From Chryseobacterium suipulveris (GTDB lineage: Bacteria > Bacteroidota > Bacteroidia > Flavobacteriales > Weeksellaceae): 64,000 bases of DNA. The position numbers were made by a program, and so were the translations under genes. The notes beneath the pieces are model-generated. The model did no database searches, had not been told where the DNA came from, and saw only the letters and a list, made by a program, of their open reading frames with translations. Shown here piece by piece: positions 1 to 64,000 of the stretch. The DNA lies in NCBI RefSeq assembly GCF_022811685.1, contig NZ_CP094532.1, positions 1,203,501 to 1,267,500 of the forward strand, written 5' to 3'. The stretch's first letter is position 1. The number at the start of each line of letters is the position of its first letter.

Positions 1-852
1 CAGGTATTTTTCAAGATACAATTTAATTTGTTGACTAATTCCCCAAATTGGTCTTCCGCATTTTTTACAATTGTACGCTGAAGTTTTTATTGATTGACAA
101 GAATTACATTCAAACTCAATTTCTATCTTATTTATTTTTCCTTCAAGTGTTGTCATTGCTTCGATACTTGAAACAAAAGCTAGAAATGAAATACTTTTCA
201 TGTTTTGTCTAATCTTACAGCCATTATTAATTAAAGTAACTGCAGAATCAAAGTATTTTTTTTGTACATCATCTAATTCAGTAATATATTCAAAGAATTT
301 TTTTGTCATTTCGGAAAATGTTATTTCGTTCTTTCTTTCATTATCCAAATCAGGATTTGTGTAATATTCTGAATGTTTTTGTGGTTCGATTTCTTCTTCT
401 TCAATTTTTGTAAATCCATTTATATGCATTTTGTCTTTCATATTTGAGTCGAAATATAATTTCGCACCATACTTACAGGAAATTTCTTCTTCTGTTTTTC
501 CATTTAAATTAATAAACCAAGCTTGATCATTGATATCGTATGTGAAAAAAATAAAATTTGAAACAACAGTTAAAAGTTTCAATATATAATTCATTGTATT
601 GGTTTCGTGCGATATCTCTGAAAGAAAATCTTTTGTTTTGTTATCGAATGTTTCGAAAATGTCTTCATAAGAATAATAAATGACATTGTTTTTATCTACT
701 TTATATTCTAAAATAAAAGGGAAATGATTTGTAGGAATATCTGAGTCTATGTAATCAGTGATTGGTTTTATCTGGAATAAATCACATATGAATGGTTTTT
801 TGATTTTTTTGTTACAAAAACAGATTGCTCTTTTATAATATATTTCAGACAT
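1..852 (-). CDS. Hypothetical cassette protein, 3' end outside window
   Basis: An open frame of 284 codons runs from an ATG at 852 to the window edge without a stop, so the C-terminus is missing. The product is soluble, with no signal peptide. Near its visible end it has a CxxC...CxxC zinc-ribbon-like cluster (CNSCQS, then CKKCGRP), preceded by a helical stretch (SLAFVSSIEAMTTLEGKI) that resembles HEPN/ApeA-like proteins. I do not recognise the family with confidence. It begins 25 bases left of the TAAC edge of a cassette hairpin and reads leftwards like most genes of the arrays, so it is probably the body of a cassette. Coding is well supported by the long open frame in AT-rich DNA; the function is unknown. 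Confidence 0.7.
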   Translation of the reverse strand, partial: MSEIYYKRAICFCNKKIKKPFICDLFQIKPITDYIDSDIPTNHFPFILEYKVDKNNVIYYSYEDIFETFDNKTKDFLSEISHETNTMNYILKLLTVVSNFIFFTYDINDQAWFINLNGKTEEEISCKYGAKLYFDSNMKDKMHINGFTKIEEEEIEPQKHSEYYTNPDLDNERKNEITFSEMTKKFFEYITELDDVQKKYFDSAVTLINNGCKIRQNMKSISFLAFVSSIEAMTTLEGKINKIEIEFECNSCQSIKTSAYNCKKCGRPIWGISQQIKLYLEKYL

Positions 853-876
853 AATATTGGGAAAAAAAATTGCAGA

Positions 877-1001
877 TAACGGAAAAAGTATTGGCGAAGT
901 GCGGGCTTAATTTGAACGAATGTTCAAGTTCAGACCAAACGGAGCCGATGCTTTTTCAGATTGTCTAAATTAAGAAAAAAAACAATATGAAAAGCAGCGG
1001 C
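877..1001. repeat. Truncated cassette hairpin H1
   Basis: The left arm (TAACGG, then AGTATTGGCGAAGTGCGGG) and the inner stem (GATGCTTTTTCAGATTGT against ACAATATGAAAAGCA) match the other array hairpins. The outer right arm and the closing GTTA box are missing. The neighbouring gene's 3' end runs directly into the inner stem, so a deletion has fused the two. The preceding box TGCAGATAAC belongs to the cassette on the left. Confidence 0.75.
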
Positions 1002-1356
1002 GGGTAAATTTTAGTGTGGAAGTACAATTTGCAGCACCTTCAGCTTGAGCAAAATATAAATTTTCACCTTCAAGTTTATCAAAATTTACTATTCCAGTTG
1101 GTTTTATGATTATTGATGTTAAACAAATTATCATAAATCCTAATAAATAATTTCTAGTTTTTTTTGCAAATCCTTCTTTAGTAGAAATGTAAATCTGTCT
1201 AATTAGTTCAATAAATAAAATGAAAAAGATAATAAAGAGAATAATAAAAATTGGGAAAGTCAGAATTCCAAATTTGCCTTCCCAAAAATAACTCAAATTC
1301 ATTAATAAAAATAAAAATAGAGTTGTAGTAAATTGTAACGGATATTGTTTTATCAC
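970..1356 (-). CDS. Small membrane protein, probably 3'-truncated
   Basis: This 128-aa protein has two strongly hydrophobic segments, roughly residues 8-22 and 28-55 (GILTFPIFIILFIIFFILF), and a third near residues 70-85. No family is recognised. Its last ~25 residues are encoded by sequence that in sister loci belongs to the hairpin, so the natural C-terminus was probably lost when the right arm of hairpin H1 was deleted. The cassette's right-hand end box is GATTACAGCTAAC. The matching left box GTTAGCTGT is absent, which fits the deletion and suggests the cassette can no longer be excised precisely. Confidence 0.5.
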   Translation of the reverse strand: MIKQYPLQFTTTLFLFLLMNLSYFWEGKFGILTFPIFIILFIIFFILFIELIRQIYISTKEGFAKKTRNYLLGFMIICLTSIIIKPTGIVNFDKLEGENLYFAQAEGAANCTSTLKFTRRCFSYCFFS

Positions 1357-1378
1357 GGTGTTTGGATAAGATTACAGC

Positions 1379-1571
1379 TAACGGAAAACGGCTTTGCGAA
1401 GGCGGGGATTTTACAACCGAAAAGTTCTATAAAAACTACACCGAGCAAAAACCATTTTCGTTTTTTCAAAATTACAAAAAATAAAAAAACGAAATGGTTT
1501 TTTGCGGCGAAAAGTGCTGAAAACTTTCAACGCAAGGTAACTTCGCCCCCGCTTTTGCAAAACCGATGTTA
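1379..1571. repeat. Cassette hairpin H2 (attC-like), 193 nt
   Basis: The hairpin begins with TAACGGAAAACGGCTTTGCG and ends with GCAAAACCGATGTTA; the arms pair through a GGCGGGG/CCCCCGC stem. A second inner inverted repeat (AAACCATTTTCGTTTTTT against AAAAAACGAAATGGTTTT) forms the apical stem. It separates the membrane-protein cassette from a cassette without a gene. The reading frame crossing it on the plus strand is not a gene. Confidence 0.85.
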
Positions 1572-2023
1572 TGTGATGTGGCAACTTTTCAGCGTATTTT
1601 CAGCAGTCAGATTCAGTTTCATCGCCTTTATTCAGCAAGATTTTAAAAATTCAGCGTGAAATTTGTAAAAATCAGTCAGATGAAATATTCAGAGCGTTAA
1701 ATTTCAAAAATTTTTTCGGAAAGTTTTTGCGCGCGAGTTTTTTTCAGCGTTTTTATTTTCAGGAAGTTGTTTTTCAGGCAGAATTTTATTCAGCAGCGTG
1801 ATATTCAAGCGTAAGTTTTTTTTCACGCAGAGTTTCCGTTAGTGATTTGGTGTCAGAAATCAGTTTTTTTAAGTCAAGTCCGCATTTTATTTAGTCAGTC
1901 AAGCAGAAAATGAATTCAGACCATATTTTCAAGCACATTTAGGTCTGGATTCAGTTTCTTTTTATTCACTAAAAATCGTGGATTTTATTTCGGAGCGTGA
2001 TTTTAGGCGCCATATCACATAAC
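1568..2023. other. Non-coding cassette, copy 1 (456 bp)
   Basis: This cassette is bounded by GTTATGTGATGTGG on the left and CCATATCACATAAC on the right, inverted copies with one mismatch. It contains no credible reading frame. Its sequence is dominated by short CAG/TCAG words (CTGA on the other strand), and includes CACGCAGAG followed by a TCCGTTAGTGAT block. A homologue of exactly the same length lies at 28055-28510. Conservation without coding suggests a non-coding RNA or a DNA-level function. Confidence 0.75.
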
Positions 2024-2207
2024 GGAAAAAGTATTGGCGAAGTGCGGGCTTAATTTGAACGAATGTTCAAGTTCAGACCAAACGGAGCCAATATTTTTTC
2101 AATGGAACTAAATTAAACAAAAATGTGGAATTGAAAAATATTGGCGTCTAAATATTTCAAATTTTTCAATTCACACCTTCATCCCGCCTTTTGCAAATAC
2201 AATGTTA
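2020..2207. repeat. Integrase-proximal hairpin H3, 188 nt
   Basis: The outer arms are TAACGGAAAAAGTATTGGCG and TTTTGCAAATACAATGTTA. The apical stem GCCAATATTTTTTCAAT pairs almost perfectly with ATTGAAAAATATTGGC. It is the last hairpin before integrase 1. Its closing box reads GTTATTAC, and the hairpin before integrase 2 also ends in GTTATTA, so this edge may act as a fixed platform site. Bases 2208-2443 hold the site at 2318-2344 and the integrase leader, and nothing else I can identify. Confidence 0.85.
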
Positions 2208-2317
2208 TTACAATATCTTAATTATTTTTCACAAAATGCTGTTAAATGCTTATTAATAGGACAATGTGATTTTTTGTCTGTGCAAACAAATGCTAAAAAA
2301 AGTAGGGAAATGTGTTA

Positions 2318-2344
2318 TTTGTTGTACTAAATGTTGTATCTTTG
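2318..2344 (+). promoter_or_regulatory. GTTGTAC direct repeat and promoter of integrase 1
   Basis: Two GTTGTA words lie 12 bp apart (2321 and 2333). The second overlaps TATCTTTG (2337-2344), a perfect TAnnTTTG -7 box of Bacteroidota. The same arrangement precedes integrase 2. It is likely both the integrase promoter and a recombinase or repressor site; the attachment role is inferred from repetition at other element ends. Confidence 0.6.
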
Positions 2345-2443
2345 TTTCAGGTTGCATACAGTTACTTTGTAGGAGTTTCGGCAATCTTCATTCGGTTGCT
2401 TTCCTTTTCAAAATTAGTATAACATTTTCAAAAACACAATACC

Positions 2444-3661
2444 ATGGCCTCAGTAAAATTAATCCTCAGAACACAGCAGGCAGACAAAAAAGGCGAATGT
2501 CCTCTGTATGTCCGCGTCATTAAAGACCGTAAAACAAAATTCATTGCAACGGGATATAAATTCCGGGAAAACCAGTGGGATGCAGAAGAACAGCGGGTAA
2601 GAAAAAATTTTCCGAATTCTGCCAGGATGAATGCCATTCTGATCAAGAAGGTTGCGGATGCTGCCGGCGAAGTTGCCGACCTTGAAAGAAAATCCAAAAC
2701 TGTTTCTGCAAGAAGATTAAAAGAAGCCATCAACGGAAAACGCTCAGAGAATTTCTTTACCTATGCTTTTGCCAGGTTAGAGAAAATCAAACCTTCGCTT
2801 TCAATCAAAACGCACAGAACTTACAAATCCCAGTTGGAGAAATTTGAAACTTATATAGGAAGCAGGGATGTGAATTTTGATGATATGACGGTTACTTTCC
2901 TGAATGATTATGTAAGTTACTGCCAGAACAAATTGAAAAATACCAATACCACTGCAAAATACTCTCTGCTGATTTTGGCGATATTTTTCAAAGAAGCAAT
3001 CCGTGAGGATATTGTAGATTCCAACCTTTATCCATTTGACAAAATCAAACTCAAAAAAGAAGCAGGAAAGCGTATGTTTTTATCGAAAACCCAATTGGAA
3101 GAATTCAAAAAAATAGAAGTCAATCCCGACAGCAAAGCGCAGGTTTTTAAGGATATGTTTCTGTTCAGCGTTTCCGCGGGCGGACTTCGTTTGAGTGATG
3201 TTATCGAAATCAGATGGGAGCATATAGATTTGGAAAACCACCGTCTTTCAAAAAAAATCAGAAAAACCGGCAGAGTACACAGTTTCAAATTCGGACAGTC
3301 GGCCATTGATATTCTGAATAAATACAAACCCAAGAAAATCAATCCGGCGCACTTCGTATTTCCTTTGTTGGAAAATGACGGTCTTTATTTGAGCAATGAT
3401 CTTTTTGCTGACAGCGAATTGGCGCGTTGCAGTTCCCTGTGCAGTCTACATTTGAGGGCAATAGGAAAGAAAATGAAACTGCCTTTCAGTCTGTCATTTC
3501 ATTTGGCAAGACACACATTTGCAACCAATGCGCTGAACAACGGAATGCGTATCGAACATGTTTCAAAACTCTTAGATCACACCAATATCGGAACGACGCA
3601 GATTTATGCCAAAATCGTTTCCCAGGAATTGGATGATGCGGTTGATAAGTATGTTTTCTGA
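2444..3661 (+). CDS. Tyrosine recombinase/integrase 1 (SAM-5 type)
   Basis: This 405-aa site-specific recombinase cuts and rejoins DNA through a covalent tyrosine intermediate. The N-terminal ~90 residues are an arm-type DNA-binding domain (SVKLILRT...LYVRVIKDRK). Residues ~100-200 are the SAM-like core-binding domain, and the catalytic domain follows with R249 (GGLRLSD), K274, H353-x-x-R356, H379 and nucleophile Y388 (QIYAK). All are intact, so the enzyme should be active. It diverges from cassette array 1 and is clearly homologous, residue for residue in the active site, to the integrase at 34615-35832, which also abuts an array. It may mobilise the whole island, the cassettes, or both; the sequence alone cannot decide. 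Confidence 0.92.
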   Translation: MASVKLILRTQQADKKGECPLYVRVIKDRKTKFIATGYKFRENQWDAEEQRVRKNFPNSARMNAILIKKVADAAGEVADLERKSKTVSARRLKEAINGKRSENFFTYAFARLEKIKPSLSIKTHRTYKSQLEKFETYIGSRDVNFDDMTVTFLNDYVSYCQNKLKNTNTTAKYSLLILAIFFKEAIREDIVDSNLYPFDKIKLKKEAGKRMFLSKTQLEEFKKIEVNPDSKAQVFKDMFLFSVSAGGLRLSDVIEIRWEHIDLENHRLSKKIRKTGRVHSFKFGQSAIDILNKYKPKKINPAHFVFPLLENDGLYLSNDLFADSELARCSSLCSLHLRAIGKKMKLPFSLSFHLARHTFATNALNNGMRIEHVSKLLDHTNIGTTQIYAKIVSQELDDAVDKYVF

Positions 3662-3827
3662 TAATTCAAAATCAAAAATCGACAAAAGCAATCTTCGTGC
3701 ATAGACATTGCCTTACATTTAATTTTAGCAAATCTTCAATCAGGGGTGAAATGAATTTGCCAAATTCGAAACCACAATCAAACGGTTAAATTTCCTCACT
3801 TAATTGCACCTGTTTTTACCGAAATGT

Positions 3828-4033
3828 GGGTGTAAGGGGTGTAACCACTTTTTGGCTTAAAACTTTTTTTATTTTTATTTCAATGAAAAACATATAAATC
3901 CAAAATAAAAGCAAGCATTTCAAAACAGCCGCTTCGTTCAGTTGCATAATATTACACACTGTTAATAGGGAAATTTTTACTCAAAAAAAATAAAATTTTC
4001 TTTACTGAAAAATTGCTTACACCGCTTACACCC
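3828..4033. repeat. Inverted-iteron unit 1 (~206 bp)
   Basis: The left arm GGGTGTAAGGGGTGTAACC is a tandem repeat of GGGTGTAA. The right arm GCTTACACCGCTTACACCC is its inverted copy. The interior is AT-rich and non-coding. This is the first of three consecutive units filling the gap between integrase 1 and the YhcG-type nuclease (3662-4786). The first ~165 bases of that gap show nothing recognisable. Confidence 0.75.
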
Positions 4034-4182
4034 ATTGCTTTTTCATTCAAAATTCTTGATTTGCATTTCATACTGAATGGTGTTGATTGCAAATTTCATA
4101 AAAATTCAACCGCAAAATAATCAATTTCTAAACTGCGGAAAACCAGGATGTAAAATTTTCCTTCAAATGCATTCAAATTATC

Positions 4183-4384
4183 GGGTAAGCAGGGTAAGCA
4201 TTTTTTTACAAAACATTTTTTTTAATTTCTTCACTAAAAATTTTTTACTAAATCAAATGAATTTCAAAGCAAACGAGCAGGAGCGGTTCACTCTTTTTCA
4301 TTCTAATCATCGTATAAAATAGTTTTTTTAAAAGAGAAAATTTCAAAATTTTCTTTTGATGAAATTTACTTACCCTGCTTACCC
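4183..4384. repeat. Inverted-iteron unit 2 (~202 bp)
   Basis: The left arm is GGGTAAGCAGGGTAAGCA (tandem GGGTAAGCA), and the right arm is ACTTACCCTGCTTACCC. The interior contains TTTTACTAAATC and TTCAAAGCAAAC blocks shared with units 3 and 4. The arm words differ from unit 1 but both arms of the unit changed together. Small reading frames across it on either strand are not convincing genes. Confidence 0.75.
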
Positions 4385-4496
4385 TAAAATTATTGCCTTT
4401 GTTTTACCAGAATTCCACAATACATGTCGATGAAAAATCGCTTTAAATTTTACTCGCTTTTGGTTCTTCATAATTTTGCCCCCATTTTCTTTCAAA

Positions 4497-4703
4497 AAGT
4501 AAGTAAGTAAAGTAAGTAACTTTCGGCAAAACAAAATTTTATTTTTTACTCTCAAAAATTTTCTACTAAATCGGGAGTAATACAAAGCAAACAAGAATTT
4601 TCCCGTTTTAATTTGCCTCTTAATTCATTGTTTTAATTAGTTTTTTTTCATGCTTAATTTCTAAAAAAGTTTTTTCTCAAATCTTACTTACTTTACTTAC
4701 TTA
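4497..4703. repeat. Inverted-iteron unit 3 (~207 bp)
   Basis: The left arm is AAGTAAGTAAAGTAAGTAAC (from ~4501), and the right arm is TTACTTACTTTACTTACTTA. The interior has TTTTCTACTAAATCGGG and ACAAAGCAAAC, as in units 2 and 4. It ends 83 bases before the nuclease start, and the tail CCTTATTCTGCTTTTT is repeated before the next gene. Confidence 0.78.
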
Positions 4704-4786
4704 TTTAAGTCATTCATCCTTTTACCTTATTCTGCTTTTTCCTTATATTTACATCTTCACAAAAATTTATTCCCACAAAGAAAACT

Positions 4787-5797
4787 ATGCTCACCAGTCA
4801 CAACCTTATTGAGGATATTCGTAATATTATTGCCCAATCCCGCGATCGTGCCATTCGTGCCGTCGACCACGAACGCACCCTGATGTATTGGCATATCGGC
4901 AAAAGAATCTTTGAAGAAGAGCAAAACGGTGAAGACCGTGCTGAATATGGCACACAGTTGATAAAATCAATATCAAAATCACTGCAATCAGAATATGGCA
5001 GTGGATTTTCTTATCGCCAGTTGAATCTTTACCGACAATTTTACCGCACCTTTCCAATTGTGCACGCACTGCATGCACAATTGAGTTGGACACAGTATAA
5101 ATTTTTGTTGCGTGTTGATACTGAGGAACAAAGGGAATTCTACATCGCAGAAACCATAAAGAATAATTGGACATCAAGACAATTAGAAAGACAGGTGTAT
5201 TCCAACCTTTATGAACGGCTTTTGATTAGCAATAATAAAGAAGATGTTTTAGCAGTTGCAAGAAATGAAAAACAGCCTTCAGATGCCAAAGAAATCATCA
5301 AAGATCCAATGTATTTGGAATTTTTAGGATTGAAACGCGAGGCATCTTACTACGAAAAAGACCTTGAACAGGCAATTATTACCCATTTGCAGGAATTTCT
5401 TTTGGAATTGGGAAATGGTTTTTCTTTCGTCGCGAGGCAGAAAAGAATCCATATCGATGGTGATGAATTTTTTATTGATTTGGTTTTCTACAACCGTCTA
5501 CTTCAATGCTTTGTAATCATCGAAATCAAAACAGATAAACTGACACATCAGGACATCGGACAGTTGCAGATGTATGTCAATTACTACGACCGAATCGAGA
5601 AAACGCCAACAGAAAATCCAACAATCGGAATCTTACTTTGCGCCCACAAAAACGATACTGTTGTAAAATTCACCCTTCCCGAAAACCAAAAGCAAATCTT
5701 CGCCTCAAAATACGAACTGTATCTGCCTACTGAAAAACAGTTGATGGATGAAGTAAATAAGGAAATTGAAAGTTTTGAGGATGACAAAAAATTATAA
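4787..5797 (+). CDS. YhcG/DUF1016-type PD-(D/E)XK nuclease
   Basis: This 336-aa protein has the two-part DUF1016 architecture. The N-terminal helical DNA-binding part (residues ~5-150, with YWHIGKRIFEEEQNG and YRQLNLYRQFY) is followed by a PD-(D/E)XK nuclease domain at ~180-320. The active-site residues visible are D231 (FFIDLVFYN) and E246-x-K248 (IIEIKTDKL). Members of this family sit in defence islands and beside type I restriction systems; here one lies ~11 kb upstream of such a system. The gene stands alone between iteron units, 83 bases after unit 3. The substrate is unknown and a defence role is inferred. Confidence 0.85.
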   Translation: MLTSHNLIEDIRNIIAQSRDRAIRAVDHERTLMYWHIGKRIFEEEQNGEDRAEYGTQLIKSISKSLQSEYGSGFSYRQLNLYRQFYRTFPIVHALHAQLSWTQYKFLLRVDTEEQREFYIAETIKNNWTSRQLERQVYSNLYERLLISNNKEDVLAVARNEKQPSDAKEIIKDPMYLEFLGLKREASYYEKDLEQAIITHLQEFLLELGNGFSFVARQKRIHIDGDEFFIDLVFYNRLLQCFVIIEIKTDKLTHQDIGQLQMYVNYYDRIEKTPTENPTIGILLCAHKNDTVVKFTLPENQKQIFASKYELYLPTEKQLMDEVNKEIESFEDDKKL

Positions 5798-5879
5798 ATA
5801 TTTTGATTACTTGTTGGGTTTACATTTGAAAAAAAATCATAACATAGAATGTTAATAGCGAGCAATCAAAAATTTTTTC

Positions 5880-6035
5880 GTTTTCATTTACCTATTGATT
5901 TATTATCTTAAAATGTTTTTTTTTAAAACCTATTTTCGGAAAAAGTTTTTTCACAAATCTTACTTAATTTACTGACTTATTTCAGCCCTGCATTGTATTA
6001 CCTTATTCTGCTTTTTTATTATATTTACATTTTTA
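5880..6035. repeat. Partial iteron unit with conserved leader
   Basis: Only the right half of a unit remains: GGAAAAAGTTTTTTCACAAA, then the degenerate arm TTACTTAATTTACTGACTTA (5960-5979), then the leader ACCTTATTCTGCTTTTT that also follows unit 3. The copy precedes the next gene by ~145 bases. The rest of the 5798-6179 gap shows nothing recognisable apart from a TTACTTAATTTT echo at about 6155. Confidence 0.55.
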
Positions 6036-6179
6036 ACAAATTTTTAATATTGTTAAATTTTGATAATTGCTACTCCCAATATTATTGAATCTGAAAAATA
6101 TATTATTACGATTTTACGCAGCAATAGGGGATGTGAAGCATTTTGTTAAAATTAACTTACTTAATTTTTTTATTCAAAA

Positions 6180-7976
6180 ATGACCTTAGAAGACTTGTAT
6201 TATGATGATATAATTACCACAAGAACTTACAATGCTTGTAAGGGAGAAGGTATGTCTACTGCAAAGGATGTATTTGAATATTTTAAAACTAAGGGTTCTT
6301 TTCGCAATCTGCGAAATTGTGGTAAAAAATCCTATAATGAACTTAGAGAAGTTTGTGAAATTTTTCAAAGAAACAATGAAGAATCAACCGATGTCATATT
6401 AGAGGAAATTGAATCAAACAATGGTATGTCAGATATCTTGTCAACTACAATACAAGAAATTTACGAATCTGATGAAATTAGTGTCAGAACTTATAATGTG
6501 TGCTACTATAATGACTTGCTTACAATTAAGGATATTGTTAATTATTTTGGAAAAAACAGTGGTTTTCACCTGCTTAGAAACTGTGGCCTAAAAACTAGAA
6601 CAGAATTACATTCAATTTACCAAAAAGCAGCACCATTTCTTTATCAAAATACTAATGATAACATTAACAAAGAATTTGTACCAACGGAATTTAATAGAAC
6701 AGAGCGGGAAATCGCAACAAACATTATAAGATTCGAATTTGAAAGTCTTTCAGTTAGAACACAAAATGTGCTAAATCGTTATCTTGATGGTAATCTATCA
6801 TTCAATAATATAGAGAAAAATGTTTTGCTTGTAAGTAATAAGAAATTATTTGAGCTTGATAATCTTGGTCAAAAATCTTGGCAGGAATTAATTAATTTTA
6901 AAGAGAAAATTCAAAGCCTGATTTCCGATTTGAAAACCGTGAATAATGATCAGGAATTAATGAATTTAAAAAATTCTTATTTCCTGAAAACTAAATTTTC
7001 CAGCATCTTAATACCAGAAGATATACTAAACAGCCAATCTTTATTTAAAATAATACATTATTTGATAAATGAAAATTTTTTTGATAGTTCAAATGAAAAT
7101 TTTATTCTAAAACACTGCCTTCAAGTTTTTGTTGGCATACCTCGATATAATTTAACTGAAGCAGCTGAAAAACTAAATATTACAAGAGAGCGTGTTCGAC
7201 AAATAAGAGAAACATTAATTGATAAACTTGTAGAGAAATTTGCTTTTGTAGGAAACATTTATGATCGCTATGTTCTGAAGTTAAGAGAAGAGTCAACCGA
7301 TAACTTTCTCTTTATAAATAATGAAGATGTTGATATAATTAATCTGAAAAATTGTACAAATTTTACTGCAGAATTTATTTTGTTCATTATATATTTAAGT
7401 ACAGATGATCACTATAAAATTGTTGGTGACATAAACGATGTATTATTAGTAAAAGATTTTAAAAGACGCGGCTGCTTCAATTGGAAAAATTTTTATTTAT
7501 TAGATAAAGATCTTTCTCACAAATTCAAAACAGAAAAATTTGTTGAAGACATAGAAAAAAGGATCAATGAAAGATTAAATGATGACTATTCACTAATTTT
7601 CAAAAGTTATCTCTCAAATTTTGTTTATGATTCTGATTTTACAACCCTTGAAAGAATCTTACCTTTTGCGGAATTCATATTAAATCGTGAATTCGATTTG
7701 TTTTTGGATTCCGAAGATCGGATAACATTTAAACGAAATACATTCAAACAGGTTTACGAATATTCCTTTGAAGCTCTTGAAGAAATCGGAGGACCCGCAA
7801 CAGTATCAGAAATATATCTAAAAGTAAAAGAATTATACCCTCATTACGAGACTAGTGAAGCGGGTATTAGAGCTTCTATGAAAAGAAAAGATGGCTTTGT
7901 TTCCGTTAGTAGAACTAGTACATTCGGTCTTAAAAAATGGGAAAAAGAGTTGTTAGGATTTAAAGGGACACGATAA
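6180..7976 (+). CDS. Multi-HTH protein with RNAP-alpha-CTD-like repeats
   Basis: The 598-aa product carries three repeats resembling the helix-hairpin DNA-binding fold of the RNA polymerase alpha C-terminal domain: residues ~13-60 (RTYNAC...LRNCGKKSYNEL), ~101-147 (RTYNVC...LRNCGLKTRTEL) and ~193-240 (RTQNVL...LDNLGQKSWQEL). Residues 325-350 (NLTEAAEKLNITRERVRQIR) form a sigma-70 region-4-like HTH. The C-terminal ~60 residues (GGPATVSEIYLKVKELYPHY...) look like a HARE-HTH winged helix of the type found in RNAP delta subunits and restriction-associated proteins. No catalytic motif was found. It is probably a DNA-binding regulator or a defence protein; the role is unknown. The ATG is at the first base after an AT-rich leader. 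Confidence 0.75.
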   Translation: MTLEDLYYDDIITTRTYNACKGEGMSTAKDVFEYFKTKGSFRNLRNCGKKSYNELREVCEIFQRNNEESTDVILEEIESNNGMSDILSTTIQEIYESDEISVRTYNVCYYNDLLTIKDIVNYFGKNSGFHLLRNCGLKTRTELHSIYQKAAPFLYQNTNDNINKEFVPTEFNRTEREIATNIIRFEFESLSVRTQNVLNRYLDGNLSFNNIEKNVLLVSNKKLFELDNLGQKSWQELINFKEKIQSLISDLKTVNNDQELMNLKNSYFLKTKFSSILIPEDILNSQSLFKIIHYLINENFFDSSNENFILKHCLQVFVGIPRYNLTEAAEKLNITRERVRQIRETLIDKLVEKFAFVGNIYDRYVLKLREESTDNFLFINNEDVDIINLKNCTNFTAEFILFIIYLSTDDHYKIVGDINDVLLVKDFKRRGCFNWKNFYLLDKDLSHKFKTEKFVEDIEKRINERLNDDYSLIFKSYLSNFVYDSDFTTLERILPFAEFILNREFDLFLDSEDRITFKRNTFKQVYEYSFEALEEIGGPATVSEIYLKVKELYPHYETSEAGIRASMKRKDGFVSVSRTSTFGLKKWEKELLGFKGTR

Positions 7977-7981
7977 CGTTG

Positions 7982-8014
7982 AAATATACCATAAATAATT
8001 TCGTGGTATATTTT
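7982..8014 (+). terminator. Hairpin terminator after the multi-HTH gene
   Basis: AAATATACCA pairs with TGGTATATTT across a 12-base loop and is followed by a T-rich tail. It ends the upstream transcript just before the araC-type gene. Confidence 0.55.
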
Positions 8015-8021
8015 ATGTTTG
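8014..8021 (+). promoter_or_regulatory. Putative -7 box for the araC-type gene
   Basis: TATGTTTG fits the Bacteroidota -7 consensus TAnnTTTG and lies 21 bases before the ATG at 8043. No good TTTG -33 box is visible, so the promoter call is tentative. Confidence 0.4.
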
Positions 8022-8042
8022 TAGTGTAATTTAACATAACGG

Positions 8043-8927
8043 ATGAAAGATAGCGCTACACCGAAGAAATACACGATAAAAAACATAAAGAAGTCGCAGC
8101 ATAATGCGGTAGATTTCAATTTTTATACTTTTGAACACTTCCTGAAGGATGCGGAACACCTTACCAAATCGCACCGCCACGACTTTTATACTTTTATACT
8201 TACAGTGGACGGTATCGGTTCGCATATTATTGATTTTGAAGAATATGAAATCAAACCGCGCCGGCTTTTCTTTATTAATTATGACCAGATTCATTCCTGG
8301 AAAATTGGTGGTCCTATTCAGGGTAAAATAATCCTTTTTTCAAAGTCTTTCTATAACCTCATTTATACAGGAAACAGCGATATCAGAAGCGATACCGCAT
8401 TAGAAAACCTTCCGACTTATGTGGATATTCCCGAAGACCGGTTTCCGTCCTGGCTTTCAATATGTGAGAATATTGAATATGAGTTTACAAGATCGGAGAA
8501 ATTTTCAGAAGAAGTAATCTGCCTTTTTCTTAAAACCTGCGTCCTGAAAATGGAGCGAATTGCAGATGACTTCAGATCTGAAAATAATGAGGCAGACCAT
8601 AAAAGCAATGTGGTAGATGAGTTTAAAATACTGGTCAACAAAAATTTCCGCGAACTGAAAACCACGAAAGATTACGCTGAACGGCTGTCCATAACGCCTA
8701 ATTACCTCAATGCGCTGGTGAAGGAAAGTCTTGGCAAATCTGCAGGAACGGTCATCAAAAACCGTGTTATTCTTGAGGCAAAAAGGTTGCTCTCTCATTC
8801 CGATCTTACGGTTCGGCAAATCTCACTGGAACTGGGGTTTACCGACAATTCGCACTTCGGTAAATATTTTAAAAACGTTACAGCAGTCACACCAGACACT
8901 TTTAGAAAAAATTCAATTAACAATTAA
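8043..8927 (+). CDS. AraC-family transcriptional regulator
   Basis: This 294-aa protein has an N-terminal cupin-like sensor half (residues ~30-110, KSHRHDFYTFILTVDGIGSH) and a C-terminal pair of helix-turn-helices (~195-290: KDYAERLSITPNYLNALVKE and ISLELGFTDNSHFGKYFKN), the AraC/XylS signature. It heads a same-strand cluster of a permease, two mechanosensitive-channel-type proteins, a KamA-like enzyme and a DUF389 protein, and probably regulates it. The ligand is not predictable. Confidence 0.88.
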   Translation: MKDSATPKKYTIKNIKKSQHNAVDFNFYTFEHFLKDAEHLTKSHRHDFYTFILTVDGIGSHIIDFEEYEIKPRRLFFINYDQIHSWKIGGPIQGKIILFSKSFYNLIYTGNSDIRSDTALENLPTYVDIPEDRFPSWLSICENIEYEFTRSEKFSEEVICLFLKTCVLKMERIADDFRSENNEADHKSNVVDEFKILVNKNFRELKTTKDYAERLSITPNYLNALVKESLGKSAGTVIKNRVILEAKRLLSHSDLTVRQISLELGFTDNSHFGKYFKNVTAVTPDTFRKNSINN

Positions 8928-8938
8928 TTCAGATACTT

Positions 8939-9145
8939 ATGAATAACAACAACTTAAAGACAAAATCAAAAAACAAGACCCATTTCTTTTATAGGAAGAA
9001 ACCTGAAAGTCTTAAACTAAGACACACCGGCATTTCAACGTTGGTGGATTTGAGTTTTGATGCGTTCGCACTTATTACCATTAAGCAAATCGAATCAGAG
9101 AAGCAGAAAGAAAAAAATGTAAGAAATGGCAAAGTCCGTTCATAA
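8939..9145 (+). CDS. Small basic hypothetical protein
   Basis: This 68-aa frame lies between the regulator and the permease and overlaps the permease start by 20 bases. It is rich in lysine and has no recognised domain or membrane segment. It may be a real leader-type gene translationally coupled to the permease, or a chance frame; position and strand are the only support. Confidence 0.35.
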   Translation: MNNNNLKTKSKNKTHFFYRKKPESLKLRHTGISTLVDLSFDAFALITIKQIESEKQKEKNVRNGKVRS

Positions 9146-10865
9146 AAAATTAAACGAACTGCAGTCTACCGCAATCAGTGGTAACGACATCAGTTCAAGT
9201 TGCCTTTATGTATCGGCATTAACGATTATGTATGCTGGGCAATTCGCTTGGGTTTCGCTGCTTATAGTGGCGGTGGTGCTTTTTCTGTTCAGGAAAATCT
9301 ATGGTGAAGTGGTAGGTGCGCTTCCTTTAAATGGGGGTGCATACAATGTGCTGCTCAATACTTCTTCTAAAAAAGTGGCTTCTGTGGCGGCGGCACTCAC
9401 GGTGTTGTCGTATATGGCAACGGCGGTTATTTCCGCTTCCGAGGCAATGCATTATCTGGATCATTTAATTCCAGTAAATGTGATGTTGGCAACCGTTGTG
9501 GTATTGGGTATTTTCACTGTGCTGACCATAATCGGAATTTCAGAATCGGCATTAGTAGCCGTCATCATTTTCATTACGCATTTGGCTTCATTGAGTCTTT
9601 TGCTGATTACTGGGTTGGTTTTTATTTTAGGACACGGTTTGGATGTTTTTCAAATCAACTGGAGTTTACCGGTGAAAGGCGGAAGTTTGCTGATGGCACT
9701 GTTTCTTGGTTTTTCTGCAGCGATGCTCGGTATTTCGGGTTTTGAAAGTTCGGCCAATTTTGTGGAAGAACAGGAACACGGTGTATTTCCAAAAACACTG
9801 CGGAACATGTGGGGTGTTGTAAGTTTCTTCAATCCTGTAATGGCTTTGCTCATCATATTTATTATGCCGGTATCAGAAGTGGCTGAAAACAGTTCGGCAT
9901 TGTTGGCACATTTAGGAAGCAAAACAGGCGGCAACTGGTTGGGAACCATTATTTCTATTGATGCGGTATTGGTATTATGTGGGGCAGTGCTTACTTCTTT
10001 TGTGGGTGTTTTAGGGTTGATAAACCGGATGACTTTGGACAGGATCCTGCCCAATTACTTCCTGAAAACCAATAAAAAAGGATCTTTTTACAGAATTTCC
10101 ATCGCATTTTTACTGTTGTGTATATCTGTGCTTTTTGCAACTAAGGGGAATATTCCGGCATTGGCAGGCGTTTACACATTCTCATTTCTTTCCGTGATGG
10201 CATTGTTCGGTATCGGAAATCTTTTACTGAAAATTAAGCGTAAAAAACTGCCCCGTCCTGAGGTGGCACCCGTATTCAATGTCCTTATTGCGGTTTCCTT
10301 TGTGCTGATAGCGTTTTTGGGAAATATATTGCTCAATAAAGATTCATTCTACACATTCCTGCAATATCTGGTTCCTGCTTTAGTTGTGGTTGGGATAATG
10401 CTCAATAGGACGACCTTGATTTCCGCAATCATTTCGGGTCTCGAAGCATTGTCGCGGCCTTTCAGAAAATTCTTTGCTAAATCCAACAGATATTTGCACC
10501 GGCTGAACCGTAAAATCCATTCGCAGGAATTTGTATTCTTTACCAAAAAAGACAGCGTAGCAATTTTGAACAAAGTTATGCAGTATGTGCAGGACAACGA
10601 AACCACCAAAAAACTCAAAGTAGTCAATGTCTATAAAATTGGAGAAGACAACATCCAGTTAAAACACGACCTTGAAGTGCTGGACAGGGCATATCCCGCC
10701 ATAGATATTGAATTTATTGAAATACCGGGCGACTTCACACCGGAACTGATAGACCAACTCTCAAAACACTGGAATATCCCGAAAAACTTTATGTTCATTG
10801 CCTCACCAAGCAACAGGTTCAGTTACCGCGTGGCAGATTTGGGCGGCGTTAGATTAATAATGTAA
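9126..10865 (+). CDS. APC-superfamily amino-acid permease
   Basis: The 579-aa protein has about twelve hydrophobic segments between residues ~25 and 430 and the APC-type N-terminus (SGNDISSSCLYVSALTIMYAG, then GALPLNGGAYNVLL). A C-terminal cytoplasmic extension of ~150 residues (NRKIHSQEFVFFTKKDSVAIL...) carries no known motif and is longer than in typical permeases. The likely role is uptake or exchange of an amino acid or polyamine across the inner membrane. The nearby KamA-like enzyme makes a lysine-related substrate plausible; that is inference. Confidence 0.82.
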   Translation: MAKSVHKKLNELQSTAISGNDISSSCLYVSALTIMYAGQFAWVSLLIVAVVLFLFRKIYGEVVGALPLNGGAYNVLLNTSSKKVASVAAALTVLSYMATAVISASEAMHYLDHLIPVNVMLATVVVLGIFTVLTIIGISESALVAVIIFITHLASLSLLLITGLVFILGHGLDVFQINWSLPVKGGSLLMALFLGFSAAMLGISGFESSANFVEEQEHGVFPKTLRNMWGVVSFFNPVMALLIIFIMPVSEVAENSSALLAHLGSKTGGNWLGTIISIDAVLVLCGAVLTSFVGVLGLINRMTLDRILPNYFLKTNKKGSFYRISIAFLLLCISVLFATKGNIPALAGVYTFSFLSVMALFGIGNLLLKIKRKKLPRPEVAPVFNVLIAVSFVLIAFLGNILLNKDSFYTFLQYLVPALVVVGIMLNRTTLISAIISGLEALSRPFRKFFAKSNRYLHRLNRKIHSQEFVFFTKKDSVAILNKVMQYVQDNETTKKLKVVNVYKIGEDNIQLKHDLEVLDRAYPAIDIEFIEIPGDFTPELIDQLSKHWNIPKNFMFIASPSNRFSYRVADLGGVRLIM

Positions 10866-10870
10866 GAATT

Positions 10871-11697
10871 ATGAAAGAAATAGAATTTGGTTTCCGCGAG
10901 TTTCTCAATTACAAACTCTTCAGCATAGGAAAAGAAAATATTGAAGTTTCTTCCATCATTTTCCTAATAATTTTTGTGATCATCCTTAATCTTGTCATCA
11001 AACTGATACGCAAACTGATTTACCGTTCCCAAAACTGGACGACAGCAAGAAGTTCACCATTTTCAGTCTGATTAAATATGTCCTGTATGTATTGGGCTTC
11101 ATCCTGGGAATGAATATGATTGGCATTAATGTCTCGGTATTGATGGGTGCTTCCGCAGCACTTCTGGTAGGTATCGGTTTAGGGTTGCAGAATATTTTCA
11201 GCGATTTTGTTTCCGGCTTTGTCTTGCTTTTGGATTCCAGCATCAAAGTAGGCGATGTGATTGAGGTGGATAAACTGGTCTGTCAGGTAAAAGAAATCAA
11301 TCTGAGAACCACTACTGTTTTAACGAGAGATGATAAATACATCATATTGCCCAACACAACACTCACCAAAAACCATGTCATCAACTGGACGCATACCGAC
11401 CTCAATTCAAGGTTTGATATTCAGGTGGGCGTTTCATATAATTCGGATGTAAAAACCGTAATGGAAATTTTGAAAACCGAAACGCTCTCGCATCACCGCG
11501 TTTCCAAATCGCCTGAACCGTTCGTGAGATTTAATGATTATGCCGATTCTGCACTGATTTTCAATGTCTATTTCTGGTCAGCAGATCCGTTTCGGGTTGA
11601 GAATTTAAAAAGCGAATTGCGGATAAAATTTTTTGAAGCCTTCGGCAAACATGGTATTGAAATTCCGTTCCCGCAACGGGTAATCCATAATGTCTGA
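10871..11697 (+). pseudogene. MscS-like channel with a one-base frameshift
   Basis: The first frame (10871-11071) and the second (11092-11697) together encode one MscS-type protein of ~275 aa: an N-terminal membrane helix (SSIIFLIIFVIILNLVIKLI), then the pore-lining helix (SVLMGASAALLVGIGLGLQN) and the MscS beta and C-terminal domains. The break is at the CCC run 11028-11030, where one more C would restore the frame and give PKLDDSKKFTIFSL. Either the gene is broken or the base is a sequencing error. It starts 5 bases after the permease stop. A second intact MscS gene follows at 13096. Confidence 0.75.
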
Positions 11698-11764
11698 GGT
11701 CGCTTTAGGGCCTCATTCAGAATAAAATTCAAGATTTAATTATTAACACCCTAAATCACATACT

Positions 11765-13069
11765 ATGGAAAATACAATTACTGAAAAACCAACCTATAAA
11801 TCTTTTGCATTACACAACTTCAGGAAAATTCCGCAGATGGAACAGCTGCCTGAAGAATTGAAAAAGGAGATTGAAGTGGTTGGAAGCGTTCTGCCTTTCA
11901 AAGCCAATAATTATGTGGTGGATGAGCTGATTAATTGGGATAATGTTCCGGATGATCCAATTTACACACTTACTTTTCCAAAGAGAGAAATGCTTATTCC
12001 TCAACATTACCGCCGCATTGAAAAACTGATTGATGAAGGCGCCTCAAAAATGCAGATTAAGGAAGAAGCCAATAAAATTCGTGCAGAACTGAATCCACAT
12101 CCGGCCGGACAGTTAGAACACAATGTCCCGATGATTGAAGGGCAAAAACTTACCGGAATGCAGCACAAATACCGTGAAACCGTTCTGTTTTTCCCAAGTC
12201 AGGGACAAACTTGCCACGCGTATTGTACATTCTGTTTCCGCTGGCCACAGTTTGTGGGAATGGACGAATGGAAATTTGCAATGAAAGAAACCGAACTGCT
12301 GGTAAAATACCTAAAAGAACATCCCGAAGTTACCGACATTCTCTTCACCGGTGGTGATCCGATGATTATGAAAAACAAAATTTTTTCAACCTATATTGAT
12401 GCACTTCTGGATGCCGACTTACCAAATCTGCAAACAATTAGAATTGGTACTAAAGCATTGGCGTATTGGCCGTATAAATTCCTTACCGATGACGATGCGC
12501 AGCAAACGCTTCATACATTTCGCAAGATTGCTCACAAAGGAATTAATCTGGCAATTATGGCGCACTTCAACCACCCCGTGGAAATGTCCACCGATGCCGC
12601 GAAAGAGGCCATAAAAGAAATCCGGAAAACAGGAGCGCAAATCCGCACACAGTCACCGCTGATGAAGCATATCAACGACAGCGCAGAAATCTGGGCAGAA
12701 ATGTGGCGCGAACAGGTCAACCAAAACTGTATTCCTTACTATATGTTTTTGGCAAGAGATACCGGCGCACAGCATTATTTCAAAGTTTCCCTTGTGGATG
12801 CCTGGGAAATCTTCCGCAATGCATATCAGCAGATCAGCGGAGTTTGTCGTACCGTTCGTGGTCCGAGTATGAGCGCTGATCCCGGAAAGGTGCAGATTCT
12901 GGGTGTTTCTGAAGTTAATGACCAAAAAGTGCTTTCGCTGCGATTCCTTCAGGGCAGAGATCCCGACTGGATCGGAAAACCGTTTTTTGCAGAGTATGAC
13001 GAGGAAACTTATTGGCTTGATGAACTGAAGCCTGCTTTCGGAGAAGAAAAGTTTTTCTTTGAAAATTAA
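11765..13069 (+). CDS. KamA-like radical SAM protein (lysine 2,3-aminomutase family)
   Basis: The 434-aa product has the radical SAM iron-sulphur motif C150-x3-C154-x2-C157 (CHAYCTFCF) and the downstream GGDP motif (LFTGGDPMIM) of the lysine 2,3-aminomutase family, which uses PLP and SAM to shift an amino group. I cannot assign the PLP lysine with confidence, and the C-terminus is short for canonical KamA, so a related aminomutase or another KamA-fold enzyme is possible. It lies between two MscS genes on one strand. A beta-lysine-type compatible solute produced here and handled by the neighbouring transporters is an attractive but unproven idea. Confidence 0.8.
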   Translation: MENTITEKPTYKSFALHNFRKIPQMEQLPEELKKEIEVVGSVLPFKANNYVVDELINWDNVPDDPIYTLTFPKREMLIPQHYRRIEKLIDEGASKMQIKEEANKIRAELNPHPAGQLEHNVPMIEGQKLTGMQHKYRETVLFFPSQGQTCHAYCTFCFRWPQFVGMDEWKFAMKETELLVKYLKEHPEVTDILFTGGDPMIMKNKIFSTYIDALLDADLPNLQTIRIGTKALAYWPYKFLTDDDAQQTLHTFRKIAHKGINLAIMAHFNHPVEMSTDAAKEAIKEIRKTGAQIRTQSPLMKHINDSAEIWAEMWREQVNQNCIPYYMFLARDTGAQHYFKVSLVDAWEIFRNAYQQISGVCRTVRGPSMSADPGKVQILGVSEVNDQKVLSLRFLQGRDPDWIGKPFFAEYDEETYWLDELKPAFGEEKFFFEN

Positions 13070-13095
13070 TCTTTGAAACTTAATATGATTATACA

Positions 13096-13941
13096 ATGGA
13101 AACCAACAAACTTTTACAGTCCTTTCAGGAAAGTTGGAACAGTTTTATAGATCGCATTCCTGAATTTCTGGTGGCCATTCTCATTATTGCCATCGGGGTT
13201 TTTGTGGCCAATAAAGTTTCAGATTTTGCACGCAGCACCATCCGGGGAAAGTCAAAAGACCCGCTGATGACCAATTTTCTGGTGAAAGCCATTAAACTTG
13301 TTTTTATTACGGTAGTGATTATGTTTGCCCTCAAAATTGCAGGTTTGGACGGTATTGCGACCGGACTTCTCACGGCGGCAGGTGCTTCGGCGGTTATTCT
13401 GGGTTTTGCCTTCAAAGATGTGGGCGAGAATTTTATTTCCGGTATTATTCTTTCGTTTAACAGACCTTTCAATCTGAATGACACGGTAAGCATCGGCGAT
13501 ATTTTCGGAAAAGTAAAGGCAATGGAATTCCGCTATACCAAACTCAAAACCTTTGACGGGAAGGATGTCTACATCCCCAACAGCGATGTTATCAAAAAAC
13601 CGGTGTTCAACTTTACCGAAGACGGTTACTTCAGAATGGACTTTATGGTCGGTATTGCTTATGAAAATGATATTGACCAAGCCAAAAAAATTATTCTGGA
13701 CACGATGAATCAACACCGTTTGGCATTGCAGGATATTGACCGCCAACCGTTTGTAATGACGGACGAACTGGCGACCAATTCTGTAAACATTAAAGTCCAT
13801 TTTTGGGTTGAAGCCGAAGATTACCGCCGGGATGCGCTGATGATTCGCAGCGAAATGATAGACCAGGTGAAAATCAATCTGTTGTCCAATGGTATTTCTA
13901 TGCCGGCAAATATTCAGGAACTGAAATGGTATAAAAAATAA
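13096..13941 (+). CDS. Small-conductance mechanosensitive channel (MscS family)
   Basis: This 281-aa inner-membrane protein has hydrophobic helices at ~22-42 and ~70-92, then the glycine/alanine-rich pore helix (GLLTAAGASAVILGFAFKDV) and the MscS beta domain (FNRPFNLNDTVSIGDIFGKV). It releases solutes on membrane stretch. The ATG is 26 bases after the KamA-like stop. It is intact, unlike its relative at 10871-11697. Confidence 0.9.
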   Translation: METNKLLQSFQESWNSFIDRIPEFLVAILIIAIGVFVANKVSDFARSTIRGKSKDPLMTNFLVKAIKLVFITVVIMFALKIAGLDGIATGLLTAAGASAVILGFAFKDVGENFISGIILSFNRPFNLNDTVSIGDIFGKVKAMEFRYTKLKTFDGKDVYIPNSDVIKKPVFNFTEDGYFRMDFMVGIAYENDIDQAKKIILDTMNQHRLALQDIDRQPFVMTDELATNSVNIKVHFWVEAEDYRRDALMIRSEMIDQVKINLLSNGISMPANIQELKWYKK

Positions 13942-13973
13942 TGCATTAAATTTGTGATTATTTCAGTAGCGAT

Positions 13974-15251
13974 ATGAACAAACTTTTCAACCTGCACAAC
14001 GGCGAAGAAGACAAAGCAAAAGTCCTTGAAAATGTCCGCAACAGCATCTCTTTTTCGGGTTCCAATTTCTGGATTTTGGCTTGTGCCATTATGGTGGCTT
14101 CCGTGGGGCTTAATGTCAATTCTACGGCAGTAGTCATTGGTGCGATGTTAATTTCACCGTTAATGGGCCCAATCGTTGGTGCCGGCTTCGCTTTGGGAAT
14201 GTATGATTTCAGTCTGCTCCGAAAATCGCTCAAAAATCTGCTGATTTCTACTTTGGTAGGCCTTGGCGTTTCGTTTATTTATTTTTTACTTTCTCCTTTC
14301 AAAGAAGCCCAAAGTGAAATCCTGTCCCGAACCGCACCCAATATTTATGATGTAATTATTGCTTTTTTTGGTGGTTTGGTTGGTGTAATTGCGGTAACGC
14401 GTGTAGAGAAAGGAAATCCTATTCCGGGAGTGGCCATTGCCACGGCTTTGATGCCGCCGCTCTGCACCGCAGGTTATGGTTTGGCAACCGGCAAATTCGG
14501 TTATTTTGCTGGAGCAATGTTTCTTTACACGATTAACTGTGTGTTTATCTGTATTGCTACCTTCATTATCGTAAAATATCTTAAATATCCTGCCGCAGAA
14601 TTGGTGGACAAGAAGAAAGAAACCAGAGTCCGCAACTGGATTTCTATTATTACGCTGCTAATGATTATTCCGAGTGTATTTTTTGCTTACCGTTTTATTC
14701 AGCAGCAAAGGTTTTACGAAAAAGTGTCGCATTATGTCACCAAAGAATTTGAGGAAAAAGGCAACACCATCGTTTACCGCAAGACCTCTTATACCACAAA
14801 TCCGAGACGGATTGAACTGGCGTTTCTGACCCGTAAATTCACTTCGGAAGAGATTAAAGAAGAAGAGCAAAAACTGTCTGAATACGGTATCACCAATACA
14901 AGGCTCATCATCCGGCAGGACAGTGCTTTTCTCGCTCAGGCCACCAAAATTCAGAATAATGAAGTTTCAAATGATGCCACTAAAATTGCGGCAGAACTTA
15001 ATGCCAAAATAGACCGTTATGTGTTCAAGACCGATAATCTATATTCCGAAGCCAAAGCCATCGTTCCCGGCCTCAAATCACTTTCCGCATCCAAACAGGA
15101 AATACTTTCAGATAAAGACAGTGCGGTTGTAATTCCCGTGGCAATGTATGAAAGCGAAAACAATCTTACTGATGCCCAAAACAAAACTTTGCAGAATTGG
15201 CTCAAAGCCCGCCTGAAAGTGGATACTATAGAAATTTATAAGCGTCACTGA
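13974..15251 (+). CDS. DUF389 membrane protein
   Basis: The 425-aa protein has about six hydrophobic segments in residues ~25-250 with the DUF389 core (NSTAVVIGAMLISPLMGPIVGAG and GNPIPGVAIATALMPPLCTAGYG), then a soluble C-terminal half of ~170 residues. The function of DUF389 is unknown. It is the last gene of the araC-led cluster, 32 bases after the MscS gene, and is followed by an iteron unit rather than a terminator. Confidence 0.85.
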   Translation: MNKLFNLHNGEEDKAKVLENVRNSISFSGSNFWILACAIMVASVGLNVNSTAVVIGAMLISPLMGPIVGAGFALGMYDFSLLRKSLKNLLISTLVGLGVSFIYFLLSPFKEAQSEILSRTAPNIYDVIIAFFGGLVGVIAVTRVEKGNPIPGVAIATALMPPLCTAGYGLATGKFGYFAGAMFLYTINCVFICIATFIIVKYLKYPAAELVDKKKETRVRNWISIITLLMIIPSVFFAYRFIQQQRFYEKVSHYVTKEFEEKGNTIVYRKTSYTTNPRRIELAFLTRKFTSEEIKEEEQKLSEYGITNTRLIIRQDSAFLAQATKIQNNEVSNDATKIAAELNAKIDRYVFKTDNLYSEAKAIVPGLKSLSASKQEILSDKDSAVVIPVAMYESENNLTDAQNKTLQNWLKARLKVDTIEIYKRH

Positions 15252-15278
15252 TTTTCTTTGTTTTACCTTATTATTTGA

Positions 15279-15480
15279 AAGTAAGTAAAGTAAGTAACTT
15301 TCAGCAAAAGAAAATTTTATTTTTTTTGTACAAAAATTTTCTACTAAATACAGTGTATTTCAAAGCATATAAAAATTTAGTCGTTTTACTTTACCTTTAA
15401 TTTCATTGTTTTAAATAGTTTTTTTTCATTCTGTTTTTCTGAAAAAGTTTTTTCATAAACCTTACTTACTTTACTTACTT
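15279..15480. repeat. Inverted-iteron unit 4 (~202 bp)
   Basis: The arms are AAGTAAGTAAAGTAAGTAAC and TTACTTACTTTACTTACTT, nearly identical to unit 3 eleven kilobases away. The interior shares TTTTCTACTAAATACAG and TTCAAAGCATAT. It fills the 15252-15651 gap before the type I restriction genes. The remaining ~170 bases carry only a T-rich leader. Confidence 0.78.
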
Positions 15481-15651
15481 TTTTATTTCTTCTTTCCGTT
15501 GCCTTATTTTTCTTTGCAAAATATTCCCGCTCATTTTCATTATTTTACGCCTTACACTGCAATTCCTCTTCCCCAATCTGCTTTGTTTTTCCTATCTTTG
15601 GATTCCTTTTTTTATCCTTAAACTAATCTCAATCAACTCAAAATCAACCGT

Positions 15652-17742
15652 ATGAGTATAAACATTATGAAGTATGAAAGCGATGTTTGGAAAACCGCCG
15701 ACCTCCTTATCGGTGCCGGCATCAAACAGAGCGACTTCCCCAAATTTATGATGCCCTATTTCGCACTGCTGATGGTGGAAAGCCGCCTGATTCGTGAAGC
15801 GGATAAACTTGCGGAAGACATCGGGAAAGACGATATGGAAGATTTTATCGAGATGTTTAAACTCGAAGGTTTGGGCTATAATGATTATGTGGTTCGCAAA
15901 GGAAAAACATTGAAAGACATCTGCAAAAACGATACAACTTTCGATGCTGATTTTGATTCTTACCTAAAATCTTTCGATTTAGAAACACAGTATTTGTTAG
16001 GCGTTGATAAGAGTAATGAAGAAGAAAAATTTCTTGATATCTCAGGAACAAACGGAGTTTTGAAGAAAAAAAGGATTTTATTTGCTACAGTGCAGGCGTG
16101 GAGTGAAATAGACCTTACACCGTTCAACAACTCCGAAATTACGACGCTTGAAGAACACATCAAAAGAAAATGGGCAGATATTTCTGCGGAAACTGCCGGA
16201 GAGCAATATACACCCGATGATATTATTTCCCTGATTTCCGAACTCATTGCCGCACGTATTGAAGATAACGGTCAGTTCCTCACCATTTACGATGCAACCT
16301 GTGGCGGTGGAAACTTACTTTTTGGGGTAGAAGACAAAATTCAGGAAACCACAAGCAGACCTACTGCAACTTTCGGGCAGGAATGGAACGATACACTCTA
16401 TGCATTGGCTAAAATTGAAAGCCGCTTCCGTAGAGATACACAGATTGAATACGGAAACACCCTTACAGAAACCGGTAAATTTTTCGATAAATCTTTTAAC
16501 GTCGCTGTGGCAAATCCGCCGTATGGTGTTGACTGGAAAGGTTATGAAAAAGAAATCCGTAAAGATGAAACCGGGCGTTTCGTGGCACTCCCTTCCATTT
16601 CAGACGGGCAGTTCCTCTTTACCCAGCACATTCTCTCCAAACTGAATGAAGAAGACGGGTTTGCTGTTATCGTTCACAACGGTTCCACGCTTTTCAGTGG
16701 CGACGCCGGAAGTGGCGAAAGCAACATCCGTAAACATTTCTTCGATAAAGATTGGGTAGAAGCCATTATTCAGATGCCGACTGATGAATTCTTCAACACC
16801 GGCATTTACACTTACCTTTGGGTATTCAACAAAAACAAACCGGCAGAAAGAAAAGACAAAGTCATCCTGATCAACGGCAGCGATTTTTGGGAACCCCTTA
16901 AAAAAAGCAAAGGTAAAAAGCGCCGCCAGATGAATCCCGAAAACCGCAAAACCATTGTAGAAGCGTTTCTGAATTTTGAAGATTCCGAATATGCCCGTGT
17001 CTTTGATAAATGGGAGTTTTATTACAACAAACAGGCAATTACGCTTACTGCCGTAGATTTCGAGGGAAAAGCCTTGCAGATGCCTGATAAAATAAACCGC
17101 AATGGCGATGTAGTGGAAGAAAAAGCCATAAAATTGCAGGTGAAAACCGTTGCCATTCTCGATACGCTGAATAAAGAACGCGCAAAATCCTACAACGCCA
17201 GAACGCAGTTTGAGGTGGATGCCGAAAAATATCCTACACTGGAAGATTTCTACAACGGCTATTTCAAAAACTGGATTGCTGATTTCGATTATACTGATGA
17301 TGCTTTTGTCTTGATTGATGAAGATGGTATTGCTTATGATTACGACAAAAAGCGCGAAACCATTGTAAAGACGGGAAAAAGTCAGGAAAAAGAGTTTTTA
17401 GGCAATGGCAAAATTCTCATAAAATCCAAATACAGCAAAGCCACCAAAACAAAACCGGAGCAGATAGAGGTGTGGGCAGAATTGGTGAAAGACCGCCAGA
17501 AAGACTACGAAATCATCCCATATTCGCCGGTTGAAGAGCAAAACAGCCAGAACATTGCAGATTTTATGGCAAAATATGTTACCAAACCTTTTGAATATTT
17601 GGAAAATACGGTAGGTGTAGAACTGAACTTCAACAAAGTCTTCTACAAACCGGAAGAACTGCCCGAAATTGAGGAACTGCAGGCCAATCTTTTGGCACTG
17701 GATGTGGAATTAGAGGAACTTGAAAAGGAGTTGGAGGTATGA
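15652..17742 (+). CDS. hsdM: Type I restriction-modification, methyltransferase subunit
   Basis: The 696-aa N6-adenine DNA methyltransferase contains the SAM-binding region (YDATCGGGNLLFGV, residues ~215-228) and the catalytic motif N288PPYG, preceded by an N-terminal helical domain and followed by a long C-terminal helical region that contacts HsdS. It acts in a complex with the specificity and restriction subunits encoded next to it. The stop overlaps the hsdS start (17739), so the two are translationally coupled. The gene begins ~170 bases after iteron unit 4. Confidence 0.93.
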   Translation: MSINIMKYESDVWKTADLLIGAGIKQSDFPKFMMPYFALLMVESRLIREADKLAEDIGKDDMEDFIEMFKLEGLGYNDYVVRKGKTLKDICKNDTTFDADFDSYLKSFDLETQYLLGVDKSNEEEKFLDISGTNGVLKKKRILFATVQAWSEIDLTPFNNSEITTLEEHIKRKWADISAETAGEQYTPDDIISLISELIAARIEDNGQFLTIYDATCGGGNLLFGVEDKIQETTSRPTATFGQEWNDTLYALAKIESRFRRDTQIEYGNTLTETGKFFDKSFNVAVANPPYGVDWKGYEKEIRKDETGRFVALPSISDGQFLFTQHILSKLNEEDGFAVIVHNGSTLFSGDAGSGESNIRKHFFDKDWVEAIIQMPTDEFFNTGIYTYLWVFNKNKPAERKDKVILINGSDFWEPLKKSKGKKRRQMNPENRKTIVEAFLNFEDSEYARVFDKWEFYYNKQAITLTAVDFEGKALQMPDKINRNGDVVEEKAIKLQVKTVAILDTLNKERAKSYNARTQFEVDAEKYPTLEDFYNGYFKNWIADFDYTDDAFVLIDEDGIAYDYDKKRETIVKTGKSQEKEFLGNGKILIKSKYSKATKTKPEQIEVWAELVKDRQKDYEIIPYSPVEEQNSQNIADFMAKYVTKPFEYLENTVGVELNFNKVFYKPEELPEIEELQANLLALDVELEELEKELEV

Positions 17743-19082
17743 GATATGCAGAATATAAAAAAGTTGACATAGATTGGGTTAACGAAATTCCTAGGCATTG
17801 GGAAACAAAGATGTTTAAAGGAATTAGTTATATGAAAGGTAGAATTGGTTGGCAAGGTCTGAAGTTTTCCGAATTTTCAGACGATGTGAATTTACCTTAT
17901 CTAATTACAGGAATGAATTTTAAAGATGGTAAAATAAGATGGAATGAAGTTTATCATATTTCTGAAGAAAGATATAATGAAGCGCCTGAAATTCAACTTC
18001 AAGAAAATGATATTCTAATGACAAAAGATGGAACAATAGGTAAACTTTTGTTTGTGGAAAATCTACCAGGGAAAGCATCATTAAATAGTCATTTACTTTT
18101 GTTAAGACCATTGATGAAATCTTATTTTCCAAAATTTTTATATTATGAACTTCAAAGTTCTGTTTTTCTTGGTCACATAGAGTATTTTAAATATGGAACT
18201 ACTTTCTATGGGTTATCGCAAGAATCAATGGGAAAGTTCGTAACTGTTCTTCCACCACTTAAAGAACAACAATCCATCGCCCATTATCTTGAACGCAAAA
18301 CCGCAGCCATAGACCGCAAAACTGAAATCCTGCAGCACAAAATCGATACCTACCGCCAACTGCGCAAAGCCATCATCAATAACGCCGTTACCAAAGGTTT
18401 AAATCCAAATGCAGAAATGAAAGATTCTGAAATTGGTTTAAAAGTTCCGGCGCATTGGTTACACAAAAGGTTAAAGGATATTGGCAATTTATACAGCGGT
18501 CTATCAGGCAAAAGTGGTGACGACTTTAATCAGGATGATAATGTTGATAATAAAGGTTTTATACCGTTTACCAATATTGCTAACAATATCTATTTAGATA
18601 AAAATCATTTGGGAACTGTAGTAGTTTATCCGGGCGAGAATCAGAACGAAGTGAAGAAAGGAGATTTATTTTTTCTGATGAGTTCAGAAGGTTACGAAGA
18701 TATTGGTAAAACGGCTGTTTTGGCTAATGATATTCCGGAAACTTACTTAAACAGTTTTTGTAAAGGGTTCAGAATTAATCTTGTTAAATATAATCCTAAC
18801 TTTTTAAATTATCTCTTACTGTCAGATTTTTACCGCAAAAGAATGACTGTGGAGGGAAAAGGTTTTACAAGAATAAATCTAAAAATGGAAAAGGTTTCCA
18901 ATTTTCAAGTTTTTATTCCTAAAGACAAAAAAGAACAGTCCGAAATTGCTGAATACCTCGATAAAAAAACCGCAACCATAGACCGTATTGTTGCCAATCT
19001 GCAGGAGCAAATTGCAACTTTAAAAAACCTGCGCAAAACCCTTATCAATGATGCCGTTACCGGTAAAATAAAAGTGGTGTAG
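17739..19082 (+). CDS. hsdS: Type I restriction-modification, specificity subunit
   Basis: The 447-aa protein has the two-fold HsdS layout: a target recognition domain, a helical spacer (residues ~180-215, EQQSIAHYLERKTAAIDRKT), a second target domain, and a second spacer at the C-terminus (EQSEIAEYLDKKTATIDRIV). The spacers are near-repeats of each other, as expected for a subunit that sets a bipartite recognition sequence. The first target domain is noticeably more AT-rich than the flanking hsdM, consistent with domain shuffling. Confidence 0.93.
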   Translation: MRYAEYKKVDIDWVNEIPRHWETKMFKGISYMKGRIGWQGLKFSEFSDDVNLPYLITGMNFKDGKIRWNEVYHISEERYNEAPEIQLQENDILMTKDGTIGKLLFVENLPGKASLNSHLLLLRPLMKSYFPKFLYYELQSSVFLGHIEYFKYGTTFYGLSQESMGKFVTVLPPLKEQQSIAHYLERKTAAIDRKTEILQHKIDTYRQLRKAIINNAVTKGLNPNAEMKDSEIGLKVPAHWLHKRLKDIGNLYSGLSGKSGDDFNQDDNVDNKGFIPFTNIANNIYLDKNHLGTVVVYPGENQNEVKKGDLFFLMSSEGYEDIGKTAVLANDIPETYLNSFCKGFRINLVKYNPNFLNYLLLSDFYRKRMTVEGKGFTRINLKMEKVSNFQVFIPKDKKEQSEIAEYLDKKTATIDRIVANLQEQIATLKNLRKTLINDAVTGKIKVV

Positions 19083-19260
19083 CATTGTCTTTGCTGTATG
19101 TTTTAAGGCTTTTACTTACGGCATATCGCAGAAAATTAAAGCAATTATTTGTCTTTTTGTTTGGTAATATGATACAATTGTAATATATTTGCTTCACAAT
19201 CAGTGCTTCACATTTTAGGAAGTATTTTAGAACAGAAAGTTTTTTAACTAAAGATAATAC

Positions 19261-19303
19261 ACCCTCCTTGCCTCTTAACAATGCACACTTGGAGGGTCTT
19301 CTC
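19261..19303 (+). terminator. Possible terminator between hsdS and the Abi gene
   Basis: ACCCTCC (19261-19267) pairs with GGAGGGT (19291-19297) and is followed by CTTCTCTTTTT. The loop is long (23 bases), so it may be a weak attenuator. An in-frame ATG at 19281 lies inside the loop, which argues for the later start at 19317 for the next gene. Confidence 0.4.
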
Positions 19304-19316
19304 TTTTTATAGGCCA

Positions 19317-20267
19317 ATGGGTAAAAAAGTATACAGCAAACCGCCGCTGCCTTTTGCAGACCAAGTTCAACTCCTTATGAGTCGTGGGCTCGCGGTTCCC
19401 GACCGGCAAAAAGCAGCCACCGTACTTTCCCAGATAAGTTATTTCAGATTAAGTGCTTATTTCCTGCCTTACCAAAACCAAAAAGACATCTTCAACCTGG
19501 GCACAACCTTCGATTTGGTTCTGAAAACCTATGGTTTCGATAGAGAACTTCGGCTCTTTGTTTTTGATTGTATTGAGCGTATTGAGGTGGCCATCAGAAC
19601 ACAGTTTATTTATCAGTTGGCAACCAAATACAATAATGCGCATTGGCAGGACGACAGAAATATTTTTATTACACCCTTCCGCGACAGATTCGGCAATACT
19701 ATCGACCCGTTTCAGTCTTTTCAGGACATTATACAGAAAGCCAAAACGCACCATAAGCCGGAAGTGTTTATAAAACATTATACCGATAATTATGGTAATC
19801 CGCAAAATCCGCCTTCGTGGATGTGTTTTGAATTGCTTACCATCGGCGAACTCTCCAACCTTTACAAAGGACTTTGGGAAAAAGATGATAAAAGAATAAT
19901 TGCAGACTGCTTTAATCTGCATCACACGGTTTTTCAGTCGTGGCTGCACTCGCTTACCTATGTCCGAAATATCTGTGCACACCACGCCCGTTTATGGAAT
20001 CGTGATCTGGCTATTGAACCTGCCTTACTTTTGAAACCGAGAGGGAATTGGGTGGGCAGCCAATACAGCAATAATAAGAGAACTTTTTATTTTCTTTGTA
20101 TCTTAAAATATTTGATGGATGCTTCCGGGCAGCATAATGATTTTACCGCCCGGTTGAATGATTTGCTTTCCCGGTATAGTATGGTGCCTGTAGAATTCCT
20201 CGGAATTCCGTCAGACGGAAACGGGAATTTGCTGGACTGGAATTCCGAACCATTATTTAAAAACTGA
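19317..20267 (+). CDS. Abi-family (AbiD/AbiF, Abi_2) protein
   Basis: The 316-aa protein matches the Abi_2 family of phage abortive-infection proteins: an N-terminal block (DRQKAATVLSQISYFRLSAYFLPY), then YGFDRELRLFVFDCIERIEVAIRT, and the C-terminal HxxxxWNR block (ICAHHARLWNRDLA), a HEPN-like arrangement suggesting ribonuclease activity. I chose ATG 19317 (MGKKVYSKPPLP) over 19281 because the first twelve codons lie in a hairpin. It is embedded between hsdS and hsdR, with 7 bases before hsdR, so abortive infection may back up restriction. Confidence 0.85.
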   Translation: MGKKVYSKPPLPFADQVQLLMSRGLAVPDRQKAATVLSQISYFRLSAYFLPYQNQKDIFNLGTTFDLVLKTYGFDRELRLFVFDCIERIEVAIRTQFIYQLATKYNNAHWQDDRNIFITPFRDRFGNTIDPFQSFQDIIQKAKTHHKPEVFIKHYTDNYGNPQNPPSWMCFELLTIGELSNLYKGLWEKDDKRIIADCFNLHHTVFQSWLHSLTYVRNICAHHARLWNRDLAIEPALLLKPRGNWVGSQYSNNKRTFYFLCILKYLMDASGQHNDFTARLNDLLSRYSMVPVEFLGIPSDGNGNLLDWNSEPLFKN

Positions 20268-20274
20268 TGAAACT

Positions 20275-23200
20275 ATGAACGAACTCGACCTTCAGGAAAA
20301 ATATTTAATCAACTTCCTCTGCGAAAGAACTGATGGACTGCGCTACCGTGAAGCAAAAGCTAATACGGTTTCTCCATCTTTCTTCATTACCGAAGACCTG
20401 AAATTGTTCATTTCAGAAACATCGCTCAATAAAGTCAATTATAAAAAACTGCTCAAAAAATTCAGTTCCGAAAAAGAACTGATGGATGCTTTTACCGCTT
20501 TTCTGGATGATAAGATAAAATCATCTATGAATATGGCGGTGTTTTTCAATACCTATAAATCGGTAACCTTTGAAGGGATTAAACTGCATCTTTTTTATCC
20601 GAGTGGCAGTGTCCTTAAAGAAGACCAAAGATTTGAAGAAAATATTTTTACCGTCGTTCAGGAACTGCCTTATACCTATCGTCACGACGGCAAACAGAAA
20701 TATGCGTTCCGTCCCGACCTTACTTTTTTCATCAACGGTATTTTCTTCTCTTACAGCGAACTGAAAAGTAATTGGAACAGTCAGACTGCTTCTAAAAATG
20801 GTCGTCATAAAGTGATGAAAGATTATCTCTCGGCTGCCCAGGAATATTTGATTGTTGCTGATAAAAATGACCTTTCGCAATCCATAAGAAAAAATTTCCT
20901 GCATATCTTCGAAAAAGCAGTGCACATTACAGCAACAGATCTTGCAGAAACTTTTGTTATCAGAAACCTGTCATCATTGTTTGACGAAATTAAACAGGCC
21001 GTAAATGATGGCAGTTATGATTTTACCGATTACGAAAAAAAACTGTTGAAAGAATTCAAACCTTATCCTGTAAGAATTCGTGAAGCCAGTAAAATTGAAA
21101 AGTTTGAAGAAGTCTTCCGCACGCTCTATGATAAGAAAATGATAGAAAAAGAAATCCTGTATTATAATTTCATTGAGCGTGAACTCATTAAAAAAGAAGG
21201 CAGCAAAACCAAAGAATACAAGCATAACGACGGTAAACTCATTTCTCCAAGGCCTAAACAGAAATTTGGTACCGATAAGGTTGTTTCAAAGATTGATGAG
21301 TTTTTGGCGCACGAATCAGACCCCGAATATTTCATTAAGAAACTCGAAAAAGAACTCCAGAATAAAGGATTGGGAACAGCGCAGATTCAGGAACTGATAA
21401 ATAAACGCCTGAAATATCAGAACAACAAAAATGTGTATTCACTCTTGTTGCAGTATGCCGCAGGTTTTGGTAAAAGTAACATCATTGGTTGGCTTGCTTT
21501 ACAGTTAAAGGACTTGCGCCGTGGCGAAGAGTTTATTTACGACAAAGTTATGTTGGTGGTAGACCGTCTGCAGTTGCGCGACCAGTTGGATACCAAAATG
21601 CATAATATGAACATTCAGAAATCAATGTTCATTGAAGCGTCAGACCGTAAATCCTTTATAGAAGCATTAAATTCCGAAAAAAGAATTGTGGTGGTAAACC
21701 TTCAGAAGTTTACAGGAATAGACAGTATTTTGGATTCTACGGCCATAGAAAGACTTTCAACATTAAGAATTGCTTTCCTGATTGACGAAATACACCGTAG
21801 CAACAGCGGAACCCAGCACGAAGAAATGATTAGCGTGTTTGATGAATTGCAGAGCACTTTCGATAACAGCAAGGAATATCAGAAAAAACATAAAAAGAAA
21901 AATCTGATTGTAGGTTTTACAGCCACTCCAAGCGACCATACTTTGGCACGGTTCGGAGAATTCAATAAATATGCGGAAGCGGAAAAAATTTGGATTCCTT
22001 TTGACAGTTATACCATGAAGGAAGCTATTGAAGACGGTTACATCCTGAATCCAATTAAAGGCATCGTTCCGGTTTCAGCAAAAATGTATTTTGAAGTGCC
22101 CGAAAACGAATTGGAAGGGTTTGAAGGCGACACAGGTTATGAATATGAAGAAATTCCGGAAGGCACCAACACCGGCTTTGGAATGGATGGTAAAAAATAC
22201 GCTATCCGAAAAAGGAAAATCTACGAGAATCCTGACCGTATTGATGCCATTTCAAAATTCATTGTAGAACGTTTGGTTTCTACAGTATATCATAACATTC
22301 GCGGAACGGCAAAAGCAATGCTGGCAGCCGCAAGTATTCCTGCAGCAATCAGATACAAAAAAGCCATATCAAAATACTATGCAGAGATAGTTGAAAATCC
22401 TAAATATGATAGGTTCTCTGAAGCACCGGTTTACATTATTTATTCCGACAGTCAGGAATATGCAAGTTGCAGTTCTTTAAACGGTGGAATTAATGAAGAA
22501 CGTGTACTGCAGAATTTCAAAACCTCCAAAAACGGAATCATTATCGTGGTTGATAAATTGCAGACCGGTTTTGATGAACAGAAACTGCATACATTATTTC
22601 TGGATAAGGAAATCAGAGGTATAAATGCCATACAGACCATTTCAAGGGTAAACCGAACAACCAAATATAAAAACGACTGTAAGATTATCGATTTTTCTTA
22701 CAAGAATGTGAATGTAAAGAACATCAAGGACGCTTTCGAACATTTCAGCAATGTGGTGGTTTCAGATTTTGACCCGTTGGGAGATGAAGAAAAACTGGAG
22801 ATGCTTTACAAAGATTTGCGTACCGATGAACTTTTTAAAAAATTCTTTCCGATATTTTCAGCATATCACACCGGCGACCACGACATTAAACTGATTATGC
22901 AGATTGAGGAGGGCTTTGATGATTTTATCAGAAGTCAAAAAGTAGACGCAAAAAAAATAAAATCCAAAATCCTTAAATATTTCAAAATCATTAATCTGAT
23001 AGAATTTGTGATTGAATTGGATGCCAAATACTCTGAAAGTTTATTCCTTGAATTTTGGCAGCGGTATAACGTGATTTACAATCAGATTAACCGCACCGAT
23101 GAAATCATTGATGATGTGGAAATCTATTTTGATAACCGTATTGGTATTGTCGCTCCTAAAGAGTATGAGCAGAAGGAAAAAAAGAAAGTGGTTGCGGAAG

Positions 23201-23550
23201 ACAGGGATAATTACGGAGAAGGTAACAAATACCGCTTCAATATTCTAAAAGTCATTGAAAAACGAAATCAGGAAGAAGAAGCCATTGCAGAACTCATTGC
23301 AGATTTTGAACAGAAAATCAGTCAGTTTTTTGAATTTATAAAATCTGATGACAATGGCAAGCGTCTTATTGCAAAAATTAATGATACCGGTTCTGCTTTC
23401 TCACAGGATGAGATTACTGCCGATTTCTCCAAATTATACCGCCGCTTCACAATTAAGAATAAGCAGTTGGGAGATTTCTTCCTCCGCGAAATCAAAGACA
23501 TCCTGTACCAGTTATATGATGATTTCGAAAGGGATTTGAAAAAGCAATAA
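20275..23550 (+). CDS. hsdR: Type I restriction-modification, restriction subunit
   Basis: The 1091-aa subunit cuts unmodified DNA after ATP-driven translocation. An N-terminal nuclease region (residues ~130-175, FRPDLTFFINGIFFSYSELK) has the D...ExK pattern. The helicase core follows with Walker A AAGFGKSN at ~394-401 (G-F-G-K-S, lacking the usual second glycine), DEIH at ~503, and motif VI (QTISRVNRT). The C-terminal helical part (~860-1091) contacts the methylase. It completes the hsdM-hsdS-abi-hsdR unit, all on the plus strand. Confidence 0.92.
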   Translation: MNELDLQEKYLINFLCERTDGLRYREAKANTVSPSFFITEDLKLFISETSLNKVNYKKLLKKFSSEKELMDAFTAFLDDKIKSSMNMAVFFNTYKSVTFEGIKLHLFYPSGSVLKEDQRFEENIFTVVQELPYTYRHDGKQKYAFRPDLTFFINGIFFSYSELKSNWNSQTASKNGRHKVMKDYLSAAQEYLIVADKNDLSQSIRKNFLHIFEKAVHITATDLAETFVIRNLSSLFDEIKQAVNDGSYDFTDYEKKLLKEFKPYPVRIREASKIEKFEEVFRTLYDKKMIEKEILYYNFIERELIKKEGSKTKEYKHNDGKLISPRPKQKFGTDKVVSKIDEFLAHESDPEYFIKKLEKELQNKGLGTAQIQELINKRLKYQNNKNVYSLLLQYAAGFGKSNIIGWLALQLKDLRRGEEFIYDKVMLVVDRLQLRDQLDTKMHNMNIQKSMFIEASDRKSFIEALNSEKRIVVVNLQKFTGIDSILDSTAIERLSTLRIAFLIDEIHRSNSGTQHEEMISVFDELQSTFDNSKEYQKKHKKKNLIVGFTATPSDHTLARFGEFNKYAEAEKIWIPFDSYTMKEAIEDGYILNPIKGIVPVSAKMYFEVPENELEGFEGDTGYEYEEIPEGTNTGFGMDGKKYAIRKRKIYENPDRIDAISKFIVERLVSTVYHNIRGTAKAMLAAASIPAAIRYKKAISKYYAEIVENPKYDRFSEAPVYIIYSDSQEYASCSSLNGGINEERVLQNFKTSKNGIIIVVDKLQTGFDEQKLHTLFLDKEIRGINAIQTISRVNRTTKYKNDCKIIDFSYKNVNVKNIKDAFEHFSNVVVSDFDPLGDEEKLEMLYKDLRTDELFKKFFPIFSAYHTGDHDIKLIMQIEEGFDDFIRSQKVDAKKIKSKILKYFKIINLIEFVIELDAKYSESLFLEFWQRYNVIYNQINRTDEIIDDVEIYFDNRIGIVAPKEYEQKEKKKVVAEDRDNYGEGNKYRFNILKVIEKRNQEEEAIAELIADFEQKISQFFEFIKSDDNGKRLIAKINDTGSAFSQDEITADFSKLYRRFTIKNKQLGDFFLREIKDILYQLYDDFERDLKKQ

Positions 23551-24715
23551 TTTGTATAAACACCGCTCTGCCACAGCAAGTTACATAATCGAAATTATAC
23601 GCGCAGCAGCCGCAAACGGGGACTTCCTCCATAATGTCGGTGTGCCAAACCGCTGAAAAGCCAACCGCTATACACCGCCAAAATTCCGTCAGAAAGCCAA
23701 CGGCGCCTATAATTTGAGATTATGTAAAATGCTTTCCTTGCAACGGGCGAAGCCCTTTTGCGCCAACGCCTTCCAGCCGCCAGTGCAGTTATAATTTACG
23801 CGGTCAGTCCTCCAATTGAAAACCTACAAATCCCCTCCACCCCAAAATAGGATGCAGAAAAATGGTGCAGAGAGTTTCGGGATTTGCCAGTGGCTCCAGT
23901 ATATTGCCATTGCATAAAGGAGAGTTTATTTTTCATAGGTTTTTATGCAATGGCAAAACACTTCCACCACCGCGTACAGCAATATTCCAGGCAGAAGAAA
24001 ATTGCTTTCTCCTTTCCAGGATTCTCAGCACACACCACAAAAACTTTAGTTTCATAGGCTAAGAGTTGTAGTGTGTTTGTGGCGCGTGCTGGAAATTCCC
24101 AAGCAAAGCATTTTCTTTCCGCCCTCCATACCGCTGTCTTTCCAACCACTTTCTCATTCAGGTATTCTTATAAAGATTTTCGTTGGTTGAGCGGAGCCGA
24201 AACCACCATTTTTCTGCGAGTCTGTTTCCCCGGACTGCCAACGCTCGTCCAAGTTCCTCCGGTATATAGCCGCCTTTCCCTTCTGGGATTTTTTGAACCC
24301 ATTCATTCCAGGCGTCTATACACCTCCGTCACCGCGCACAGTCATATGCCGTTGCTGCGAGCCCTCGCACCGTCATATCACTGTTTTTTCCATTGCTTCC
24401 CATCGGCTTGAAAGTGAAAGCAAATAGAAAAGCAGTTTTGAATTGAAGATTTTTTTTGGTCTTATTTAGAAGATATCGGATAAGAAAAAATAAAAAAAAA
24501 AGAAAGTAAAGTTCTGTTGTCAGGAAAATGCGCTGACAATATCAAGCCCTACAGGGTTTTTCGGAAAAAGTTTTGTGGCGCTTAAATTTAGCCCCAAAAT
24601 TTTTCCGAAAAAATATTGCATCGCATTTTCCTTCCACACGGGCGGAGCACTTTCTTTTTTTCTTTTTTTTCTTTTGAAAAATTTTCAGCGGAGCAAAATT
24701 TTTTAAACCAAAATT
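23551..24715. other. Structured non-coding region before DUF6943 (copy A)
   Basis: This 1.2-kb stretch is more GC-rich than its surroundings and has no credible gene. It contains a long inverted repeat (23580-23604 against 23703-23728), a 13-bp perfect stem GCCATTGCATAAA/TTTATGCAATGGC (23906-23954), a looser inverted repeat at about 24021-24090 with a TTTCATAGG loop in common with the former, and repeated CCAACGC words. A region with the same type of inverted repeat precedes the second DUF6943 gene. Short frames here are scattered on both strands and not conserved between the copies. Confidence 0.65.
23580..23728. repeat. Long inverted repeat, TTACATAAT...ATTATGTAA type
   Basis: GTTACATAATCGAAATTATA at 23580-23599 pairs with the complement of TATAATTTGAGATTATGTAA (ends 23728), across ~98 bases. 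The same arms, as TTTACATAATG...ATTATAGG and CCTATAAT...CATTATGTAAA, occur at 56051-56150 in the second island. The conservation suggests a cruciform, an RNA structure or a protein site. Confidence 0.65.
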
Positions 24716-25141
24716 ATGCTTACACACAAAGTACGCACTTACTCAGTGCACCGCGAAACGCCGAAAATGGCTCTTTACATCCTGAACCGTGGCAGAAATG
24801 CCGGAAAACCCCTGCAGGAACCTTGCCCGAACTGCTTTATCCTGTACTGCAGAACCACGGAAGAAGTGGAAACCTATTATTGGACTTTTTACGCCTTTTG
24901 GAAGCACGGCTTTTTTCATCCGCACCTTTGCGGATCGGTCATCGAAATGCTTCGCCTCTGCGACCTCAAAACGCTGATGCGGAACTTCATCCAGCCTGCC
25001 TTTGAAAAGTCCTGCCAATCGCCCGAAATGATGCTCAAAATCAAGGCAACTTGGGAATTGGAGCAGAAAATCACACAGCAGGCAGCAGCAGTCCAAGAAC
25101 TGCGAAACTCTTTAGTCCGACGTTATTACCTTACCGTTTAA
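24716..25141 (+). CDS. DUF6943-type protein (copy A)
   Basis: The 141-aa protein aligns over its whole length with the product of 56890-57312, including GKPLxxPCPNCFxxxCRxxEE near residues 30-50, HxFLxGSVI-like residues near 80-90, and a C-terminal coiled helix. The family (DUF6943, assigned from memory) has no known function. The two conserved cysteines of PCPNC are not followed by a second pair, so metal binding is uncertain. The ATG at 24716 matches the start of the homologue. It points towards the minus-strand module genes and ends in its own terminator. Confidence 0.72.
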   Translation: MLTHKVRTYSVHRETPKMALYILNRGRNAGKPLQEPCPNCFILYCRTTEEVETYYWTFYAFWKHGFFHPHLCGSVIEMLRLCDLKTLMRNFIQPAFEKSCQSPEMMLKIKATWELEQKITQQAAAVQELRNSLVRRYYLTV

Positions 25142-25143
25142 TT

Positions 25144-25172
25144 TTAGAAAACTTCCTTCGGGAAGTTTTTTT
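25144..25172 (+). terminator. Terminator of DUF6943 copy A
   Basis: AAAACTTCC-TTC-GGGAAGTTTTTTTT is a short GC-capped hairpin with a run of eight T immediately after the stop codon. Confidence 0.8.
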
Positions 25173-25351
25173 TGATCCAAAATTTTCGAAATCCAACACC
25201 AAAAAACACCGCTGACCAGCCGCCGGATGCCAACCCCAAAAAAACTGCACTATAATTCGACTTCATTTCACCATCGTAAGCAGGATAAGGCATACATATT
25301 TCGCCCTTTTAAACGAACGGGTGCAATCCGATGAAATAAGCGGAAGCAAAC

Positions 25352-25380
25352 GAAAAAAACCGTCCGGATGGACGGTTTGC
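25352..25380 (-). terminator. Terminator of the minus-strand membrane-protein operon (copy A)
   Basis: AAACCGTCC-GGAT-GGACGGTTT lies 26 bases beyond the stop of the gene at 25406. The AAAAAAA to its left supplies the T run on the minus strand. Confidence 0.7.
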
Positions 25381-25405
25381 CTTGATTCTTCCAGGAAGAT
25401 AACTG

Positions 25406-25696
25406 CTATTTAACTTCCTGATTTCCAGAATTTTCGCCGGATTCAGTATCCGATTTTCGGGATTTTTCGCCGTACTCTTCCGCGCTGACTGCCGTCTGAC
25501 TGACCGCGCCAATTATAGAACCGCCCAAAAGCAGGTAGCCACCAATGGTAACAATTCCAGCAGGAAGCGCCACCGGAGCAGCGACCAGAACACCGCCAAC
25601 TGCGGAGAGAGCCAGTCCCAGATTTCGCACTATCCTGAACCATTTTGGTGTTGGGGATTCTATTCTGCTGATAAGGTTAAGATTTCTCTGTTTCAT
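25406..25696 (-). CDS. Small two-helix membrane protein (copy A)
   Basis: The 96-aa product has two adjacent hydrophobic segments (residues ~27-48, LGLALSAVGGVLVAAPVALP, and ~50-68, IVTIGGYLLLGGSIIGAVSQ) after an amphipathic N-terminus (PTPKWFRIVRNLG), then a charged tail. The homologue at 57736-57999 keeps the PTPKWFKIIRNIG and GGYLILGGT motifs. Its size and layout resemble phage holins, but the family is not recognised. It overlaps the upstream gene by 20 bases, so the two are likely co-translated. Confidence 0.65.
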   Translation of the reverse strand: MKQRNLNLISRIESPTPKWFRIVRNLGLALSAVGGVLVAAPVALPAGIVTIGGYLLLGGSIIGAVSQTAVSAEEYGEKSRKSDTESGENSGNQEVK

Positions 25697-25949
25697 GATC
25701 TTGATTTTTAAATTGGTTTAACTCTAGTTTTGATACCCTTTGTTCCAGAAAATCGACTTTCTGATTCAGAAGGTCGTAACTGTTTTTGAATTCTGTCTTG
25801 ATGAGCAAAGCCATCGTCTTGACTTCGGTAATGTCCTTTTCCATACTCTTAAAATCGCTGTGCAACTGCCGTATGAAATAGGCAACAATCGCCAAAAGCA
25901 CGGAACTGACAGAGCCAAACAAAACATTTAATGTGATTTCGGTTTGCAT
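25677..25949 (-). CDS. Membrane-anchored coiled-coil protein (copy A)
   Basis: The 90-aa protein has one N-terminal membrane helix (NVLFGSVSSVLLAIVAYFIR) followed by a coiled coil (residues ~30-78, MEKDITEVKTMALLIKTEF, VDFLEQRVSKLE). The equivalent at 58018-58251 is nearly identical in the helix and coil. The layout recalls haemolysin XhlA-like or spanin/holin accessory proteins of phages; that is a comparison, not an assignment. It lies between the DUF5675 gene and the two-helix protein in both islands. Confidence 0.65.
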   Translation of the reverse strand: MQTEITLNVLFGSVSSVLLAIVAYFIRQLHSDFKSMEKDITEVKTMALLIKTEFKNSYDLLNQKVDFLEQRVSKLELNQFKNQDHETEKS

Positions 25950-25961
25950 AATGGATGATTT

Positions 25962-26414
25962 TTAAAACTGAAAATTATTTTCAATACTGATTCCGGAATT
26001 TCCTGAACCCAACACTTTCAAAAGTTTTGGATAGATGATTTTGTAGGCATCTGTTGACTGAAGCACCTGAAAATCGCCATCCTTTTTTATCCAGGAAAGA
26101 CCGCAAAGCGGACAGCCTGCCGTTTCTCCAATTGTGTTTCCAATATGGATGTAAACCGAATGAAAAGTAGGAAGTCTTTCAATCTCAATCATTCCCTTGT
26201 GAATGGCAGGAAATTTCTGCTCATACTTCTCATTCATTCCGCCCCAGGTGTTCAACTTCAATTCAAATGTTCCTGTTGGAATAGCTGTCTGTTTTAAAAT
26301 TTTTACGGATCTGATTTTGTCCTCCAACAGGAAGCACTGAAAAATGCCGTCAATATACAGATGCGAGAGCGTGCTTTGTTTGCCTTCGGCAACCCTTACG
26401 ATTCTTGTTCTCAT
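25962..26414 (-). CDS. DUF5675-family protein (copy A)
   Basis: The 150-aa protein shows the DUF5675 pattern: E...FLLEDKIR, AIPTGTFELKLNTWGGMN, and YIHIGNTIGETAGCPLCG, where the H-x-GN...GC spacing recalls the His/Cys site of L,D-transpeptidase-like folds. No biochemical function is established. The copy at 58264-58716 has the same length and motifs. It follows the 267-aa gene beyond a strong terminator and precedes two small membrane proteins, an order reminiscent of a lysis cassette (inference). Confidence 0.78.
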   Translation of the reverse strand: MRTRIVRVAEGKQSTLSHLYIDGIFQCFLLEDKIRSVKILKQTAIPTGTFELKLNTWGGMNEKYEQKFPAIHKGMIEIERLPTFHSVYIHIGNTIGETAGCPLCGLSWIKKDGDFQVLQSTDAYKIIYPKLLKVLGSGNSGISIENNFQF

Positions 26415-26450
26415 TGTTGATGATTTTTAAAATGAAATTGAAACTTTACA

Positions 26451-26477
26451 AAAAAAGCCTTCCCGAATTGGGAAGGC
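26451..26477 (-). terminator. Strong terminator between the 267-aa and DUF5675 genes
   Basis: GCCTTCCC-GAATT-GGGAAGGC is followed on the minus strand by seven T, just after the stop of the 267-aa gene. The second module has an equivalent at 58741-58771, so a separate transcript for the 267-aa gene is conserved. Confidence 0.85.
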
Positions 26478-26493
26478 CTTAGAAGATTTTATC

Positions 26494-27297
26494 CTAAAAT
26501 ACCTCCTCAATGCGGAGACAGTTTCCGCTTGAAAACGGATAGTACTTGCCGTTGACTTCCTGATAGAATTCAATACCTATGCACTGAACCACGGAAACCT
26601 TATTGTCAAGCACCGGAGCACCGCCTAATTCTGCCGTAATGGTTGCGCCGGGATAATCTGCATTCAGCGGAATATAGTCGGAATAAGACACCACATTCGC
26701 CTCGTTGTTTACAGCATCATCCGCGTCATAAGTTCCGGTTGTGGGATTAAATGAAAAGTCAGACAATACCGCGATTGCGTTAAGCAAACGGAAATGAGTG
26801 GATCCTGAAGGAGCAGAAACTAAAGCAGACGGAGTGAACGGAGCCACCACCAAATCAGCAGATGTTCTTTCCGGAGTGTGCGTTACATCATAAGGAGCGT
26901 TGAAAACGCCGTTGATGGAAACATTCTTGTCAAACTCGAAACCTTCAAGGTACTGTCTTTGTGTGGAGATTTCCACTTTTCTGTAACCTCTCGCTTCGGT
27001 TCCGTCCTCCAGATTGATTTTCTTCATGATAGAAGTTAAACGACCGGTTACTTGTGGATCCGTAAATTTTCCCATAAGAGCGGAGAGAGCCGTTCTTAAC
27101 GATTTACCTACCTTGGCGCAACCGCCAAATTCGTTCATATTTTCGCGTGTTCTTTCGAACTCCGGTGCAGAGTGCACCTGCTGCGCAGTTGGACCGCCGA
27201 CCATACCGGCGAAAAATCCTTCCTGACCTTTGATTTTAAAATGCCTAACGTCACCGATTGTTCCGACGTATTTCATAAGGCCTTTTTGTCTTGCCAT
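26494..27297 (-). CDS. Conserved 267-aa protein of the right-end module (copy A)
   Basis: The product starts MARQKGLMKYVGTIGD and has a conserved N-terminal half (RTRENMNEFGGCAKVGKSLR...LTSIMKKINLEDGTEARGYR) and a beta-rich C-terminal half. It has no signal peptide or membrane segment. The copy at 58784-59587 has exactly the same length and is about two-thirds or more identical by eye. Related proteins beginning MARQKG are, as I recall, common and uncharacterised in Bacteroidota. A private terminator, a separate promoter region and the repeated presence at the island end suggest a highly expressed structural or island-specific protein. I cannot name a function. Confidence 0.75.
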   Translation of the reverse strand: MARQKGLMKYVGTIGDVRHFKIKGQEGFFAGMVGGPTAQQVHSAPEFERTRENMNEFGGCAKVGKSLRTALSALMGKFTDPQVTGRLTSIMKKINLEDGTEARGYRKVEISTQRQYLEGFEFDKNVSINGVFNAPYDVTHTPERTSADLVVAPFTPSALVSAPSGSTHFRLLNAIAVLSDFSFNPTTGTYDADDAVNNEANVVSYSDYIPLNADYPGATITAELGGAPVLDNKVSVVQCIGIEFYQEVNGKYYPFSSGNCLRIEEVF

Positions 27298-27367
27298 TGT
27301 TATAAGCTTTTGAAATTAGAAAAGAGAGAAAAACACTGTTGTCTAGACAGATACAAATTTCATTTAT

Positions 27368-27375
27368 TAACTTTG
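27368..27375 (+). promoter_or_regulatory. Putative -7 box for the SNase-like gene
   Basis: TAACTTTG fits TAnnTTTG and lies 30 bases before the ATG at 27406. The region also carries the divergent promoter of the 267-aa gene, which I could not place. Confidence 0.4.
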
Positions 27376-27405
27376 AAAAAACAATAGTTAAAATACTGTA
27401 AATCA

Positions 27406-27963
27406 ATGAAATACAACGCAACAACAGCAAATCGGGAAGTAAGCGAAGGCAGAAATCCCACAGAAGAAAATAGAAAATATTTTACGATTCCCCACAGCCA
27501 TATCCAGACCTTTTGGATTGTGGAAGAAGTTTTGGACGGGGACAGTTTGAAAGTGAAACAGGAATTCACACAGGAAAGGTGCGAAATTCGGCTTTATGGT
27601 TTGGATGCACCGGAAGTACATTTTTCAAGAAAGATGCGCGAGGATGAAGTGAAAAGCGGCATTCCTGCTTCGCTGCTATTGCAATATGGATTGCTTAGTT
27701 TGGATTATGTTCTGCAGGTGTGTCCACCCGGAACAAGAATAACTCTGATAACAGAACTGGAAAACAGGACGGATTTTTGGCTTCGCGATTTGGCTTATGT
27801 CATTCTGCCTTCCGGCGAATGCCTGAACGAACTCTTAATAAAAAATGGCTTTGCTAAAGCAAGCCATTCATATTATTGTTCATTATTGCCGGAATATCAG
27901 ACCTTAAATTTCCAGGCAAAACAAAATAAGGCAGGAATCTACCTATTTATCGATGTTTTCTAA
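27406..27963 (+). CDS. Staphylococcal-nuclease-like (SNase) protein
   Basis: The 185-aa protein has an SNase-like OB-fold: VEEVLDGDSLKV (residues ~32-43), then EIRLYGLDAPEVHFSRKMRE with the Arg and Asp of the active-site region, and a C-terminal GFAKAS...FQAKQNKAGIYLF block. No signal peptide is evident, so a cytoplasmic nuclease or a non-catalytic SNase fold is possible. It lies at the extreme right end of island A, immediately before the repeat at 27964. The second island lacks it; only its first bases (TTGAAATACAATGCAA at about 59673) look similar. Confidence 0.75.
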   Translation: MKYNATTANREVSEGRNPTEENRKYFTIPHSHIQTFWIVEEVLDGDSLKVKQEFTQERCEIRLYGLDAPEVHFSRKMREDEVKSGIPASLLLQYGLLSLDYVLQVCPPGTRITLITELENRTDFWLRDLAYVILPSGECLNELLIKNGFAKASHSYYCSLLPEYQTLNFQAKQNKAGIYLFIDVF

Positions 27964-27990
27964 TTTGTTGCACCTATGTTATACCTTTTG
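27964..27990. promoter_or_regulatory. GTTGCAC/GTTATAC direct repeat at island A right end
   Basis: GTTGCACC and GTTATACC lie 11 bp apart. The arrangement matches 59850-59868 (also 11 bp) and resembles the 12-bp-spaced sites before both integrases. It lies ~90 bp before the first box of cassette array 2. A recombinase attachment site is inferred. Between it and 28055 there is only AT-rich DNA ending in CTTGTTATAAACCGAT. Confidence 0.5.
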
Positions 27991-28054
27991 GTGTAGGATA
28001 GTAAGAAAATCTAGTGTTTATAATACATCCCAAACAGACTTGTTATAAACCGAT

Positions 28055-28510
28055 GTTATGTGATGTGGCAATTTCGCAGTAATTGGTCAGTTAGATTCAG
28101 TTTCAACGGTATTTTTAGTCAGCAACATTTTAAAATTCAGCGTCAAGTTTGTGAAGTCAGACACGAATAATATTCAGAACGTTAAAATTCAAAAATTTTT
28201 TCGCAAAGGTTTTTCGAGCGAATTTTTGTCAGCGTTTTTTAATTTCAGAAAGTTATTTTCACGCAGAATTTTTTATTCAACAGCGTAAATTTAAGGCGTT
28301 AAATTTTATTTCACGCAGAGATTCCGTTAGTGATGTGGTGTCAGAAATCAGTTTTTTAAGTCAAGTCAGTAATTTATTCAGTCAGTCAAGCAGAAATTGA
28401 ATTCAGACCTTGTTTTCACGCACATTTCGGTCTGGATTCAGTTTCTATTTAATCACTCAAAATCGTGGAATTTATTTCGAAGCGTGATTTCTGATGCCAT
28501 ATCACATAAC
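28055..28510. other. Non-coding cassette, copy 2 (456 bp)
   Basis: The bounds are GTTATGTGATGTGG and CCATATCACATAAC, identical to copy 1. The length is exactly the same (456 bp) and similarity extends throughout, with substitutions scattered evenly. The most conserved block is CACGCAGAGATTCCGTTAG and what follows. No gene is present on either strand. The hairpin on its right is a different subtype from that beside copy 1, so the non-coding body moved independently of that hairpin. Confidence 0.75.
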
Positions 28511-28698
28511 GGTAAGGGGCTTTGCGAGGTGCGGGCTACTGCAACTGAAAGTGGAGAGGAGAACGAAACTCTAGCAAAAACTTTTTCCATTTTTTAAAAT
28601 TACGAAAAAACTAAAAAATGGAAAAGTTTTTTGCGGGTATTTTCTAGAATATTTCTCTGAGATTTCCTTCAACCCCGCATCTTGCAAAACCCATGTTA
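28507..28698. repeat. Cassette hairpin, GGGCTTTGCGAGG subtype, 192 nt
   Basis: Outer arms run from TAACGGTAAGGGGCTTTGCG to CATCTTGCAAAACCCATGTTA. The inner arms CTTTTTCCATTTTTTA and TAAAAAATGGAAAAG pair perfectly. Near-copies occur at 32068 and 60494. Confidence 0.88.
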
Positions 28699-28712
28699 TC
28701 TGCAGGCGTTTT

Positions 28713-29129
28713 TCAGTTTTCTATTATTTCATCAACATTTAAGGCAGTCAAGATTGCAGATATTATATTGCCATTTTTTTCAAATACAATTTCAGCGTCC
28801 ATGTCGTAAAATTCATTTTCTTTATCAGGAATTATAATATTTACAACCTTATAATTTTCAAATTCAATTTGTGAATTAAGATTTTTCAGTTGATTTATGA
28901 TAGAGTTCCAATTATTTTCAATTTTCTTAAAATATTCGGTTTGATAAGTTGATATTTCAGTTCCATTTATAGGAAAAAGCAATTCAATATTTTGACCAAT
29001 ATTTGAATTAATATTTCCTTTGAAATTTTTTGTTCCGTCAAATTCAACTAATGAAAACTTTCCAATACTATTAAAAATCGGATTTGCATTTTCGTTTTTT
29101 GAAGATTTAAAGATGTCAAATATTCCCAT
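28713..29129 (-). CDS. Hypothetical soluble cassette protein
   Basis: This 138-aa acidic protein, starting MGIFDIFKSSKNENANP, has no signal peptide or membrane helix. Its alternating hydrophobic pattern (YKVVNIIIPDKENEFYDMDAEIVFE) suggests a small alpha/beta fold similar to immunity-type proteins, but no family is recognised. It is the only gene of the cassette 28695-29209, whose ends GTTATCTGCAGGCGT and ACGCTTGCAGATAAC are inverted copies with one mismatch. Confidence 0.65.
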   Translation of the reverse strand: MGIFDIFKSSKNENANPIFNSIGKFSLVEFDGTKNFKGNINSNIGQNIELLFPINGTEISTYQTEYFKKIENNWNSIINQLKNLNSQIEFENYKVVNIIIPDKENEFYDMDAEIVFEKNGNIISAILTALNVDEIIEN

Positions 29130-29205
29130 TTTTTATTTTTTAAGATTTCAAAATATTAATTTTTAGTGTCTGTCTTTTGTACACGATTTTTGATACGCTT
29201 GCAGA

Positions 29206-29392
29206 TAACGGAAAAAGTATTTGCGAAGGGCGGGCTAAATTTAACTGAAAGTTCAATTTCGACCGAACGAAGCAAATTGCTTTTTCAGATTGTTAAATTA
29301 CAAAAAAATACAATATGAAAAGCAAGTTGCGACTAAATGCAACTGATAGTTCTATTAAAGATTTAACCCCGCCTTTTGCAAATACTATGTTA
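29206..29392. repeat. Cassette hairpin, GTATTTGCGAAGGG subtype, 187 nt
   Basis: Outer arms are TAACGGAAAAAGTATTTGCG and TTTTGCAAATACTATGTTA. The inner arms GCTTTTTCAGATTGT and ACAATATGAAAAGC pair. The hairpin at 33462-33648 is almost identical in sequence and equal in length. Confidence 0.9.
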
Positions 29393-29404
29393 TACGACGT
29401 AATT

Positions 29405-29902
29405 TTATTTCTTTGTAAATATGCTGTCAACTTTTTTAAAAATTTTCCTTCTTAATTCGTTCTCATTTGAATTCGGCTTTCCTAAAATAAATCCAATCCA
29501 TTTTGTTGAGTTTTTATTTTCTGTTGATAAATAGATAGAGTCAATATTGGATTGATTATTATTTTGAAAAGCAATTTTTCCATCTATTCTGTCAAGAATA
29601 TAAATTTCAGATTTTTCAATATTATTTCGGAATTTATCCATTGCATAATCTGACAATTTAGTTCCATCTTCAAATTTTACAATTTGATTTAGTATACCTT
29701 TTTTTCTTTGAAAATCAACAAATAGAATTCCATTTTTAGGGATTTTATATTCTATGTTTTGTTTATTATAATCAATATTTTTTTTCTGTCGATAAATTAC
29801 AATAAAATTATTCACATTGTTAGGAACAGTAAAAATTTCTTTAGGATTTTCCTTTTTACAACCTAAAAATAATATTAAAAATATTACTAAAATTTTATTC
29901 AA
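29405..29902 (-). CDS. Hypothetical lipoprotein
   Basis: The 165-aa product has a short signal peptide with lipobox (ILVIFLILFLGCKKENP, Cys near residue 15), so it is exported and lipid-anchored. No domain is recognised in the rest. It is the single gene of cassette 29389-29930, whose ends GTTATACGAC and GTCGTATAAC are exact inverted copies. Translation is to the left, as for its neighbours. Confidence 0.68.
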   Translation of the reverse strand: MNKILVIFLILFLGCKKENPKEIFTVPNNVNNFIVIYRQKKNIDYNKQNIEYKIPKNGILFVDFQRKKGILNQIVKFEDGTKLSDYAMDKFRNNIEKSEIYILDRIDGKIAFQNNNQSNIDSIYLSTENKNSTKWIGFILGKPNSNENELRRKIFKKVDSIFTKK

Positions 29903-29926
29903 CGTAGTTTTGGTATTATGTCGTAT

Positions 29927-30052
29927 AACGGTTCTCGGCTTGGCGAAGGTGGGGAATTAGAAGTACAAATGTTTATGTTAGTACAAAAGTTGATTAGAAT
30001 TCCCAATGTTCAAATTTAGCACAAAAGCCCCACTTTTGCCAAACCGATGTTA
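29927..30052. repeat. Short cassette hairpin, 126 nt
   Basis: Outer arms TAACGGTTCTCGGCTTGGCG and TTTTGCCAAACCGATGTTA pair around GGTGGGG/CCCCAC. The inner arms TTTGTGCTAAATTTGAACATTGGGAATT-like sequences pair with GGAATTAGAAGTACAAATG only partly. It is the shortest site of the set. Confidence 0.8.
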
Positions 30053-30068
30053 GCGGTAGTTTTAATTG

Positions 30069-30989
30069 TCAATGTTGAGTATTTGGGTTAATTGTTTCTT
30101 TTTGTATTGATTTACCAAGATATTTCCTAAATAAGAGAGTAATGCAAGATGCCAAAACAAAAGGAAACGTAAGTTGGATAATGTTAAACTTCAGCATTAA
30201 GAAGCTAATGGCAAGCGAAAGTAATACGGCAATTAAAACCCAAAATCCGTCTTTAATTTGGTTGCCTGCAAACATAATAGCGCACAATACAGCATTATAA
30301 CTAAATAGTCCAAGGCTTATGTCGCTAGCAGGTGCAGAGAGGTTGAAGGCAATAACAGCGGATAGCATTGCTCCGGCAAGTCCATATAATGCAGAAATTG
30401 GTGAACTAATAAATACTGCGATAAAAAAGAGCATCCCAGAAACTAAACTACCTTGAAAAATTACTTGTCCATAGCCCTTGAAAACAAAAGTAAAATTGTT
30501 ATCAGTAGAGGCAGTTGCCACTGGTAGTTCTGAAATTATACCTGCGAAATAATTATTAGCAAATAAAAGGATAATCCAAGTTACCAAAACAAAAGGCAGT
30601 GTAAAAGCAGGTATTTTTCGTTTTATAAAAAGGTGCTGCAACACAGTTGCTAACGCAGAGCCGATAATAATAATTATCCAACTTATCAAAACTTGTTTTA
30701 GAAATAGTATGGCTGCAACACCAACCAATGCCGCACTAAAACCGTAAAGTCCTTTATCAATTACTGATTTTTCATATTTCAGCAGTAAGGCAGTAGTAGT
30801 TCCACACACTACTGCTAAAAGCGCAGCAGCACCCATTATAAATGAACCATAGAAAATGCCAATGAGAAAAAGTAATCCTGTAACGGCATTTTCCTGGAGC
30901 ATTATTTGTCCAAGTCCTTTTAGCACAATAAGCATTGAATAAATGAGCTTTTCGACTACTCCATTTCTTATTTCAAATTTTCTAAGCAT
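30069..30989 (-). CDS. Urea transporter family protein
   Basis: The 306-aa integral membrane protein shows the two-fold repeat of bacterial urea channels: GLYGFSAALVGVAAILF (residues ~80-96) with PAFTLPFVLVTWI, and later GLFSYNAVLCAIMFAG with QLTFPFVLASCI. About ten hydrophobic segments are present. It would pass urea or a similar small amide down its gradient. It is the downstream gene of a two-gene cassette (30049-32071) and overlaps the upstream lipoprotein gene by one base. No urease gene is present in the window. Confidence 0.85.
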   Translation of the reverse strand: MLRKFEIRNGVVEKLIYSMLIVLKGLGQIMLQENAVTGLLFLIGIFYGSFIMGAAALLAVVCGTTTALLLKYEKSVIDKGLYGFSAALVGVAAILFLKQVLISWIIIIIGSALATVLQHLFIKRKIPAFTLPFVLVTWIILLFANNYFAGIISELPVATASTDNNFTFVFKGYGQVIFQGSLVSGMLFFIAVFISSPISALYGLAGAMLSAVIAFNLSAPASDISLGLFSYNAVLCAIMFAGNQIKDGFWVLIAVLLSLAISFLMLKFNIIQLTFPFVLASCITLLFRKYLGKSIQKETINPNTQH

Positions 30990-31999
30990 TATTTAGCATT
31001 GAAAGATGGTTTATTTAAATATAGTTTTTCGATTTCGTATGCTAAAATCTTTAAATCTTGTTTCATCAAAGTAACATATGCTTCCGTTTGGTCTAACATA
31101 TCGGCTCTATTTTGTAAATCATCAGCCCGATACTGTCCTCCTTTGCCAAAATATACCTCGATCTTCTTATTATTTGAATTTTCTTTCTCACTTGAAATTT
31201 GCCCAAAGAGCATCCACTTATCTACTAACAATTTAGCTAATGATTTCTCGTTATTATTAGGGTTTTCATAAGTTAGATAATACCAAATAGAGGACGGAAA
31301 ATAGTTAGAAACGTCTGAATTTTTCCAAATATCTGTTAGTGCATTGTCATTATGATAGAATTCTATTTTTCTTTTATTGATTAACATCAAAGCACCTAAT
31401 GTTGCTTCCGTAAGACTAATACCAATTGTTAGACCAGTTGTAATCTTTTCATTAGAACTATTGTTTGATATTACTTCTGTTACGACCGCACCAGCAGCAC
31501 CTACAATTATTGAACCTATAATCAATCCTTTTTCGGTTTTTCCTTCTCTTTCTTTTAAGTAATATGCAAATTGGTTTGCACGTTCTTCTTCACAGTCAAG
31601 TTCACTTGCTAAGGCTGATATTTCAAGAGAAGCAATATTTAATTTTTGATTGATATGTTGCGAATACTCAAGTAAGTCAACCTTCTTTTCTAACGTGGGG
31701 TTTGAGCTATAGTCAATTTGTAAATGTGTATATTTTGTTAACACATCAATTAAACCAATGGCATTGGCGATATTAAGCGATTGGTCGGAAAACCTGTTTG
31801 TCAGAACTGTATCAAGTTTAAGTTCGTGAAAAGGTTTAGGTACATCGTCTTTGGTATATGGAGAAACAGTCTGCTTATTGCAGTAACTCTTATCGAATTG
31901 TAATGCTTGTTGTGAATTTTTGAGTCCTGCACAGGATGTCAAGACTAAATTCATAGCAACGATTGTCCAAATAGCGAAATTCTTTTTTATAATATTCAT
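30989..31999 (-). CDS. Hypothetical lipoprotein paired with the urea transporter
   Basis: The 336-aa protein has a signal peptide with lipobox (VAMNLVLTSCAGLKNSQ, Cys near 23), a glycine-rich hydrophobic segment at ~155-172 (GLIIGSIIVGAAGAVVTEVI) and a second hydrophobic patch (GLTIGISLTEATLGALMLI). No family is recognised. It is co-transcribed with the urea transporter gene, whose start overlaps its stop. The cassette ends are GTTAGCGGTA and TACCGCTAAC. Confidence 0.68.
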   Translation of the reverse strand: MNIIKKNFAIWTIVAMNLVLTSCAGLKNSQQALQFDKSYCNKQTVSPYTKDDVPKPFHELKLDTVLTNRFSDQSLNIANAIGLIDVLTKYTHLQIDYSSNPTLEKKVDLLEYSQHINQKLNIASLEISALASELDCEEERANQFAYYLKEREGKTEKGLIIGSIIVGAAGAVVTEVISNNSSNEKITTGLTIGISLTEATLGALMLINKRKIEFYHNDNALTDIWKNSDVSNYFPSSIWYYLTYENPNNNEKSLAKLLVDKWMLFGQISSEKENSNNKKIEVYFGKGGQYRADDLQNRADMLDQTEAYVTLMKQDLKILAYEIEKLYLNKPSFNAK

Positions 32000-32067
32000 T
32001 TGTCTTTCGGGTCTGTCATTTGTATGTTGTCGTTATGGTGAGTGGTATTGTCTGTAAAAATTACCGC

Positions 32068-32251
32068 TAACGGGAAAGGGCTTTGCGAGGTGCGGGCTAC
32101 TGCAAATGAAAGTGGAGAGGAGAACCAATCTCTAGCAAATACCATTTTCATTTTTTCAAATTTACAAAAAAAATGAAATGGTTTTTTGCGGGTATTTTCT
32201 ACAAATTTTCTGAGATTTCCTTCAACCCCGCATCTTGCAAAACCCATGTTA
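32068..32251. repeat. Cassette hairpin, GGGCTTTGCGAGG subtype, 184 nt
   Basis: Same subtype as 28507-28698: TAACGGGAAAGGGCTTTGCG ... CTTGCAAAACCCATGTTA, with an apical stem ACCATTTTCATTTTTT/AAAAAATGAAATGGT. Confidence 0.88.
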
Positions 32252-32273
32252 TCTGCTGTTATTTTTCTAGTTT

Positions 32274-33020
32274 TTATTTTCCATCTCTTATAATTTGAAA
32301 TATTATTCCGACAAGCATAGACAAAAACATATATGAAATTACAACTCCTAAACTTCTAATAACTAAAGTTTTTTTTGAGTATCCGTAATCTGAAAAGAAT
32401 TGCCTATAATACCAAAATGCATAAATTATTGTCAAAAGACTAATCAAACTATATATTATCATTAGGACTTTAATGTTTGCATAGAATATTGTAAGTATGA
32501 CAAATAATAATGTGATTAAAGATTCCGCAACAGTTTTATACGAATTTAAGACAAAGTGTTCGGTTAAATTAAGTTTTGATTTTCTAAACCAAAGAAAACT
32601 GCAAATCGCATAGAATGGAATTGTTAAAAGCAAAGTGGTTTTTGGATATTCCTTTGTAAATACTTCAAGTGCATTCATTGCATTTTTTCCACTTTCAGGC
32701 ATCAAGTCAGCAAGTTTTATTTGAGTATATTCTCCTAAAAAATGGGTAATACCTAGTGTAATTAACAATAATGTTACAAAACTAAAATATCCTACTCTTT
32801 TACCTTGGATAAATTCTCTGATACTATGTCCTGGTCTTGTAAATAACTCCTTAATAGTGAAAAGAATTCCTCTATCAACATGCCAAAATCCATGAATTAA
32901 ATCGTGTTCTATAAAGTGTTTGAACGAATATCTGTGAACACTTGCTTTTTGTCCACAATTTGAACAAAAATTTTCGGAAATTATGCGTCCACAATTTAGA
33001 CAGTTATTAGTTTTCTCCAT
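32274..33020 (-). CDS. DUF3667-domain membrane protein
   Basis: The 248-aa product begins with a zinc-ribbon (CLNCGRIISENFCSNCGQ, two CxxC pairs) followed by the DUF3667 block (RYSFKHFIEHDLIHGFWHVDRGILFTIKELFTRPG) and about five membrane helices. The function is unknown. It is the downstream gene of a two-gene cassette and its start shares one base with the stop of the upstream gene at 33020. Confidence 0.85.
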   Translation of the reverse strand: MEKTNNCLNCGRIISENFCSNCGQKASVHRYSFKHFIEHDLIHGFWHVDRGILFTIKELFTRPGHSIREFIQGKRVGYFSFVTLLLITLGITHFLGEYTQIKLADLMPESGKNAMNALEVFTKEYPKTTLLLTIPFYAICSFLWFRKSKLNLTEHFVLNSYKTVAESLITLLFVILTIFYANIKVLMIIYSLISLLTIIYAFWYYRQFFSDYGYSKKTLVIRSLGVVISYMFLSMLVGIIFQIIRDGK

Positions 33021-33277
33021 TAAAATTTTAAATTTCTTTCTTTTAGTAGTTCTTCAACTTCTTTAAATTTTTTATTTTTTGGGTCTTTTACCATTTTGTA
33101 AATAAAAAATAAAGGAATAAGCATTACAAATCCGAAAGAACCTCTGTAAATGCTAAAAAAAACTATTCCAAATAAAACTCCAATAAAAAGTGCGTTTGTA
33201 ATTGAAAACGATTTTAATTTTTTTACTTCTTCTAATAATTCTTGGCTCGTGAGTTGTGAAACCTCTTTATTTCTCAT
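33020..33277 (-). CDS. Small two-helix membrane protein
   Basis: This 85-aa product has an N-terminal amphipathic stretch (SQELLEEVKKLKSFS), two hydrophobic segments (NALFIGVLFGIVFFSIY and FGFVMLIPLFFIYKMV) and a charged tail. Similar small proteins are widespread in Bacteroidota without known function. It is the first gene of cassette 32248-33465 (ends GTTATCTGCT and AGCAGATAAC). The 185 bases upstream carry its promoter region, where no clear TAnnTTTG box is visible. Confidence 0.65.
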   Translation of the reverse strand: MRNKEVSQLTSQELLEEVKKLKSFSITNALFIGVLFGIVFFSIYRGSFGFVMLIPLFFIYKMVKDPKNKKFKEVEELLKERNLKF

Positions 33278-33461
33278 CTAAATTATTGTTTTTTCATTTT
33301 GTTAGACAGTTTGGCTATAATTCTGACTAACATTAAATTTAAATACTGATAATCAAATAGTTACATGTTCTCATTGTTTAACCATTTGATATCCAAAAAT
33401 AGTGAAAATTTCTTCGTTAGCGGCTAAAAACAACTCCGTTTTCGAGTAGGGGAATAGCAGA

Positions 33462-33648
33462 TAACGGAAAAAGTATTTGCGAAGGGCGGGCTAAATAGAA
33501 CAAAAAGTTCAATTTCGACCGAACGAAGCAAATTGCTTTTTCAGATTGTTAAATTACAAAAAAATACAATATGAAAAGCAAGTTGCGACTAAATGCAACT
33601 AATAGTTCTATTATATATTCAACCCCGCCTTTTGCAAATACTATGTTA
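33462..33648. repeat. Cassette hairpin, GTATTTGCGAAGGG subtype, 187 nt
   Basis: Almost identical to the hairpin at 29206-29392 and of the same length. Differences cluster in the bulges between the outer and inner stems (GAACAAAAAGTTC versus TTAACTGAAAGTTC). Confidence 0.9.
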
Positions 33649-33662
33649 TCTGCCGTTTTTTT

Positions 33663-34170
33663 CTATTTTTCAAAGTATTCAGAAATATTTTTTCTGAAAG
33701 TAATTAGAGTAATTCCAAGAATTAAATTCAATAAAGAAACGGATAAATTTAAATAATTATTTGGATTCCTAGGAAACATTGGATTGTTACTCATTTTAAA
33801 TTCTTGATACAATAATGAAATTAAAGTTGTTATATTTTCTATAATTAAAAATCCGCCTATTATAAAAAGTCCGATTGTGAGAATATTTTTTGCGTCAAAG
33901 TTGTTTATCCCGATTTTGTCATTCTCAAAGCCTTTGTCAAGTCTAAACAAGTTTATTATTTTATCTGGAAATCTAATCAGAAAGTAAAGGATTGCGATGG
34001 AAAGCAGGACAGTAATGAAAATATAAATTAAAGTCCCAATTTTTCCACTGAATTCAGAATCAAATCCTAAAAAAGAAATTTGAGAAGGAATTACGCTAAA
34101 AATTACTTCAATAAAGAAATATAGTCCAATTATTTTTATTAAAATTCTAAAAAAAATCTCTATTTAACAT
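33663..34170 (-). pseudogene. Cassette membrane protein broken at an 8-base homopolymer
   Basis: The ATG at 34168-34170 starts MLNRDFF and then meets a stop. Removing one base from the A8 run 34149-34156 (T8 on the coding strand) joins it to a continuous frame encoding RILIKIIGLYFFIEVIFSVI and onwards to the stop at 33663, ~168 aa with four hydrophobic segments. No ATG lies early in the long frame, so the restored version is the likelier original. Slipped-strand change (possibly phase-variable) or sequencing error are the alternatives. It is the only gene of cassette 33645-34196, with ends GTTATCTGCC and GGCAGATAAC. Confidence 0.65.
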
Positions 34171-34192
34171 ACTGTTGGTTTAAAATGGCAGA

Positions 34193-34379
34193 TAACGGAA
34201 AAAGTATTGGCGAAGTGCGGGAAAAGAAGCTGAAAATGAACAACTTAAACTGCAATAAGCAAAAACTTTTTTCTTTTTGCTAAATTACAAAATTGGGCGA
34301 AATAAAAAAGTTTTTTGCGACAAAATATTACGAAAATTTCAACGGAAACTTTCTCCCGCATTTTGCCAATACTATGTTA
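34193..34379. repeat. Integrase-proximal hairpin of array 2, 187 nt
   Basis: TAACGGAAAAAGTATTGGCG pairs with ATTTTGCCAATACTATGTTA. The apical stem is GCAAAAACTTTTTTCTTTT against AAAAAGTTTTTTGCGA-type sequence. The closing box GTTATTAAAAG resembles GTTATTAC at the same place in array 1. Bases 34380-34614 hold the integrase leader and the repeat at 34490. Confidence 0.88.
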
Positions 34380-34489
34380 TTAAAAGTATTAAATCGTATG
34401 TAGCTTTTTGCATTTAAATACATAATTATCAATAAGTTATAAAATTATAAAGAGCGAAATAATGCAAAAAAACGCAACGAAATGTTAGG

Positions 34490-34516
34490 TTTGTTGTACC
34501 AAATGTTGTACCTTTG
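34490..34516 (+). promoter_or_regulatory. GTTGTAC direct repeat and promoter of integrase 2
   Basis: GTTGTACC occurs twice, 12 bp apart (34493 and 34505), and the second runs into TACCTTTG (34509-34516), a TAnnTTTG box. The following ATCAGGTTGCA is also shared with the site before integrase 1. Promoter function is likely; attachment-site function is inferred. Confidence 0.6.
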
Positions 34517-34614
34517 TATCAGGTTGCACCGCTTTGAAATAGCTGATTTATAAAGGGTTTCATCGTTTTGCACTCGATTGTTTTTTTAGTACAACAAATA
34601 TAATACTTTTTCTT

Positions 34615-35832
34615 ATGGCTTCGATAAAATTAGTGCTTCGGACAAACCAAGAAGACAAAACAGGTCATAGCCCTTTATACATAAGACTTATAAAAGATAG
34701 AAAAGCCAAATTTGTTGCCACAGGCGTAAAGCTGAAGCACAACGAATGGGACGATGACAAACAGAAGATAAAGAAGAACCACACCAATAGTGCGAGAATG
34801 AACGCCTTTCTTGCCCAGAAAATTGCCGATGCCGAAGGAACAGTTGCAGACCACGAACGCAAAAGAAAATCCGTATCAGCCCGAAAACTCAAAGAAGCAA
34901 TAAAAGGTAAGGATATGGCAAACTTCTTTGAATATGCTTACAATCGTTGCGAGCGTATCAAAGGAACGGTATCAGTTGCCACCTATAAAAATTACAAACA
35001 GTATGTAGCCAAGTTTGAAAAATTCATTGGACACAGGGATATTTATTTCGATGATATTACTGTTACGATGCTGAAAGACTATATCAATTATATGTCTAAC
35101 AATTTGAAAAATGGAGCAACTACGGTACACTATTCTTTATTGATTTTATCCGTAATGTTTCGTGATGCTCAAAGGGAAGATGTAATTGAAGAAAACATTT
35201 ATCCGTTTTCAAAAGTTCGTGTAAAACGTGATAAAGGCAAACGATTATTTTTGAGCAAAGAACAAGTAGAAAAGTTACGCAATTTTAAAATCGAATACAC
35301 AGGAAAAGACGAAGTCTTTAGAGATATGTTCATTTTTTCGGTGTATGCAGGTGGCTTACGTTTTAGTGATGTAGTGAGCTTGAAATGGGAAAACTATAAT
35401 GAAAAAGAGCAACGCATTACAAAAACCATTCGCAAAACAGGAAGAACCCACAGTTTTAAAATCGGCCAGACGGCAATAGATATTCTGAACCAGTACAAAA
35501 CAGCTATATCACAATCAAGTGATTTTGTTTTCCCGATATTGGAAGATGTAGAAAGATTTGATACCGATACCGATTATCAGGCACATATCATCAATGCAAA
35601 AAACATTCTATGCGGTCAGAAGTTAAGAAGAATAGGTAAGGATATGGAATTGCCTTTTTCGTTATCATTCCATTTAAGCCGTCATACATTCGCTACAAAT
35701 GCTCTTAACAACGGTATGCGCATTGAATATGTTTCAAAGCTGTTAGACCATTCAGATATCGGCATTACGCAGATTTACGCCAAAGTGATTAGCGAGGAAT
35801 TAGATAAAGCCGTGGATAAGTATATAAATTGA
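34615..35832 (+). CDS. Tyrosine recombinase/integrase 2 (SAM-5 type)
   Basis: Same length (405 aa) and domain order as integrase 1, with the complete active site in the same positions: R249 (GGLRFSD), K274, H353-x-x-R356, H379 and Y388. Roughly 60% of residues match by eye, most in the catalytic half, while the arm-binding N-terminus is more diverged. It diverges from cassette array 2 and opens island B, as integrase 1 does island A. The two enzymes probably recognise related but not identical sites. Confidence 0.92.
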   Translation: MASIKLVLRTNQEDKTGHSPLYIRLIKDRKAKFVATGVKLKHNEWDDDKQKIKKNHTNSARMNAFLAQKIADAEGTVADHERKRKSVSARKLKEAIKGKDMANFFEYAYNRCERIKGTVSVATYKNYKQYVAKFEKFIGHRDIYFDDITVTMLKDYINYMSNNLKNGATTVHYSLLILSVMFRDAQREDVIEENIYPFSKVRVKRDKGKRLFLSKEQVEKLRNFKIEYTGKDEVFRDMFIFSVYAGGLRFSDVVSLKWENYNEKEQRITKTIRKTGRTHSFKIGQTAIDILNQYKTAISQSSDFVFPILEDVERFDTDTDYQAHIINAKNILCGQKLRRIGKDMELPFSLSFHLSRHTFATNALNNGMRIEYVSKLLDHSDIGITQIYAKVISEELDKAVDKYIN

Positions 35833-35892
35833 AGAAACCATAAGCATTACCCAATATTTTAATTACTAAATTTACCCTATAAATTTCATACC

Positions 35893-37239
35893 GTGAGCAA
35901 AGTTTTAATCATAGATGACGAAGAAAAAATAAGAACCCTGCTTTCCAAAATCATTACGTTGGAAGGGTTTGACGTGCTACAAGCAGGCGACATCAAAAGC
36001 GGTTTAAAAAAACTGGAAACAGCTGATGTTGATGCCGTGATATGCGATGTAAAACTACCAGACGGAAGCGGTGTTGAAGCCACTAAAAATATCAAAGAGA
36101 AATATCCCTCAGTAGAAATCATATTACTCACTGCCTACGGCAATATTGCAGATGGCGTTCAGGCAATGAAAAACGGAGCTTTTGATTACATTACCAAAGG
36201 CGATGACAATAACAAAATCATTCCCCTGCTCTATAAAGCAACCGAAAAAGTAACACTCTCCAAACGGGTAATGCAGTTAGAAAAGCTGTTAGGCAATAAA
36301 TATTCCTTTGATAACATCATCGGAAAATCCAAAACGCTTGGTGCTTCCATTGATGCCGCCAAAAAAGTGGCAGATAGTGAAACAACCGTTTTGCTTACCG
36401 GAGAAACCGGAACGGGTAAGGAGGTTTTTGCACAAGCCATTCACAATGCGAGTAATAGGAACAAACAGAATTTTGTAGCCGTAAATTGTTCTGCGTTTAG
36501 CAAAGAATTGTTGGAAAATGAATTATTCGGGCATAAAGCAGGTGCGTTCACAGGTGCGGTAAAGGATAGTAAAGGAATTTTTGAGGAAGCAAACCACGGG
36601 ACGGTTTTCTTAGATGAAATTGGTGAAATGCCTTTAGATTTACAGGCAAAGCTCTTACGGGTTTTAGAAACAGGAGAATTTCTAAAAGTAGGTGATAGTA
36701 AACCAACCAAGGTAAACGTCCGTATTATTGCTGCCACTAATAGAAATTTACAACAAGAAGTAGAGGAAGGACACTTCCGTGAAGATTTGTTTTACCGAAT
36801 TGCCGTCTTTCAGATTTCACTACCCCCACTCAGAGAACGGGTTATTGATATAGAAGAACTGGCGATATTCTTTCTTCGCACATTTACAAATAAGACGAAC
36901 AAAAAAATCAATACCATTTCAAAAAACTATCTCGAAGCACTGAAACAACATACGTGGAAAGGCAATATCAGAGAACTCAAAAACGTAATTGAGCGTAGCG
37001 TAATACTTACAGGTAATACAGAATTAGAAGAAGATAGTCTGCCATTGGAACTACAACGTCTTGGCACTTTAGATAACCGTGAAAAAACACTATCTGCCTT
37101 TGAACTTGCAAGCGTAGAAAAAGTTCATATTCAAAAAGTGTTGAACTATACCAATGGCAATAAAACAGAAACAGCAAAACTGCTCAATATTGCCTTAACT
37201 ACTCTATACCGGAAGATTGACGAGTACCATATAAAATAA
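35893..37239 (+). CDS. NtrC-type sigma-54-dependent response regulator
   Basis: The 448-aa product has a receiver domain (residues 3-120, phospho-acceptor D52 in CDVKLPDG), a sigma-54-interacting AAA+ domain with Walker A TGETGTGKE and the GAFTGA loop, and a C-terminal Fis-type HTH (ETAKLLNIALTTLYRKIDEY). The start codon is GTG at 35893. It lies next to the kdp genes, so it probably answers the split KdpD/histidine kinase encoded downstream and activates kdp from a sigma-54 promoter. That differs from enteric bacteria, where KdpE is an OmpR-type regulator. It is followed by its own terminator. Confidence 0.88.
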   Translation: MSKVLIIDDEEKIRTLLSKIITLEGFDVLQAGDIKSGLKKLETADVDAVICDVKLPDGSGVEATKNIKEKYPSVEIILLTAYGNIADGVQAMKNGAFDYITKGDDNNKIIPLLYKATEKVTLSKRVMQLEKLLGNKYSFDNIIGKSKTLGASIDAAKKVADSETTVLLTGETGTGKEVFAQAIHNASNRNKQNFVAVNCSAFSKELLENELFGHKAGAFTGAVKDSKGIFEEANHGTVFLDEIGEMPLDLQAKLLRVLETGEFLKVGDSKPTKVNVRIIAATNRNLQQEVEEGHFREDLFYRIAVFQISLPPLRERVIDIEELAIFFLRTFTNKTNKKINTISKNYLEALKQHTWKGNIRELKNVIERSVILTGNTELEEDSLPLELQRLGTLDNREKTLSAFELASVEKVHIQKVLNYTNGNKTETAKLLNIALTTLYRKIDEYHIK

Positions 37240-37261
37240 CCCTTTCAAAACGATAGTATTT

Positions 37262-37287
37262 ACCCTTTCAAAACGAAAGGGTTTTTT
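37262..37287 (+). terminator. Terminator after the response regulator gene
   Basis: ACCCTTTC-AAAAC-GAAAGGGT is followed by TTTTTT. It separates the regulator from the kdp transcript, so kdp must start from a promoter in 37290-37400. A GG-N11-GC pair (37358-37372) is close to, but one base off, the sigma-54 spacing. Confidence 0.8.
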
Positions 37288-37400
37288 ATTTTCCCTATAT
37301 TGATTTTATATGTTAAATAATTCAAAATCAATATATTAAAATATTTTTGGTTCTGGTGGAATAGAAATTGGCATAAGAAGAATATAAATAAAATATTCTT

Positions 37401-37697
37401 ATGACAACGGAACACGAACAAAAAAGCGAATTTCAAAAAATTCAACAATTAGAGGTTGAAGCCCTCGATGCCATCTTTAAGGGGCAAAAGAAAAAAGTTG
37501 TAAACCTGTTTGGTAAAGCCGAACAATTATTTCAGAAAGGGAGCAACTATACGCGCACAATCATTTCCAACACATTTATTCTTCCCTTAACCCAACTGCT
37601 CGAAATGAATTACAGTTGGGGTAAAGAATATCTCATCTTGTTTCCCGGACAGCTCAAACAAGAGTATTGCAGGCAAATCTATTCATCAGGAATTTAA
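37401..37697 (+). CDS. Small kdp-linked protein, paralogue 1
   Basis: The 98-aa soluble protein shares its core with the product of 37789-38175: a KGSNYTRTIISNTFILPLTQLL segment matches RGNDYIRYIIENLFVRSFEG. The pair may belong to the DUF7674 family, which I recall from kdp loci of Bacteroidota, but I cannot confirm it. It starts 20-30 bases after a small AATAT stem, so translation control is possible. The role in potassium transport is unknown. Confidence 0.65.
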   Translation: MTTEHEQKSEFQKIQQLEVEALDAIFKGQKKKVVNLFGKAEQLFQKGSNYTRTIISNTFILPLTQLLEMNYSWGKEYLILFPGQLKQEYCRQIYSSGI

Positions 37698-37711
37698 TAA
37701 CTATACAAACA

Positions 37712-37792
37712 ATGGTAATACTATTAATAATCGTAGGTGTAGCACTTTTCGCATTCTTTTTTTTACTAATCAGATTATTTGAAAAGATATGA
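37712..37792 (+). CDS. 26-aa single-helix peptide, KdpF-like
   Basis: The frame encodes one membrane helix (MVILLIIVGVALFAFFFLL) plus a short charged tail. Its stop overlaps the next start in ATGA (37789-37792), indicating translational coupling. Its size and position resemble KdpF; a second, more typical KdpF follows. Confidence 0.6.
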   Translation: MVILLIIVGVALFAFFFLLIRLFEKI

Positions 37793-38175
37793 AATCTAAA
37801 CAGAAAATCAATGAAGACCGGGCGGCTGTTTATTTAGCTGAACATCATAAAGAAATCAGCAATGAAATTAGGGAACTGTATGCTCATAAAAACTTCGCTG
37901 GTATTCTTCAGGCAGTTGTAAATCTGATTAAATGCTTACTCGAAAAGGGAGAATTTACAAAAATTACAAAACACATAAAATACATTGGGTGGATATATCA
38001 GAGAGGAAATGACTACATCAGGTATATTATTGAAAATCTATTTGTACGCTCATTTGAAGGCATACGAAAACGTTGTTCTACAAACCAGTGGCAGCAACTA
38101 TATACTGAAATTCCAAAATCTTTTCAGATGGTATATATAAAACAAAACAACATCATTCAAACAATAAAAATATGA
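37789..38175 (+). CDS. Small kdp-linked protein, paralogue 2
   Basis: The 128-aa soluble helical protein is a longer relative of the 98-aa product at 37401 (shared GNDYIRYIIENLF-type block near residues 66-78). It overlaps the small membrane peptide genes on both sides by 4 bases (ATGA junctions at 37789 and 38172), so the string is one tightly coupled operon ahead of kdpA. The function is unknown. Confidence 0.65.
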   Translation: MKSKQKINEDRAAVYLAEHHKEISNEIRELYAHKNFAGILQAVVNLIKCLLEKGEFTKITKHIKYIGWIYQRGNDYIRYIIENLFVRSFEGIRKRCSTNQWQQLYTEIPKSFQMVYIKQNNIIQTIKI

Positions 38176-38249
38176 TAGCATTATTCATCATCGCCATTGC
38201 AGTATTTTTCTATATGTGCTACGTGCTGATTAAACCAGAAAAATTTTAA
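38172..38249 (+). CDS. kdpF: KdpF, small subunit of the potassium-transporting ATPase
   Basis: This 25-aa hydrophobic peptide (MIALFIIAIAVFFYMCYVLI, then KPEKF) has the KdpF length and the typical end. KdpF stabilises the KdpABC complex in the membrane. It overlaps the preceding gene by 4 bases. Confidence 0.8.
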   Translation: MIALFIIAIAVFFYMCYVLIKPEKF

Positions 38250-38277
38250 AAACAGCATCCATTAAAAAAACCGGGAA

Positions 38278-38379
38278 ATGAGGAAAAAAATAAAAGAAGT
38301 GTTTACAATCATCTTCTGGATACTTGTGCTCATATCTTTTATATACCTCCTATATATAAAATTAAACATCCTTTTCTAA
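38278..38379 (+). CDS. 33-aa single-helix peptide in the kdp operon
   Basis: The frame starts MRKKIKEVF and continues with one membrane helix (TIIFWILVLISFIYLLYI). Its stop overlaps the next ATG (TAATG). Recognition rests only on position, coupling and hydrophobicity. Confidence 0.5.
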   Translation: MRKKIKEVFTIIFWILVLISFIYLLYIKLNILF

Positions 38380-38504
38380 TGAAAAACAATATGAAAAGCT
38401 TTAGAAGTGATGTCCGAGAAATATGCAGAGTTATCATTGTATTTCTTGTTGTTTTCGGATTTGTGATGCTTTTCGGATGGCTTATTAAACTAATATTTAA
38501 TTAA
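38379..38504 (+). CDS. 41-aa single-helix peptide in the kdp operon
   Basis: A short charged N-terminus is followed by one helix (VIIVFLVVFGFVMLFGWLI). It ends 5 bases before kdpA and is coupled to the peptide before it. The function is unknown; it could be a further small regulator of the Kdp complex. Confidence 0.5.
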   Translation: MKNNMKSFRSDVREICRVIIVFLVVFGFVMLFGWLIKLIFN

Positions 38505-38509
38505 AAGAT

Positions 38510-40198
38510 ATGAACACAGAAATTTTAGGAATTATAGCAATGTTCGGGGTAACGCTGTTGCTGGCAATACCCCTTGGTAAATACATCGCGAAAGTATATG
38601 CAGGTGAAAGAACTTTTCTTGACCCTGTATTTAATCCCATAGAGCGATTGTTCTATAAAGTATCAGGCATAAATCCTGATAATGAAATGAACTGGAAACA
38701 GCATTTGGTAGCCTTGCTGACCATTAACCTGCTCTGGTTTCTGATGAGTATGGGAATACTGATGAATATGGGAAGTTTACCGCTCAATCCCGATGGTAAT
38801 CCAAGCCAGTCCGCAGATTTGGCGTTTAACACCACCATTTCATTTTTAGTAAACTGTAACCTGCAACACTATTCAGGCGAAACAGGTATCAGTTATTTAG
38901 GACAAATATGGTTAATGTTTCTCCAGTTTGTAACTGCGGGTGTAGGTATGGCAGCAGCGGTTGTGGTGTTCAAAGCATTCCGGGAGAAATCAACTACTCA
39001 ATTAGGCAACTTTTACAATTATTTTTTAAAATCCTGTACCCGTATTCTATTGCCCATATCATTGGTATTAGCTGCCATTTTTGTTTTTGAAGGTATGCCA
39101 ATGACATTTGATGGGAAAGATACCATTACCAACCTACAAGGCGATACCGTACAGGTGAGCCGTGGTCCGGTTGCAGCTTTCGTGCCTATCAAACACGTTG
39201 GTACAAATGGAGGTGGCTTTTTCGGTGCTAACGGTGCTCACCCATTAGAAAACCCTTCATACCTGACCAATATGGTTGAAATGTTTGGTCAGTTTATCAT
39301 TCCTATGGCAATGGTATTTGCTTTCGGTTTTTTCATCCGTAGGAGAAAGTTTGCCTGGATGATGTATGGGGTAATGACCGTAGGATTTCTTTTGCTGGCA
39401 ATTCCAAATATCAATATGGAAATGAACGGAAACCCTGCCATAACACAGATGGGAATTGACAACTCGTTGGGTGCAATGGAGGGGAAAGAAATCCGCTTGG
39501 GCGCAGCAGCGTCCGGCTTCTGGAGCATAGTAACTACCGTTATTTCTACAGGCAGTATCAATTCGATGCACGATAGTTCAATGCCATTGTCCGGTATGAA
39601 CGAATTGTTGGCAATGATGATTAATGCCTTTTATGGAGGTGCGGGAGCAGGCATACTCAATTTTCTAATCTTTATCATTTTGGCGGTATTCATCAGCGGA
39701 TTGATGGTGGGTAGGACACCCGAATTTATGGGTAAGAAAATTGAAGCCAGAGAAATGAAAATAGCAATGATAATCGCTTTGGCACACCCTTTCCTTATTT
39801 TGGTCGGAACTGCTTTGGCAGCCGCATTACCACAATATACATCGGCAACATTAGCCAATCCTGGCTTCCACGGTTTTAGTGAAATGCTCTACGAATATAC
39901 TTCATCGGCAGCCAACAACGGGAGTGGTTTTGAAGGCTTGGGAGATAATACCGTATTCTGGAACATATCAACAGGGATTGTATTACTATTAGGCAGATTT
40001 CTTCCGATAATCGGTCCCGTTGCCATAGCAGGTTTACTGGCGGAAAAGAAATTCATTCCTGAAAGTGCAGGTACACTCAAAACCGACACATCTACATTTG
40101 GCTTAATGGTGTTTGCGGTTATTGCCATCATTGCAGCATTGGCATTCTTCCCTGCATTAGCGTTAGGTCCGATTGCAGAATACTTTTCACTTTATTAA
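38510..40198 (+). CDS. kdpA: KdpA, potassium-binding subunit of the Kdp ATPase
   Basis: The 562-aa subunit forms the potassium-selective channel of the high-affinity KdpFABC pump in the inner membrane. The selectivity-filter region [18 protein letters not shown] is intact, as are the other filter-type segments ([22 protein letters not shown]), and about ten membrane helices are visible. The length is normal. It is followed 20 bases later by kdpB. Confidence 0.96.
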
Positions 40199-40218
40199 TC
40201 TTTATCAATTCAACAGAA

Positions 40219-42231
40219 ATGAATAATAACAAAAATAAATTATTTGAACCTGCATTAATGAATGAAGCCTTGAAGCAATCATTCATCAAATTGCACCCTG
40301 CAAAAATGTTCCGAAATCCGGTAATGTTTATGGTGTGGATAGGTACACTCGTGATGGCAGCTGTATGTGTATGGATAGCATTTGGCGAGCAGAGCCAGGG
40401 TAGTTTTGCCTATAACCTAATCGTTACAGTTATACTATTCGCAACGCTATTGTTTGCCAATTTTGCCGAAGCCATTGCCGAGGCTCGGGGAAAAGCACAA
40501 GCCGACAGTTTACGTAAAACAAGAGAAGAAACACCTGCCCGGTTAGAAAATGGAGAAACTATTTCTTCCTCACAACTTAAAAAAGGCGACGTATTTATCT
40601 GTGAAGCAGGCGATATCATCCCCTCCGACGGCGAAATTATTGAAGGCTTGGCAACCATAGATGAAAGTGCCATCACAGGCGAAAGTGCACCCGTAATCCG
40701 GGAAGCAGGAGGCGATAAAAGTAGTGTTACCGGCGGTACAAAAGTACTGTCAGATAAAATTAAAGTTTGCGTAACCACCGAAGCTGGCGAAAGTTTTTTA
40801 GATAAAATGATTGCTTTAGTAGAAGGTGCAAGCCGTCAAAAAACACCTAACGAAATTGCGTTGACTATACTGCTCTCAGGCTTTACACTTGTTTTTATTA
40901 TCGTAGTCGTTACATTGAAGCCCTTTGCAGATTATGCGCAAACCCCCATTACCATAGCTGCATTTATATCACTTTTTGTTTGCTTAATTCCTACCACCAT
41001 TGGCGGATTACTATCAGCTATCGGTATTGCGGGAATGGACAGGGCTTTGCGGGCTAATGTAATCACTAAAAGTGGTAAAGCGGTTGAAACCGCAGGAGAC
41101 GTAGATGTATTACTACTCGACAAAACCGGAACCATTACCATTGGTAACAGAAAAGCAACAAAATTCTACCCCGTAAACGGTGTGGATGAAAAGCATTTTC
41201 TGAAATCGGTCGTGTTAAGTTCTATGGCAGATGAAACCCCCGAAGGTAAATCTATCATAGAATTGGCAGGTGTTAATCCACTAAGTTATCAGATACAAAA
41301 TCCACGTTTCATAAAATTTACGGCAGAAACAAGAAGTTCCGGAATTGATTACGATACTATAAAAATCAGAAAAGGAGCATCAGATGCTATCAAAAATCTG
41401 GTTGAAAAAGCAGGAAACCACTTTCCATCCGAAACAGAAGAACAGGTAAAATCCATTTCAAGCAATGGCGGAACACCACTCGTTGTTGCCGAAAATGAAA
41501 AAGTATTGGGCGTAATTGAATTGCAGGACATCATCAAGCCAGGCATACAGGAACGCTTTGAACGCTTACGCAAAATGGGGATTAAAACCGTAATGGTTAC
41601 AGGCGATAATCCGCTAACGGCAAAATACATTGCTGAAAAAGCAGGTGTAGATGACTTTATTGCCGAAGCAAAACCCGAAGATAAAATGAACTATATCCGC
41701 AACGAGCAATCACAGGGCAGACTGGTAGCGATGATGGGCGATGGTACCAACGATGCGCCCGCCTTAGCACAGGCAGATGTAGGCGTAGCGATGAACAGCG
41801 GTACACAAGCAGCCAAAGAAGCAGGTAATATGGTGGATTTAGATAACGACCCGACCAAACTGATTGAGGTTGTTGAAATAGGCAAACAATTGTTAATGAC
41901 AAGGGGAACATTAACCACATTCAGTATTGCCAATGACGTAGCGAAGTATTTTGCCATTGTTCCGGCACTGTTTATTGCTTCCATTCCTGCTTTACAGGGA
42001 TTAAACATTATGAATTTGCACTCACCCGAAAGTGCCATTCTATCGGCAATTATATTCAATGCCATCGTCATCCCGATGTTAATACCATTAGCATTAAAAG
42101 GAGTAGCCTACAAACCTATCGGCGCCAGTGCCCTGCTTCGCAGAAATTTATTCATCTACGGTTTGGGCGGCATTATTGTTCCGTTTGTAGGCATAAAACT
42201 TATCGACCTGTTGGTTTCAGTATTTATTTAA
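40219..42231 (+). CDS. kdpB: KdpB, ATPase subunit of the Kdp pump
   Basis: This 670-aa P-type ATPase has the phosphorylation motif D301KTGT, the TGES-type actuator loop ([15 protein letters not shown]), the hinge [10 protein letters not shown] and [18 protein letters not shown]. It couples ATP hydrolysis to potassium uptake through KdpA. All catalytic motifs are intact and the length is typical. Confidence 0.96.
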
Positions 42232-42244
42232 AACATTAATCAAA

Positions 42245-42805
42245 ATGAAAAAACATATTTTACCGGCTATCAAGCTAACAGTTTTAAGCATCCTATTACT
42301 CTGTATAGCCTATCCGCTTATCGTTTGGGGTATGGCACAGTTCGCTCCAAATAAGGGAAAGGGAAAAATTATCACACACAATGGTAAAACATACTATGCC
42401 AATGTTGGGCAGTCTTTTACGGAAGATAAATATTTCTGGTCACGTCCTTCTGCAGTGGATTATAATGCCGCAGGTTCCGGAGGCAGCAACAAAGCAGCTT
42501 CCAATAAGGAATATCTCCAACAGGTTCAGGCAAGGATAGATACATTTTTAGTGCACAATCCCGGTATTGCCAAGTCTGAAATCCCCGTGGATTTGGTAAC
42601 GGCAAGTGGTAGCGGTCTTGACCCGAATATTTCCGTACAGGCGGCAAAAGTACAGGTAAAACGTATTGCTAAAATTCGTGGAATTGCCGAAGGAAATCTT
42701 CTGCAACTCATCCTTGCGAAAACAGAAAAACCTTTGTTCGGCCTCTTCGGACCTGAAAAAATAAATGTACTCGAATTAAATATAGCATTAGATAATTTAA
42801 AATAA
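42245..42805 (+). CDS. kdpC: KdpC, accessory subunit of the Kdp pump
   Basis: The 186-aa protein has one N-terminal membrane helix (LTVLSILLLCIAYPLIVWGM) and the conserved periplasmic part (YFWSRPSAVDYNAAGSGGSN, then VTASGSGLDPNISVQAA) that raises nucleotide affinity of KdpB. It starts 13 bases after kdpB. Confidence 0.95.
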   Translation: MKKHILPAIKLTVLSILLLCIAYPLIVWGMAQFAPNKGKGKIITHNGKTYYANVGQSFTEDKYFWSRPSAVDYNAAGSGGSNKAASNKEYLQQVQARIDTFLVHNPGIAKSEIPVDLVTASGSGLDPNISVQAAKVQVKRIAKIRGIAEGNLLQLILAKTEKPLFGLFGPEKINVLELNIALDNLK

Positions 42806-42810
42806 ATAAG

Positions 42811-43887
42811 ATGAAGAACCTAATAACTGCATCGCTGATTTTGTTAAGCATAAATAGCTTTGCACAAACAGATACCACCAAGTCACCCTTTACTTTTAGT
42901 GGTTATTTAGAAACATACTATGCTTATGATTTTGGCAATCCTGACAATCATAATCGACCTGCATTTATGTATTCACACAATAGACACAATGAGTTTAACC
43001 TGAATTTAGGCTTTGTAAAGGCATCCTATAATACGGATAATGTGAGGGCAAATCTCGCTTTGGCTACAGGTACCTATATGAATGCAAACTACGCAGCAGA
43101 ACCGAGCGTATTGAAAAATATATACGAGGCGAACGCAGGTATAAAAATTTCAAAGAATAAGGATTTATGGATTGACGCAGGCGTTTTTTCATCTCATATT
43201 GGTTTTGAAAGTGCCGTAGGTATAGACAACTGGACATTGACCAGAGGGATATATGCAGAAAATTCGCCCTATTTTGAGACAGGCGCAAAAATTTCATATA
43301 CAACCGATAACGGCAAATGGTTTGTAAGCGGATTGTTACTAAACGGATGGCAGCGCATTCAACGTATAGATGGTAATAACACCCCTGCATTCGGTCATCA
43401 GCTAACCTACAAACCCAATTCAAAAATCACCCTCAACAGCAGCTCCTTTATTGGAAATGATAAAGTCGATAGCACAAGGCAAATGCGGTATTTTCACAAC
43501 CTTTACGGCATCTTTCAAATCACAGAAAAATTTGCTTTAACAGCAGGGTTTGATATTGGAGCAGAGCAGAAAAACAAAGGAAGCAACCATTATAATACAT
43601 GGTACGCACCGGTTGTGATTGTAAAATATAGCCCCGCCGAAAAACATAATTTGGCAATAAGAGCAGAGTATTATAACGACGAAAACGGTGCAATAATTGG
43701 TATAGGTACACCAAACGGATTTAAAACCTGGGGATATTCCATAAATTACGATTACCTGATACGTAAAAATATACGATGGCGTATAGAAGGACGAGGACTT
43801 ACCAGCAAGGACAAGATTTTTATAGGAAATGAAAAGCTGGGCAATAACAATTTTTTCATCACAACATCATTAGCCATTGCTTTTTAA
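42811..43887 (+). CDS. Outer-membrane beta-barrel porin of the kdp operon
   Basis: The 358-aa protein has a cleavable signal peptide (LITASLILLSINSFAQ), then alternating amphipathic strands typical of an outer-membrane barrel, ending in a terminal aromatic (SLAIAF). It resembles the porin often found between kdpC and kdpD in Bacteroidota and may admit potassium or serve as an envelope partner. The stop overlaps the next start (TAATGA). Confidence 0.78.
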   Translation: MKNLITASLILLSINSFAQTDTTKSPFTFSGYLETYYAYDFGNPDNHNRPAFMYSHNRHNEFNLNLGFVKASYNTDNVRANLALATGTYMNANYAAEPSVLKNIYEANAGIKISKNKDLWIDAGVFSSHIGFESAVGIDNWTLTRGIYAENSPYFETGAKISYTTDNGKWFVSGLLLNGWQRIQRIDGNNTPAFGHQLTYKPNSKITLNSSSFIGNDKVDSTRQMRYFHNLYGIFQITEKFALTAGFDIGAEQKNKGSNHYNTWYAPVVIVKYSPAEKHNLAIRAEYYNDENGAIIGIGTPNGFKTWGYSINYDYLIRKNIRWRIEGRGLTSKDKIFIGNEKLGNNNFFITTSLAIAF

Positions 43888-45011
43888 TGACAGAAAAAGA
43901 CCAAACAGTACAACAATTTCTTGACCTGATAAAAAAGTCAAGGAGAGGGAAATTTAAAGTCTACATCGGTATGAGTGCCGGTGTAGGCAAAACCTTTCGT
44001 ATGCTACAGGAAGCACATTCGCTCTTGCGAAATGGTATCGACATAAAGGTGGGCTACATTGAAACGCACAATAGAAAAGAAACACACGATTTGTTAGAGG
44101 GGCTACCTGTTATCCCACGCAGAAAGCTGTTTTATAAGGGCAAGGAATTAGAAGAATTAGATGTTCAGGCAGTTATCAATTTACGCCCCGAAGTAGTAAT
44201 AGTAGATGAACTGGCACATAGCAATATCGAAGGCAGCAAAAATGAAAAACGCTGGCAGGATGTATTAGACATTTTAGATGCAGGTATAAACGTCATCAGT
44301 GCCGTAAATATACAACATATAGAAAGTCTTAATGAAGAAGTGAGAGCCATCACAGGAATTGAGGTAAAAGAACGTATTCCCGATAGTGTGATAGCCGAAG
44401 CAGACGAAGTAGTAAATATTGACTTAACAGCAGATGAATTAATTACACGTCTTAAGGAGGGGAAGATATATGAACCCGCAAAGATAGAAACGGCACTCAA
44501 TAATTTTTTCAAAAGTGAACATATACTTCAGCTAAGAGAGTTAGCACTAAAAGAAGTGGCCTCTCAGGTAGAACGTAAAGTTGAAAGCGAAGTTACCTTG
44601 ACCAGTACAGCTAAACGGGAAAAGTTTTTAGCCTGTATCAGCTCAAACGAAAAAACAGCTAAAAACGTAATACGAAAAACAGCGAGGCTTGCCAATTATT
44701 ACAACAGCAAATGGTCTGTACTTTATGTACAAACACTCCGTGAAAGCCCTGATAAAATAGCCCTTGACAAACAAAGACATCTTATAAATAACTTTAAATT
44801 AGCAACAGAATTGGGTGCGGAAATCATTAAAATTGAAAATGATAATGTTTCCAGAGCCATAATAGAACAATGTGAACAACGGAAGATAACAACCATTTGC
44901 ATAGGGAAACCACATCTAAGCCTGTTGCATATTATTTTGGCAGGTAATGTTTTTAATGGTCTTCTGAAAAAGTTGTCAGAAAATAATATTGACCTTGTGA
45001 TATTAAGTTAA
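43887..45011 (+). CDS. kdpD: KdpD N-terminal sensor as a separate protein
   Basis: The 374-aa product has the KdpD N-terminal domain with Walker A GMSAGVGKT (residues ~28-36) and VDELAHSNIEGSKNEKRWQD, followed by a universal-stress-protein-like domain (~245-374). It lacks the transmembrane, HisKA and ATPase parts of enteric KdpD, which are supplied by the next gene. It probably senses potassium or a nucleotide signal and acts on the separate kinase. Confidence 0.88.
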   Translation: MTEKDQTVQQFLDLIKKSRRGKFKVYIGMSAGVGKTFRMLQEAHSLLRNGIDIKVGYIETHNRKETHDLLEGLPVIPRRKLFYKGKELEELDVQAVINLRPEVVIVDELAHSNIEGSKNEKRWQDVLDILDAGINVISAVNIQHIESLNEEVRAITGIEVKERIPDSVIAEADEVVNIDLTADELITRLKEGKIYEPAKIETALNNFFKSEHILQLRELALKEVASQVERKVESEVTLTSTAKREKFLACISSNEKTAKNVIRKTARLANYYNSKWSVLYVQTLRESPDKIALDKQRHLINNFKLATELGAEIIKIENDNVSRAIIEQCEQRKITTICIGKPHLSLLHIILAGNVFNGLLKKLSENNIDLVILS

Positions 45012-45024
45012 AAGAATTGAAGCG

Positions 45025-46785
45025 ATGAAAATAAAAACGAAGCTAACATTAGGTGTCGGACTCCTGTTTGCAATGATAGCATTTCTTACTGTATTAAGTG
45101 CAACCCACATAAATAAGCTATCTAATGATGCTAAGAATATACTGGCAGATAATTACAATACTGTAGATTATTGTCGCCAGATGCTCAATGCACTGAACAG
45201 TGATATTCATAATCCTGAACAACAAAAGAAATTCAGGCAAAGCCTGGAAAAACAAACGAGGACTATCACAGAAGTTGGAGAACAGGAAATTACGGACAAG
45301 ATTAAACAGGATTTTGCACTCATAGTTAATTCTCCTGATGATAGTTCTTTGCTACGAACGATACAGAAGGACATTACCGATGTAATGCTGCTGAATATGC
45401 AGGCAATACAGCGAAAAAATGAGGTAGCAGAAGAAACGGCTGATAGTGCAATTTTGTGGATTGCCATAACAGGGACATTCTGTTTCCTAATAGCGTTCAC
45501 ACTTCTGATAAATCTGCCCTCAAATATTGCTAATCCTATCCGAGAATTAACGGAAAGTATAAAAGAGATAGCTGCAAAAAACTACTCCAGAAGAGTGCAT
45601 TTTGAAGAACACAATGAATACGGGGAGTTAGCCAAATCATTCAACACAATGGCGAAAAAATTAGAAGAATACAGTAATAGTAGCATTGAAAGGCTGATGA
45701 TGGCAAAAAAACGTATCGAAACCCTTATTAACAATATGAGCGAACCGGTTATCGGTTTGGATGAAAAACACACTATTTTATTTATGAATGACATCGCATT
45801 AAAAATAGCGGGCTTACAAAAAGAAAAAGTGATTGGCGCACCCATTCAACACATCGCAGAAGAAAACGACCTTATAAAAACTCTTATAAAAGATTTACCG
45901 GAGAAAGAGACACACGAAAAAAAGATAAAATCTTTTCCTATTAAAATCTATGCAGATAACAAAGAAAGTTATTTCGAGAAAGAAATTATTCCTATCCTGA
46001 TAACACCCACGGGAGAGAAAGAAGAAAAACATATAGGCAACGTAATTCTCCTACAAAACATCACTCCATATAAAGAATTGGATTTTGCAAAAACAAACTT
46101 TATCGCCACTGTTTCACACGAACTAAAAACTCCTATATCATCTATACAGATGAGCTTGCAATTATTAGGAAATAAAAAAGTGGGTGAATTAAATGCGGAG
46201 CAAGAAAGTCTTTTACATAGCATCAATGATGATACAGGGCGATTATTGAAAATTACAGGAGAATTATTGAATATGACACAGGTGGAGAGCGGCACTATTC
46301 AAATAAGTGTTGTTCCGTCTGAAGCCAAAGAAATTGTAGAATATGCTGTAAATGCTACAAAGGCAGCAGCCGAACAAAAGCAAATCAGGTTTGAAATAAA
46401 AATAGCCGATAATTTGCCACAAGTGCTTGCTGATAATGAAAAAACCGCTTGGGTATTAACTAATTTGCTTTCCAATGCAATTCGTTATTCCTATGATAAT
46501 TCAATTATTAGCATTGATGTTAATGCGACAGATAATAAGGTGCGCTTCTCGGTCACGGATACAGGTCAAGGTATTTCCCCACAATATATTGACAAAATAT
46601 TTGACCGATATTTCCGCATACCCGGTACAAAGAAGGAAGGTACAGGATTAGGTCTAAGCATCAGCAAAGAGTTTATTCAGGCACAGGGCGGTGAAATTTC
46701 TGTAAAAAGTGATTTAGGAGCAGGGAGTACTTTTACTTTTTCATTAAACAGCCTGCAAAGCAATAATAATATCAGTTCCACATAG
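45025..46785 (+). CDS. Sensor histidine kinase of the kdp locus
   Basis: This 586-aa inner-membrane kinase has transmembrane helices at ~8-28 and ~150-170, a HAMP linker (PIRELTESIKEIAAKNYSRRV), a PAS domain (~235-350), a HisKA domain with the phospho-histidine in ATVSHELKTPISS (near residue 364), and a HATPase domain (NLLSNAIRYS, DTGQGISPQYIDKIFDRYFR, GTGLGLSISKEF). With the stand-alone KdpD domain before it and the NtrC-type regulator at the other end of the cluster, it likely forms the phosphorelay that controls kdp. Confidence 0.9.
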   Translation: MKIKTKLTLGVGLLFAMIAFLTVLSATHINKLSNDAKNILADNYNTVDYCRQMLNALNSDIHNPEQQKKFRQSLEKQTRTITEVGEQEITDKIKQDFALIVNSPDDSSLLRTIQKDITDVMLLNMQAIQRKNEVAEETADSAILWIAITGTFCFLIAFTLLINLPSNIANPIRELTESIKEIAAKNYSRRVHFEEHNEYGELAKSFNTMAKKLEEYSNSSIERLMMAKKRIETLINNMSEPVIGLDEKHTILFMNDIALKIAGLQKEKVIGAPIQHIAEENDLIKTLIKDLPEKETHEKKIKSFPIKIYADNKESYFEKEIIPILITPTGEKEEKHIGNVILLQNITPYKELDFAKTNFIATVSHELKTPISSIQMSLQLLGNKKVGELNAEQESLLHSINDDTGRLLKITGELLNMTQVESGTIQISVVPSEAKEIVEYAVNATKAAAEQKQIRFEIKIADNLPQVLADNEKTAWVLTNLLSNAIRYSYDNSIISIDVNATDNKVRFSVTDTGQGISPQYIDKIFDRYFRIPGTKKEGTGLGLSISKEFIQAQGGEISVKSDLGAGSTFTFSLNSLQSNNNISST

Positions 46786-46806
46786 TAGATGCTGGACATT
46801 CAGTAA

Positions 46807-46917
46807 ATGGACCGTGTTGAAAATGAAAAAATAATACGGAAATATTATTATGTCAATGATTGCGGAAGACGACCCAATCTTAAATTATCTACATTATGCC
46901 AATTAAACATCAAATAA
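46807..46917 (+). CDS. Possible 36-aa peptide overlapping the RteC-like gene
   Basis: An ATG opens a 36-codon frame (MDRVENEKIIRKYYYVNDCG and on) that overlaps the next start by 22 bases. It could be a coupling leader or chance. No homology is recognised. Confidence 0.25.
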   Translation: MDRVENEKIIRKYYYVNDCGRRPNLKLSTLCQLNIK

Positions 46918-47804
46918 AAAATACAGTTCAATTTCCCGAACATACGGCAGTTCCAAAAGAACAGTCCGAAAATACACTGCTCGACATTTTTCAGGAAGAA
47001 ATTTCCGATAATTTAGCCTATTGTCAGCAACTAATGAATAAAATTTTCTTTCTTCCCTATTCCAAACTGCCCGATTTCTTTTCACACCATTGCGATTTTA
47101 CAACCAACCCAATTAAATGGCTAAACAAATTTGAAAAGCTGATTTCAGAGAACGAAGAAATATTTGTCAGTACGACCAAGCGCGGACGAATGATAAAATG
47201 CTATACCATTATAGAAAGTAAGCGTAAAGAATTAGACATTTTAAGAAACAGGCACACGAAAGTAAAACCGCCAATGCAATACATCAATGCAGAATGTGAG
47301 GAGCGGTATTTCTCATTCAGAGAAGTAAAAAGTAAAGTAAATGCAATGGGTGATTATACAGACAAGATAATGTTCTTAACCAATGAAAAGTTCGATTACG
47401 AACAGGCAAGCATAGATTTTATAAATCCCAAACTACCTGATTATTCAGACCAATGCCAAAAAGAGATAGACCAGATACAACATTTAATCCGTTTAACCGA
47501 TGAGTTTTCTAAACAGCAGATGCAGAAGAATACAAACGGCATTCCATTTAACAAGCTCAAAATAAACTGCAATATCAATCAATTGGTAGATATATTTTAT
47601 CAATTACATAGAGAATTGTTTACAGGCGGCAAACCCATTATTGACGGCAATATAAATGATTTCGTTGCTGTTATTGTAAATTCATTTATAGATAAAGACG
47701 GCAGGGAATTAAGTCCCGAAACAGTAAAAACAATGCTTACACCGTCAAAGACCGATAAACGCCCCAAACCCCACAAAAGAATAGACATTGATAAAATGTT
47801 GTAA
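46896..47804 (+). CDS. RteC-like protein
   Basis: The 302-aa soluble protein resembles the RteC family of Bacteroidota conjugative elements, chiefly in its C-terminal third (KINCNINQLVDIFYQLHREL, then ELSPETVKTMLTPSKTDKRP). RteC controls excision genes of CTnDOT-type elements; whether this distant relative does so is inference. It is the first gene of the replication-type module (RteC-like, HTH, VapE) of island B. Confidence 0.65.
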   Translation: MPIKHQIKNTVQFPEHTAVPKEQSENTLLDIFQEEISDNLAYCQQLMNKIFFLPYSKLPDFFSHHCDFTTNPIKWLNKFEKLISENEEIFVSTTKRGRMIKCYTIIESKRKELDILRNRHTKVKPPMQYINAECEERYFSFREVKSKVNAMGDYTDKIMFLTNEKFDYEQASIDFINPKLPDYSDQCQKEIDQIQHLIRLTDEFSKQQMQKNTNGIPFNKLKINCNINQLVDIFYQLHRELFTGGKPIIDGNINDFVAVIVNSFIDKDGRELSPETVKTMLTPSKTDKRPKPHKRIDIDKML

Positions 47805-47893
47805 ATAAATCTTGTCCCGAAAGACCAAGTACGGACATTATGACTTTTTTATGTTGCTGTCCTTTGCTTCCACAATCATAAATATTTATACAA

Positions 47894-48175
47894 ATGGAAG
47901 CAATTATTTTATCAAAAGACCAATACACAGAGTTGGTAGCAAGGTTGGACGAAATTACCCAACGCCTTAATGCAAAGAACGAACCTAAAAAGGACACGTT
48001 TTTAGACAATCAGGAGTTTTTAATGCTGATGAAAATTTCCAAACGTACTGCCCAAACGTGGCGGGACGAGGGGCGTATTTCATTCTCACAAGTTGGCAAC
48101 AAAATTTATTACAAGCTGTCAGACGTTGAAAAGCTGTTACAGGAACATTACAACAAAGCATTTGCTAAAAAGTAA
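47894..48175 (+). CDS. Helix-turn-helix (excisionase-like) DNA-binding protein
   Basis: The 93-aa protein has a winged HTH of the MerR/excisionase type at residues ~36-88 (DNQEFLMLMKISKRTAQTWR, then VGNKIYYKLSDVEKLLQEHY) behind a short helical N-terminus. Such proteins often bind iterons or att sites of integrative elements. It lies 33 bases upstream of the primase gene. Confidence 0.82.
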   Translation: MEAIILSKDQYTELVARLDEITQRLNAKNEPKKDTFLDNQEFLMLMKISKRTAQTWRDEGRISFSQVGNKIYYKLSDVEKLLQEHYNKAFAKK

Positions 48176-48208
48176 TGCAGGTAAGAGTTTCAGAACAATA
48201 AAAAACGT

Positions 48209-50389
48209 TTGACTATGGTAGCAAGTATTTTTAAAAACTTCAATGAAGTGGTAGAGAACCAAAAAATCATTGAGGTATTGAACGACATCAAAACAGGTAA
48301 GTATATCAATGTGATAACTTATTTAAGAAAGTCATTGGCAGAAAGCAAAATGGACGCATACGAAAGGGCAAAGAAATCTTTGCCCGCTTTCACGCCTTCG
48401 GCTTCCTTTAAAGGTGGCAGAAAATTAGAGTTTGTTACACAATATACCCAAATCGTAGTATTAGACATAGACAAGCTCACAAAAGAACAATTAACCAATG
48501 CTAAAGCATTGGCACAGGAAACGCCCTATACTTATTCGGCTTTTATCAGTCCATCGGGAAACGGTTTAAAAATCTTTGTTCGTGTAAATTCATCACAGGA
48601 AAACCACAAAGAAGCGTTTATAGCACTTCAAAAATTCTATGAAGAATTTTTATCGTTACCCATTGACAAATCGGGCAAAGACGTTACACGCCTTTGCTTT
48701 GTGTCTTACGACACCGATTTGTATTTGAATGAAAATGCAACCGTATATCCTGTAATTTCAACCGAAGATTTAAGCCCATACTTTAACCAAGAGCAGGGAG
48801 CAGAACCCGAACCGCCAACCATTGCAAGCAATGGTTTTTCTACCGAAAAATTTAGTAATGATTATTTGGCAACGTATGAACATTGCGTAAGATTTACCGA
48901 GAAGAAAGAAAGCTATGTAAATGGCAATAGAAACAACTTTGTGCATTTATTGGCTTGCAACCTTAATCGTAAAGGAGTGCCATTGCCTATGGCAATGGGC
49001 TATATTCTTTCTGATTATAATTATGATGCAAAGGAAGTAGCAACAACGGTAAACAGTGCCTATAACAACACCTACGAACATAACAAAAGCACCTTATCCA
49101 TTTCGCCAAATGGCGAAATTTCCGAGCAATCCAAAAGCATAAAATCATCTGAAGATGATACAGACGAGGAAGAAGAAAAACCGAGTTTCATAGACCGATT
49201 GGAAACCTTTTTGAATTACCGTTATAGCTTTCGCTATAACGTAGTTTCGGGAAAGTTGGAGTACAAGGCTACCAAAGCTACGCTTTGGAAACCTGTAACG
49301 GATTTTGTAGAAAATTCCGTATTGAGAGAAATACTCAAAGCAAAAGTAAAATGTAACATCAACACATTACGCAATTTGTTACGTTCCGATTATTGCGAAC
49401 AGTTCGACCCATTCAAAAATTATTTTGATAACCTGTCGAACAATGAAGATGAAACCGACTACATCACAGAGCTTGCCAATACTATTACAACGACAAAGCA
49501 GGATTTATGGCAGGTATGTTTTAAAAAATGGTTTGTCGCAATGGTGGCTTGTGTAACCAATGATAAAGCAATAAATCAGACCGTAATTGTATTTAGTGGC
49601 AAACAAGGCGTAGGAAAAACAACGTGGATAGAAAAGCTGATACCAAAGCCTTTAAAGGATTATATGTTTTCAGGTACAATAAACCCAAACAATAAAGACA
49701 CCTTGATACATTTAGCGGAATGTATGCTTATCAATTTGGACGAACTCGAAAACTTAAACCGTACCGAAATCGGTACGTTAAAAGAGCTGATAACAAAAAC
49801 GCATATCCGTATGCGTAAAGCATACGGACACAACAACGAAACCCTACCACGCAGGGCATCGTTTGCAGGTAGTGTAAACACTGCCCAATTCCTAAATGAT
49901 ACAACAGGTTCGAGGCGTTTCCTATGTTTTGAAGTGGAACACATCGAGTACACACATAACATTGACATCAACCAAGCGTATGCACAGGCAAGGCAACTCT
50001 ATAAAGACGGTTTCCGTTATTGGTTCAATCAGGAAGAAATAAAAGAAATCAACCTGAACAACGAACAATACCAAATCCGAAGCCCCGAAGAAGAATTGCT
50101 TTTAACGTGGTTTGAATTAGCCGACAGAGATACAGCAAACAATTTTCTGAACACCACACAGATAGCCACCAAATTAGCAGAGCGGGCAAAGCTGAACATC
50201 ACAGACGGTACAGTTATGAAGTTAGGCAAAGCATTGAAGAAACACGGTTATTTAAGGTTATCCAAAAAAAGCGGTTATGTGTATGCCGTAAAAGAATTGA
50301 CTTGGGAAGAAGTGGACAATCAAAACAGGGAAAAAGAACCACCACCCGAACCGCCCAAACCACCAGAGCAAACAGGATTACCGTTCTGA
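48209..50389 (+). CDS. VirE-N/BT4734-type primase with VapE-like helicase
   Basis: The 726-aa protein has an N-terminal BT4734/VirE-N-like domain (residues ~40-190, VVLDIDKLTKEQLTNAKALA, SPSGNGLKIFVRV) and a C-terminal VapE-family superfamily-3-like ATPase with Walker A SGKQGVGKTTW (near 462-472), LINLDELENL and a GSRRFLCFEV arginine-finger segment. It probably starts replication of the island after excision. Two inverted-iteron units lie directly downstream, a plausible origin. VapE proteins are also frequent in phage satellites. Confidence 0.85.
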   Translation: MTMVASIFKNFNEVVENQKIIEVLNDIKTGKYINVITYLRKSLAESKMDAYERAKKSLPAFTPSASFKGGRKLEFVTQYTQIVVLDIDKLTKEQLTNAKALAQETPYTYSAFISPSGNGLKIFVRVNSSQENHKEAFIALQKFYEEFLSLPIDKSGKDVTRLCFVSYDTDLYLNENATVYPVISTEDLSPYFNQEQGAEPEPPTIASNGFSTEKFSNDYLATYEHCVRFTEKKESYVNGNRNNFVHLLACNLNRKGVPLPMAMGYILSDYNYDAKEVATTVNSAYNNTYEHNKSTLSISPNGEISEQSKSIKSSEDDTDEEEEKPSFIDRLETFLNYRYSFRYNVVSGKLEYKATKATLWKPVTDFVENSVLREILKAKVKCNINTLRNLLRSDYCEQFDPFKNYFDNLSNNEDETDYITELANTITTTKQDLWQVCFKKWFVAMVACVTNDKAINQTVIVFSGKQGVGKTTWIEKLIPKPLKDYMFSGTINPNNKDTLIHLAECMLINLDELENLNRTEIGTLKELITKTHIRMRKAYGHNNETLPRRASFAGSVNTAQFLNDTTGSRRFLCFEVEHIEYTHNIDINQAYAQARQLYKDGFRYWFNQEEIKEINLNNEQYQIRSPEEELLLTWFELADRDTANNFLNTTQIATKLAERAKLNITDGTVMKLGKALKKHGYLRLSKKSGYVYAVKELTWEEVDNQNREKEPPPEPPKPPEQTGLPF

Positions 50390-50393
50390 ATTT

Positions 50394-50420
50394 CTAAAAG
50401 GTGCAAAATGCACCTTTTTT
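50394..50420 (+). terminator. Terminator of the primase gene
   Basis: AAAAGGTGCA-AAA-TGCACCTTTTTT directly after the stop is a perfect hairpin with a T run. Confidence 0.85.
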
Positions 50421-50433
50421 CATTATATGGAGT

Positions 50434-50637
50434 GGATAAGTAAGATAACCTTTTTTGAACAAAAAGAATTTTCATTTTTTAGCTTCGCTAAAAAACAAGC
50501 CAAAACAATACAATATAAAGCAAACTAACCTTTACACTTCATTATTTTACTTCCGATAATCCCGATAAATCATTTTTTTTAATTCCTGCGGAATAAAAAA
50601 ATATTCTTTTACTGAAATGTAGTTATCCTACTTATCT
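50434..50637. repeat. Inverted-iteron unit 5 (~204 bp)
   Basis: The left arm is GGATAAGTAAGATAACC, and the right arm is GTTATCCTACTTATC. The interior includes a small palindrome TTTTTTAGCTTCGCTAAAAAA. It follows the primase terminator at once and is the first of two units in the 50390-51030 gap. Confidence 0.78.
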
Positions 50638-50761
50638 TCTTATTTTGCGTTGAATTGCATTACTATAATAATAGTATAGAATGAATAATTTTTGTTCATT
50701 CAAATACGCTTCGCTTTTTGATTTTAATTCGGTGCAGAATGCACCTCATTACATTAGTTTA

Positions 50762-50967
50762 GGGGGATAAGTAAGATAACCTTTTTCGGGCAAAAACATT
50801 TTTTATTTTTTATCTGCGATAAAAAACAAACCATAACAAAACTATTCGGTGCAAATGGAAACCTGCGGTTTACCATTTTGCCCTCATACAGCCCAATAAA
50901 TCAGTTTTTATATTTCTGCGAAATACAAAAAAATCTTTTTGGCAAAAGTTACTTATCCTACTTACTT
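50762..50967. repeat. Inverted-iteron unit 6 (~206 bp)
   Basis: The left arm is GGGGATAAGTAAGATAACC, and the right arm is GTTACTTATCCTACTTACTT. It is a close relative of unit 5, with TTTTTTATCTGCGATAAAAAA in the same interior place. Between the two units (50638-50761) only AT-rich DNA and a GGTGCAGAATGCACC palindrome (about 50731) are seen. Confidence 0.78.
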
Positions 50968-50973
50968 AAAAAG

Positions 50974-51010
50974 AAATAGGCTATTCTGAAATACAGAATA
51001 GCCTATTTTG
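50974..51010 (-). terminator. Bidirectional terminator before the small-gene cluster
   Basis: AAATAGGCTATTCTG pairs with CAGAATAGCCTATTT across a 5-base loop. A/T runs on both sides allow use from either strand; it ends the minus-strand genes at 51031-51840. Confidence 0.82.
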
Positions 51011-51030
51011 TAAAAAAAATAAGATACATC

Positions 51031-51204
51031 TTATTTTTCTTTGCGAACACCTTTAAATGGTGTACCGTCTTTCTTGACATCCATAAAACGTCCAGTATCA
51101 CTATCTCTTTTTACCCAAGTTTCAGTTTTTGGATTATATGTTTGACTTCTGTCTCTTACGGCACCATTTCTATGCCCGTCACCTTTAGGAGGATTAGTTG
51201 CCAT
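51031..51204 (-). CDS. Small basic protein, 57 aa
   Basis: The start at 51204 (MATNPPKGDGHRNGAVRDRS) follows AAAGGA. An in-frame ATG at 51246 would add 14 residues that overlap the upstream gene and look unlike coding. The product is hydrophilic, glycine- and lysine-rich, with the pattern QTYNPKTETWVKRDSDTGRF. Similar short proteins accompany DUF1508 genes in many bacteria; the function is unknown. Confidence 0.65.
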   Translation of the reverse strand: MATNPPKGDGHRNGAVRDRSQTYNPKTETWVKRDSDTGRFMDVKKDGTPFKGVRKEK

Positions 51205-51229
51205 TTCCTTTAAATTTAAAAGTTGATAC

Positions 51230-51556
51230 TTAAGATAAATCTTCAATTACTGCGTTTGGAGCATATCGCTTTACGGCTTCTATACCATTGTCTCGATTGT
51301 AGGTTGATGAATACATTTCACTCGTTCCCAATACTTGGTAGTTATTAGAGTTCTGAGTAAAATAAGGTTCATTTCTTACCGATGTCAATCGTCTAAAGTT
51401 AGCATCAGCAACACTAACTTTACTGCTCGCAATACCGCCTTGGCAGTTTTGCTTTGTAGTATAAGTTTCACTTGTTAATAGGGTTTCTCCATTTGGAGCT
51501 TTTAAAACCCACCAATATTGTCCGTTGGACGTTTTACGAATAATGTACTTTGACAT
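51230..51556 (-). CDS. DUF1508 (YegP-type) protein
   Basis: The 108-aa product consists of two DUF1508 repeats, residues ~2-52 (YIIRKTSNGQYWWVLKAPNG, QNCQGGIASSKVS) and ~58-105 (EPYFTQNSNNYQVLGTSEMY). The first repeat keeps the aromatic core; the second is less typical. YegP-like proteins have no established function. It sits in a minus-strand cluster of three small genes. Confidence 0.8.
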   Translation of the reverse strand: MSKYIIRKTSNGQYWWVLKAPNGETLLTSETYTTKQNCQGGIASSKVSVADANFRRLTSVRNEPYFTQNSNNYQVLGTSEMYSSTYNRDNGIEAVKRYAPNAVIEDLS

Positions 51557-51579
51557 TTTTTTAAATTTTAATTAGTTAA

Positions 51580-51840
51580 TCAATTGTAATTGTACCTTTT
51601 CCAAGGTATTCTAGATGGATGCACATTTGCTAAGAAGTTTACAATATCTGTTCTTCCTTGATACCTTGGAACACCACGGCTGTTTTGAGCCATCAAAATG
51701 ATTGGCATTCTCGGAAAAATAGTTTGAAAACCGCTTCTTGCATTGTTACACTCTGAAGGGCTATTCAATACGTATTCTTTTACTACAACAATAGCAAATG
51801 ATACACCTTGCTCTTTTATTACTGCTCCTTCGAACGTCAT
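51580..51840 (-). CDS. Hypothetical protein, 86 aa
   Basis: It starts MTFEGAVIKEQGVSFAIVVV and ends in a basic tail. The alternating hydrophobic N-terminal half suggests a small alpha/beta fold. The family is not recognised, though I have an impression of similar proteins near stress genes. It is the first gene of the minus-strand cluster. Confidence 0.6.
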   Translation of the reverse strand: MTFEGAVIKEQGVSFAIVVVKEYVLNSPSECNNARSGFQTIFPRMPIILMAQNSRGVPRYQGRTDIVNFLANVHPSRIPWKRYNYN

Positions 51841-51960
51841 AAAATGTAATTTTAAATTATTAAAAACTTATCCTCTACATTCACGGAGTTAGGAATTTTA
51901 CCCGGTGCGTACTTTTTATTGAAAAACTAATTAAAATCTATGTTTATTAAAATAAACAGT

Positions 51961-51968
51961 TACTTTTG
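51961..51968 (+). promoter_or_regulatory. Putative -7 box of a small RNA
   Basis: TACTTTTG matches TAnnTTTG in a gap without a gene on this strand. Transcription would begin at about 51975, upstream of a structured stretch that ends in a terminator. Confidence 0.4.
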
Positions 51969-51974
51969 CAAAAC

Positions 51975-52091
51975 GAAACTTTTCAATATTGGAATGCCAA
52001 AGGGTTACCAACCCCGATAAGCTACACACTGCTTTCTACATTCCGGTTTAAATTATTGTCTTAAAAGCTGGAACTTTTAAGACATTTTTTT
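51975..52091 (+). ncRNA. Candidate structured small RNA (~115 nt)
   Basis: Between the TACTTTTG box and the terminator there is a closing stem GGAATG/CATTCC (51991-51996 with 52039-52044) enclosing a hairpin GGGTT-ACC-AACCC. The layout of promoter, folded core and terminator is that of an independent small RNA. No known family is recognised, and the reading frames within it are short. Confidence 0.4.
52058..52091 (+). terminator. Terminator between the small genes and the subtilase gene
   Basis: GTCTTAAAAG-CTGGAA-CTTTTAAGAC is followed by seven T on the plus strand. On the minus strand the tail is weaker, but it could also end the subtilase transcript. Confidence 0.75.
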
Positions 52092-52112
52092 GTCTTTTTT
52101 TGTTGGTAATTT

Positions 52113-54476
52113 TTATCCATTTAATCTAATTCTTACTTCTTCTCTTATTTTTACGTTGCTATGAACGAAACTAAAATTGTTCAAGAGCTGCGTAACTTCA
52201 TTGTAAATATTTCCTCTTTTTTTTGTGTCCTTAATTGTTATGACCAAACAAAATTCTTGGCTCGGAACGGTTTTTTGAATTTCACACTTACTTTCCGTAA
52301 AATGCCTGAAAAGTCCTTCAAGTTTCAAGTACCAATTCTTAGGTGCTTTTAAAAACTTATCTTTATTAGTTGGTGTGAAATCATCAAAATTTACACTCCA
52401 TTTTTTTACAGGTTGGAATTTATCCCCATAAGATAGCAGCATTCTTTCACTTGCAAACGAAGTCTCAAAATCCTTCATAGCCTTTTTACTGTAAACGCTT
52501 GTTGCTAAAACATTTTGCCTTCCATCTGCTCCAATTGGGTTTTTAACCCTTGGTTGAGTTATATCTTTTTCAATTTTTTCATCATAGCTTCCTAAATAGA
52601 CATCAATATTCGATTGGCAATATTCAGCTCCTTGTGATACTTCCAAAATAGGAGAGGTTACAAGTGTTACGGTAAGTTCTCCATAAAAATATCCTTCGTC
52701 ATCTATCATACTTTGTGGAAATGGAAAATCAAGAATATCAATGAAAGAACCTTTCTCTATGTTGTCTTGGAGGATTAATGTAATTTCATTGGGTTGATTA
52801 AACAAAATATCGTTGATATTTGATGGCATTCCAAATCCTGCTGCATCAATTTTTTCTGCAATGGTCATTCTCATTTCTTCTGGATACTTTGCAGAATGTA
52901 TTACAAGTGCTTTCAAAAGAAGAGGGTTAAACTCTTCACTTAACATTGAATGAACGCCTGCCGTTATAGCCGCAATACGAGGTGTAGAAAAACTGGTTCC
53001 CACTTGTTTTGCTAAACTTCCATCTGAAGAGAAAGATTTAACAGGGTTAATAACAAGTTTGTTGGTGTTATCTAAACCAGCATTTCCACCAAAATGAACA
53101 ACATCAGGTTTTATCAAATTTGATGGTCCTGGGCCAATTCTTGAAAAAGGAGATGAATTGTTTTTCTCGGCGTAATCTGTAGCCAACTTGTCGTGAGCAA
53201 TAGAACCAACTACAAGTCCTCTAACTGTATCGGCAGATTTGGCTATTCTGCTTTTTGGTGCATTAATTCTAAAATTATTACAATTGCCTGCAGATTTGCA
53301 TATCAAAACATTGTTTTCTTCTTGAATTTCATCTAATGCCTTTGCAAAATCTGAAAATTCATATAAATCGGCTTCTCTGTCCGTCCCAAGAGATAAATTC
53401 CATATTTTTATTTCATTATGGTCAGTGATTGCTTCCCTAATGTTTTCAATTAATTCGTCCTCAAATATTTTTTGTTTACTCAAATCAGGCATTACTATGG
53501 CTTCAAACAATTTACACCCTTCAAAACCAGTGTAGTCTTTACCTTCCAAATTATCGCCGTATAACAAAACGCCAGCTACAAAAGTACCGTGTCCTTTATT
53601 AATATAATCTTCGTGATATTTGGTGAAACTTTTATTGTGCAGCCAAGGAATAAGGTGTGGAATGTTTGAAATCCCTGTATCAAGAACTCCTACAACTGGA
53701 TAATTCGCACCTTCCTTTGGCTGTTTTATTTCAATAACATTTTCTTCTGTCAATTCATCTAAGGTCAGGCTATAAGTAGGCATTTCTGTAATTAGCTGAA
53801 TGCCGTCAAAGTCACGCAATTCGTCAAAATCATCGGTAGTTACCTTGCTAATTCTGAAAATGTTTAATTCGTCTGAATATTCAGCTTTTTCAAATTCAAT
53901 ATTGTTGTCTCTACAGTACTTTTCGAAACTTCTGATAAGGATATTGTTCAAATCGGCATTGCCGTAATTGAATAGTTTTACTTTATATACTTGCTCTTCA
54001 TCTTCTTCCTCAATGTCAATTTGAGGTTTAAATTCTTCTATGTTATTAATCGCTGAAATACCTATTTGATGAGTATAATTTGGAAGTTCAAAATTGACAC
54101 TTGAGAATTTTTTTAAAATGCCTTTTAGGTCATTTTCGTTGTCGATTTTAATCAATACTTCATCTTCACCGCTCACACCAATTATATTCAGCTTACCAAC
54201 ATTGAAAAGATTACCAATTTCTTTTCTGTAGGTTTTAGCTAAAGCATCGCCATTTACCTTTAGTTTTACTACTGAAGGTATATAGTTGTTCTTTTTAACT
54301 TTTTCGGCTAATGAAGTGGAAACTTCTGCCAAGACTGTTTTAATATACTCTGATTTCTCTCTTAACTGTCCTTGAGAAGCCCATTTAGGGATTGTTTGAC
54401 CTCCGCCAGCTTCTGTTCCCATTTCATCTTTCTGTCTTTTCTGAAAGAATTTAATTGGCAAATTTTTATTTTCCAT
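52113..54476 (-). CDS. Subtilisin-family (S8) serine protease
   Basis: The 787-aa protein has an intact catalytic triad: D266 (VVGVLDTGIS), H296 (GHGTFVAGV) and S495 (VGTSFSTPRIAA), with the oxyanion Asn near 399 (KSAGNCNN). There is no signal peptide, so it acts in the cytoplasm. A ~255-residue N-terminal region and a ~290-residue C-terminal region have no recognised domain. It starts 3 bases after the stop of an AAA+ ATPase gene, so the two form an operon. The pairing suggests a controlled intracellular protease, possibly a defence or toxin-like module. Confidence 0.85.
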   Translation of the reverse strand: MENKNLPIKFFQKRQKDEMGTEAGGGQTIPKWASQGQLREKSEYIKTVLAEVSTSLAEKVKKNNYIPSVVKLKVNGDALAKTYRKEIGNLFNVGKLNIIGVSGEDEVLIKIDNENDLKGILKKFSSVNFELPNYTHQIGISAINNIEEFKPQIDIEEEDEEQVYKVKLFNYGNADLNNILIRSFEKYCRDNNIEFEKAEYSDELNIFRISKVTTDDFDELRDFDGIQLITEMPTYSLTLDELTEENVIEIKQPKEGANYPVVGVLDTGISNIPHLIPWLHNKSFTKYHEDYINKGHGTFVAGVLLYGDNLEGKDYTGFEGCKLFEAIVMPDLSKQKIFEDELIENIREAITDHNEIKIWNLSLGTDREADLYEFSDFAKALDEIQEENNVLICKSAGNCNNFRINAPKSRIAKSADTVRGLVVGSIAHDKLATDYAEKNNSSPFSRIGPGPSNLIKPDVVHFGGNAGLDNTNKLVINPVKSFSSDGSLAKQVGTSFSTPRIAAITAGVHSMLSEEFNPLLLKALVIHSAKYPEEMRMTIAEKIDAAGFGMPSNINDILFNQPNEITLILQDNIEKGSFIDILDFPFPQSMIDDEGYFYGELTVTLVTSPILEVSQGAEYCQSNIDVYLGSYDEKIEKDITQPRVKNPIGADGRQNVLATSVYSKKAMKDFETSFASERMLLSYGDKFQPVKKWSVNFDDFTPTNKDKFLKAPKNWYLKLEGLFRHFTESKCEIQKTVPSQEFCLVITIKDTKKRGNIYNEVTQLLNNFSFVHSNVKIREEVRIRLNG

Positions 54477-54479
54477 AGT

Positions 54480-55574
54480 TTAGGCTTGTTTGTTTAAATA
54501 GTTTCTTATTTGTCTTAATGATACTTTCATACGTTCGGCAATAGTTGCTTGTGGTACTCCATTCTCATTTAGGAACTCAACAAGCTTTTCAATAGTAATA
54601 TTTCCATTATTATTAAATTCGTATAGTTCAATAATAACATCTTCATAAGATAAGGTATCACTGTTATGAATAATTGTATGTGCTTTTGCATTGTTAATGA
54701 CAGCTTTTATATCTGATGGTGTTTTCCCTTCAAAAAGTTTCACTAATCTGTCTTTCTTTTTTTCATCGTTTATGAAATCGGTTTTGAAATCATCAACAAA
54801 GTTTTTAATAAGCTCTTCAATTTCATTTTCTTGAGGAGCACCAATTTCGATAACAGTATTAAATCTTCTCCAAATTGCTTTATCTAAAATTTCTGGATGA
54901 TTGGTTGCTGCAATAAGTATATTGTTTTTAGCAAAGACATCAATGTTTTGAAGCAAGCTATTAATAACCCTTTTTAATTCTCCTAACTCATATTGGTCAT
55001 CCCTTGCTTTAGCAATTGCATCAAATTCATCAAGAAATAGGATGCAAGGTTTGTTTTCAGCAAACTCAAATATTTTTCTGATGTTCTTAGCTGTATTTCC
55101 CAAAAGTGAAGAAACGATTGCATCAAATCTTGCTATTACAAGAGGTAATCCGGTACTTTCAGAAATATATCTTGCAACGCTTGTTTTTCCAACTCCAGGC
55201 TTTCCAAATAGCAATAATGTATTAGACGTTTCTATACCACTTCTAATCAATTCGTTTTGATGTTTTACGAGATTAATAAAATCGCTAATCTTGTTCTCTA
55301 CAAGTTGAGGTAGAACGATTAAATTCTTCTCTTTCGACGGAACTTCTACATCAACAATACTTAGACGACTTTCTTGGTCAACAGGGGTTGTAAGTAATTC
55401 ATCCATAGTCACTGTTGTAGCGGGACCTTTATCTATAGTCTTAAGGATAAGCTTAGCCAACTTTTGGTTACCATCTCCATCTAGCTTTTCAGCAAGCGTT
55501 TTAGAATAATTTAAAACCTTTTTAGTGTCTTTATTCAGTCCGCCTTCAATTATCCTTAGTATTTCCGTGTACAT
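54480..55574 (-). CDS. AAA+ ATPase partner of the subtilase
   Basis: I start this at ATG 55574 (MYTEILRIIEGGLNKDTKKV), giving 364 aa, because the frame upstream to 55637 shows no coding character. Residues ~105-260 form an AAA+ core of the FtsH/spastin type: Walker A FGKPGVGKTS (~123-132), Walker B ILFLDEFDAIAK (~178-189), then ATNHPEILDKAIWRRF. A C-terminal HTH-like segment (GVPQATIAERMKVSLRQIRN) could bind DNA or a partner. It probably feeds or regulates the downstream protease. Confidence 0.82.
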   Translation of the reverse strand: MYTEILRIIEGGLNKDTKKVLNYSKTLAEKLDGDGNQKLAKLILKTIDKGPATTVTMDELLTTPVDQESRLSIVDVEVPSKEKNLIVLPQLVENKISDFINLVKHQNELIRSGIETSNTLLLFGKPGVGKTSVARYISESTGLPLVIARFDAIVSSLLGNTAKNIRKIFEFAENKPCILFLDEFDAIAKARDDQYELGELKRVINSLLQNIDVFAKNNILIAATNHPEILDKAIWRRFNTVIEIGAPQENEIEELIKNFVDDFKTDFINDEKKKDRLVKLFEGKTPSDIKAVINNAKAHTIIHNSDTLSYEDVIIELYEFNNNGNITIEKLVEFLNENGVPQATIAERMKVSLRQIRNYLNKQA

Positions 55575-56050
55575 AATATTTCGATTGTAAGTTACATTTT
55601 GTGATACAAAGATATTATATTCTGGAATTAAAAACAAATAAATCGTAAAATTAAATCTAAAAAACGTAATAATTTTACAAAACTCGAGATTTAAGTTTGT
55701 ATGTGTGAGATATTATTTTTAAAAATCGAAATATTGAAGCAATAGCAAAAATGCTTTTGCTACCAAATCTATACAACCCACGCTCTGCCTACGCACAGAA
55801 AAAATACGGCTTTAGCCAGACCCAATCGCACAAAGCCAACGCTTGGTCTGTCTTCTATGGCATTGCCACCGTTTGCAACTGTCATACTTTTTGCGTTGTT
55901 TTTTGCCAACGCTCAACAGCACATTGCAATCCTCGTTCCTGCGGTTGCAAAGAGCTGTCCCAATGCGAAAAAAACAAAGCAAAAAGACACTTCACTCCAA
56001 CCACCACCACCGTTTCGTTTATGCCAGTATGCAAATCGGTGGAAGCTATG

Positions 56051-56150
56051 TTTACATAATGTGGCATTATAGGTTCGCTTCGCACAGCCTTTTCCCTCGC
56101 TTATGCGAGCATCCAACCGCACAGGCTGTCCTATAATAACATTATGTAAA
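56051..56150. repeat. Nested inverted repeat, TTTACATAATG type
   Basis: The outer arms TTTACATAATGTGGCATTAT and ATAATAACATTATGTAAA pair; inside, ACAGCC pairs with GGCTGT and CTCGC-TTAT-GCGAG forms the apex. The outer arms match the repeat at 23580-23728, while the inside differs, so pairing is conserved more than sequence. Confidence 0.7.
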
Positions 56151-56336
56151 ATATCCAATGCCATAGTCTTCACCCCGAAAAAATATCCCACCGCACAAAT
56201 GCCAACGCTAATTTTTTTCGGGGTTCAGAAGCCGTATTTTTCCCCCAACCGCACCCACCCGATTTGCCACAGCACCCCACCACCCATTTCAACGGTGCAG
56301 TAAAAAAATAAAGCATTGATTGGTTGTATTGCCGAT

Positions 56337-56444
56337 GTGCTGAATAAAGTGTTTAGTCATTTCACTTCATTACATTTCGGTAAGCTAAAGCAAAATTTAC
56401 CTTCATTTATTCCGTTCCATTCCCTGAACACCTTATTTCAGCAC
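56337..56444. repeat. Second inverted repeat of the structured region
   Basis: GTGCTGAATAAAGTGTTTAG pairs with CTGAACACCTTATTTCAGCA (56424 onward) with few mismatches over ~20 bases and a 67-base interior. The same role in copy A may be played by 23906-23954. Confidence 0.6.
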
Positions 56445-56889
56445 CGCACAGCAAGCGTATTTCGTACCTCATACCCTTGCTTTTTTCCCACGCTTCAGAT
56501 AATGGTATGCTTTATTTTTTACTGCGGAGTGTTTGCCCCATTGCCAACGCTCAAAGAAAGTTTAGGAATTTAATCAACGGTAGTAGGTACACGTTTTCCA
56601 AAAGAAAAAAGAATAAAAAGGAAAGCAAAGGTAGGCAGTTCCGCACAAGCCCACCGCACCAAAAAAAATCCAAAAGACTACGGCATAATGGCAAGGCAAA
56701 TAAGGTGCTTCGCAAAGTAATTTTCATTGCCTTGCCACCCTTCGGGACTTATTCCGTTTCCTTTTGGATTTTTTGCCCCACTGCCTGATGAATGGCTTTC
56801 TTTTTTTTCTGTTTTTTTCTTTGTAAAAAAGTTTTGGTTTTCAGCCACAGCAACGAAAGGAACGGAGCTAATCTCAAAAGTGGTGCGAT

Positions 56890-57312
56890 ATGAAAGCCGT
56901 TAAAATCTTTACTTACAACCCGAAAAATCAAAAGTCGGAATTTGAATTTTACGCCTTATCCAAAGGCTTAAACAGTGGCAAGCCGTTAGATGTACCTTGC
57001 CCGAATTGCTTTGTTATTTCCTGCCGTAATGCGGAAGAATTGGACGTTTACCGTAGCTTATTATTTGGGTTATGGCAAACAAAATCTTTTCATCAGTTCC
57101 TTATTGGTTCTGTCATTCCTTACATTCGGATAGGCGATTTTAAAAACTTCGTTTCTGAACAGGTAAGCCATTTGAAAGGCAAAGAAAAAGTGTTTAAAAA
57201 TGATGTTCGCAAAGTCAAAACATTAGAGCAGAGAGAAAGGCACATATACGAACAGTTGCTTTTGATTTCAGAACTCAAACGCATTTACATTGCAAGGCAT
57301 TTAAAGCGGTAG
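56890..57312 (+). CDS. DUF6943-type protein (copy B)
   Basis: The 140-aa protein is the counterpart of 24716-25141: KIFTYNPKNQ at the start, LNSGKPLDVPCPNCFVISCR near 30-50, FLIGSVIPYIRIGDF near 78-92 and a helical C-terminus. The function is unknown. It again faces the minus-strand module genes. It is less GC-rich than copy A, so the two copies have separate histories. Confidence 0.72.
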   Translation: MKAVKIFTYNPKNQKSEFEFYALSKGLNSGKPLDVPCPNCFVISCRNAEELDVYRSLLFGLWQTKSFHQFLIGSVIPYIRIGDFKNFVSEQVSHLKGKEKVFKNDVRKVKTLEQRERHIYEQLLLISELKRIYIARHLKR

Positions 57313-57333
57313 CCCTGCGGGCTACGCTCTTTT
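57309..57333 (+). terminator. Terminator of DUF6943 copy B
   Basis: GTAGCCC-TGC-GGGCTAC overlaps the stop codon and is followed by GCTCTTTTG. The T run is short. Confidence 0.6.
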
Positions 57334-57435
57334 GCCTTTACAGTTCCCACTGAATAACCGTTATAGGCACTTTGTCAGCAACATAAAGGCAATATAAAAG
57401 CACCAATTTATAAAAAGAGTGTAAACAGGTGCAAT

Positions 57436-57464
57436 AAAAAAACCTGCCCAATCGGGCAGGTTTT
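57436..57464 (-). terminator. Terminator of the minus-strand module operon (copy B)
   Basis: AACCTGCCC-AATC-GGGCAGGTT has AAAAAAA on its left, giving a T run on the minus strand, 30 bases after the stop of the gene at 57494. Confidence 0.82.
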
Positions 57465-57493
57465 CACACATCAACCAAAACCAAACAGCACCG

Positions 57494-57724
57494 TTATTTT
57501 ATTGCTTCGGGTGCGTCAGCTTTCATAATTGCAAATCTGATTTTTACGGTGTCCACTTCTTTGGGTGTATCTTCGGGCGTTTCTTGCAAAATGCCTTTCA
57601 ATACGATTTCAAAATTTTCAGTGCTTCCCTGCGTTTCGCTGTAAACGGTTGCACTTACTGCATTGACTTTGCCCGATAGTTCCGCACCTGCCTTAAATCG
57701 GATTTTCTTTTTTTTCTCTGCCAT
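57494..57724 (-). CDS. Small hypothetical protein, 76 aa
   Basis: It starts MAEKKKKIRFKAGAELSGKV and continues with a beta-rich pattern (ATVYSETQGSTENFEIVLKG). It has no counterpart at the same place in copy A. It is the last gene of the minus-strand module operon, 11 bases after the two-helix membrane protein gene. The family is not recognised. Confidence 0.6.
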   Translation of the reverse strand: MAEKKKKIRFKAGAELSGKVNAVSATVYSETQGSTENFEIVLKGILQETPEDTPKEVDTVKIRFAIMKADAPEAIK

Positions 57725-57735
57725 AACTTTTGATT

Positions 57736-57999
57736 TTAAGGTTGCTTTGAATTTTCCTTTTGTTCGGCTTCATTGTCGTTGTCCGTTTGCATTGCCGTTT
57801 GAGATATGGCAGTTGCCACAGTTCCGCCCAATATCAAATAACCGCCTACGGTTACAATGGTAGCAGGTAACGCAATGGGTGCGGTCAGGATTGCACCGCC
57901 TACGGCTGTTAATGTGATGCCGATGTTCCGAATGATTTTAAACCATTTCGGAGTGGGAGCGGTTACACGCTCAACCAAATTAAGACTGTCCTTTTTCAT
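57736..57999 (-). CDS. Small two-helix membrane protein (copy B)
   Basis: The 87-aa counterpart of 25406-25696: APTPKWFKIIRNIG, then two hydrophobic segments (ITLTAVGGAILTAPIALPAT and IVTVGGYLILGGTVATAISQ) and a charged tail. The position in the module is the same. A holin-like role is suggested by size and topology only. Confidence 0.68.
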   Translation of the reverse strand: MKKDSLNLVERVTAPTPKWFKIIRNIGITLTAVGGAILTAPIALPATIVTVGGYLILGGTVATAISQTAMQTDNDNEAEQKENSKQP

Positions 58000-58017
58000 T
58001 GTTGAAATTTTTTAAGA

Positions 58018-58251
58018 TTATTTTTCTAAATTGTTTACTCGGTGTTCCAGATAATCTACTTTGTGATTAAGCAAATCATAACTGTTTTTGAACTCTGTTT
58101 TTATCAGTAGAGCCATTGTTTTTACTTCCGTTAAATCCTTTTCCATTTTCTTAAAATCAGCGTGGAGTTGTTTAATGAAGTACGCAACAATCGCCAACAG
58201 CATACTAATCAAAGAGCCGAACACTACATTTAATGTGATTGCATTTTCCAT
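58018..58251 (-). CDS. Membrane-anchored coiled-coil protein (copy B)
   Basis: The 77-aa counterpart of 25677-25949: one helix (NVVFGSLISMLLAIVAYFIK) and a coiled coil (MEKDLTEVKTMALLIKTEFK). The coil is more conserved between copies than most of the module, which suggests a binding partner. It lies 12 bases after the DUF5675 gene. Confidence 0.68.
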   Translation of the reverse strand: MENAITLNVVFGSLISMLLAIVAYFIKQLHADFKKMEKDLTEVKTMALLIKTEFKNSYDLLNHKVDYLEHRVNNLEK

Positions 58252-58263
58252 TTGCTTTGCTTT

Positions 58264-58716
58264 TTAAAATTGGAAATTGCTTTCGATGCTGATACCTTTT
58301 TCATTGCCTTGTGCTATTGCTAACAACTTCGGGTAAATCATTTGGTAAGCATCTTTACTGGGTAGCACTTGAAAATCGCCATTAACCAACTCAAACCCGA
58401 AACCACACAACGGACAACCTGCCGTTTGTGTATGGGTGTTCCCAATATGGATATATACAAAGCTGAATTGTGGCAGACCGTTAATTTCAATCATACCTTT
58501 GTGAAGCTTTGGGAATTTCTGCCGATAATCGGCATTCATACCGCCCCAAGTATTCAGCCTTAATGTATAGTTTCCTGTTGGGATTGCGGTTTGCTTTGGT
58601 ATCTTAACGGCTCTTATCTTGTCTTCTAAAAGGTAGCATTGAAACACATCATCAATATATAATTGGCTTAATGTGCTTTGCTTGCCTTCGGCTACTCTTA
58701 AAATTTTTGTTCTCAT
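58264..58716 (-). CDS. DUF5675-family protein (copy B)
   Basis: The 150-aa protein is equal in length to copy A and keeps YLLEDKIR, AIPTGNYTLRLNTWGGMN and VYIHIGNTHTQTAGCPLCG. The His and Cys of the H-x-GN...GC motif are intact. As in copy A, a terminator separates it from the 267-aa gene. An enzymatic role on peptidoglycan is possible from the motif but unproven. Confidence 0.78.
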   Translation of the reverse strand: MRTKILRVAEGKQSTLSQLYIDDVFQCYLLEDKIRAVKIPKQTAIPTGNYTLRLNTWGGMNADYRQKFPKLHKGMIEINGLPQFSFVYIHIGNTHTQTAGCPLCGFGFELVNGDFQVLPSKDAYQMIYPKLLAIAQGNEKGISIESNFQF

Positions 58717-58740
58717 TGAAGATTGATTTTAAAGGTTAGA

Positions 58741-58771
58741 AGAAAAGCCCCCAGGAATGTAGGGGGCTTTC
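58741..58771 (-). terminator. Strong terminator between the 267-aa and DUF5675 genes (copy B)
   Basis: AGCCCCC-AGGAATGTA-GGGGGCT ends in TTTTCTTCT on the minus strand. The sequence is unlike that of copy A but the position is the same. Confidence 0.82.
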
Positions 58772-58783
58772 GTTTGTTAGTGC

Positions 58784-59587
58784 TTAAAAAGCATCTTCAA
58801 TCCGTAAACAGTTACCAGAATTGAAAGCGTAATAGTTTCCGTTGACCTCTTGGAAAAACTCAATCCCGATGCACTGAATAACCGTTACATTTGTTCCCAA
58901 TGTCGGAGCAGTCGGAAACGTAGCCGTTAATGTAGAGCCTGTAAATGCAGTATTTAACGGAATATAAGATGAATATTCAATAACGCTCAATTCGTTGTTT
59001 GCGATGTCGTCAGGTTCATACGTTCCTGTTGTAGCATTATACACGAAGTCGGCAACAACCGCCAATGCGTTAATCAATCTGAAATGCGTTGCTCCAGACG
59101 GTGCAGAGATTAAGTCCGCAGGATTGAACGGAGCAACCGTAAAATCTGCACTATCTCTGCCTGTGGTATGGGTAACATCATACGGAGCATTGAATACACC
59201 GCTTAAAGAAAGTTTTTTGTCAAACTCAAAGCCTAACAAATAGTTTCTTTGCGTTGAAATCTCAACCTTTCTGTAACCCCTTGCTTCTGTACCGTCTTCG
59301 AGATTGATTTTTTTCATTACGGACGTTAAACGTCCTGTAACTTGACTGTCTGCCATTTTTGACATCAATGCAGATAGGGCAGTTCTTACCGACTTCCCAG
59401 CTCTTGCACAACCGCCAAATTCGTTCATATTCTCACGAGTACGTTCAAATTCGGGGGCGGTCTTTACCTGTTCTGCGGTTGGTCCGCCAACCATTCCGGC
59501 GAAAAATCCTTGTTGACCTTTTATTTTGAAGTGTCGGATATCGCCTATCGTTCCGACATACTTCATTAAGCCTTTTTGTCTTGCCAT
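58784..59587 (-). CDS. Conserved 267-aa protein of the right-end module (copy B)
   Basis: Same length as copy A (267 aa). The first ~125 residues are the most conserved (MARQKGLMKYVGTIGDIRHF, TRENMNEFGGCARAGKSVRT, MKKINLEDGTEARGYRKVEI), and the beta-rich half is more variable in exposed-looking loops while keeping VIQCIGIEFFQEVNGNYYAF. This pattern is typical of a self-assembling or surface protein, which is inference. No export signal is present. The family has no known function. Confidence 0.75.
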   Translation of the reverse strand: MARQKGLMKYVGTIGDIRHFKIKGQQGFFAGMVGGPTAEQVKTAPEFERTRENMNEFGGCARAGKSVRTALSALMSKMADSQVTGRLTSVMKKINLEDGTEARGYRKVEISTQRNYLLGFEFDKKLSLSGVFNAPYDVTHTTGRDSADFTVAPFNPADLISAPSGATHFRLINALAVVADFVYNATTGTYEPDDIANNELSVIEYSSYIPLNTAFTGSTLTATFPTAPTLGTNVTVIQCIGIEFFQEVNGNYYAFNSGNCLRIEDAF

Positions 59588-59785
59588 TTTCTTAAATTTT
59601 ATGAGTTAATAAATACGTTGCGTACGCATTTACAAAGTTCACTCTATACTATTTTATAGACAATACGCAAGGTGTTGAAATACAATGCAATACGGTGCTA
59701 ACGCACCGAAAACAGGAAAAAGAAAAGGGCAGGACTGCAATCGGTATGGTAGAACGGACGAAAAATTGACAGGAAAACAAATAAA

Positions 59786-59822
59786 AAAAGCAAGGTTTTT
59801 CACTATAAAAATCCTTGCTTTG
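59786..59822 (-). terminator. Terminator at the left end of array 3
   Basis: AAAGCAAGGTTTTT pairs with AAAAATCCTTGCTTT; the T run is on the minus strand, so it would stop transcripts leaving the cassette array towards the module. The rest of 59588-59847 shows a TGCGTACGCA palindrome (about 59614) and nothing else clear. Confidence 0.65.
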
Positions 59823-59849
59823 AAAGGTATAAAATATATACCTCTAAAA

Positions 59850-59868
59850 GTTGTACTTATGTTGTACC
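59850..59868. promoter_or_regulatory. GTTGTAC direct repeat at island B right end
   Basis: GTTGTAC and GTTGTACC lie 11 bp apart with TTAT between, matching the site at 27967-27985 at the right end of island A. The first cassette of array 3 starts 88 bases to the right, the same distance as in array 2. An attachment-site role is inferred. Confidence 0.5.
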
Positions 59869-59966
59869 TACGATTTGAAAAAGTATAAAAATATACTGAA
59901 AATCAATGCACTATAATAAGACTTTTATTAATACCTTGTTGGCAGAAGTTTCTCTTTGAACAAAAT

Positions 59967-59999
59967 AAAAACGGAATCAATTTAGATTCCGTTTTTTTC
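59967..59999 (-). terminator. Terminator of the cassette lipoprotein gene
   Basis: AACGGAATC-AATTTA-GATTCCGTT lies just beyond the stop of the gene at 60002; A-rich and T-rich flanks allow use in both directions. Confidence 0.75.
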
Positions 60000-60001
60000 A
60001 T

Positions 60002-60376
60002 TTATTTTTTCTCGTCAAGCGTTATATTATAGACCTTTGTGTCATATTTTTTGAGTGAACCGGTTGCGGCGTCAATACCCCAACCTAAAAGCCCAAAGAG
60101 ATTAAGTATTGAAACTCCATTAAATTTTGAATCTAATGTAAATACTTTGTTTTCATAGCCGTCTTTTTTCATTTCAATGTTTTTTTGCGATAAACTTCTC
60201 GAGACTTTGTACGTGCAAGGAGTAGTACACTTTTCAATTCCAGCTTCAAAAACTTTCGCTCCTTCTGGAGTCGAGTTGAAAGTTATAGCATCAGAAGTTC
60301 CTGTGAAAATCGTTGCACAAGAAGTCAAAGACAAAGCTCCAATAATTAGAGCAGCAGAAAATCTAAATATTTTCAT
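60002..60376 (-). CDS. PEGA-like lipoprotein
   Basis: The 124-aa product has a signal peptide with lipobox (FSAALIIGALSLTSCATIF, Cys near 19) and a PEGA-like beta segment (STPEGAKVFEAGIEKCTTPC, residues ~36-55), then YENKVFTLDSKFNGVSILN. Such proteins sit in the envelope and probably bind other surface components. It is the only gene of cassette 59938-60497, whose ends GTTGGCAGAAGTTTC and GAAATTTCTGCCAAC are inverted copies with one mismatch. Confidence 0.78.
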   Translation of the reverse strand: MKIFRFSAALIIGALSLTSCATIFTGTSDAITFNSTPEGAKVFEAGIEKCTTPCTYKVSRSLSQKNIEMKKDGYENKVFTLDSKFNGVSILNLFGLLGWGIDAATGSLKKYDTKVYNITLDEKK

Positions 60377-60493
60377 AAAATAGTTTTTTAATTACCTACT
60401 TTCAGGTTTCTTTAAGTCGCTGTTTCGGCTATTCCGACTATTGTCAGAACAACCGTTTTTCGATTTTAGAACGGTTTTTTATGAAATTTCTGC

Positions 60494-60684
60494 CAACGGA
60501 AAAGGGCTTTGCGAGGTGCGGGCTACTGCAAACCGAAAGTGGAGAGGAGAACGAAACTCTAGCAAAAACTTTTTCCATTTTTTAAAATTACGAAAAAACT
60601 AAAAAATGGAAAAGTTTTTTGCGGGTATTTTCTAGAATTTCTCTGAGATTTCCTTCAACCCCGCATCTTGCAAAACCCATGTTG
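60494..60684. repeat. Cassette hairpin, GGGCTTTGCGAGG subtype, 191 nt
   Basis: CAACGGAAAAGGGCTTTGCG pairs with CATCTTGCAAAACCCATGTTG. The interior is nearly identical to the hairpin at 28507-28698, 32 kb away. The end boxes have CAAC and GTTG in place of TAAC and GTTA. Confidence 0.88.
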
Positions 60685-60696
60685 TACGCAGTTTTT

Positions 60697-63272
60697 TTAT
60701 TTAATTCCTTTTACCATATTTTCTCCTCTTGTTAAAAGTTGAAGATTGTCTAATTTTGTCAAACCTCCGTTATGCATTGGAATAATGTGGTCAACCTGAA
60801 AAATTAAACGGCTTTTGCTTTTATATCCACTTTCTGCACTATAATAAAATCCTTCTTCATCTTTGAATTTCTCAAAAACTTGGTCTCTTAACCATTTTTC
60901 ATAAGCAGGATTTACGTTTCTAATTTCATACAAACTCATTCTTTCAAATTCTCTAATTTCGTGTTCTTCTGTCGGAAGTTGTTTATTTCTTTGATACAAT
61001 TCAGGAAACGAAAGTCTGCTTTCTGCAATATTTATTTCATTTAAAAATATGCGTTGGTCAAAATTGAAAAATGTTTGCCACTCAATTTCGTTATCATTCC
61101 AAATTCCGCTTAAGAAATCAGTTTTTAATTTTCCGCCTAAACCTTTTTCATAAAGTTCGTGTGCAATTCTGTCAATATCATAATTTTCTCTGTCTTTCAG
61201 TTCAATATATTGCGGAACTTCGTCTTGAACGATATAATATTGCAAAAGACTTTTTATATCGTTTATGCTGTATGCAGGATATTTTTCAACGCCCGAAAAG
61301 AATTCATCTTCAATTTGTTTAGAATATAATATCAATTCTTTTTCGTCCAAACTTTCTCTTTCCTCCAATTTGTTGTCTTTAACGAAATAGGGAAGAGTTT
61401 CTACAAAATTTTTGTAAGAATTTTCAATATTGTCATAAACTAAAATTTCACAATTTTTTTCAATTTCTTCGCCTTCGGATTTTACCAAATATCTGAACTG
61501 ATAAATTCCCTTTGGAATTCTTTGAATAAAATCCAATTTTTCAAGTTCGCTTTTTGTTTCGGGGTCAATAATGCTATTCGTTAAAACTGCAAATTCTTCA
61601 ATTTTGCTGATAGAAACCAAACGAAGAAGCGATTTTTTGGTTTCTTTGTCTTGGTCGTTAAAATCAACATTTTCTTCAATAAATAATTTTTCGGGATTAA
61701 TCCACGCAATTTTATCTTGCCAATCGTCAACAAAACTTACAATAAATGCTTCCTTTGTTCCGCCTGCTTTTGGACCTCGCAAACCGCGACCAATCATTTG
61801 CGTCATTAAAATTGTAGAAATTGTTGGTCTTGTTAAAAATACGGATTGAACATTGGGAACGTCAGTTCCCTCTGTTAAAATATTTACATTTATCAAGACT
61901 TCCAATTTTCCTTGTCGGAATTTTTCAATTTTTTCTTTATTTTCTTTCGTGAAATTACTTGTAACTCCTGTAATTGCATCTTTCACATTTGAAATTACAA
62001 AGTCAGATTTTACGCCTCTTTCTTGGAATAATTTATTGAGTGCAATTGCATTATCAACATTTAATGCGAAAACCAAAGTTTGCTTATATTTTTCCTTGTT
62101 GGAAACATATTTATCAACAATTTTGTAATTTCTTTCTCGGTTTTTTGCAATGGTTTCGGCAATTTGTTCTCCAATGCTGTTAATATCAAAAGTGTTTAAA
62201 AGTTCAATTTGTTGGTCGGTCAAATCTTCTATAAAATTTTGTCCCGTTTCTACTTCCTCAAAAATTGGTTCAGATAAAATTCCCAATCTGATAAGTGTTT
62301 TCAAATCAATCTTGAAAATAATATCATCAGGGAAAACCTTTTGCAAAAGACCTTTTTCGTTTTCTGCAGTTCTTGTCGGAGTTGCGGTTAATCCTAAAAG
62401 TCTGAATTTTTTTACATTTTGTTTTATGTTTTCAATTAGTTTTCTGTAAGTTTTTGCTGTTGCGTGGTGTGCTTCGTCAATAACTAAAAAAACTTCGTCT
62501 GTATTTTCGTGTATCCAATTCTTAAATAAATGGTCAAATCCCGAATTCAAACTATCCTTACTTGCGAAAATAATATCATCGGATTTTCTAATATTGATTG
62601 GCTTGTCGTGAATTCCCGAAATAATTCTATAGTTGAAATTGTCTTTTTCTTTGAAAATGTCGGAATAAGCCAAAGTTTTTGTAAAAGTTCCTTTTGCTTG
62701 TTCCAAAAGTTCGTGTCTGTGCGCAATCCAAAGAACTTTTTTGTTTTTGTCAAGAAAATTTTTCGCAATCCACCAAGAAGCAGTCAGTGTTTTTCCTCCT
62801 CCCGTTGGTAAAACTAAAAGTCCTGCAAATGGATTTTTGTCATTTTTATAATTTGTTTTTGAAGATTATAAAAAGCATCTTCTTGATGTTTATATGGAGT
62901 AATTCCGCTTTCAGATTTTGAAATAGTGATTTTTCCTGCAAATTTCACTTCTGCGGTTCCGTTCATTTCTTTTTGTTCGCTCATTAAAGTTTTCTTAAAA
63001 GTTATTGTTGAATTTTTTGTGAATTCTGAAAGTTTTGTCATTTGCGCTTTTCCGCTCCAAAAAGTAATTTTCAGTTTCTTAAATTGTGCTTCGTATTTTT
63101 TGAGTTTGTCAAAATCTCGTCTATTTTTCATTCCGATTTTTCCAAAAAAAGTCTCATATTTTCTCGTTGTATAATTATAGCGGTTTTTCTCAATGTCTTC
63201 ATTGATTTCGTTGGCAATAATTTCAAAAATAGTTTTCTTTAATTTTCGTCGTGGTAACTTTCTATCACTCAT
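60697..63272 (-). pseudogene. Helicase with C-terminal HNH domain, frameshifted
   Basis: An N-terminal frame (62814-63272) and a long frame (starting in the 62.7-62.8 kb region and ending at 60697) make one superfamily-2 helicase of ~858 aa if one base is added to the T5 run 62843-62847. The restored protein has Walker A VLPTGGGKT, VIDEAHHA, LGLTATPTR, motif VI (QMIGRGLRG) and a C-terminal HNH-type motif (VDHIIPMHNGGLTKLDNLQL). The combination suggests a defence or restriction-like nuclease-helicase. The base change is a mutation or sequencing error. It is the body of cassette 60681-63306 (ends GTTGTACGCA and TGCGTACAAC), the longest cassette in the window. Confidence 0.75.
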
Positions 63273-63302
63273 TTAGGGCGTGTTTTTGGGTAAAATTGCG
63301 TA

Positions 63303-63489
63303 CAACGGAAAAAGTATTGGCGAAGAACGGACAACCTTGTAAACAATTTCAAAGGAAAACCGAACCTTAGCAAAAATTTTTTCCGCTGACTAAATTACTA
63401 AAAAAAAGAAAGCGGAAAAATTTTTGCGGATACTGCTAAATCAATTCTCAAAGACAGTATTCACCCCGTTTTTCGCCAATACAATGTTA
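63303..63489. repeat. Cassette hairpin of array 3, 187 nt
   Basis: CAACGGAAAAAGTATTGGCG pairs with TTTTCGCCAATACAATGTTA. The apical stem is GCAAAAATTTTTTCCGCT against AGCGGAAAAATTTTTGCG. It separates the helicase cassette from the next one, which starts GTTAGCCGTAG. Confidence 0.88.
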
Positions 63490-63499
63490 GCCGTAGTTT

Positions 63500-64000
63500 T
63501 TATTCCACATTAATTTTTAAAAATCTAATTTCACCAACTCCTGTTTGATTTGTTGATCGATCACCAACAATTATAAATTGATTATCATTAATTTCAAATG
63601 CACGGTTTGCAATAAATGTATCTGTATTTTGCCCAATTCCGTCGCTCCATTCCCAAATAAAATTCCCATTTTCATCAAATTTTGTTAAAGTAATTATATT
63701 ATAAACCGGAAAAGTAGGAGCATACATTTCATTCATCAGCGAGTATAGATTGTTTTGATTATTAGAGAAAAAATCTAAGCCATGATATATAAAATATTGT
63801 TTTGCAGGTAATTTATTTTGCCAAACAATATTGCCATCAAAATCTGTTTTTAAAATCCAATGTTGTTTATCAGAATAACCACTATTGCCACCATAAAATC
63901 CATCAATGTAAAAGTGATTGTCTTTAATAAAATAATTATCGAAACCATCATCTCCACCATAATCACCATAATATTTTGACCAAAGCACATTTGATGTTGA
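63500..64000 (-). CDS. Beta-propeller-like repeat protein, 5' end outside window
   Basis: The frame is open from 63500 to the window edge (167 codons) and continues beyond it, so a start within the window is not needed. The visible C-terminal part has repeated blades of the kind WILKTDFDGNIVWQNKLP and TLTKFDENGNFIWEWSDGIG, as in the delta-60/PQQ-like repeats of secreted Bacteroidota proteins, and ends FLKINVE. No sorting signal is seen at the C-terminus. It is the gene of the cassette that begins at 63486. Confidence 0.65.
   Translation of the reverse strand, partial: STSNVLWSKYYGDYGGDDGFDNYFIKDNHFYIDGFYGGNSGYSDKQHWILKTDFDGNIVWQNKLPAKQYFIYHGLDFFSNNQNNLYSLMNEMYAPTFPVYNIITLTKFDENGNFIWEWSDGIGQNTDTFIANRAFEINDNQFIIVGDRSTNQTGVGEIRFLKINVE

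Follow-up and report, generated by a model that had tools for sequence, protein, structure and literature searches.

Hairpin-bounded gene cassettes in Chryseobacterium suipulveris: an integron-like array with a likely cassette integrase

What are the long imperfect hairpins that separate genes in the chromosome of Chryseobacterium suipulveris, and how might the units between them have come together? The window analyzed here is a stretch of 64,000 nucleotides (contig NZ_CP094532.1, positions 1,203,501 to 1,267,500). The original prediction read positions 28055..34379 as a cassette array reminiscent of an integron, a type of gene-capture device known for its part in the spread of antibiotic resistance, and suggested an undescribed cassette-capture system of Bacteroidota. 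Our analysis supports this suggestion, given that random box partners match poorly, integrase platforms swap cassettes and duplicated cassettes change neighbours. With a probability of about 0.8, we interpret the locus as an integron-like gene-cassette system in which a tyrosine recombinase, YR3, would insert and excise circular cassettes. At the level of sequence, this reading is carried by demonstrated unit boundaries, an attI junction, uniform gene orientation and an almost unchanged platform that bears differing cassettes; it is likewise demonstrated that cassettes were recently duplicated into new surroundings and that the hairpins are asymmetric between the strands. No description of a YR3 cassette system was found in the literature searched, the scope of which excluded preprints and most subscription papers.

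The hairpin array and its cassettes

The six hairpins of 28055..34379 form the middle part of a single 139-kb array that holds the window's hairpins. This array contains 74 sites, 72 of them with box support in our looser scan, and is interrupted by two 26-kb integrative elements which both sit in hairpin sites. Sites were found by a script using motif and stem rules and were verified by box pairs. A motif scan of 220 kb returned 51 sites on the + strand (one with a misplaced short end), none on the reverse complement and none in each of five shuffles, so the sites are not due to chance. The looser scan gave 76 sites against three on the reverse strand; two of the 76 lie within elements 1 and 2 and were treated as false, though they are still included in the box-match counts. 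Across 21 arrays, 211 sites were found on the forward strand and 12 on the reverse strand, several of the latter short or weak. The features of the window are as follows.

1379..1571, +: attC-like hairpin site, 193 nt, in the left segment of the same array
1568..2023, no strand: non-coding cassette, boxes GTTATGTGAT/ATCACATAAC, an exact 10-nt box pair
2020..2207, +: attC-like hairpin bordering element 1 on its left, with an imperfect stem (score 9.8, below the threshold of the later scans)
2205..28055, +: integrative element 1, which sits in the hairpin at its G^TT end; element ends uncertain by ~10 nt; cargo of type I R-M-like genes, with a DUF5675 gene near the right end
2444-3661: integrase YR1 in element 1
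28055..28510, no strand: non-coding cassette; to its left, next to element 1, no more of a hairpin than the final nucleotides of an arm
28507..28698, +: attC-like hairpin, 192 nt; identical copy at C1:1287849
28695..29209, -: cassette; ORF 28713-29129, 138 aa, no Pfam match
29206..29392, +: attC-like hairpin, 187 nt
29389..29929, -: cassette; ORF 29405-29902, 165 aa; 100% identical copy at C1:1327468
29926..30052, +: attC-like hairpin, 127 nt
30049..32071, -: two-gene cassette; urea transporter PF03253 (30069-30989) and 336-aa protein (30989-31999)
32068..32251, +: attC-like hairpin, 184 nt
32248..33465, -: two-gene cassette; DUF3667 protein (32274-33020) and 85-aa protein (33020-33277)
33462..33648, +: attC-like hairpin, 187 nt
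33645..34196, -: cassette; ORF 33663-33950, 95 aa
34193..34379, +: attC-like hairpin, 187 nt, bordering element 2 on its left
34377..59938, +: integrative element 2, which sits in the hairpin at its G^TT end; element ends uncertain by ~10 nt; cargo of kdp genes, a VapE-like protein and a DUF5675 gene (58264-58716)
34615-35832: integrase YR2 in element 2
59938..60497, no strand: 560-nt cassette where the array resumes; its start box GTTGGCAGAA is located where element 2 ends on the right and forms a 10-nt pair with the site that follows
60495..60683, +: attC-like hairpin
63304..63488, +: attC-like hairpin; the array continues to genome position C1:1332670, outside the window

Hairpin lengths cluster at about 125 and 187 nt, and the site at 1280056 measures 188 nt. 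Five of the six lengths first reported for the window stand (192, 187, 184, 187 and 187 nt), but the third hairpin is 127 rather than 126 nt when measured from TAACGG to ATGTTA. These ends hold at the six window sites but not for the array as a whole, in which certain sites carry GTTG/CAAC ends. The Rfam collection, which includes the family Flavo-1, was scanned as had been proposed, and no family matched the 64-kb window at gathering score.

The cassettes are defined by complementary boxes at their outer ends. A search for 10-mers starting with GTTA and lying 100-4000 bases apart found exact pairs at 28055-28510, 28695-29209, 29389-29929, 30049-32071, 32248-33465 and 33645-34196, in addition to the further cassette at 1568-2023. 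One more 10-nt pair lies inside element 2 (45325-45551), where there is no TAACGG...ATGTTA hairpin. In the window's own array, boxes match over at least 8 nt in 65 of 69 cassettes shorter than 3.5 kb, compared with 12 of 76 pairs across hairpins and 6.1 with permuted partners. The same holds for the 21 arrays (150/177 cassettes below 3.5 kb, 21/211 across hairpins, 22 permuted), and the claim that end boxes co-vary per cassette is thus borne out. The 27 cassettes lacking an 8-nt match represent either missed sites or decay. As had also been anticipated, the boxes depart from GTTRRRY, the R box consensus of integrons: only 5 of 151 fit it, while 112 of 151 fit GTTRBNNGNNGT.

Cassette genes point away from the integrase in 127 of the 138 cassettes with a clear ORF. 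The anomalous gene orientation reported earlier disappears once the cassette break is placed by the data: because the break falls on the TAAC side (minus strand CCG^TT), the genes have the integron orientation. Likewise, the end at 28055 does lack a hairpin save for the last nucleotides of an arm, but it is the junction with an inserted element and not the array end. The Pfam and PADLOC scan covered 54 of the 58 cassette ORFs of the window's own array, three that crossed a locus edge and one duplicate being left out; some cassette genes match anti-phage models.

YR3, attI and cassette movement

The array extends to C1:1332670 and is followed by attI and then, ~66 kb to the right of the window, by the gene for YR3, a tyrosine recombinase of 366 aa (C1:1333201-1334298). 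On sequence grounds, YR3 is likely the cassette integrase of the array. Residues R223, K248, H312, R315 and Y347, which we take to be catalytic, are present in 16 of 16 YR3 rows and H338 in 15 of 16. The earlier statement that no IntI is present remains accurate in the strict sense, but a tyrosine recombinase does exist outside the window.

The attI motif, CGTATATTTGAGW^GTT, has its junction 127-212 nt from the integrase start and occurs in 21 of 25 YR3 loci examined, six of the 21 being copies of one platform (97-100% alike). It is absent at L246, L249, L250 and L252, the last of which nonetheless has 21 sites. One integrase, YR3b, shows no mismatch across 6 genomes of 5 genera, including 213 nt upstream. 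In six genomes, integrase and attI are 99.8-100% identical and adjoin four different first cassettes, with identity stopping at AAC|ACTCAAATATA. In this comparison between species, near-identical platforms bear different cassettes.

Of 20 YR3 regions retrieved, L240 was left out owing to its short upstream sequence. Hairpin sites lie upstream of YR3-like genes at 16 of the remaining 19 loci, from 18 other genomes of Weeksellaceae; 13 of the 19 have at least two sites, 10 have box-supported cassettes, and the maximum is 26 sites in about 18.5 kb. Six of the 16 site-bearing loci have no box-supported cassette, three of these having a single site. No site was found within about 18.6 kb of YR3 at L249, L250 and L258, although L258 does bear the attI motif. 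Outside the family, arrays were found at none of eight YR3 homologues (one read for 895 nt and one for 8.1 kb upstream); G338 has one lone 69-nt candidate site, and the array-less G494 and G328 fall inside the tree branch of array-linked YR3 proteins. Two family members of ~40% identity, G118 and G048, have no array in the sequence read, which for G118 is 271 nt upstream. When ten distant loci were searched for generic box pairs, two turned up at distances of 1.2 and 4.0 kb, both resembling chance matches, and no pair adjoined the recombinase.

Within the genome, 12 pairs of identical cassette bodies have different neighbours, as the original prediction had proposed to look for. The left hairpin is common to 10 of the 12 pairs and the right hairpin to none; neither is shared in two pairs, each of which includes the copy at 1320826. 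For the five cleanest pairs, breaks on the left lie at TAAC (0-2 nt) and those on the right 2-32 nt beyond TAAC, where the following hairpins start alike. For example, cassette 28695..29209 recurs with 100% identity at C1:1288037, but the hairpin on its right differs there. The non-coding cassettes 28055-28510 and 1568-2023 are identical at 392 of 456 positions, and this 456-nt cassette occurs in four other genomes at full length from GTT to AAC (81-95% identical). These relatives were found by a separate route; among 137 box-supported cassettes from 97 sources, namely the window's own region and loci picked by YR2-type genes, there is only one between-genome pair (81% identity). A 778-nt stretch common to own locus 2, G126 and G027 was ruled out as a gene cassette, being part of a 2426-nt recombinase element.

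Proposed mechanism and competing explanations

Read on the minus strand, a cassette would run in the order TTR-box, gene, complementary box AAC, hairpin, ...CG. YR3, as a dedicated tyrosine recombinase, would catalyse both insertion and excision, with incoming cassettes joining attI at the junction given above and further cassettes joining at the CG^TT end of hairpins. Circular intermediates are predicted, and pairing of their two boxes, of 10-12 nt, would restore a perfect site. Since duplex DNA keeps the two boxes 75-193 nt from each other, the substrate is probably the 'bottom' (+) strand in folded form, with two fixed G.T wobbles as its mark; one strand would be exchanged and replication would resolve the product. 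A putative Bacteroidota promoter within attI, TTTG-N18-20-TAnnTTTG (-33/-7), may drive the first cassette, and its motif is exact in 9 of 21 attI (chance ~0.0015 per window).

The + strand folds more stably at 186 of 200 sites (11 of 211 were dropped by stem score or length). Within these 200, G.T wobbles occupy stem position 14 in 126 sites and position 17 in 138, and the two wobbles are predicted to make one strand fold better. Stem complementarity was used for site finding and is hence no independent proof of folding. In integrons, according to PMC2727003, strand choice is made by extrahelical bases.

Other explanations for the array were weighed. The likeness of the hairpins (median identity 70%) could permit shuffling solely by homologous recombination between them, without a site-specific recombinase, and two duplicate pairs do have the body alone in common. 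This is very improbable, as left breaks fall at AAC and are not dispersed over the hairpins, the junction at attI does not vary, and matching boxes go with the cassette. Numerous similar copies might by themselves suggest MITE-like elements or terminators inserted beside genes, but such an origin is barely credible: the boxes form inverted repeats across the gene, not direct ones on either side of the hairpin, 39 of 40 blastn matches of one hairpin fall in a single region and strand, and sites cluster upstream of YR3-like genes. Our first reading assigned the role of cassette integrase to YR1 and YR2, with the hairpin located 237 nt upstream of them serving as attI. GTTA ends do occur 224-238 nt upstream of this type in 67 of 80 homologous loci (27 of 557 control windows), and 61 motif-and-stem sites lie in 500 kb upstream of such genes compared with none in 675 kb downstream. 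It was dropped, and is now considered improbable, after arrays were found at YR3 loci and two element platforms (L068 and L126, 99.7-99.9% identical) proved to break at the RIGHT hairpin end, |TGTTATTAAAAG, beside different hairpin arms, whereas cassettes break at the LEFT end. Furthermore, elements 1 and 2 share both ends but differ in cargo, and where each element ends on the right, the cassette that comes next has a box pairing with the site after it. YR1 and YR2 are 405-aa, arm-binding, SAM_5 recombinases with TIGR02249 scores of 48 and 51.3; like integrative elements generally, theirs have int at one end, common ends, variable cargo and att near int. Judged from these junctions, they belong to separate elements, for which the other end of the hairpins serves as insertion site.

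A diverged integrase that has lost the IntI-specific insertion would make the locus an ordinary IntI-class integron, and the layout is that of an integron: attI beside the integrase, cassettes joined at G^TT, complementary outer boxes per cassette and one-way genes. The top NCBIfam match of YR3 is NF040815, 'site-specific tyrosine recombinase/integron integrase' (203.6, cut-off 220), followed by TIGR02249, integron integrase (189.2 bits, cut-off 265); both are below cut-off, and none of 31 relatives exceeds that of TIGR02249. Foldseek places IntI 2a3v first, nearly tied with archaeal Xer 4a8e, a C-terminal SPxD is common to YR3 and IntI, and IntI above cut-off is frequent elsewhere in the phylum (105/395 genomes). 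Even so, we consider this explanation unlikely. Archaeal Xer 4a8e is the best PDB sequence match (144 bits, against 115 for IntI), matches of TIGR02249 to YR3-like genes omit about positions 178-242, and the 2a3v match splits (182/248 in 2a3v and 270/293 in YR3). The insertion, I2, is a gap in all six YR3-like rows shown, and the boxes are not GTTRRRY. In a tree with long branches and no root, the IntI sequences (12 rows, namely 11 of the phylum plus IntI1) group in a single branch (100/99), which contains none of the 21 YR3-like rows. Passages of the literature describe the additional domain of IntI as found in no other protein (PMC7790495) and an IntI-specific profile as distinguishing IntI from other recombinases (PMC9668308). 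We read the system as what appears to be an integron-like lineage of Weeksellaceae.

Relation to known recombination systems

The odds seem about even that YR3 arrays embody an alternative design of an integron, in which a Xer/XerA-like recombinase that lacks the I2 helix would recombine folded single-stranded cassette ends, the strand being told by two conserved G.T wobbles and DNA structure being read by an extra N-terminal domain, while the same hairpins dock at least two further recombinase-element families at the opposite end. This may be a second evolutionary route to an integron-like device. Linked to an I2-less recombinase, an array with clean GTT junctions and over 70 sites raises the question of whether I2 is needed for folded single strands, or what replaces it, and YR3 arrays make this directly testable. 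Bacteroidota are named among phyla with integrons in a passage of PMC8618304, and in part of the IntegronFinder 2.0 paper one complete integron is named in Bacteroidetes proper, that of Salinibacter (PMC9024848). IntegronFinder is said to need an IntI-specific profile, as worded in a section of PMC9668308. Given this requirement and the single case, such searches would probably miss the YR3 class, and a Weeksellaceae cassette-gene pool, some of it matching anti-phage models, would go uncounted.

In their Pfam domains (Arm-DNA-bind_5, SAM_5 and catalytic) and in having att close to the integrase gene, the integrative elements appear to resemble the CTnDOT/IntDOT type of Bacteroidota; unlike that type, their target is the end of cassette hairpins. 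YR3 shares its catalytic and core-binding domains with XerA/XerC/XerD, as well as its best PDB match, but differs from Xer in sitting at cassette arrays with an attI of their own, in its extra N-terminal domain and in its SPLD tail. As in class 1 mobile integrons, one platform (that of YR3b) is practically identical in several genera and carries different cassettes, but the integrase differs. The closest parallels are with large sedentary chromosomal integrons such as the Vibrio superintegron: a tyrosine recombinase, divergently transcribed, with attI next to it; cassettes in tandem, each closed by an imperfect hairpin; the G^TT junction; boxes that complement each other inside one cassette; genes in a single orientation; duplicated cassettes; and gene-less cassettes, the topic of PMC11014356. 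In contrast to integrons, YR3 lacks the IntI-specific insertion and has about 90 extra N-terminal residues (with weak DUF5710/HARP-like hints), the boxes follow GTTRBNNGNNGT, and the hairpins are mostly of the two sizes described and asymmetric through G.T wobbles.

Cassette array and its exchange unit

The genome of Chryseobacterium suipulveris is a single contig (C1) of 3.04 Mb, in which the window (C1:1203501-1267500) lies within a 139-kb cassette array. The box pairs and hairpins of the original prediction are present in the window as described. When one hairpin was searched against its own genome by blastn, 39 of 40 matches fell within C1:1.19-1.33 Mb, all on the + strand; the fortieth is a distant minus-strand copy at 1.59 Mb (G000:C1:1591029-1591227). 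Motif and stem rules yielded 76 candidate sites between 1194096 and 1332670. Two lie inside integrative elements and were taken as false, and 72 of the remaining 74 have on at least one side a box-supported cassette, meaning one whose two end boxes are complementary. The array holds 66 such cassettes, representing 55 distinct bodies.

Sites end in either TAAC/GTTA or CAAC/GTTG. Across the 21 arrays compared, 202 of 211 sites have a stem score of at least 11, and two size classes dominate among them, 116-135 nt (89 sites) and 171-200 nt (100 sites). The boxes had been said to depart from GTTRRRY, and this holds, the consensus GTTRBNNGNNGT fitting 112 of 151.

The exchange point can be read from 12 pairs of cassettes with identical bodies, each in differing neighborhoods. 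The left hairpin is the same in 10 of these pairs and the right hairpin in none. Five pairs are especially clean; their exact identity, across 657-735 nt, starts at TAAC (within 2 nt) and stops 2-32 nt beyond the next TAAC, an overrun explained by following hairpins that by chance start alike. These breakpoints identify the minus-strand unit as a gene plus the hairpin after it and place the exchange at CG^TT, in agreement with the crossover previously proposed beside G^TT.

Across the arrays compared, most cassettes with a clear ORF (127/138) are directed away from the integrase; a clear ORF is lacking in 12 of 150 cassettes. Among 54 scanned proteins of the array, 28 Pfam families were matched, most of those shown by one protein each. 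Some match PADLOC models (e.g. PD-T7-1, PDC-S14, PD-T7-5, a type IV restriction enzyme) and are candidate defense genes, given that a model match is no proof of defense. A 456-nt non-coding cassette (window 1568-2023 and 28055-28510) has several copies in the array and also occurs in genomes G162, G017, G178, and G056. Is it a promoter, a small RNA, or a regulatory cassette?

Integrative elements at the hairpins

Two cassette-free stretches of the array are elements of ~25.6 and ~25.9 kb with one layout: each has a 405-aa recombinase (YR1 in element 1, YR2 in element 2) on the left and, on the right, a DUF5675 gene together with a 267-aa gene. Common ends and different cargo mark them as related integrative elements. 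Further recombinase loci are listed with them.

Window 2205-28055: element 1, with type I restriction-modification-like genes, inserted at a hairpin G^TT end
Window 34377-59938: element 2, with the kdp potassium-transport operon and a VapE-like protein, inserted at a hairpin G^TT end
G000:C1:2418351-2420776: element of a third kind; further starts at C1:1316090, 2394887, 2399294, 2414520, and 2423442
L102, L108, L110, L112, L116, and others: loci with a TATATACAAGTTATCTACAACTTTT-type end

Cassette start boxes at the right junctions of elements 1 and 2 match the next site over 10 nt; the array would therefore be continuous without them. The YR2 platform recurs at 99.93% identity across 7.1 kb in MKVF01000021.1 (L068), and YR2-type genes of Flavobacterium and further contigs likewise have hairpins of this kind upstream. 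Within element 2, a 10-nt GTTA box pair (window 45325-45551) stands without a TAACGG...ATGTTA hairpin.

The third kind encodes a 316-343-aa XerC-like protein with an SPLD tail, starts with TTGAACTAA, and sits between G and TT of the hairpin right end. Most, not all, of 19 such starts in five stretches follow a hairpin arm, and three genomes share one copy, 2426 nt long, at 100% identity. Flavobacterium-type loci have a different conserved end, TATATACAAGTTATCTACAACTTTT or a near variant, located ~236 nt ahead of the YR2-type gene; it perhaps represents another target-site class.

YR3, its platform, and distribution

At the array end, a box is followed by TCTCAAATATACGC and, 137 nt further, by YR3 (C1:1333201-1334298), the candidate cassette integrase. 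Twenty YR3 loci were fetched from family homologues with contig size considered, and L240 was dropped for its short upstream region. The upstream regions of the other 19, from 18 other family genomes, contain at least one site in 16 cases, at least two in 13, and at least one box-supported cassette in 10. A motif of attI, the cassette-joining site beside YR3, occurs in 21 of 25 YR3 loci, six of the 21 being copies of one platform. It includes the Bacteroidota -7 element TAnnTTTG (consensus from PMC2483708), directed into the first cassette; nine of the 21 loci also have an exact -33 box, spaced 18-20 nt from it (chance ~0.0015 per window scanned).

The second copy, YR3b (C1:2421499), and its upstream region are 99.8-100% identical to copies in G032, G027, G126, G004, and G089. 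The 213 nt preceding the gene show no mismatches among copies, and identity stops at AAC|ACTCAAATATA, beyond which lie four different first cassettes, one common to G027, G126, and G004. Since identity also extends downstream by at least 0.3-1.5 kb, the platform itself has moved between genera. Integrase and attI are practically identical in five genera (L187, L188, L189, L244, L297, and G000:C1:2421499), which argues that this spread was recent.

YR3-like genes occur in 60 of 120 family genomes (E<=1e-60), 9 of 395 phylum genomes (profile, E<=1e-100), and 9 of 246 genomes of the order (1e-110), eight of these nine in the same family. None of eight YR3-homologue loci outside the family has an array, so the evidence for the system in this form covers Weeksellaceae only.

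Comparison with integrons

YR3 scores 189.2 bits against the integron-integrase model (cut-off 265) and 203.6 bits against the model 'site-specific tyrosine recombinase/integron integrase' (cut-off 220). Matches of YR3-like proteins to the former jump over the region of the insertion specific to IntI, the classical integron integrase; this insertion is absent from their alignment, and the YR3 match to IntI 2a3v is split there. In a tree with long branches and unknown root, 12 IntI rows form one branch with YR3 outside, which places YR3 outside the sampled IntI and says nothing on its origin. Canonical integrases above cut-off were found in 105 of 395 sampled phylum genomes, with just one listed from the same class, and in none of 31 relatives. 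Chryseobacterium sp. SNU WT5 has on a plasmid (NZ_CP041688.1:16035-17048) a protein of 38.9% identity whose annotation reads 'site-specific tyrosine recombinase/integron integrase'.

The sequences strongly support a system that works like an integron at the level of DNA rearrangement, whereas membership of the IntI class fails on four features: integrase cut-off, IntI-specific domain, clade, and GTTRRRY box. We infer that YR3 acts on cassettes via a single-strand mechanism and that the predicted attI promoter reads into the first cassette. As in integrons, the unit is a gene plus the following hairpin, exchanged at the same point. With DNA parameters, the more stable fold is on the + strand, the bottom strand by integron convention, in 186 of 200 sites; only 13 favor the minus strand, and the folds differ by 3 kcal/mol on average. 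The bias comes from two positions of the stem, which on the + strand are G.T in 126 and 138 sites and almost never T.G. Classical integrons select the bottom strand mainly via extrahelical bases, according to PMC2727003; here, a putative wobble code of G.T pairs is the likely means of telling the strands apart.
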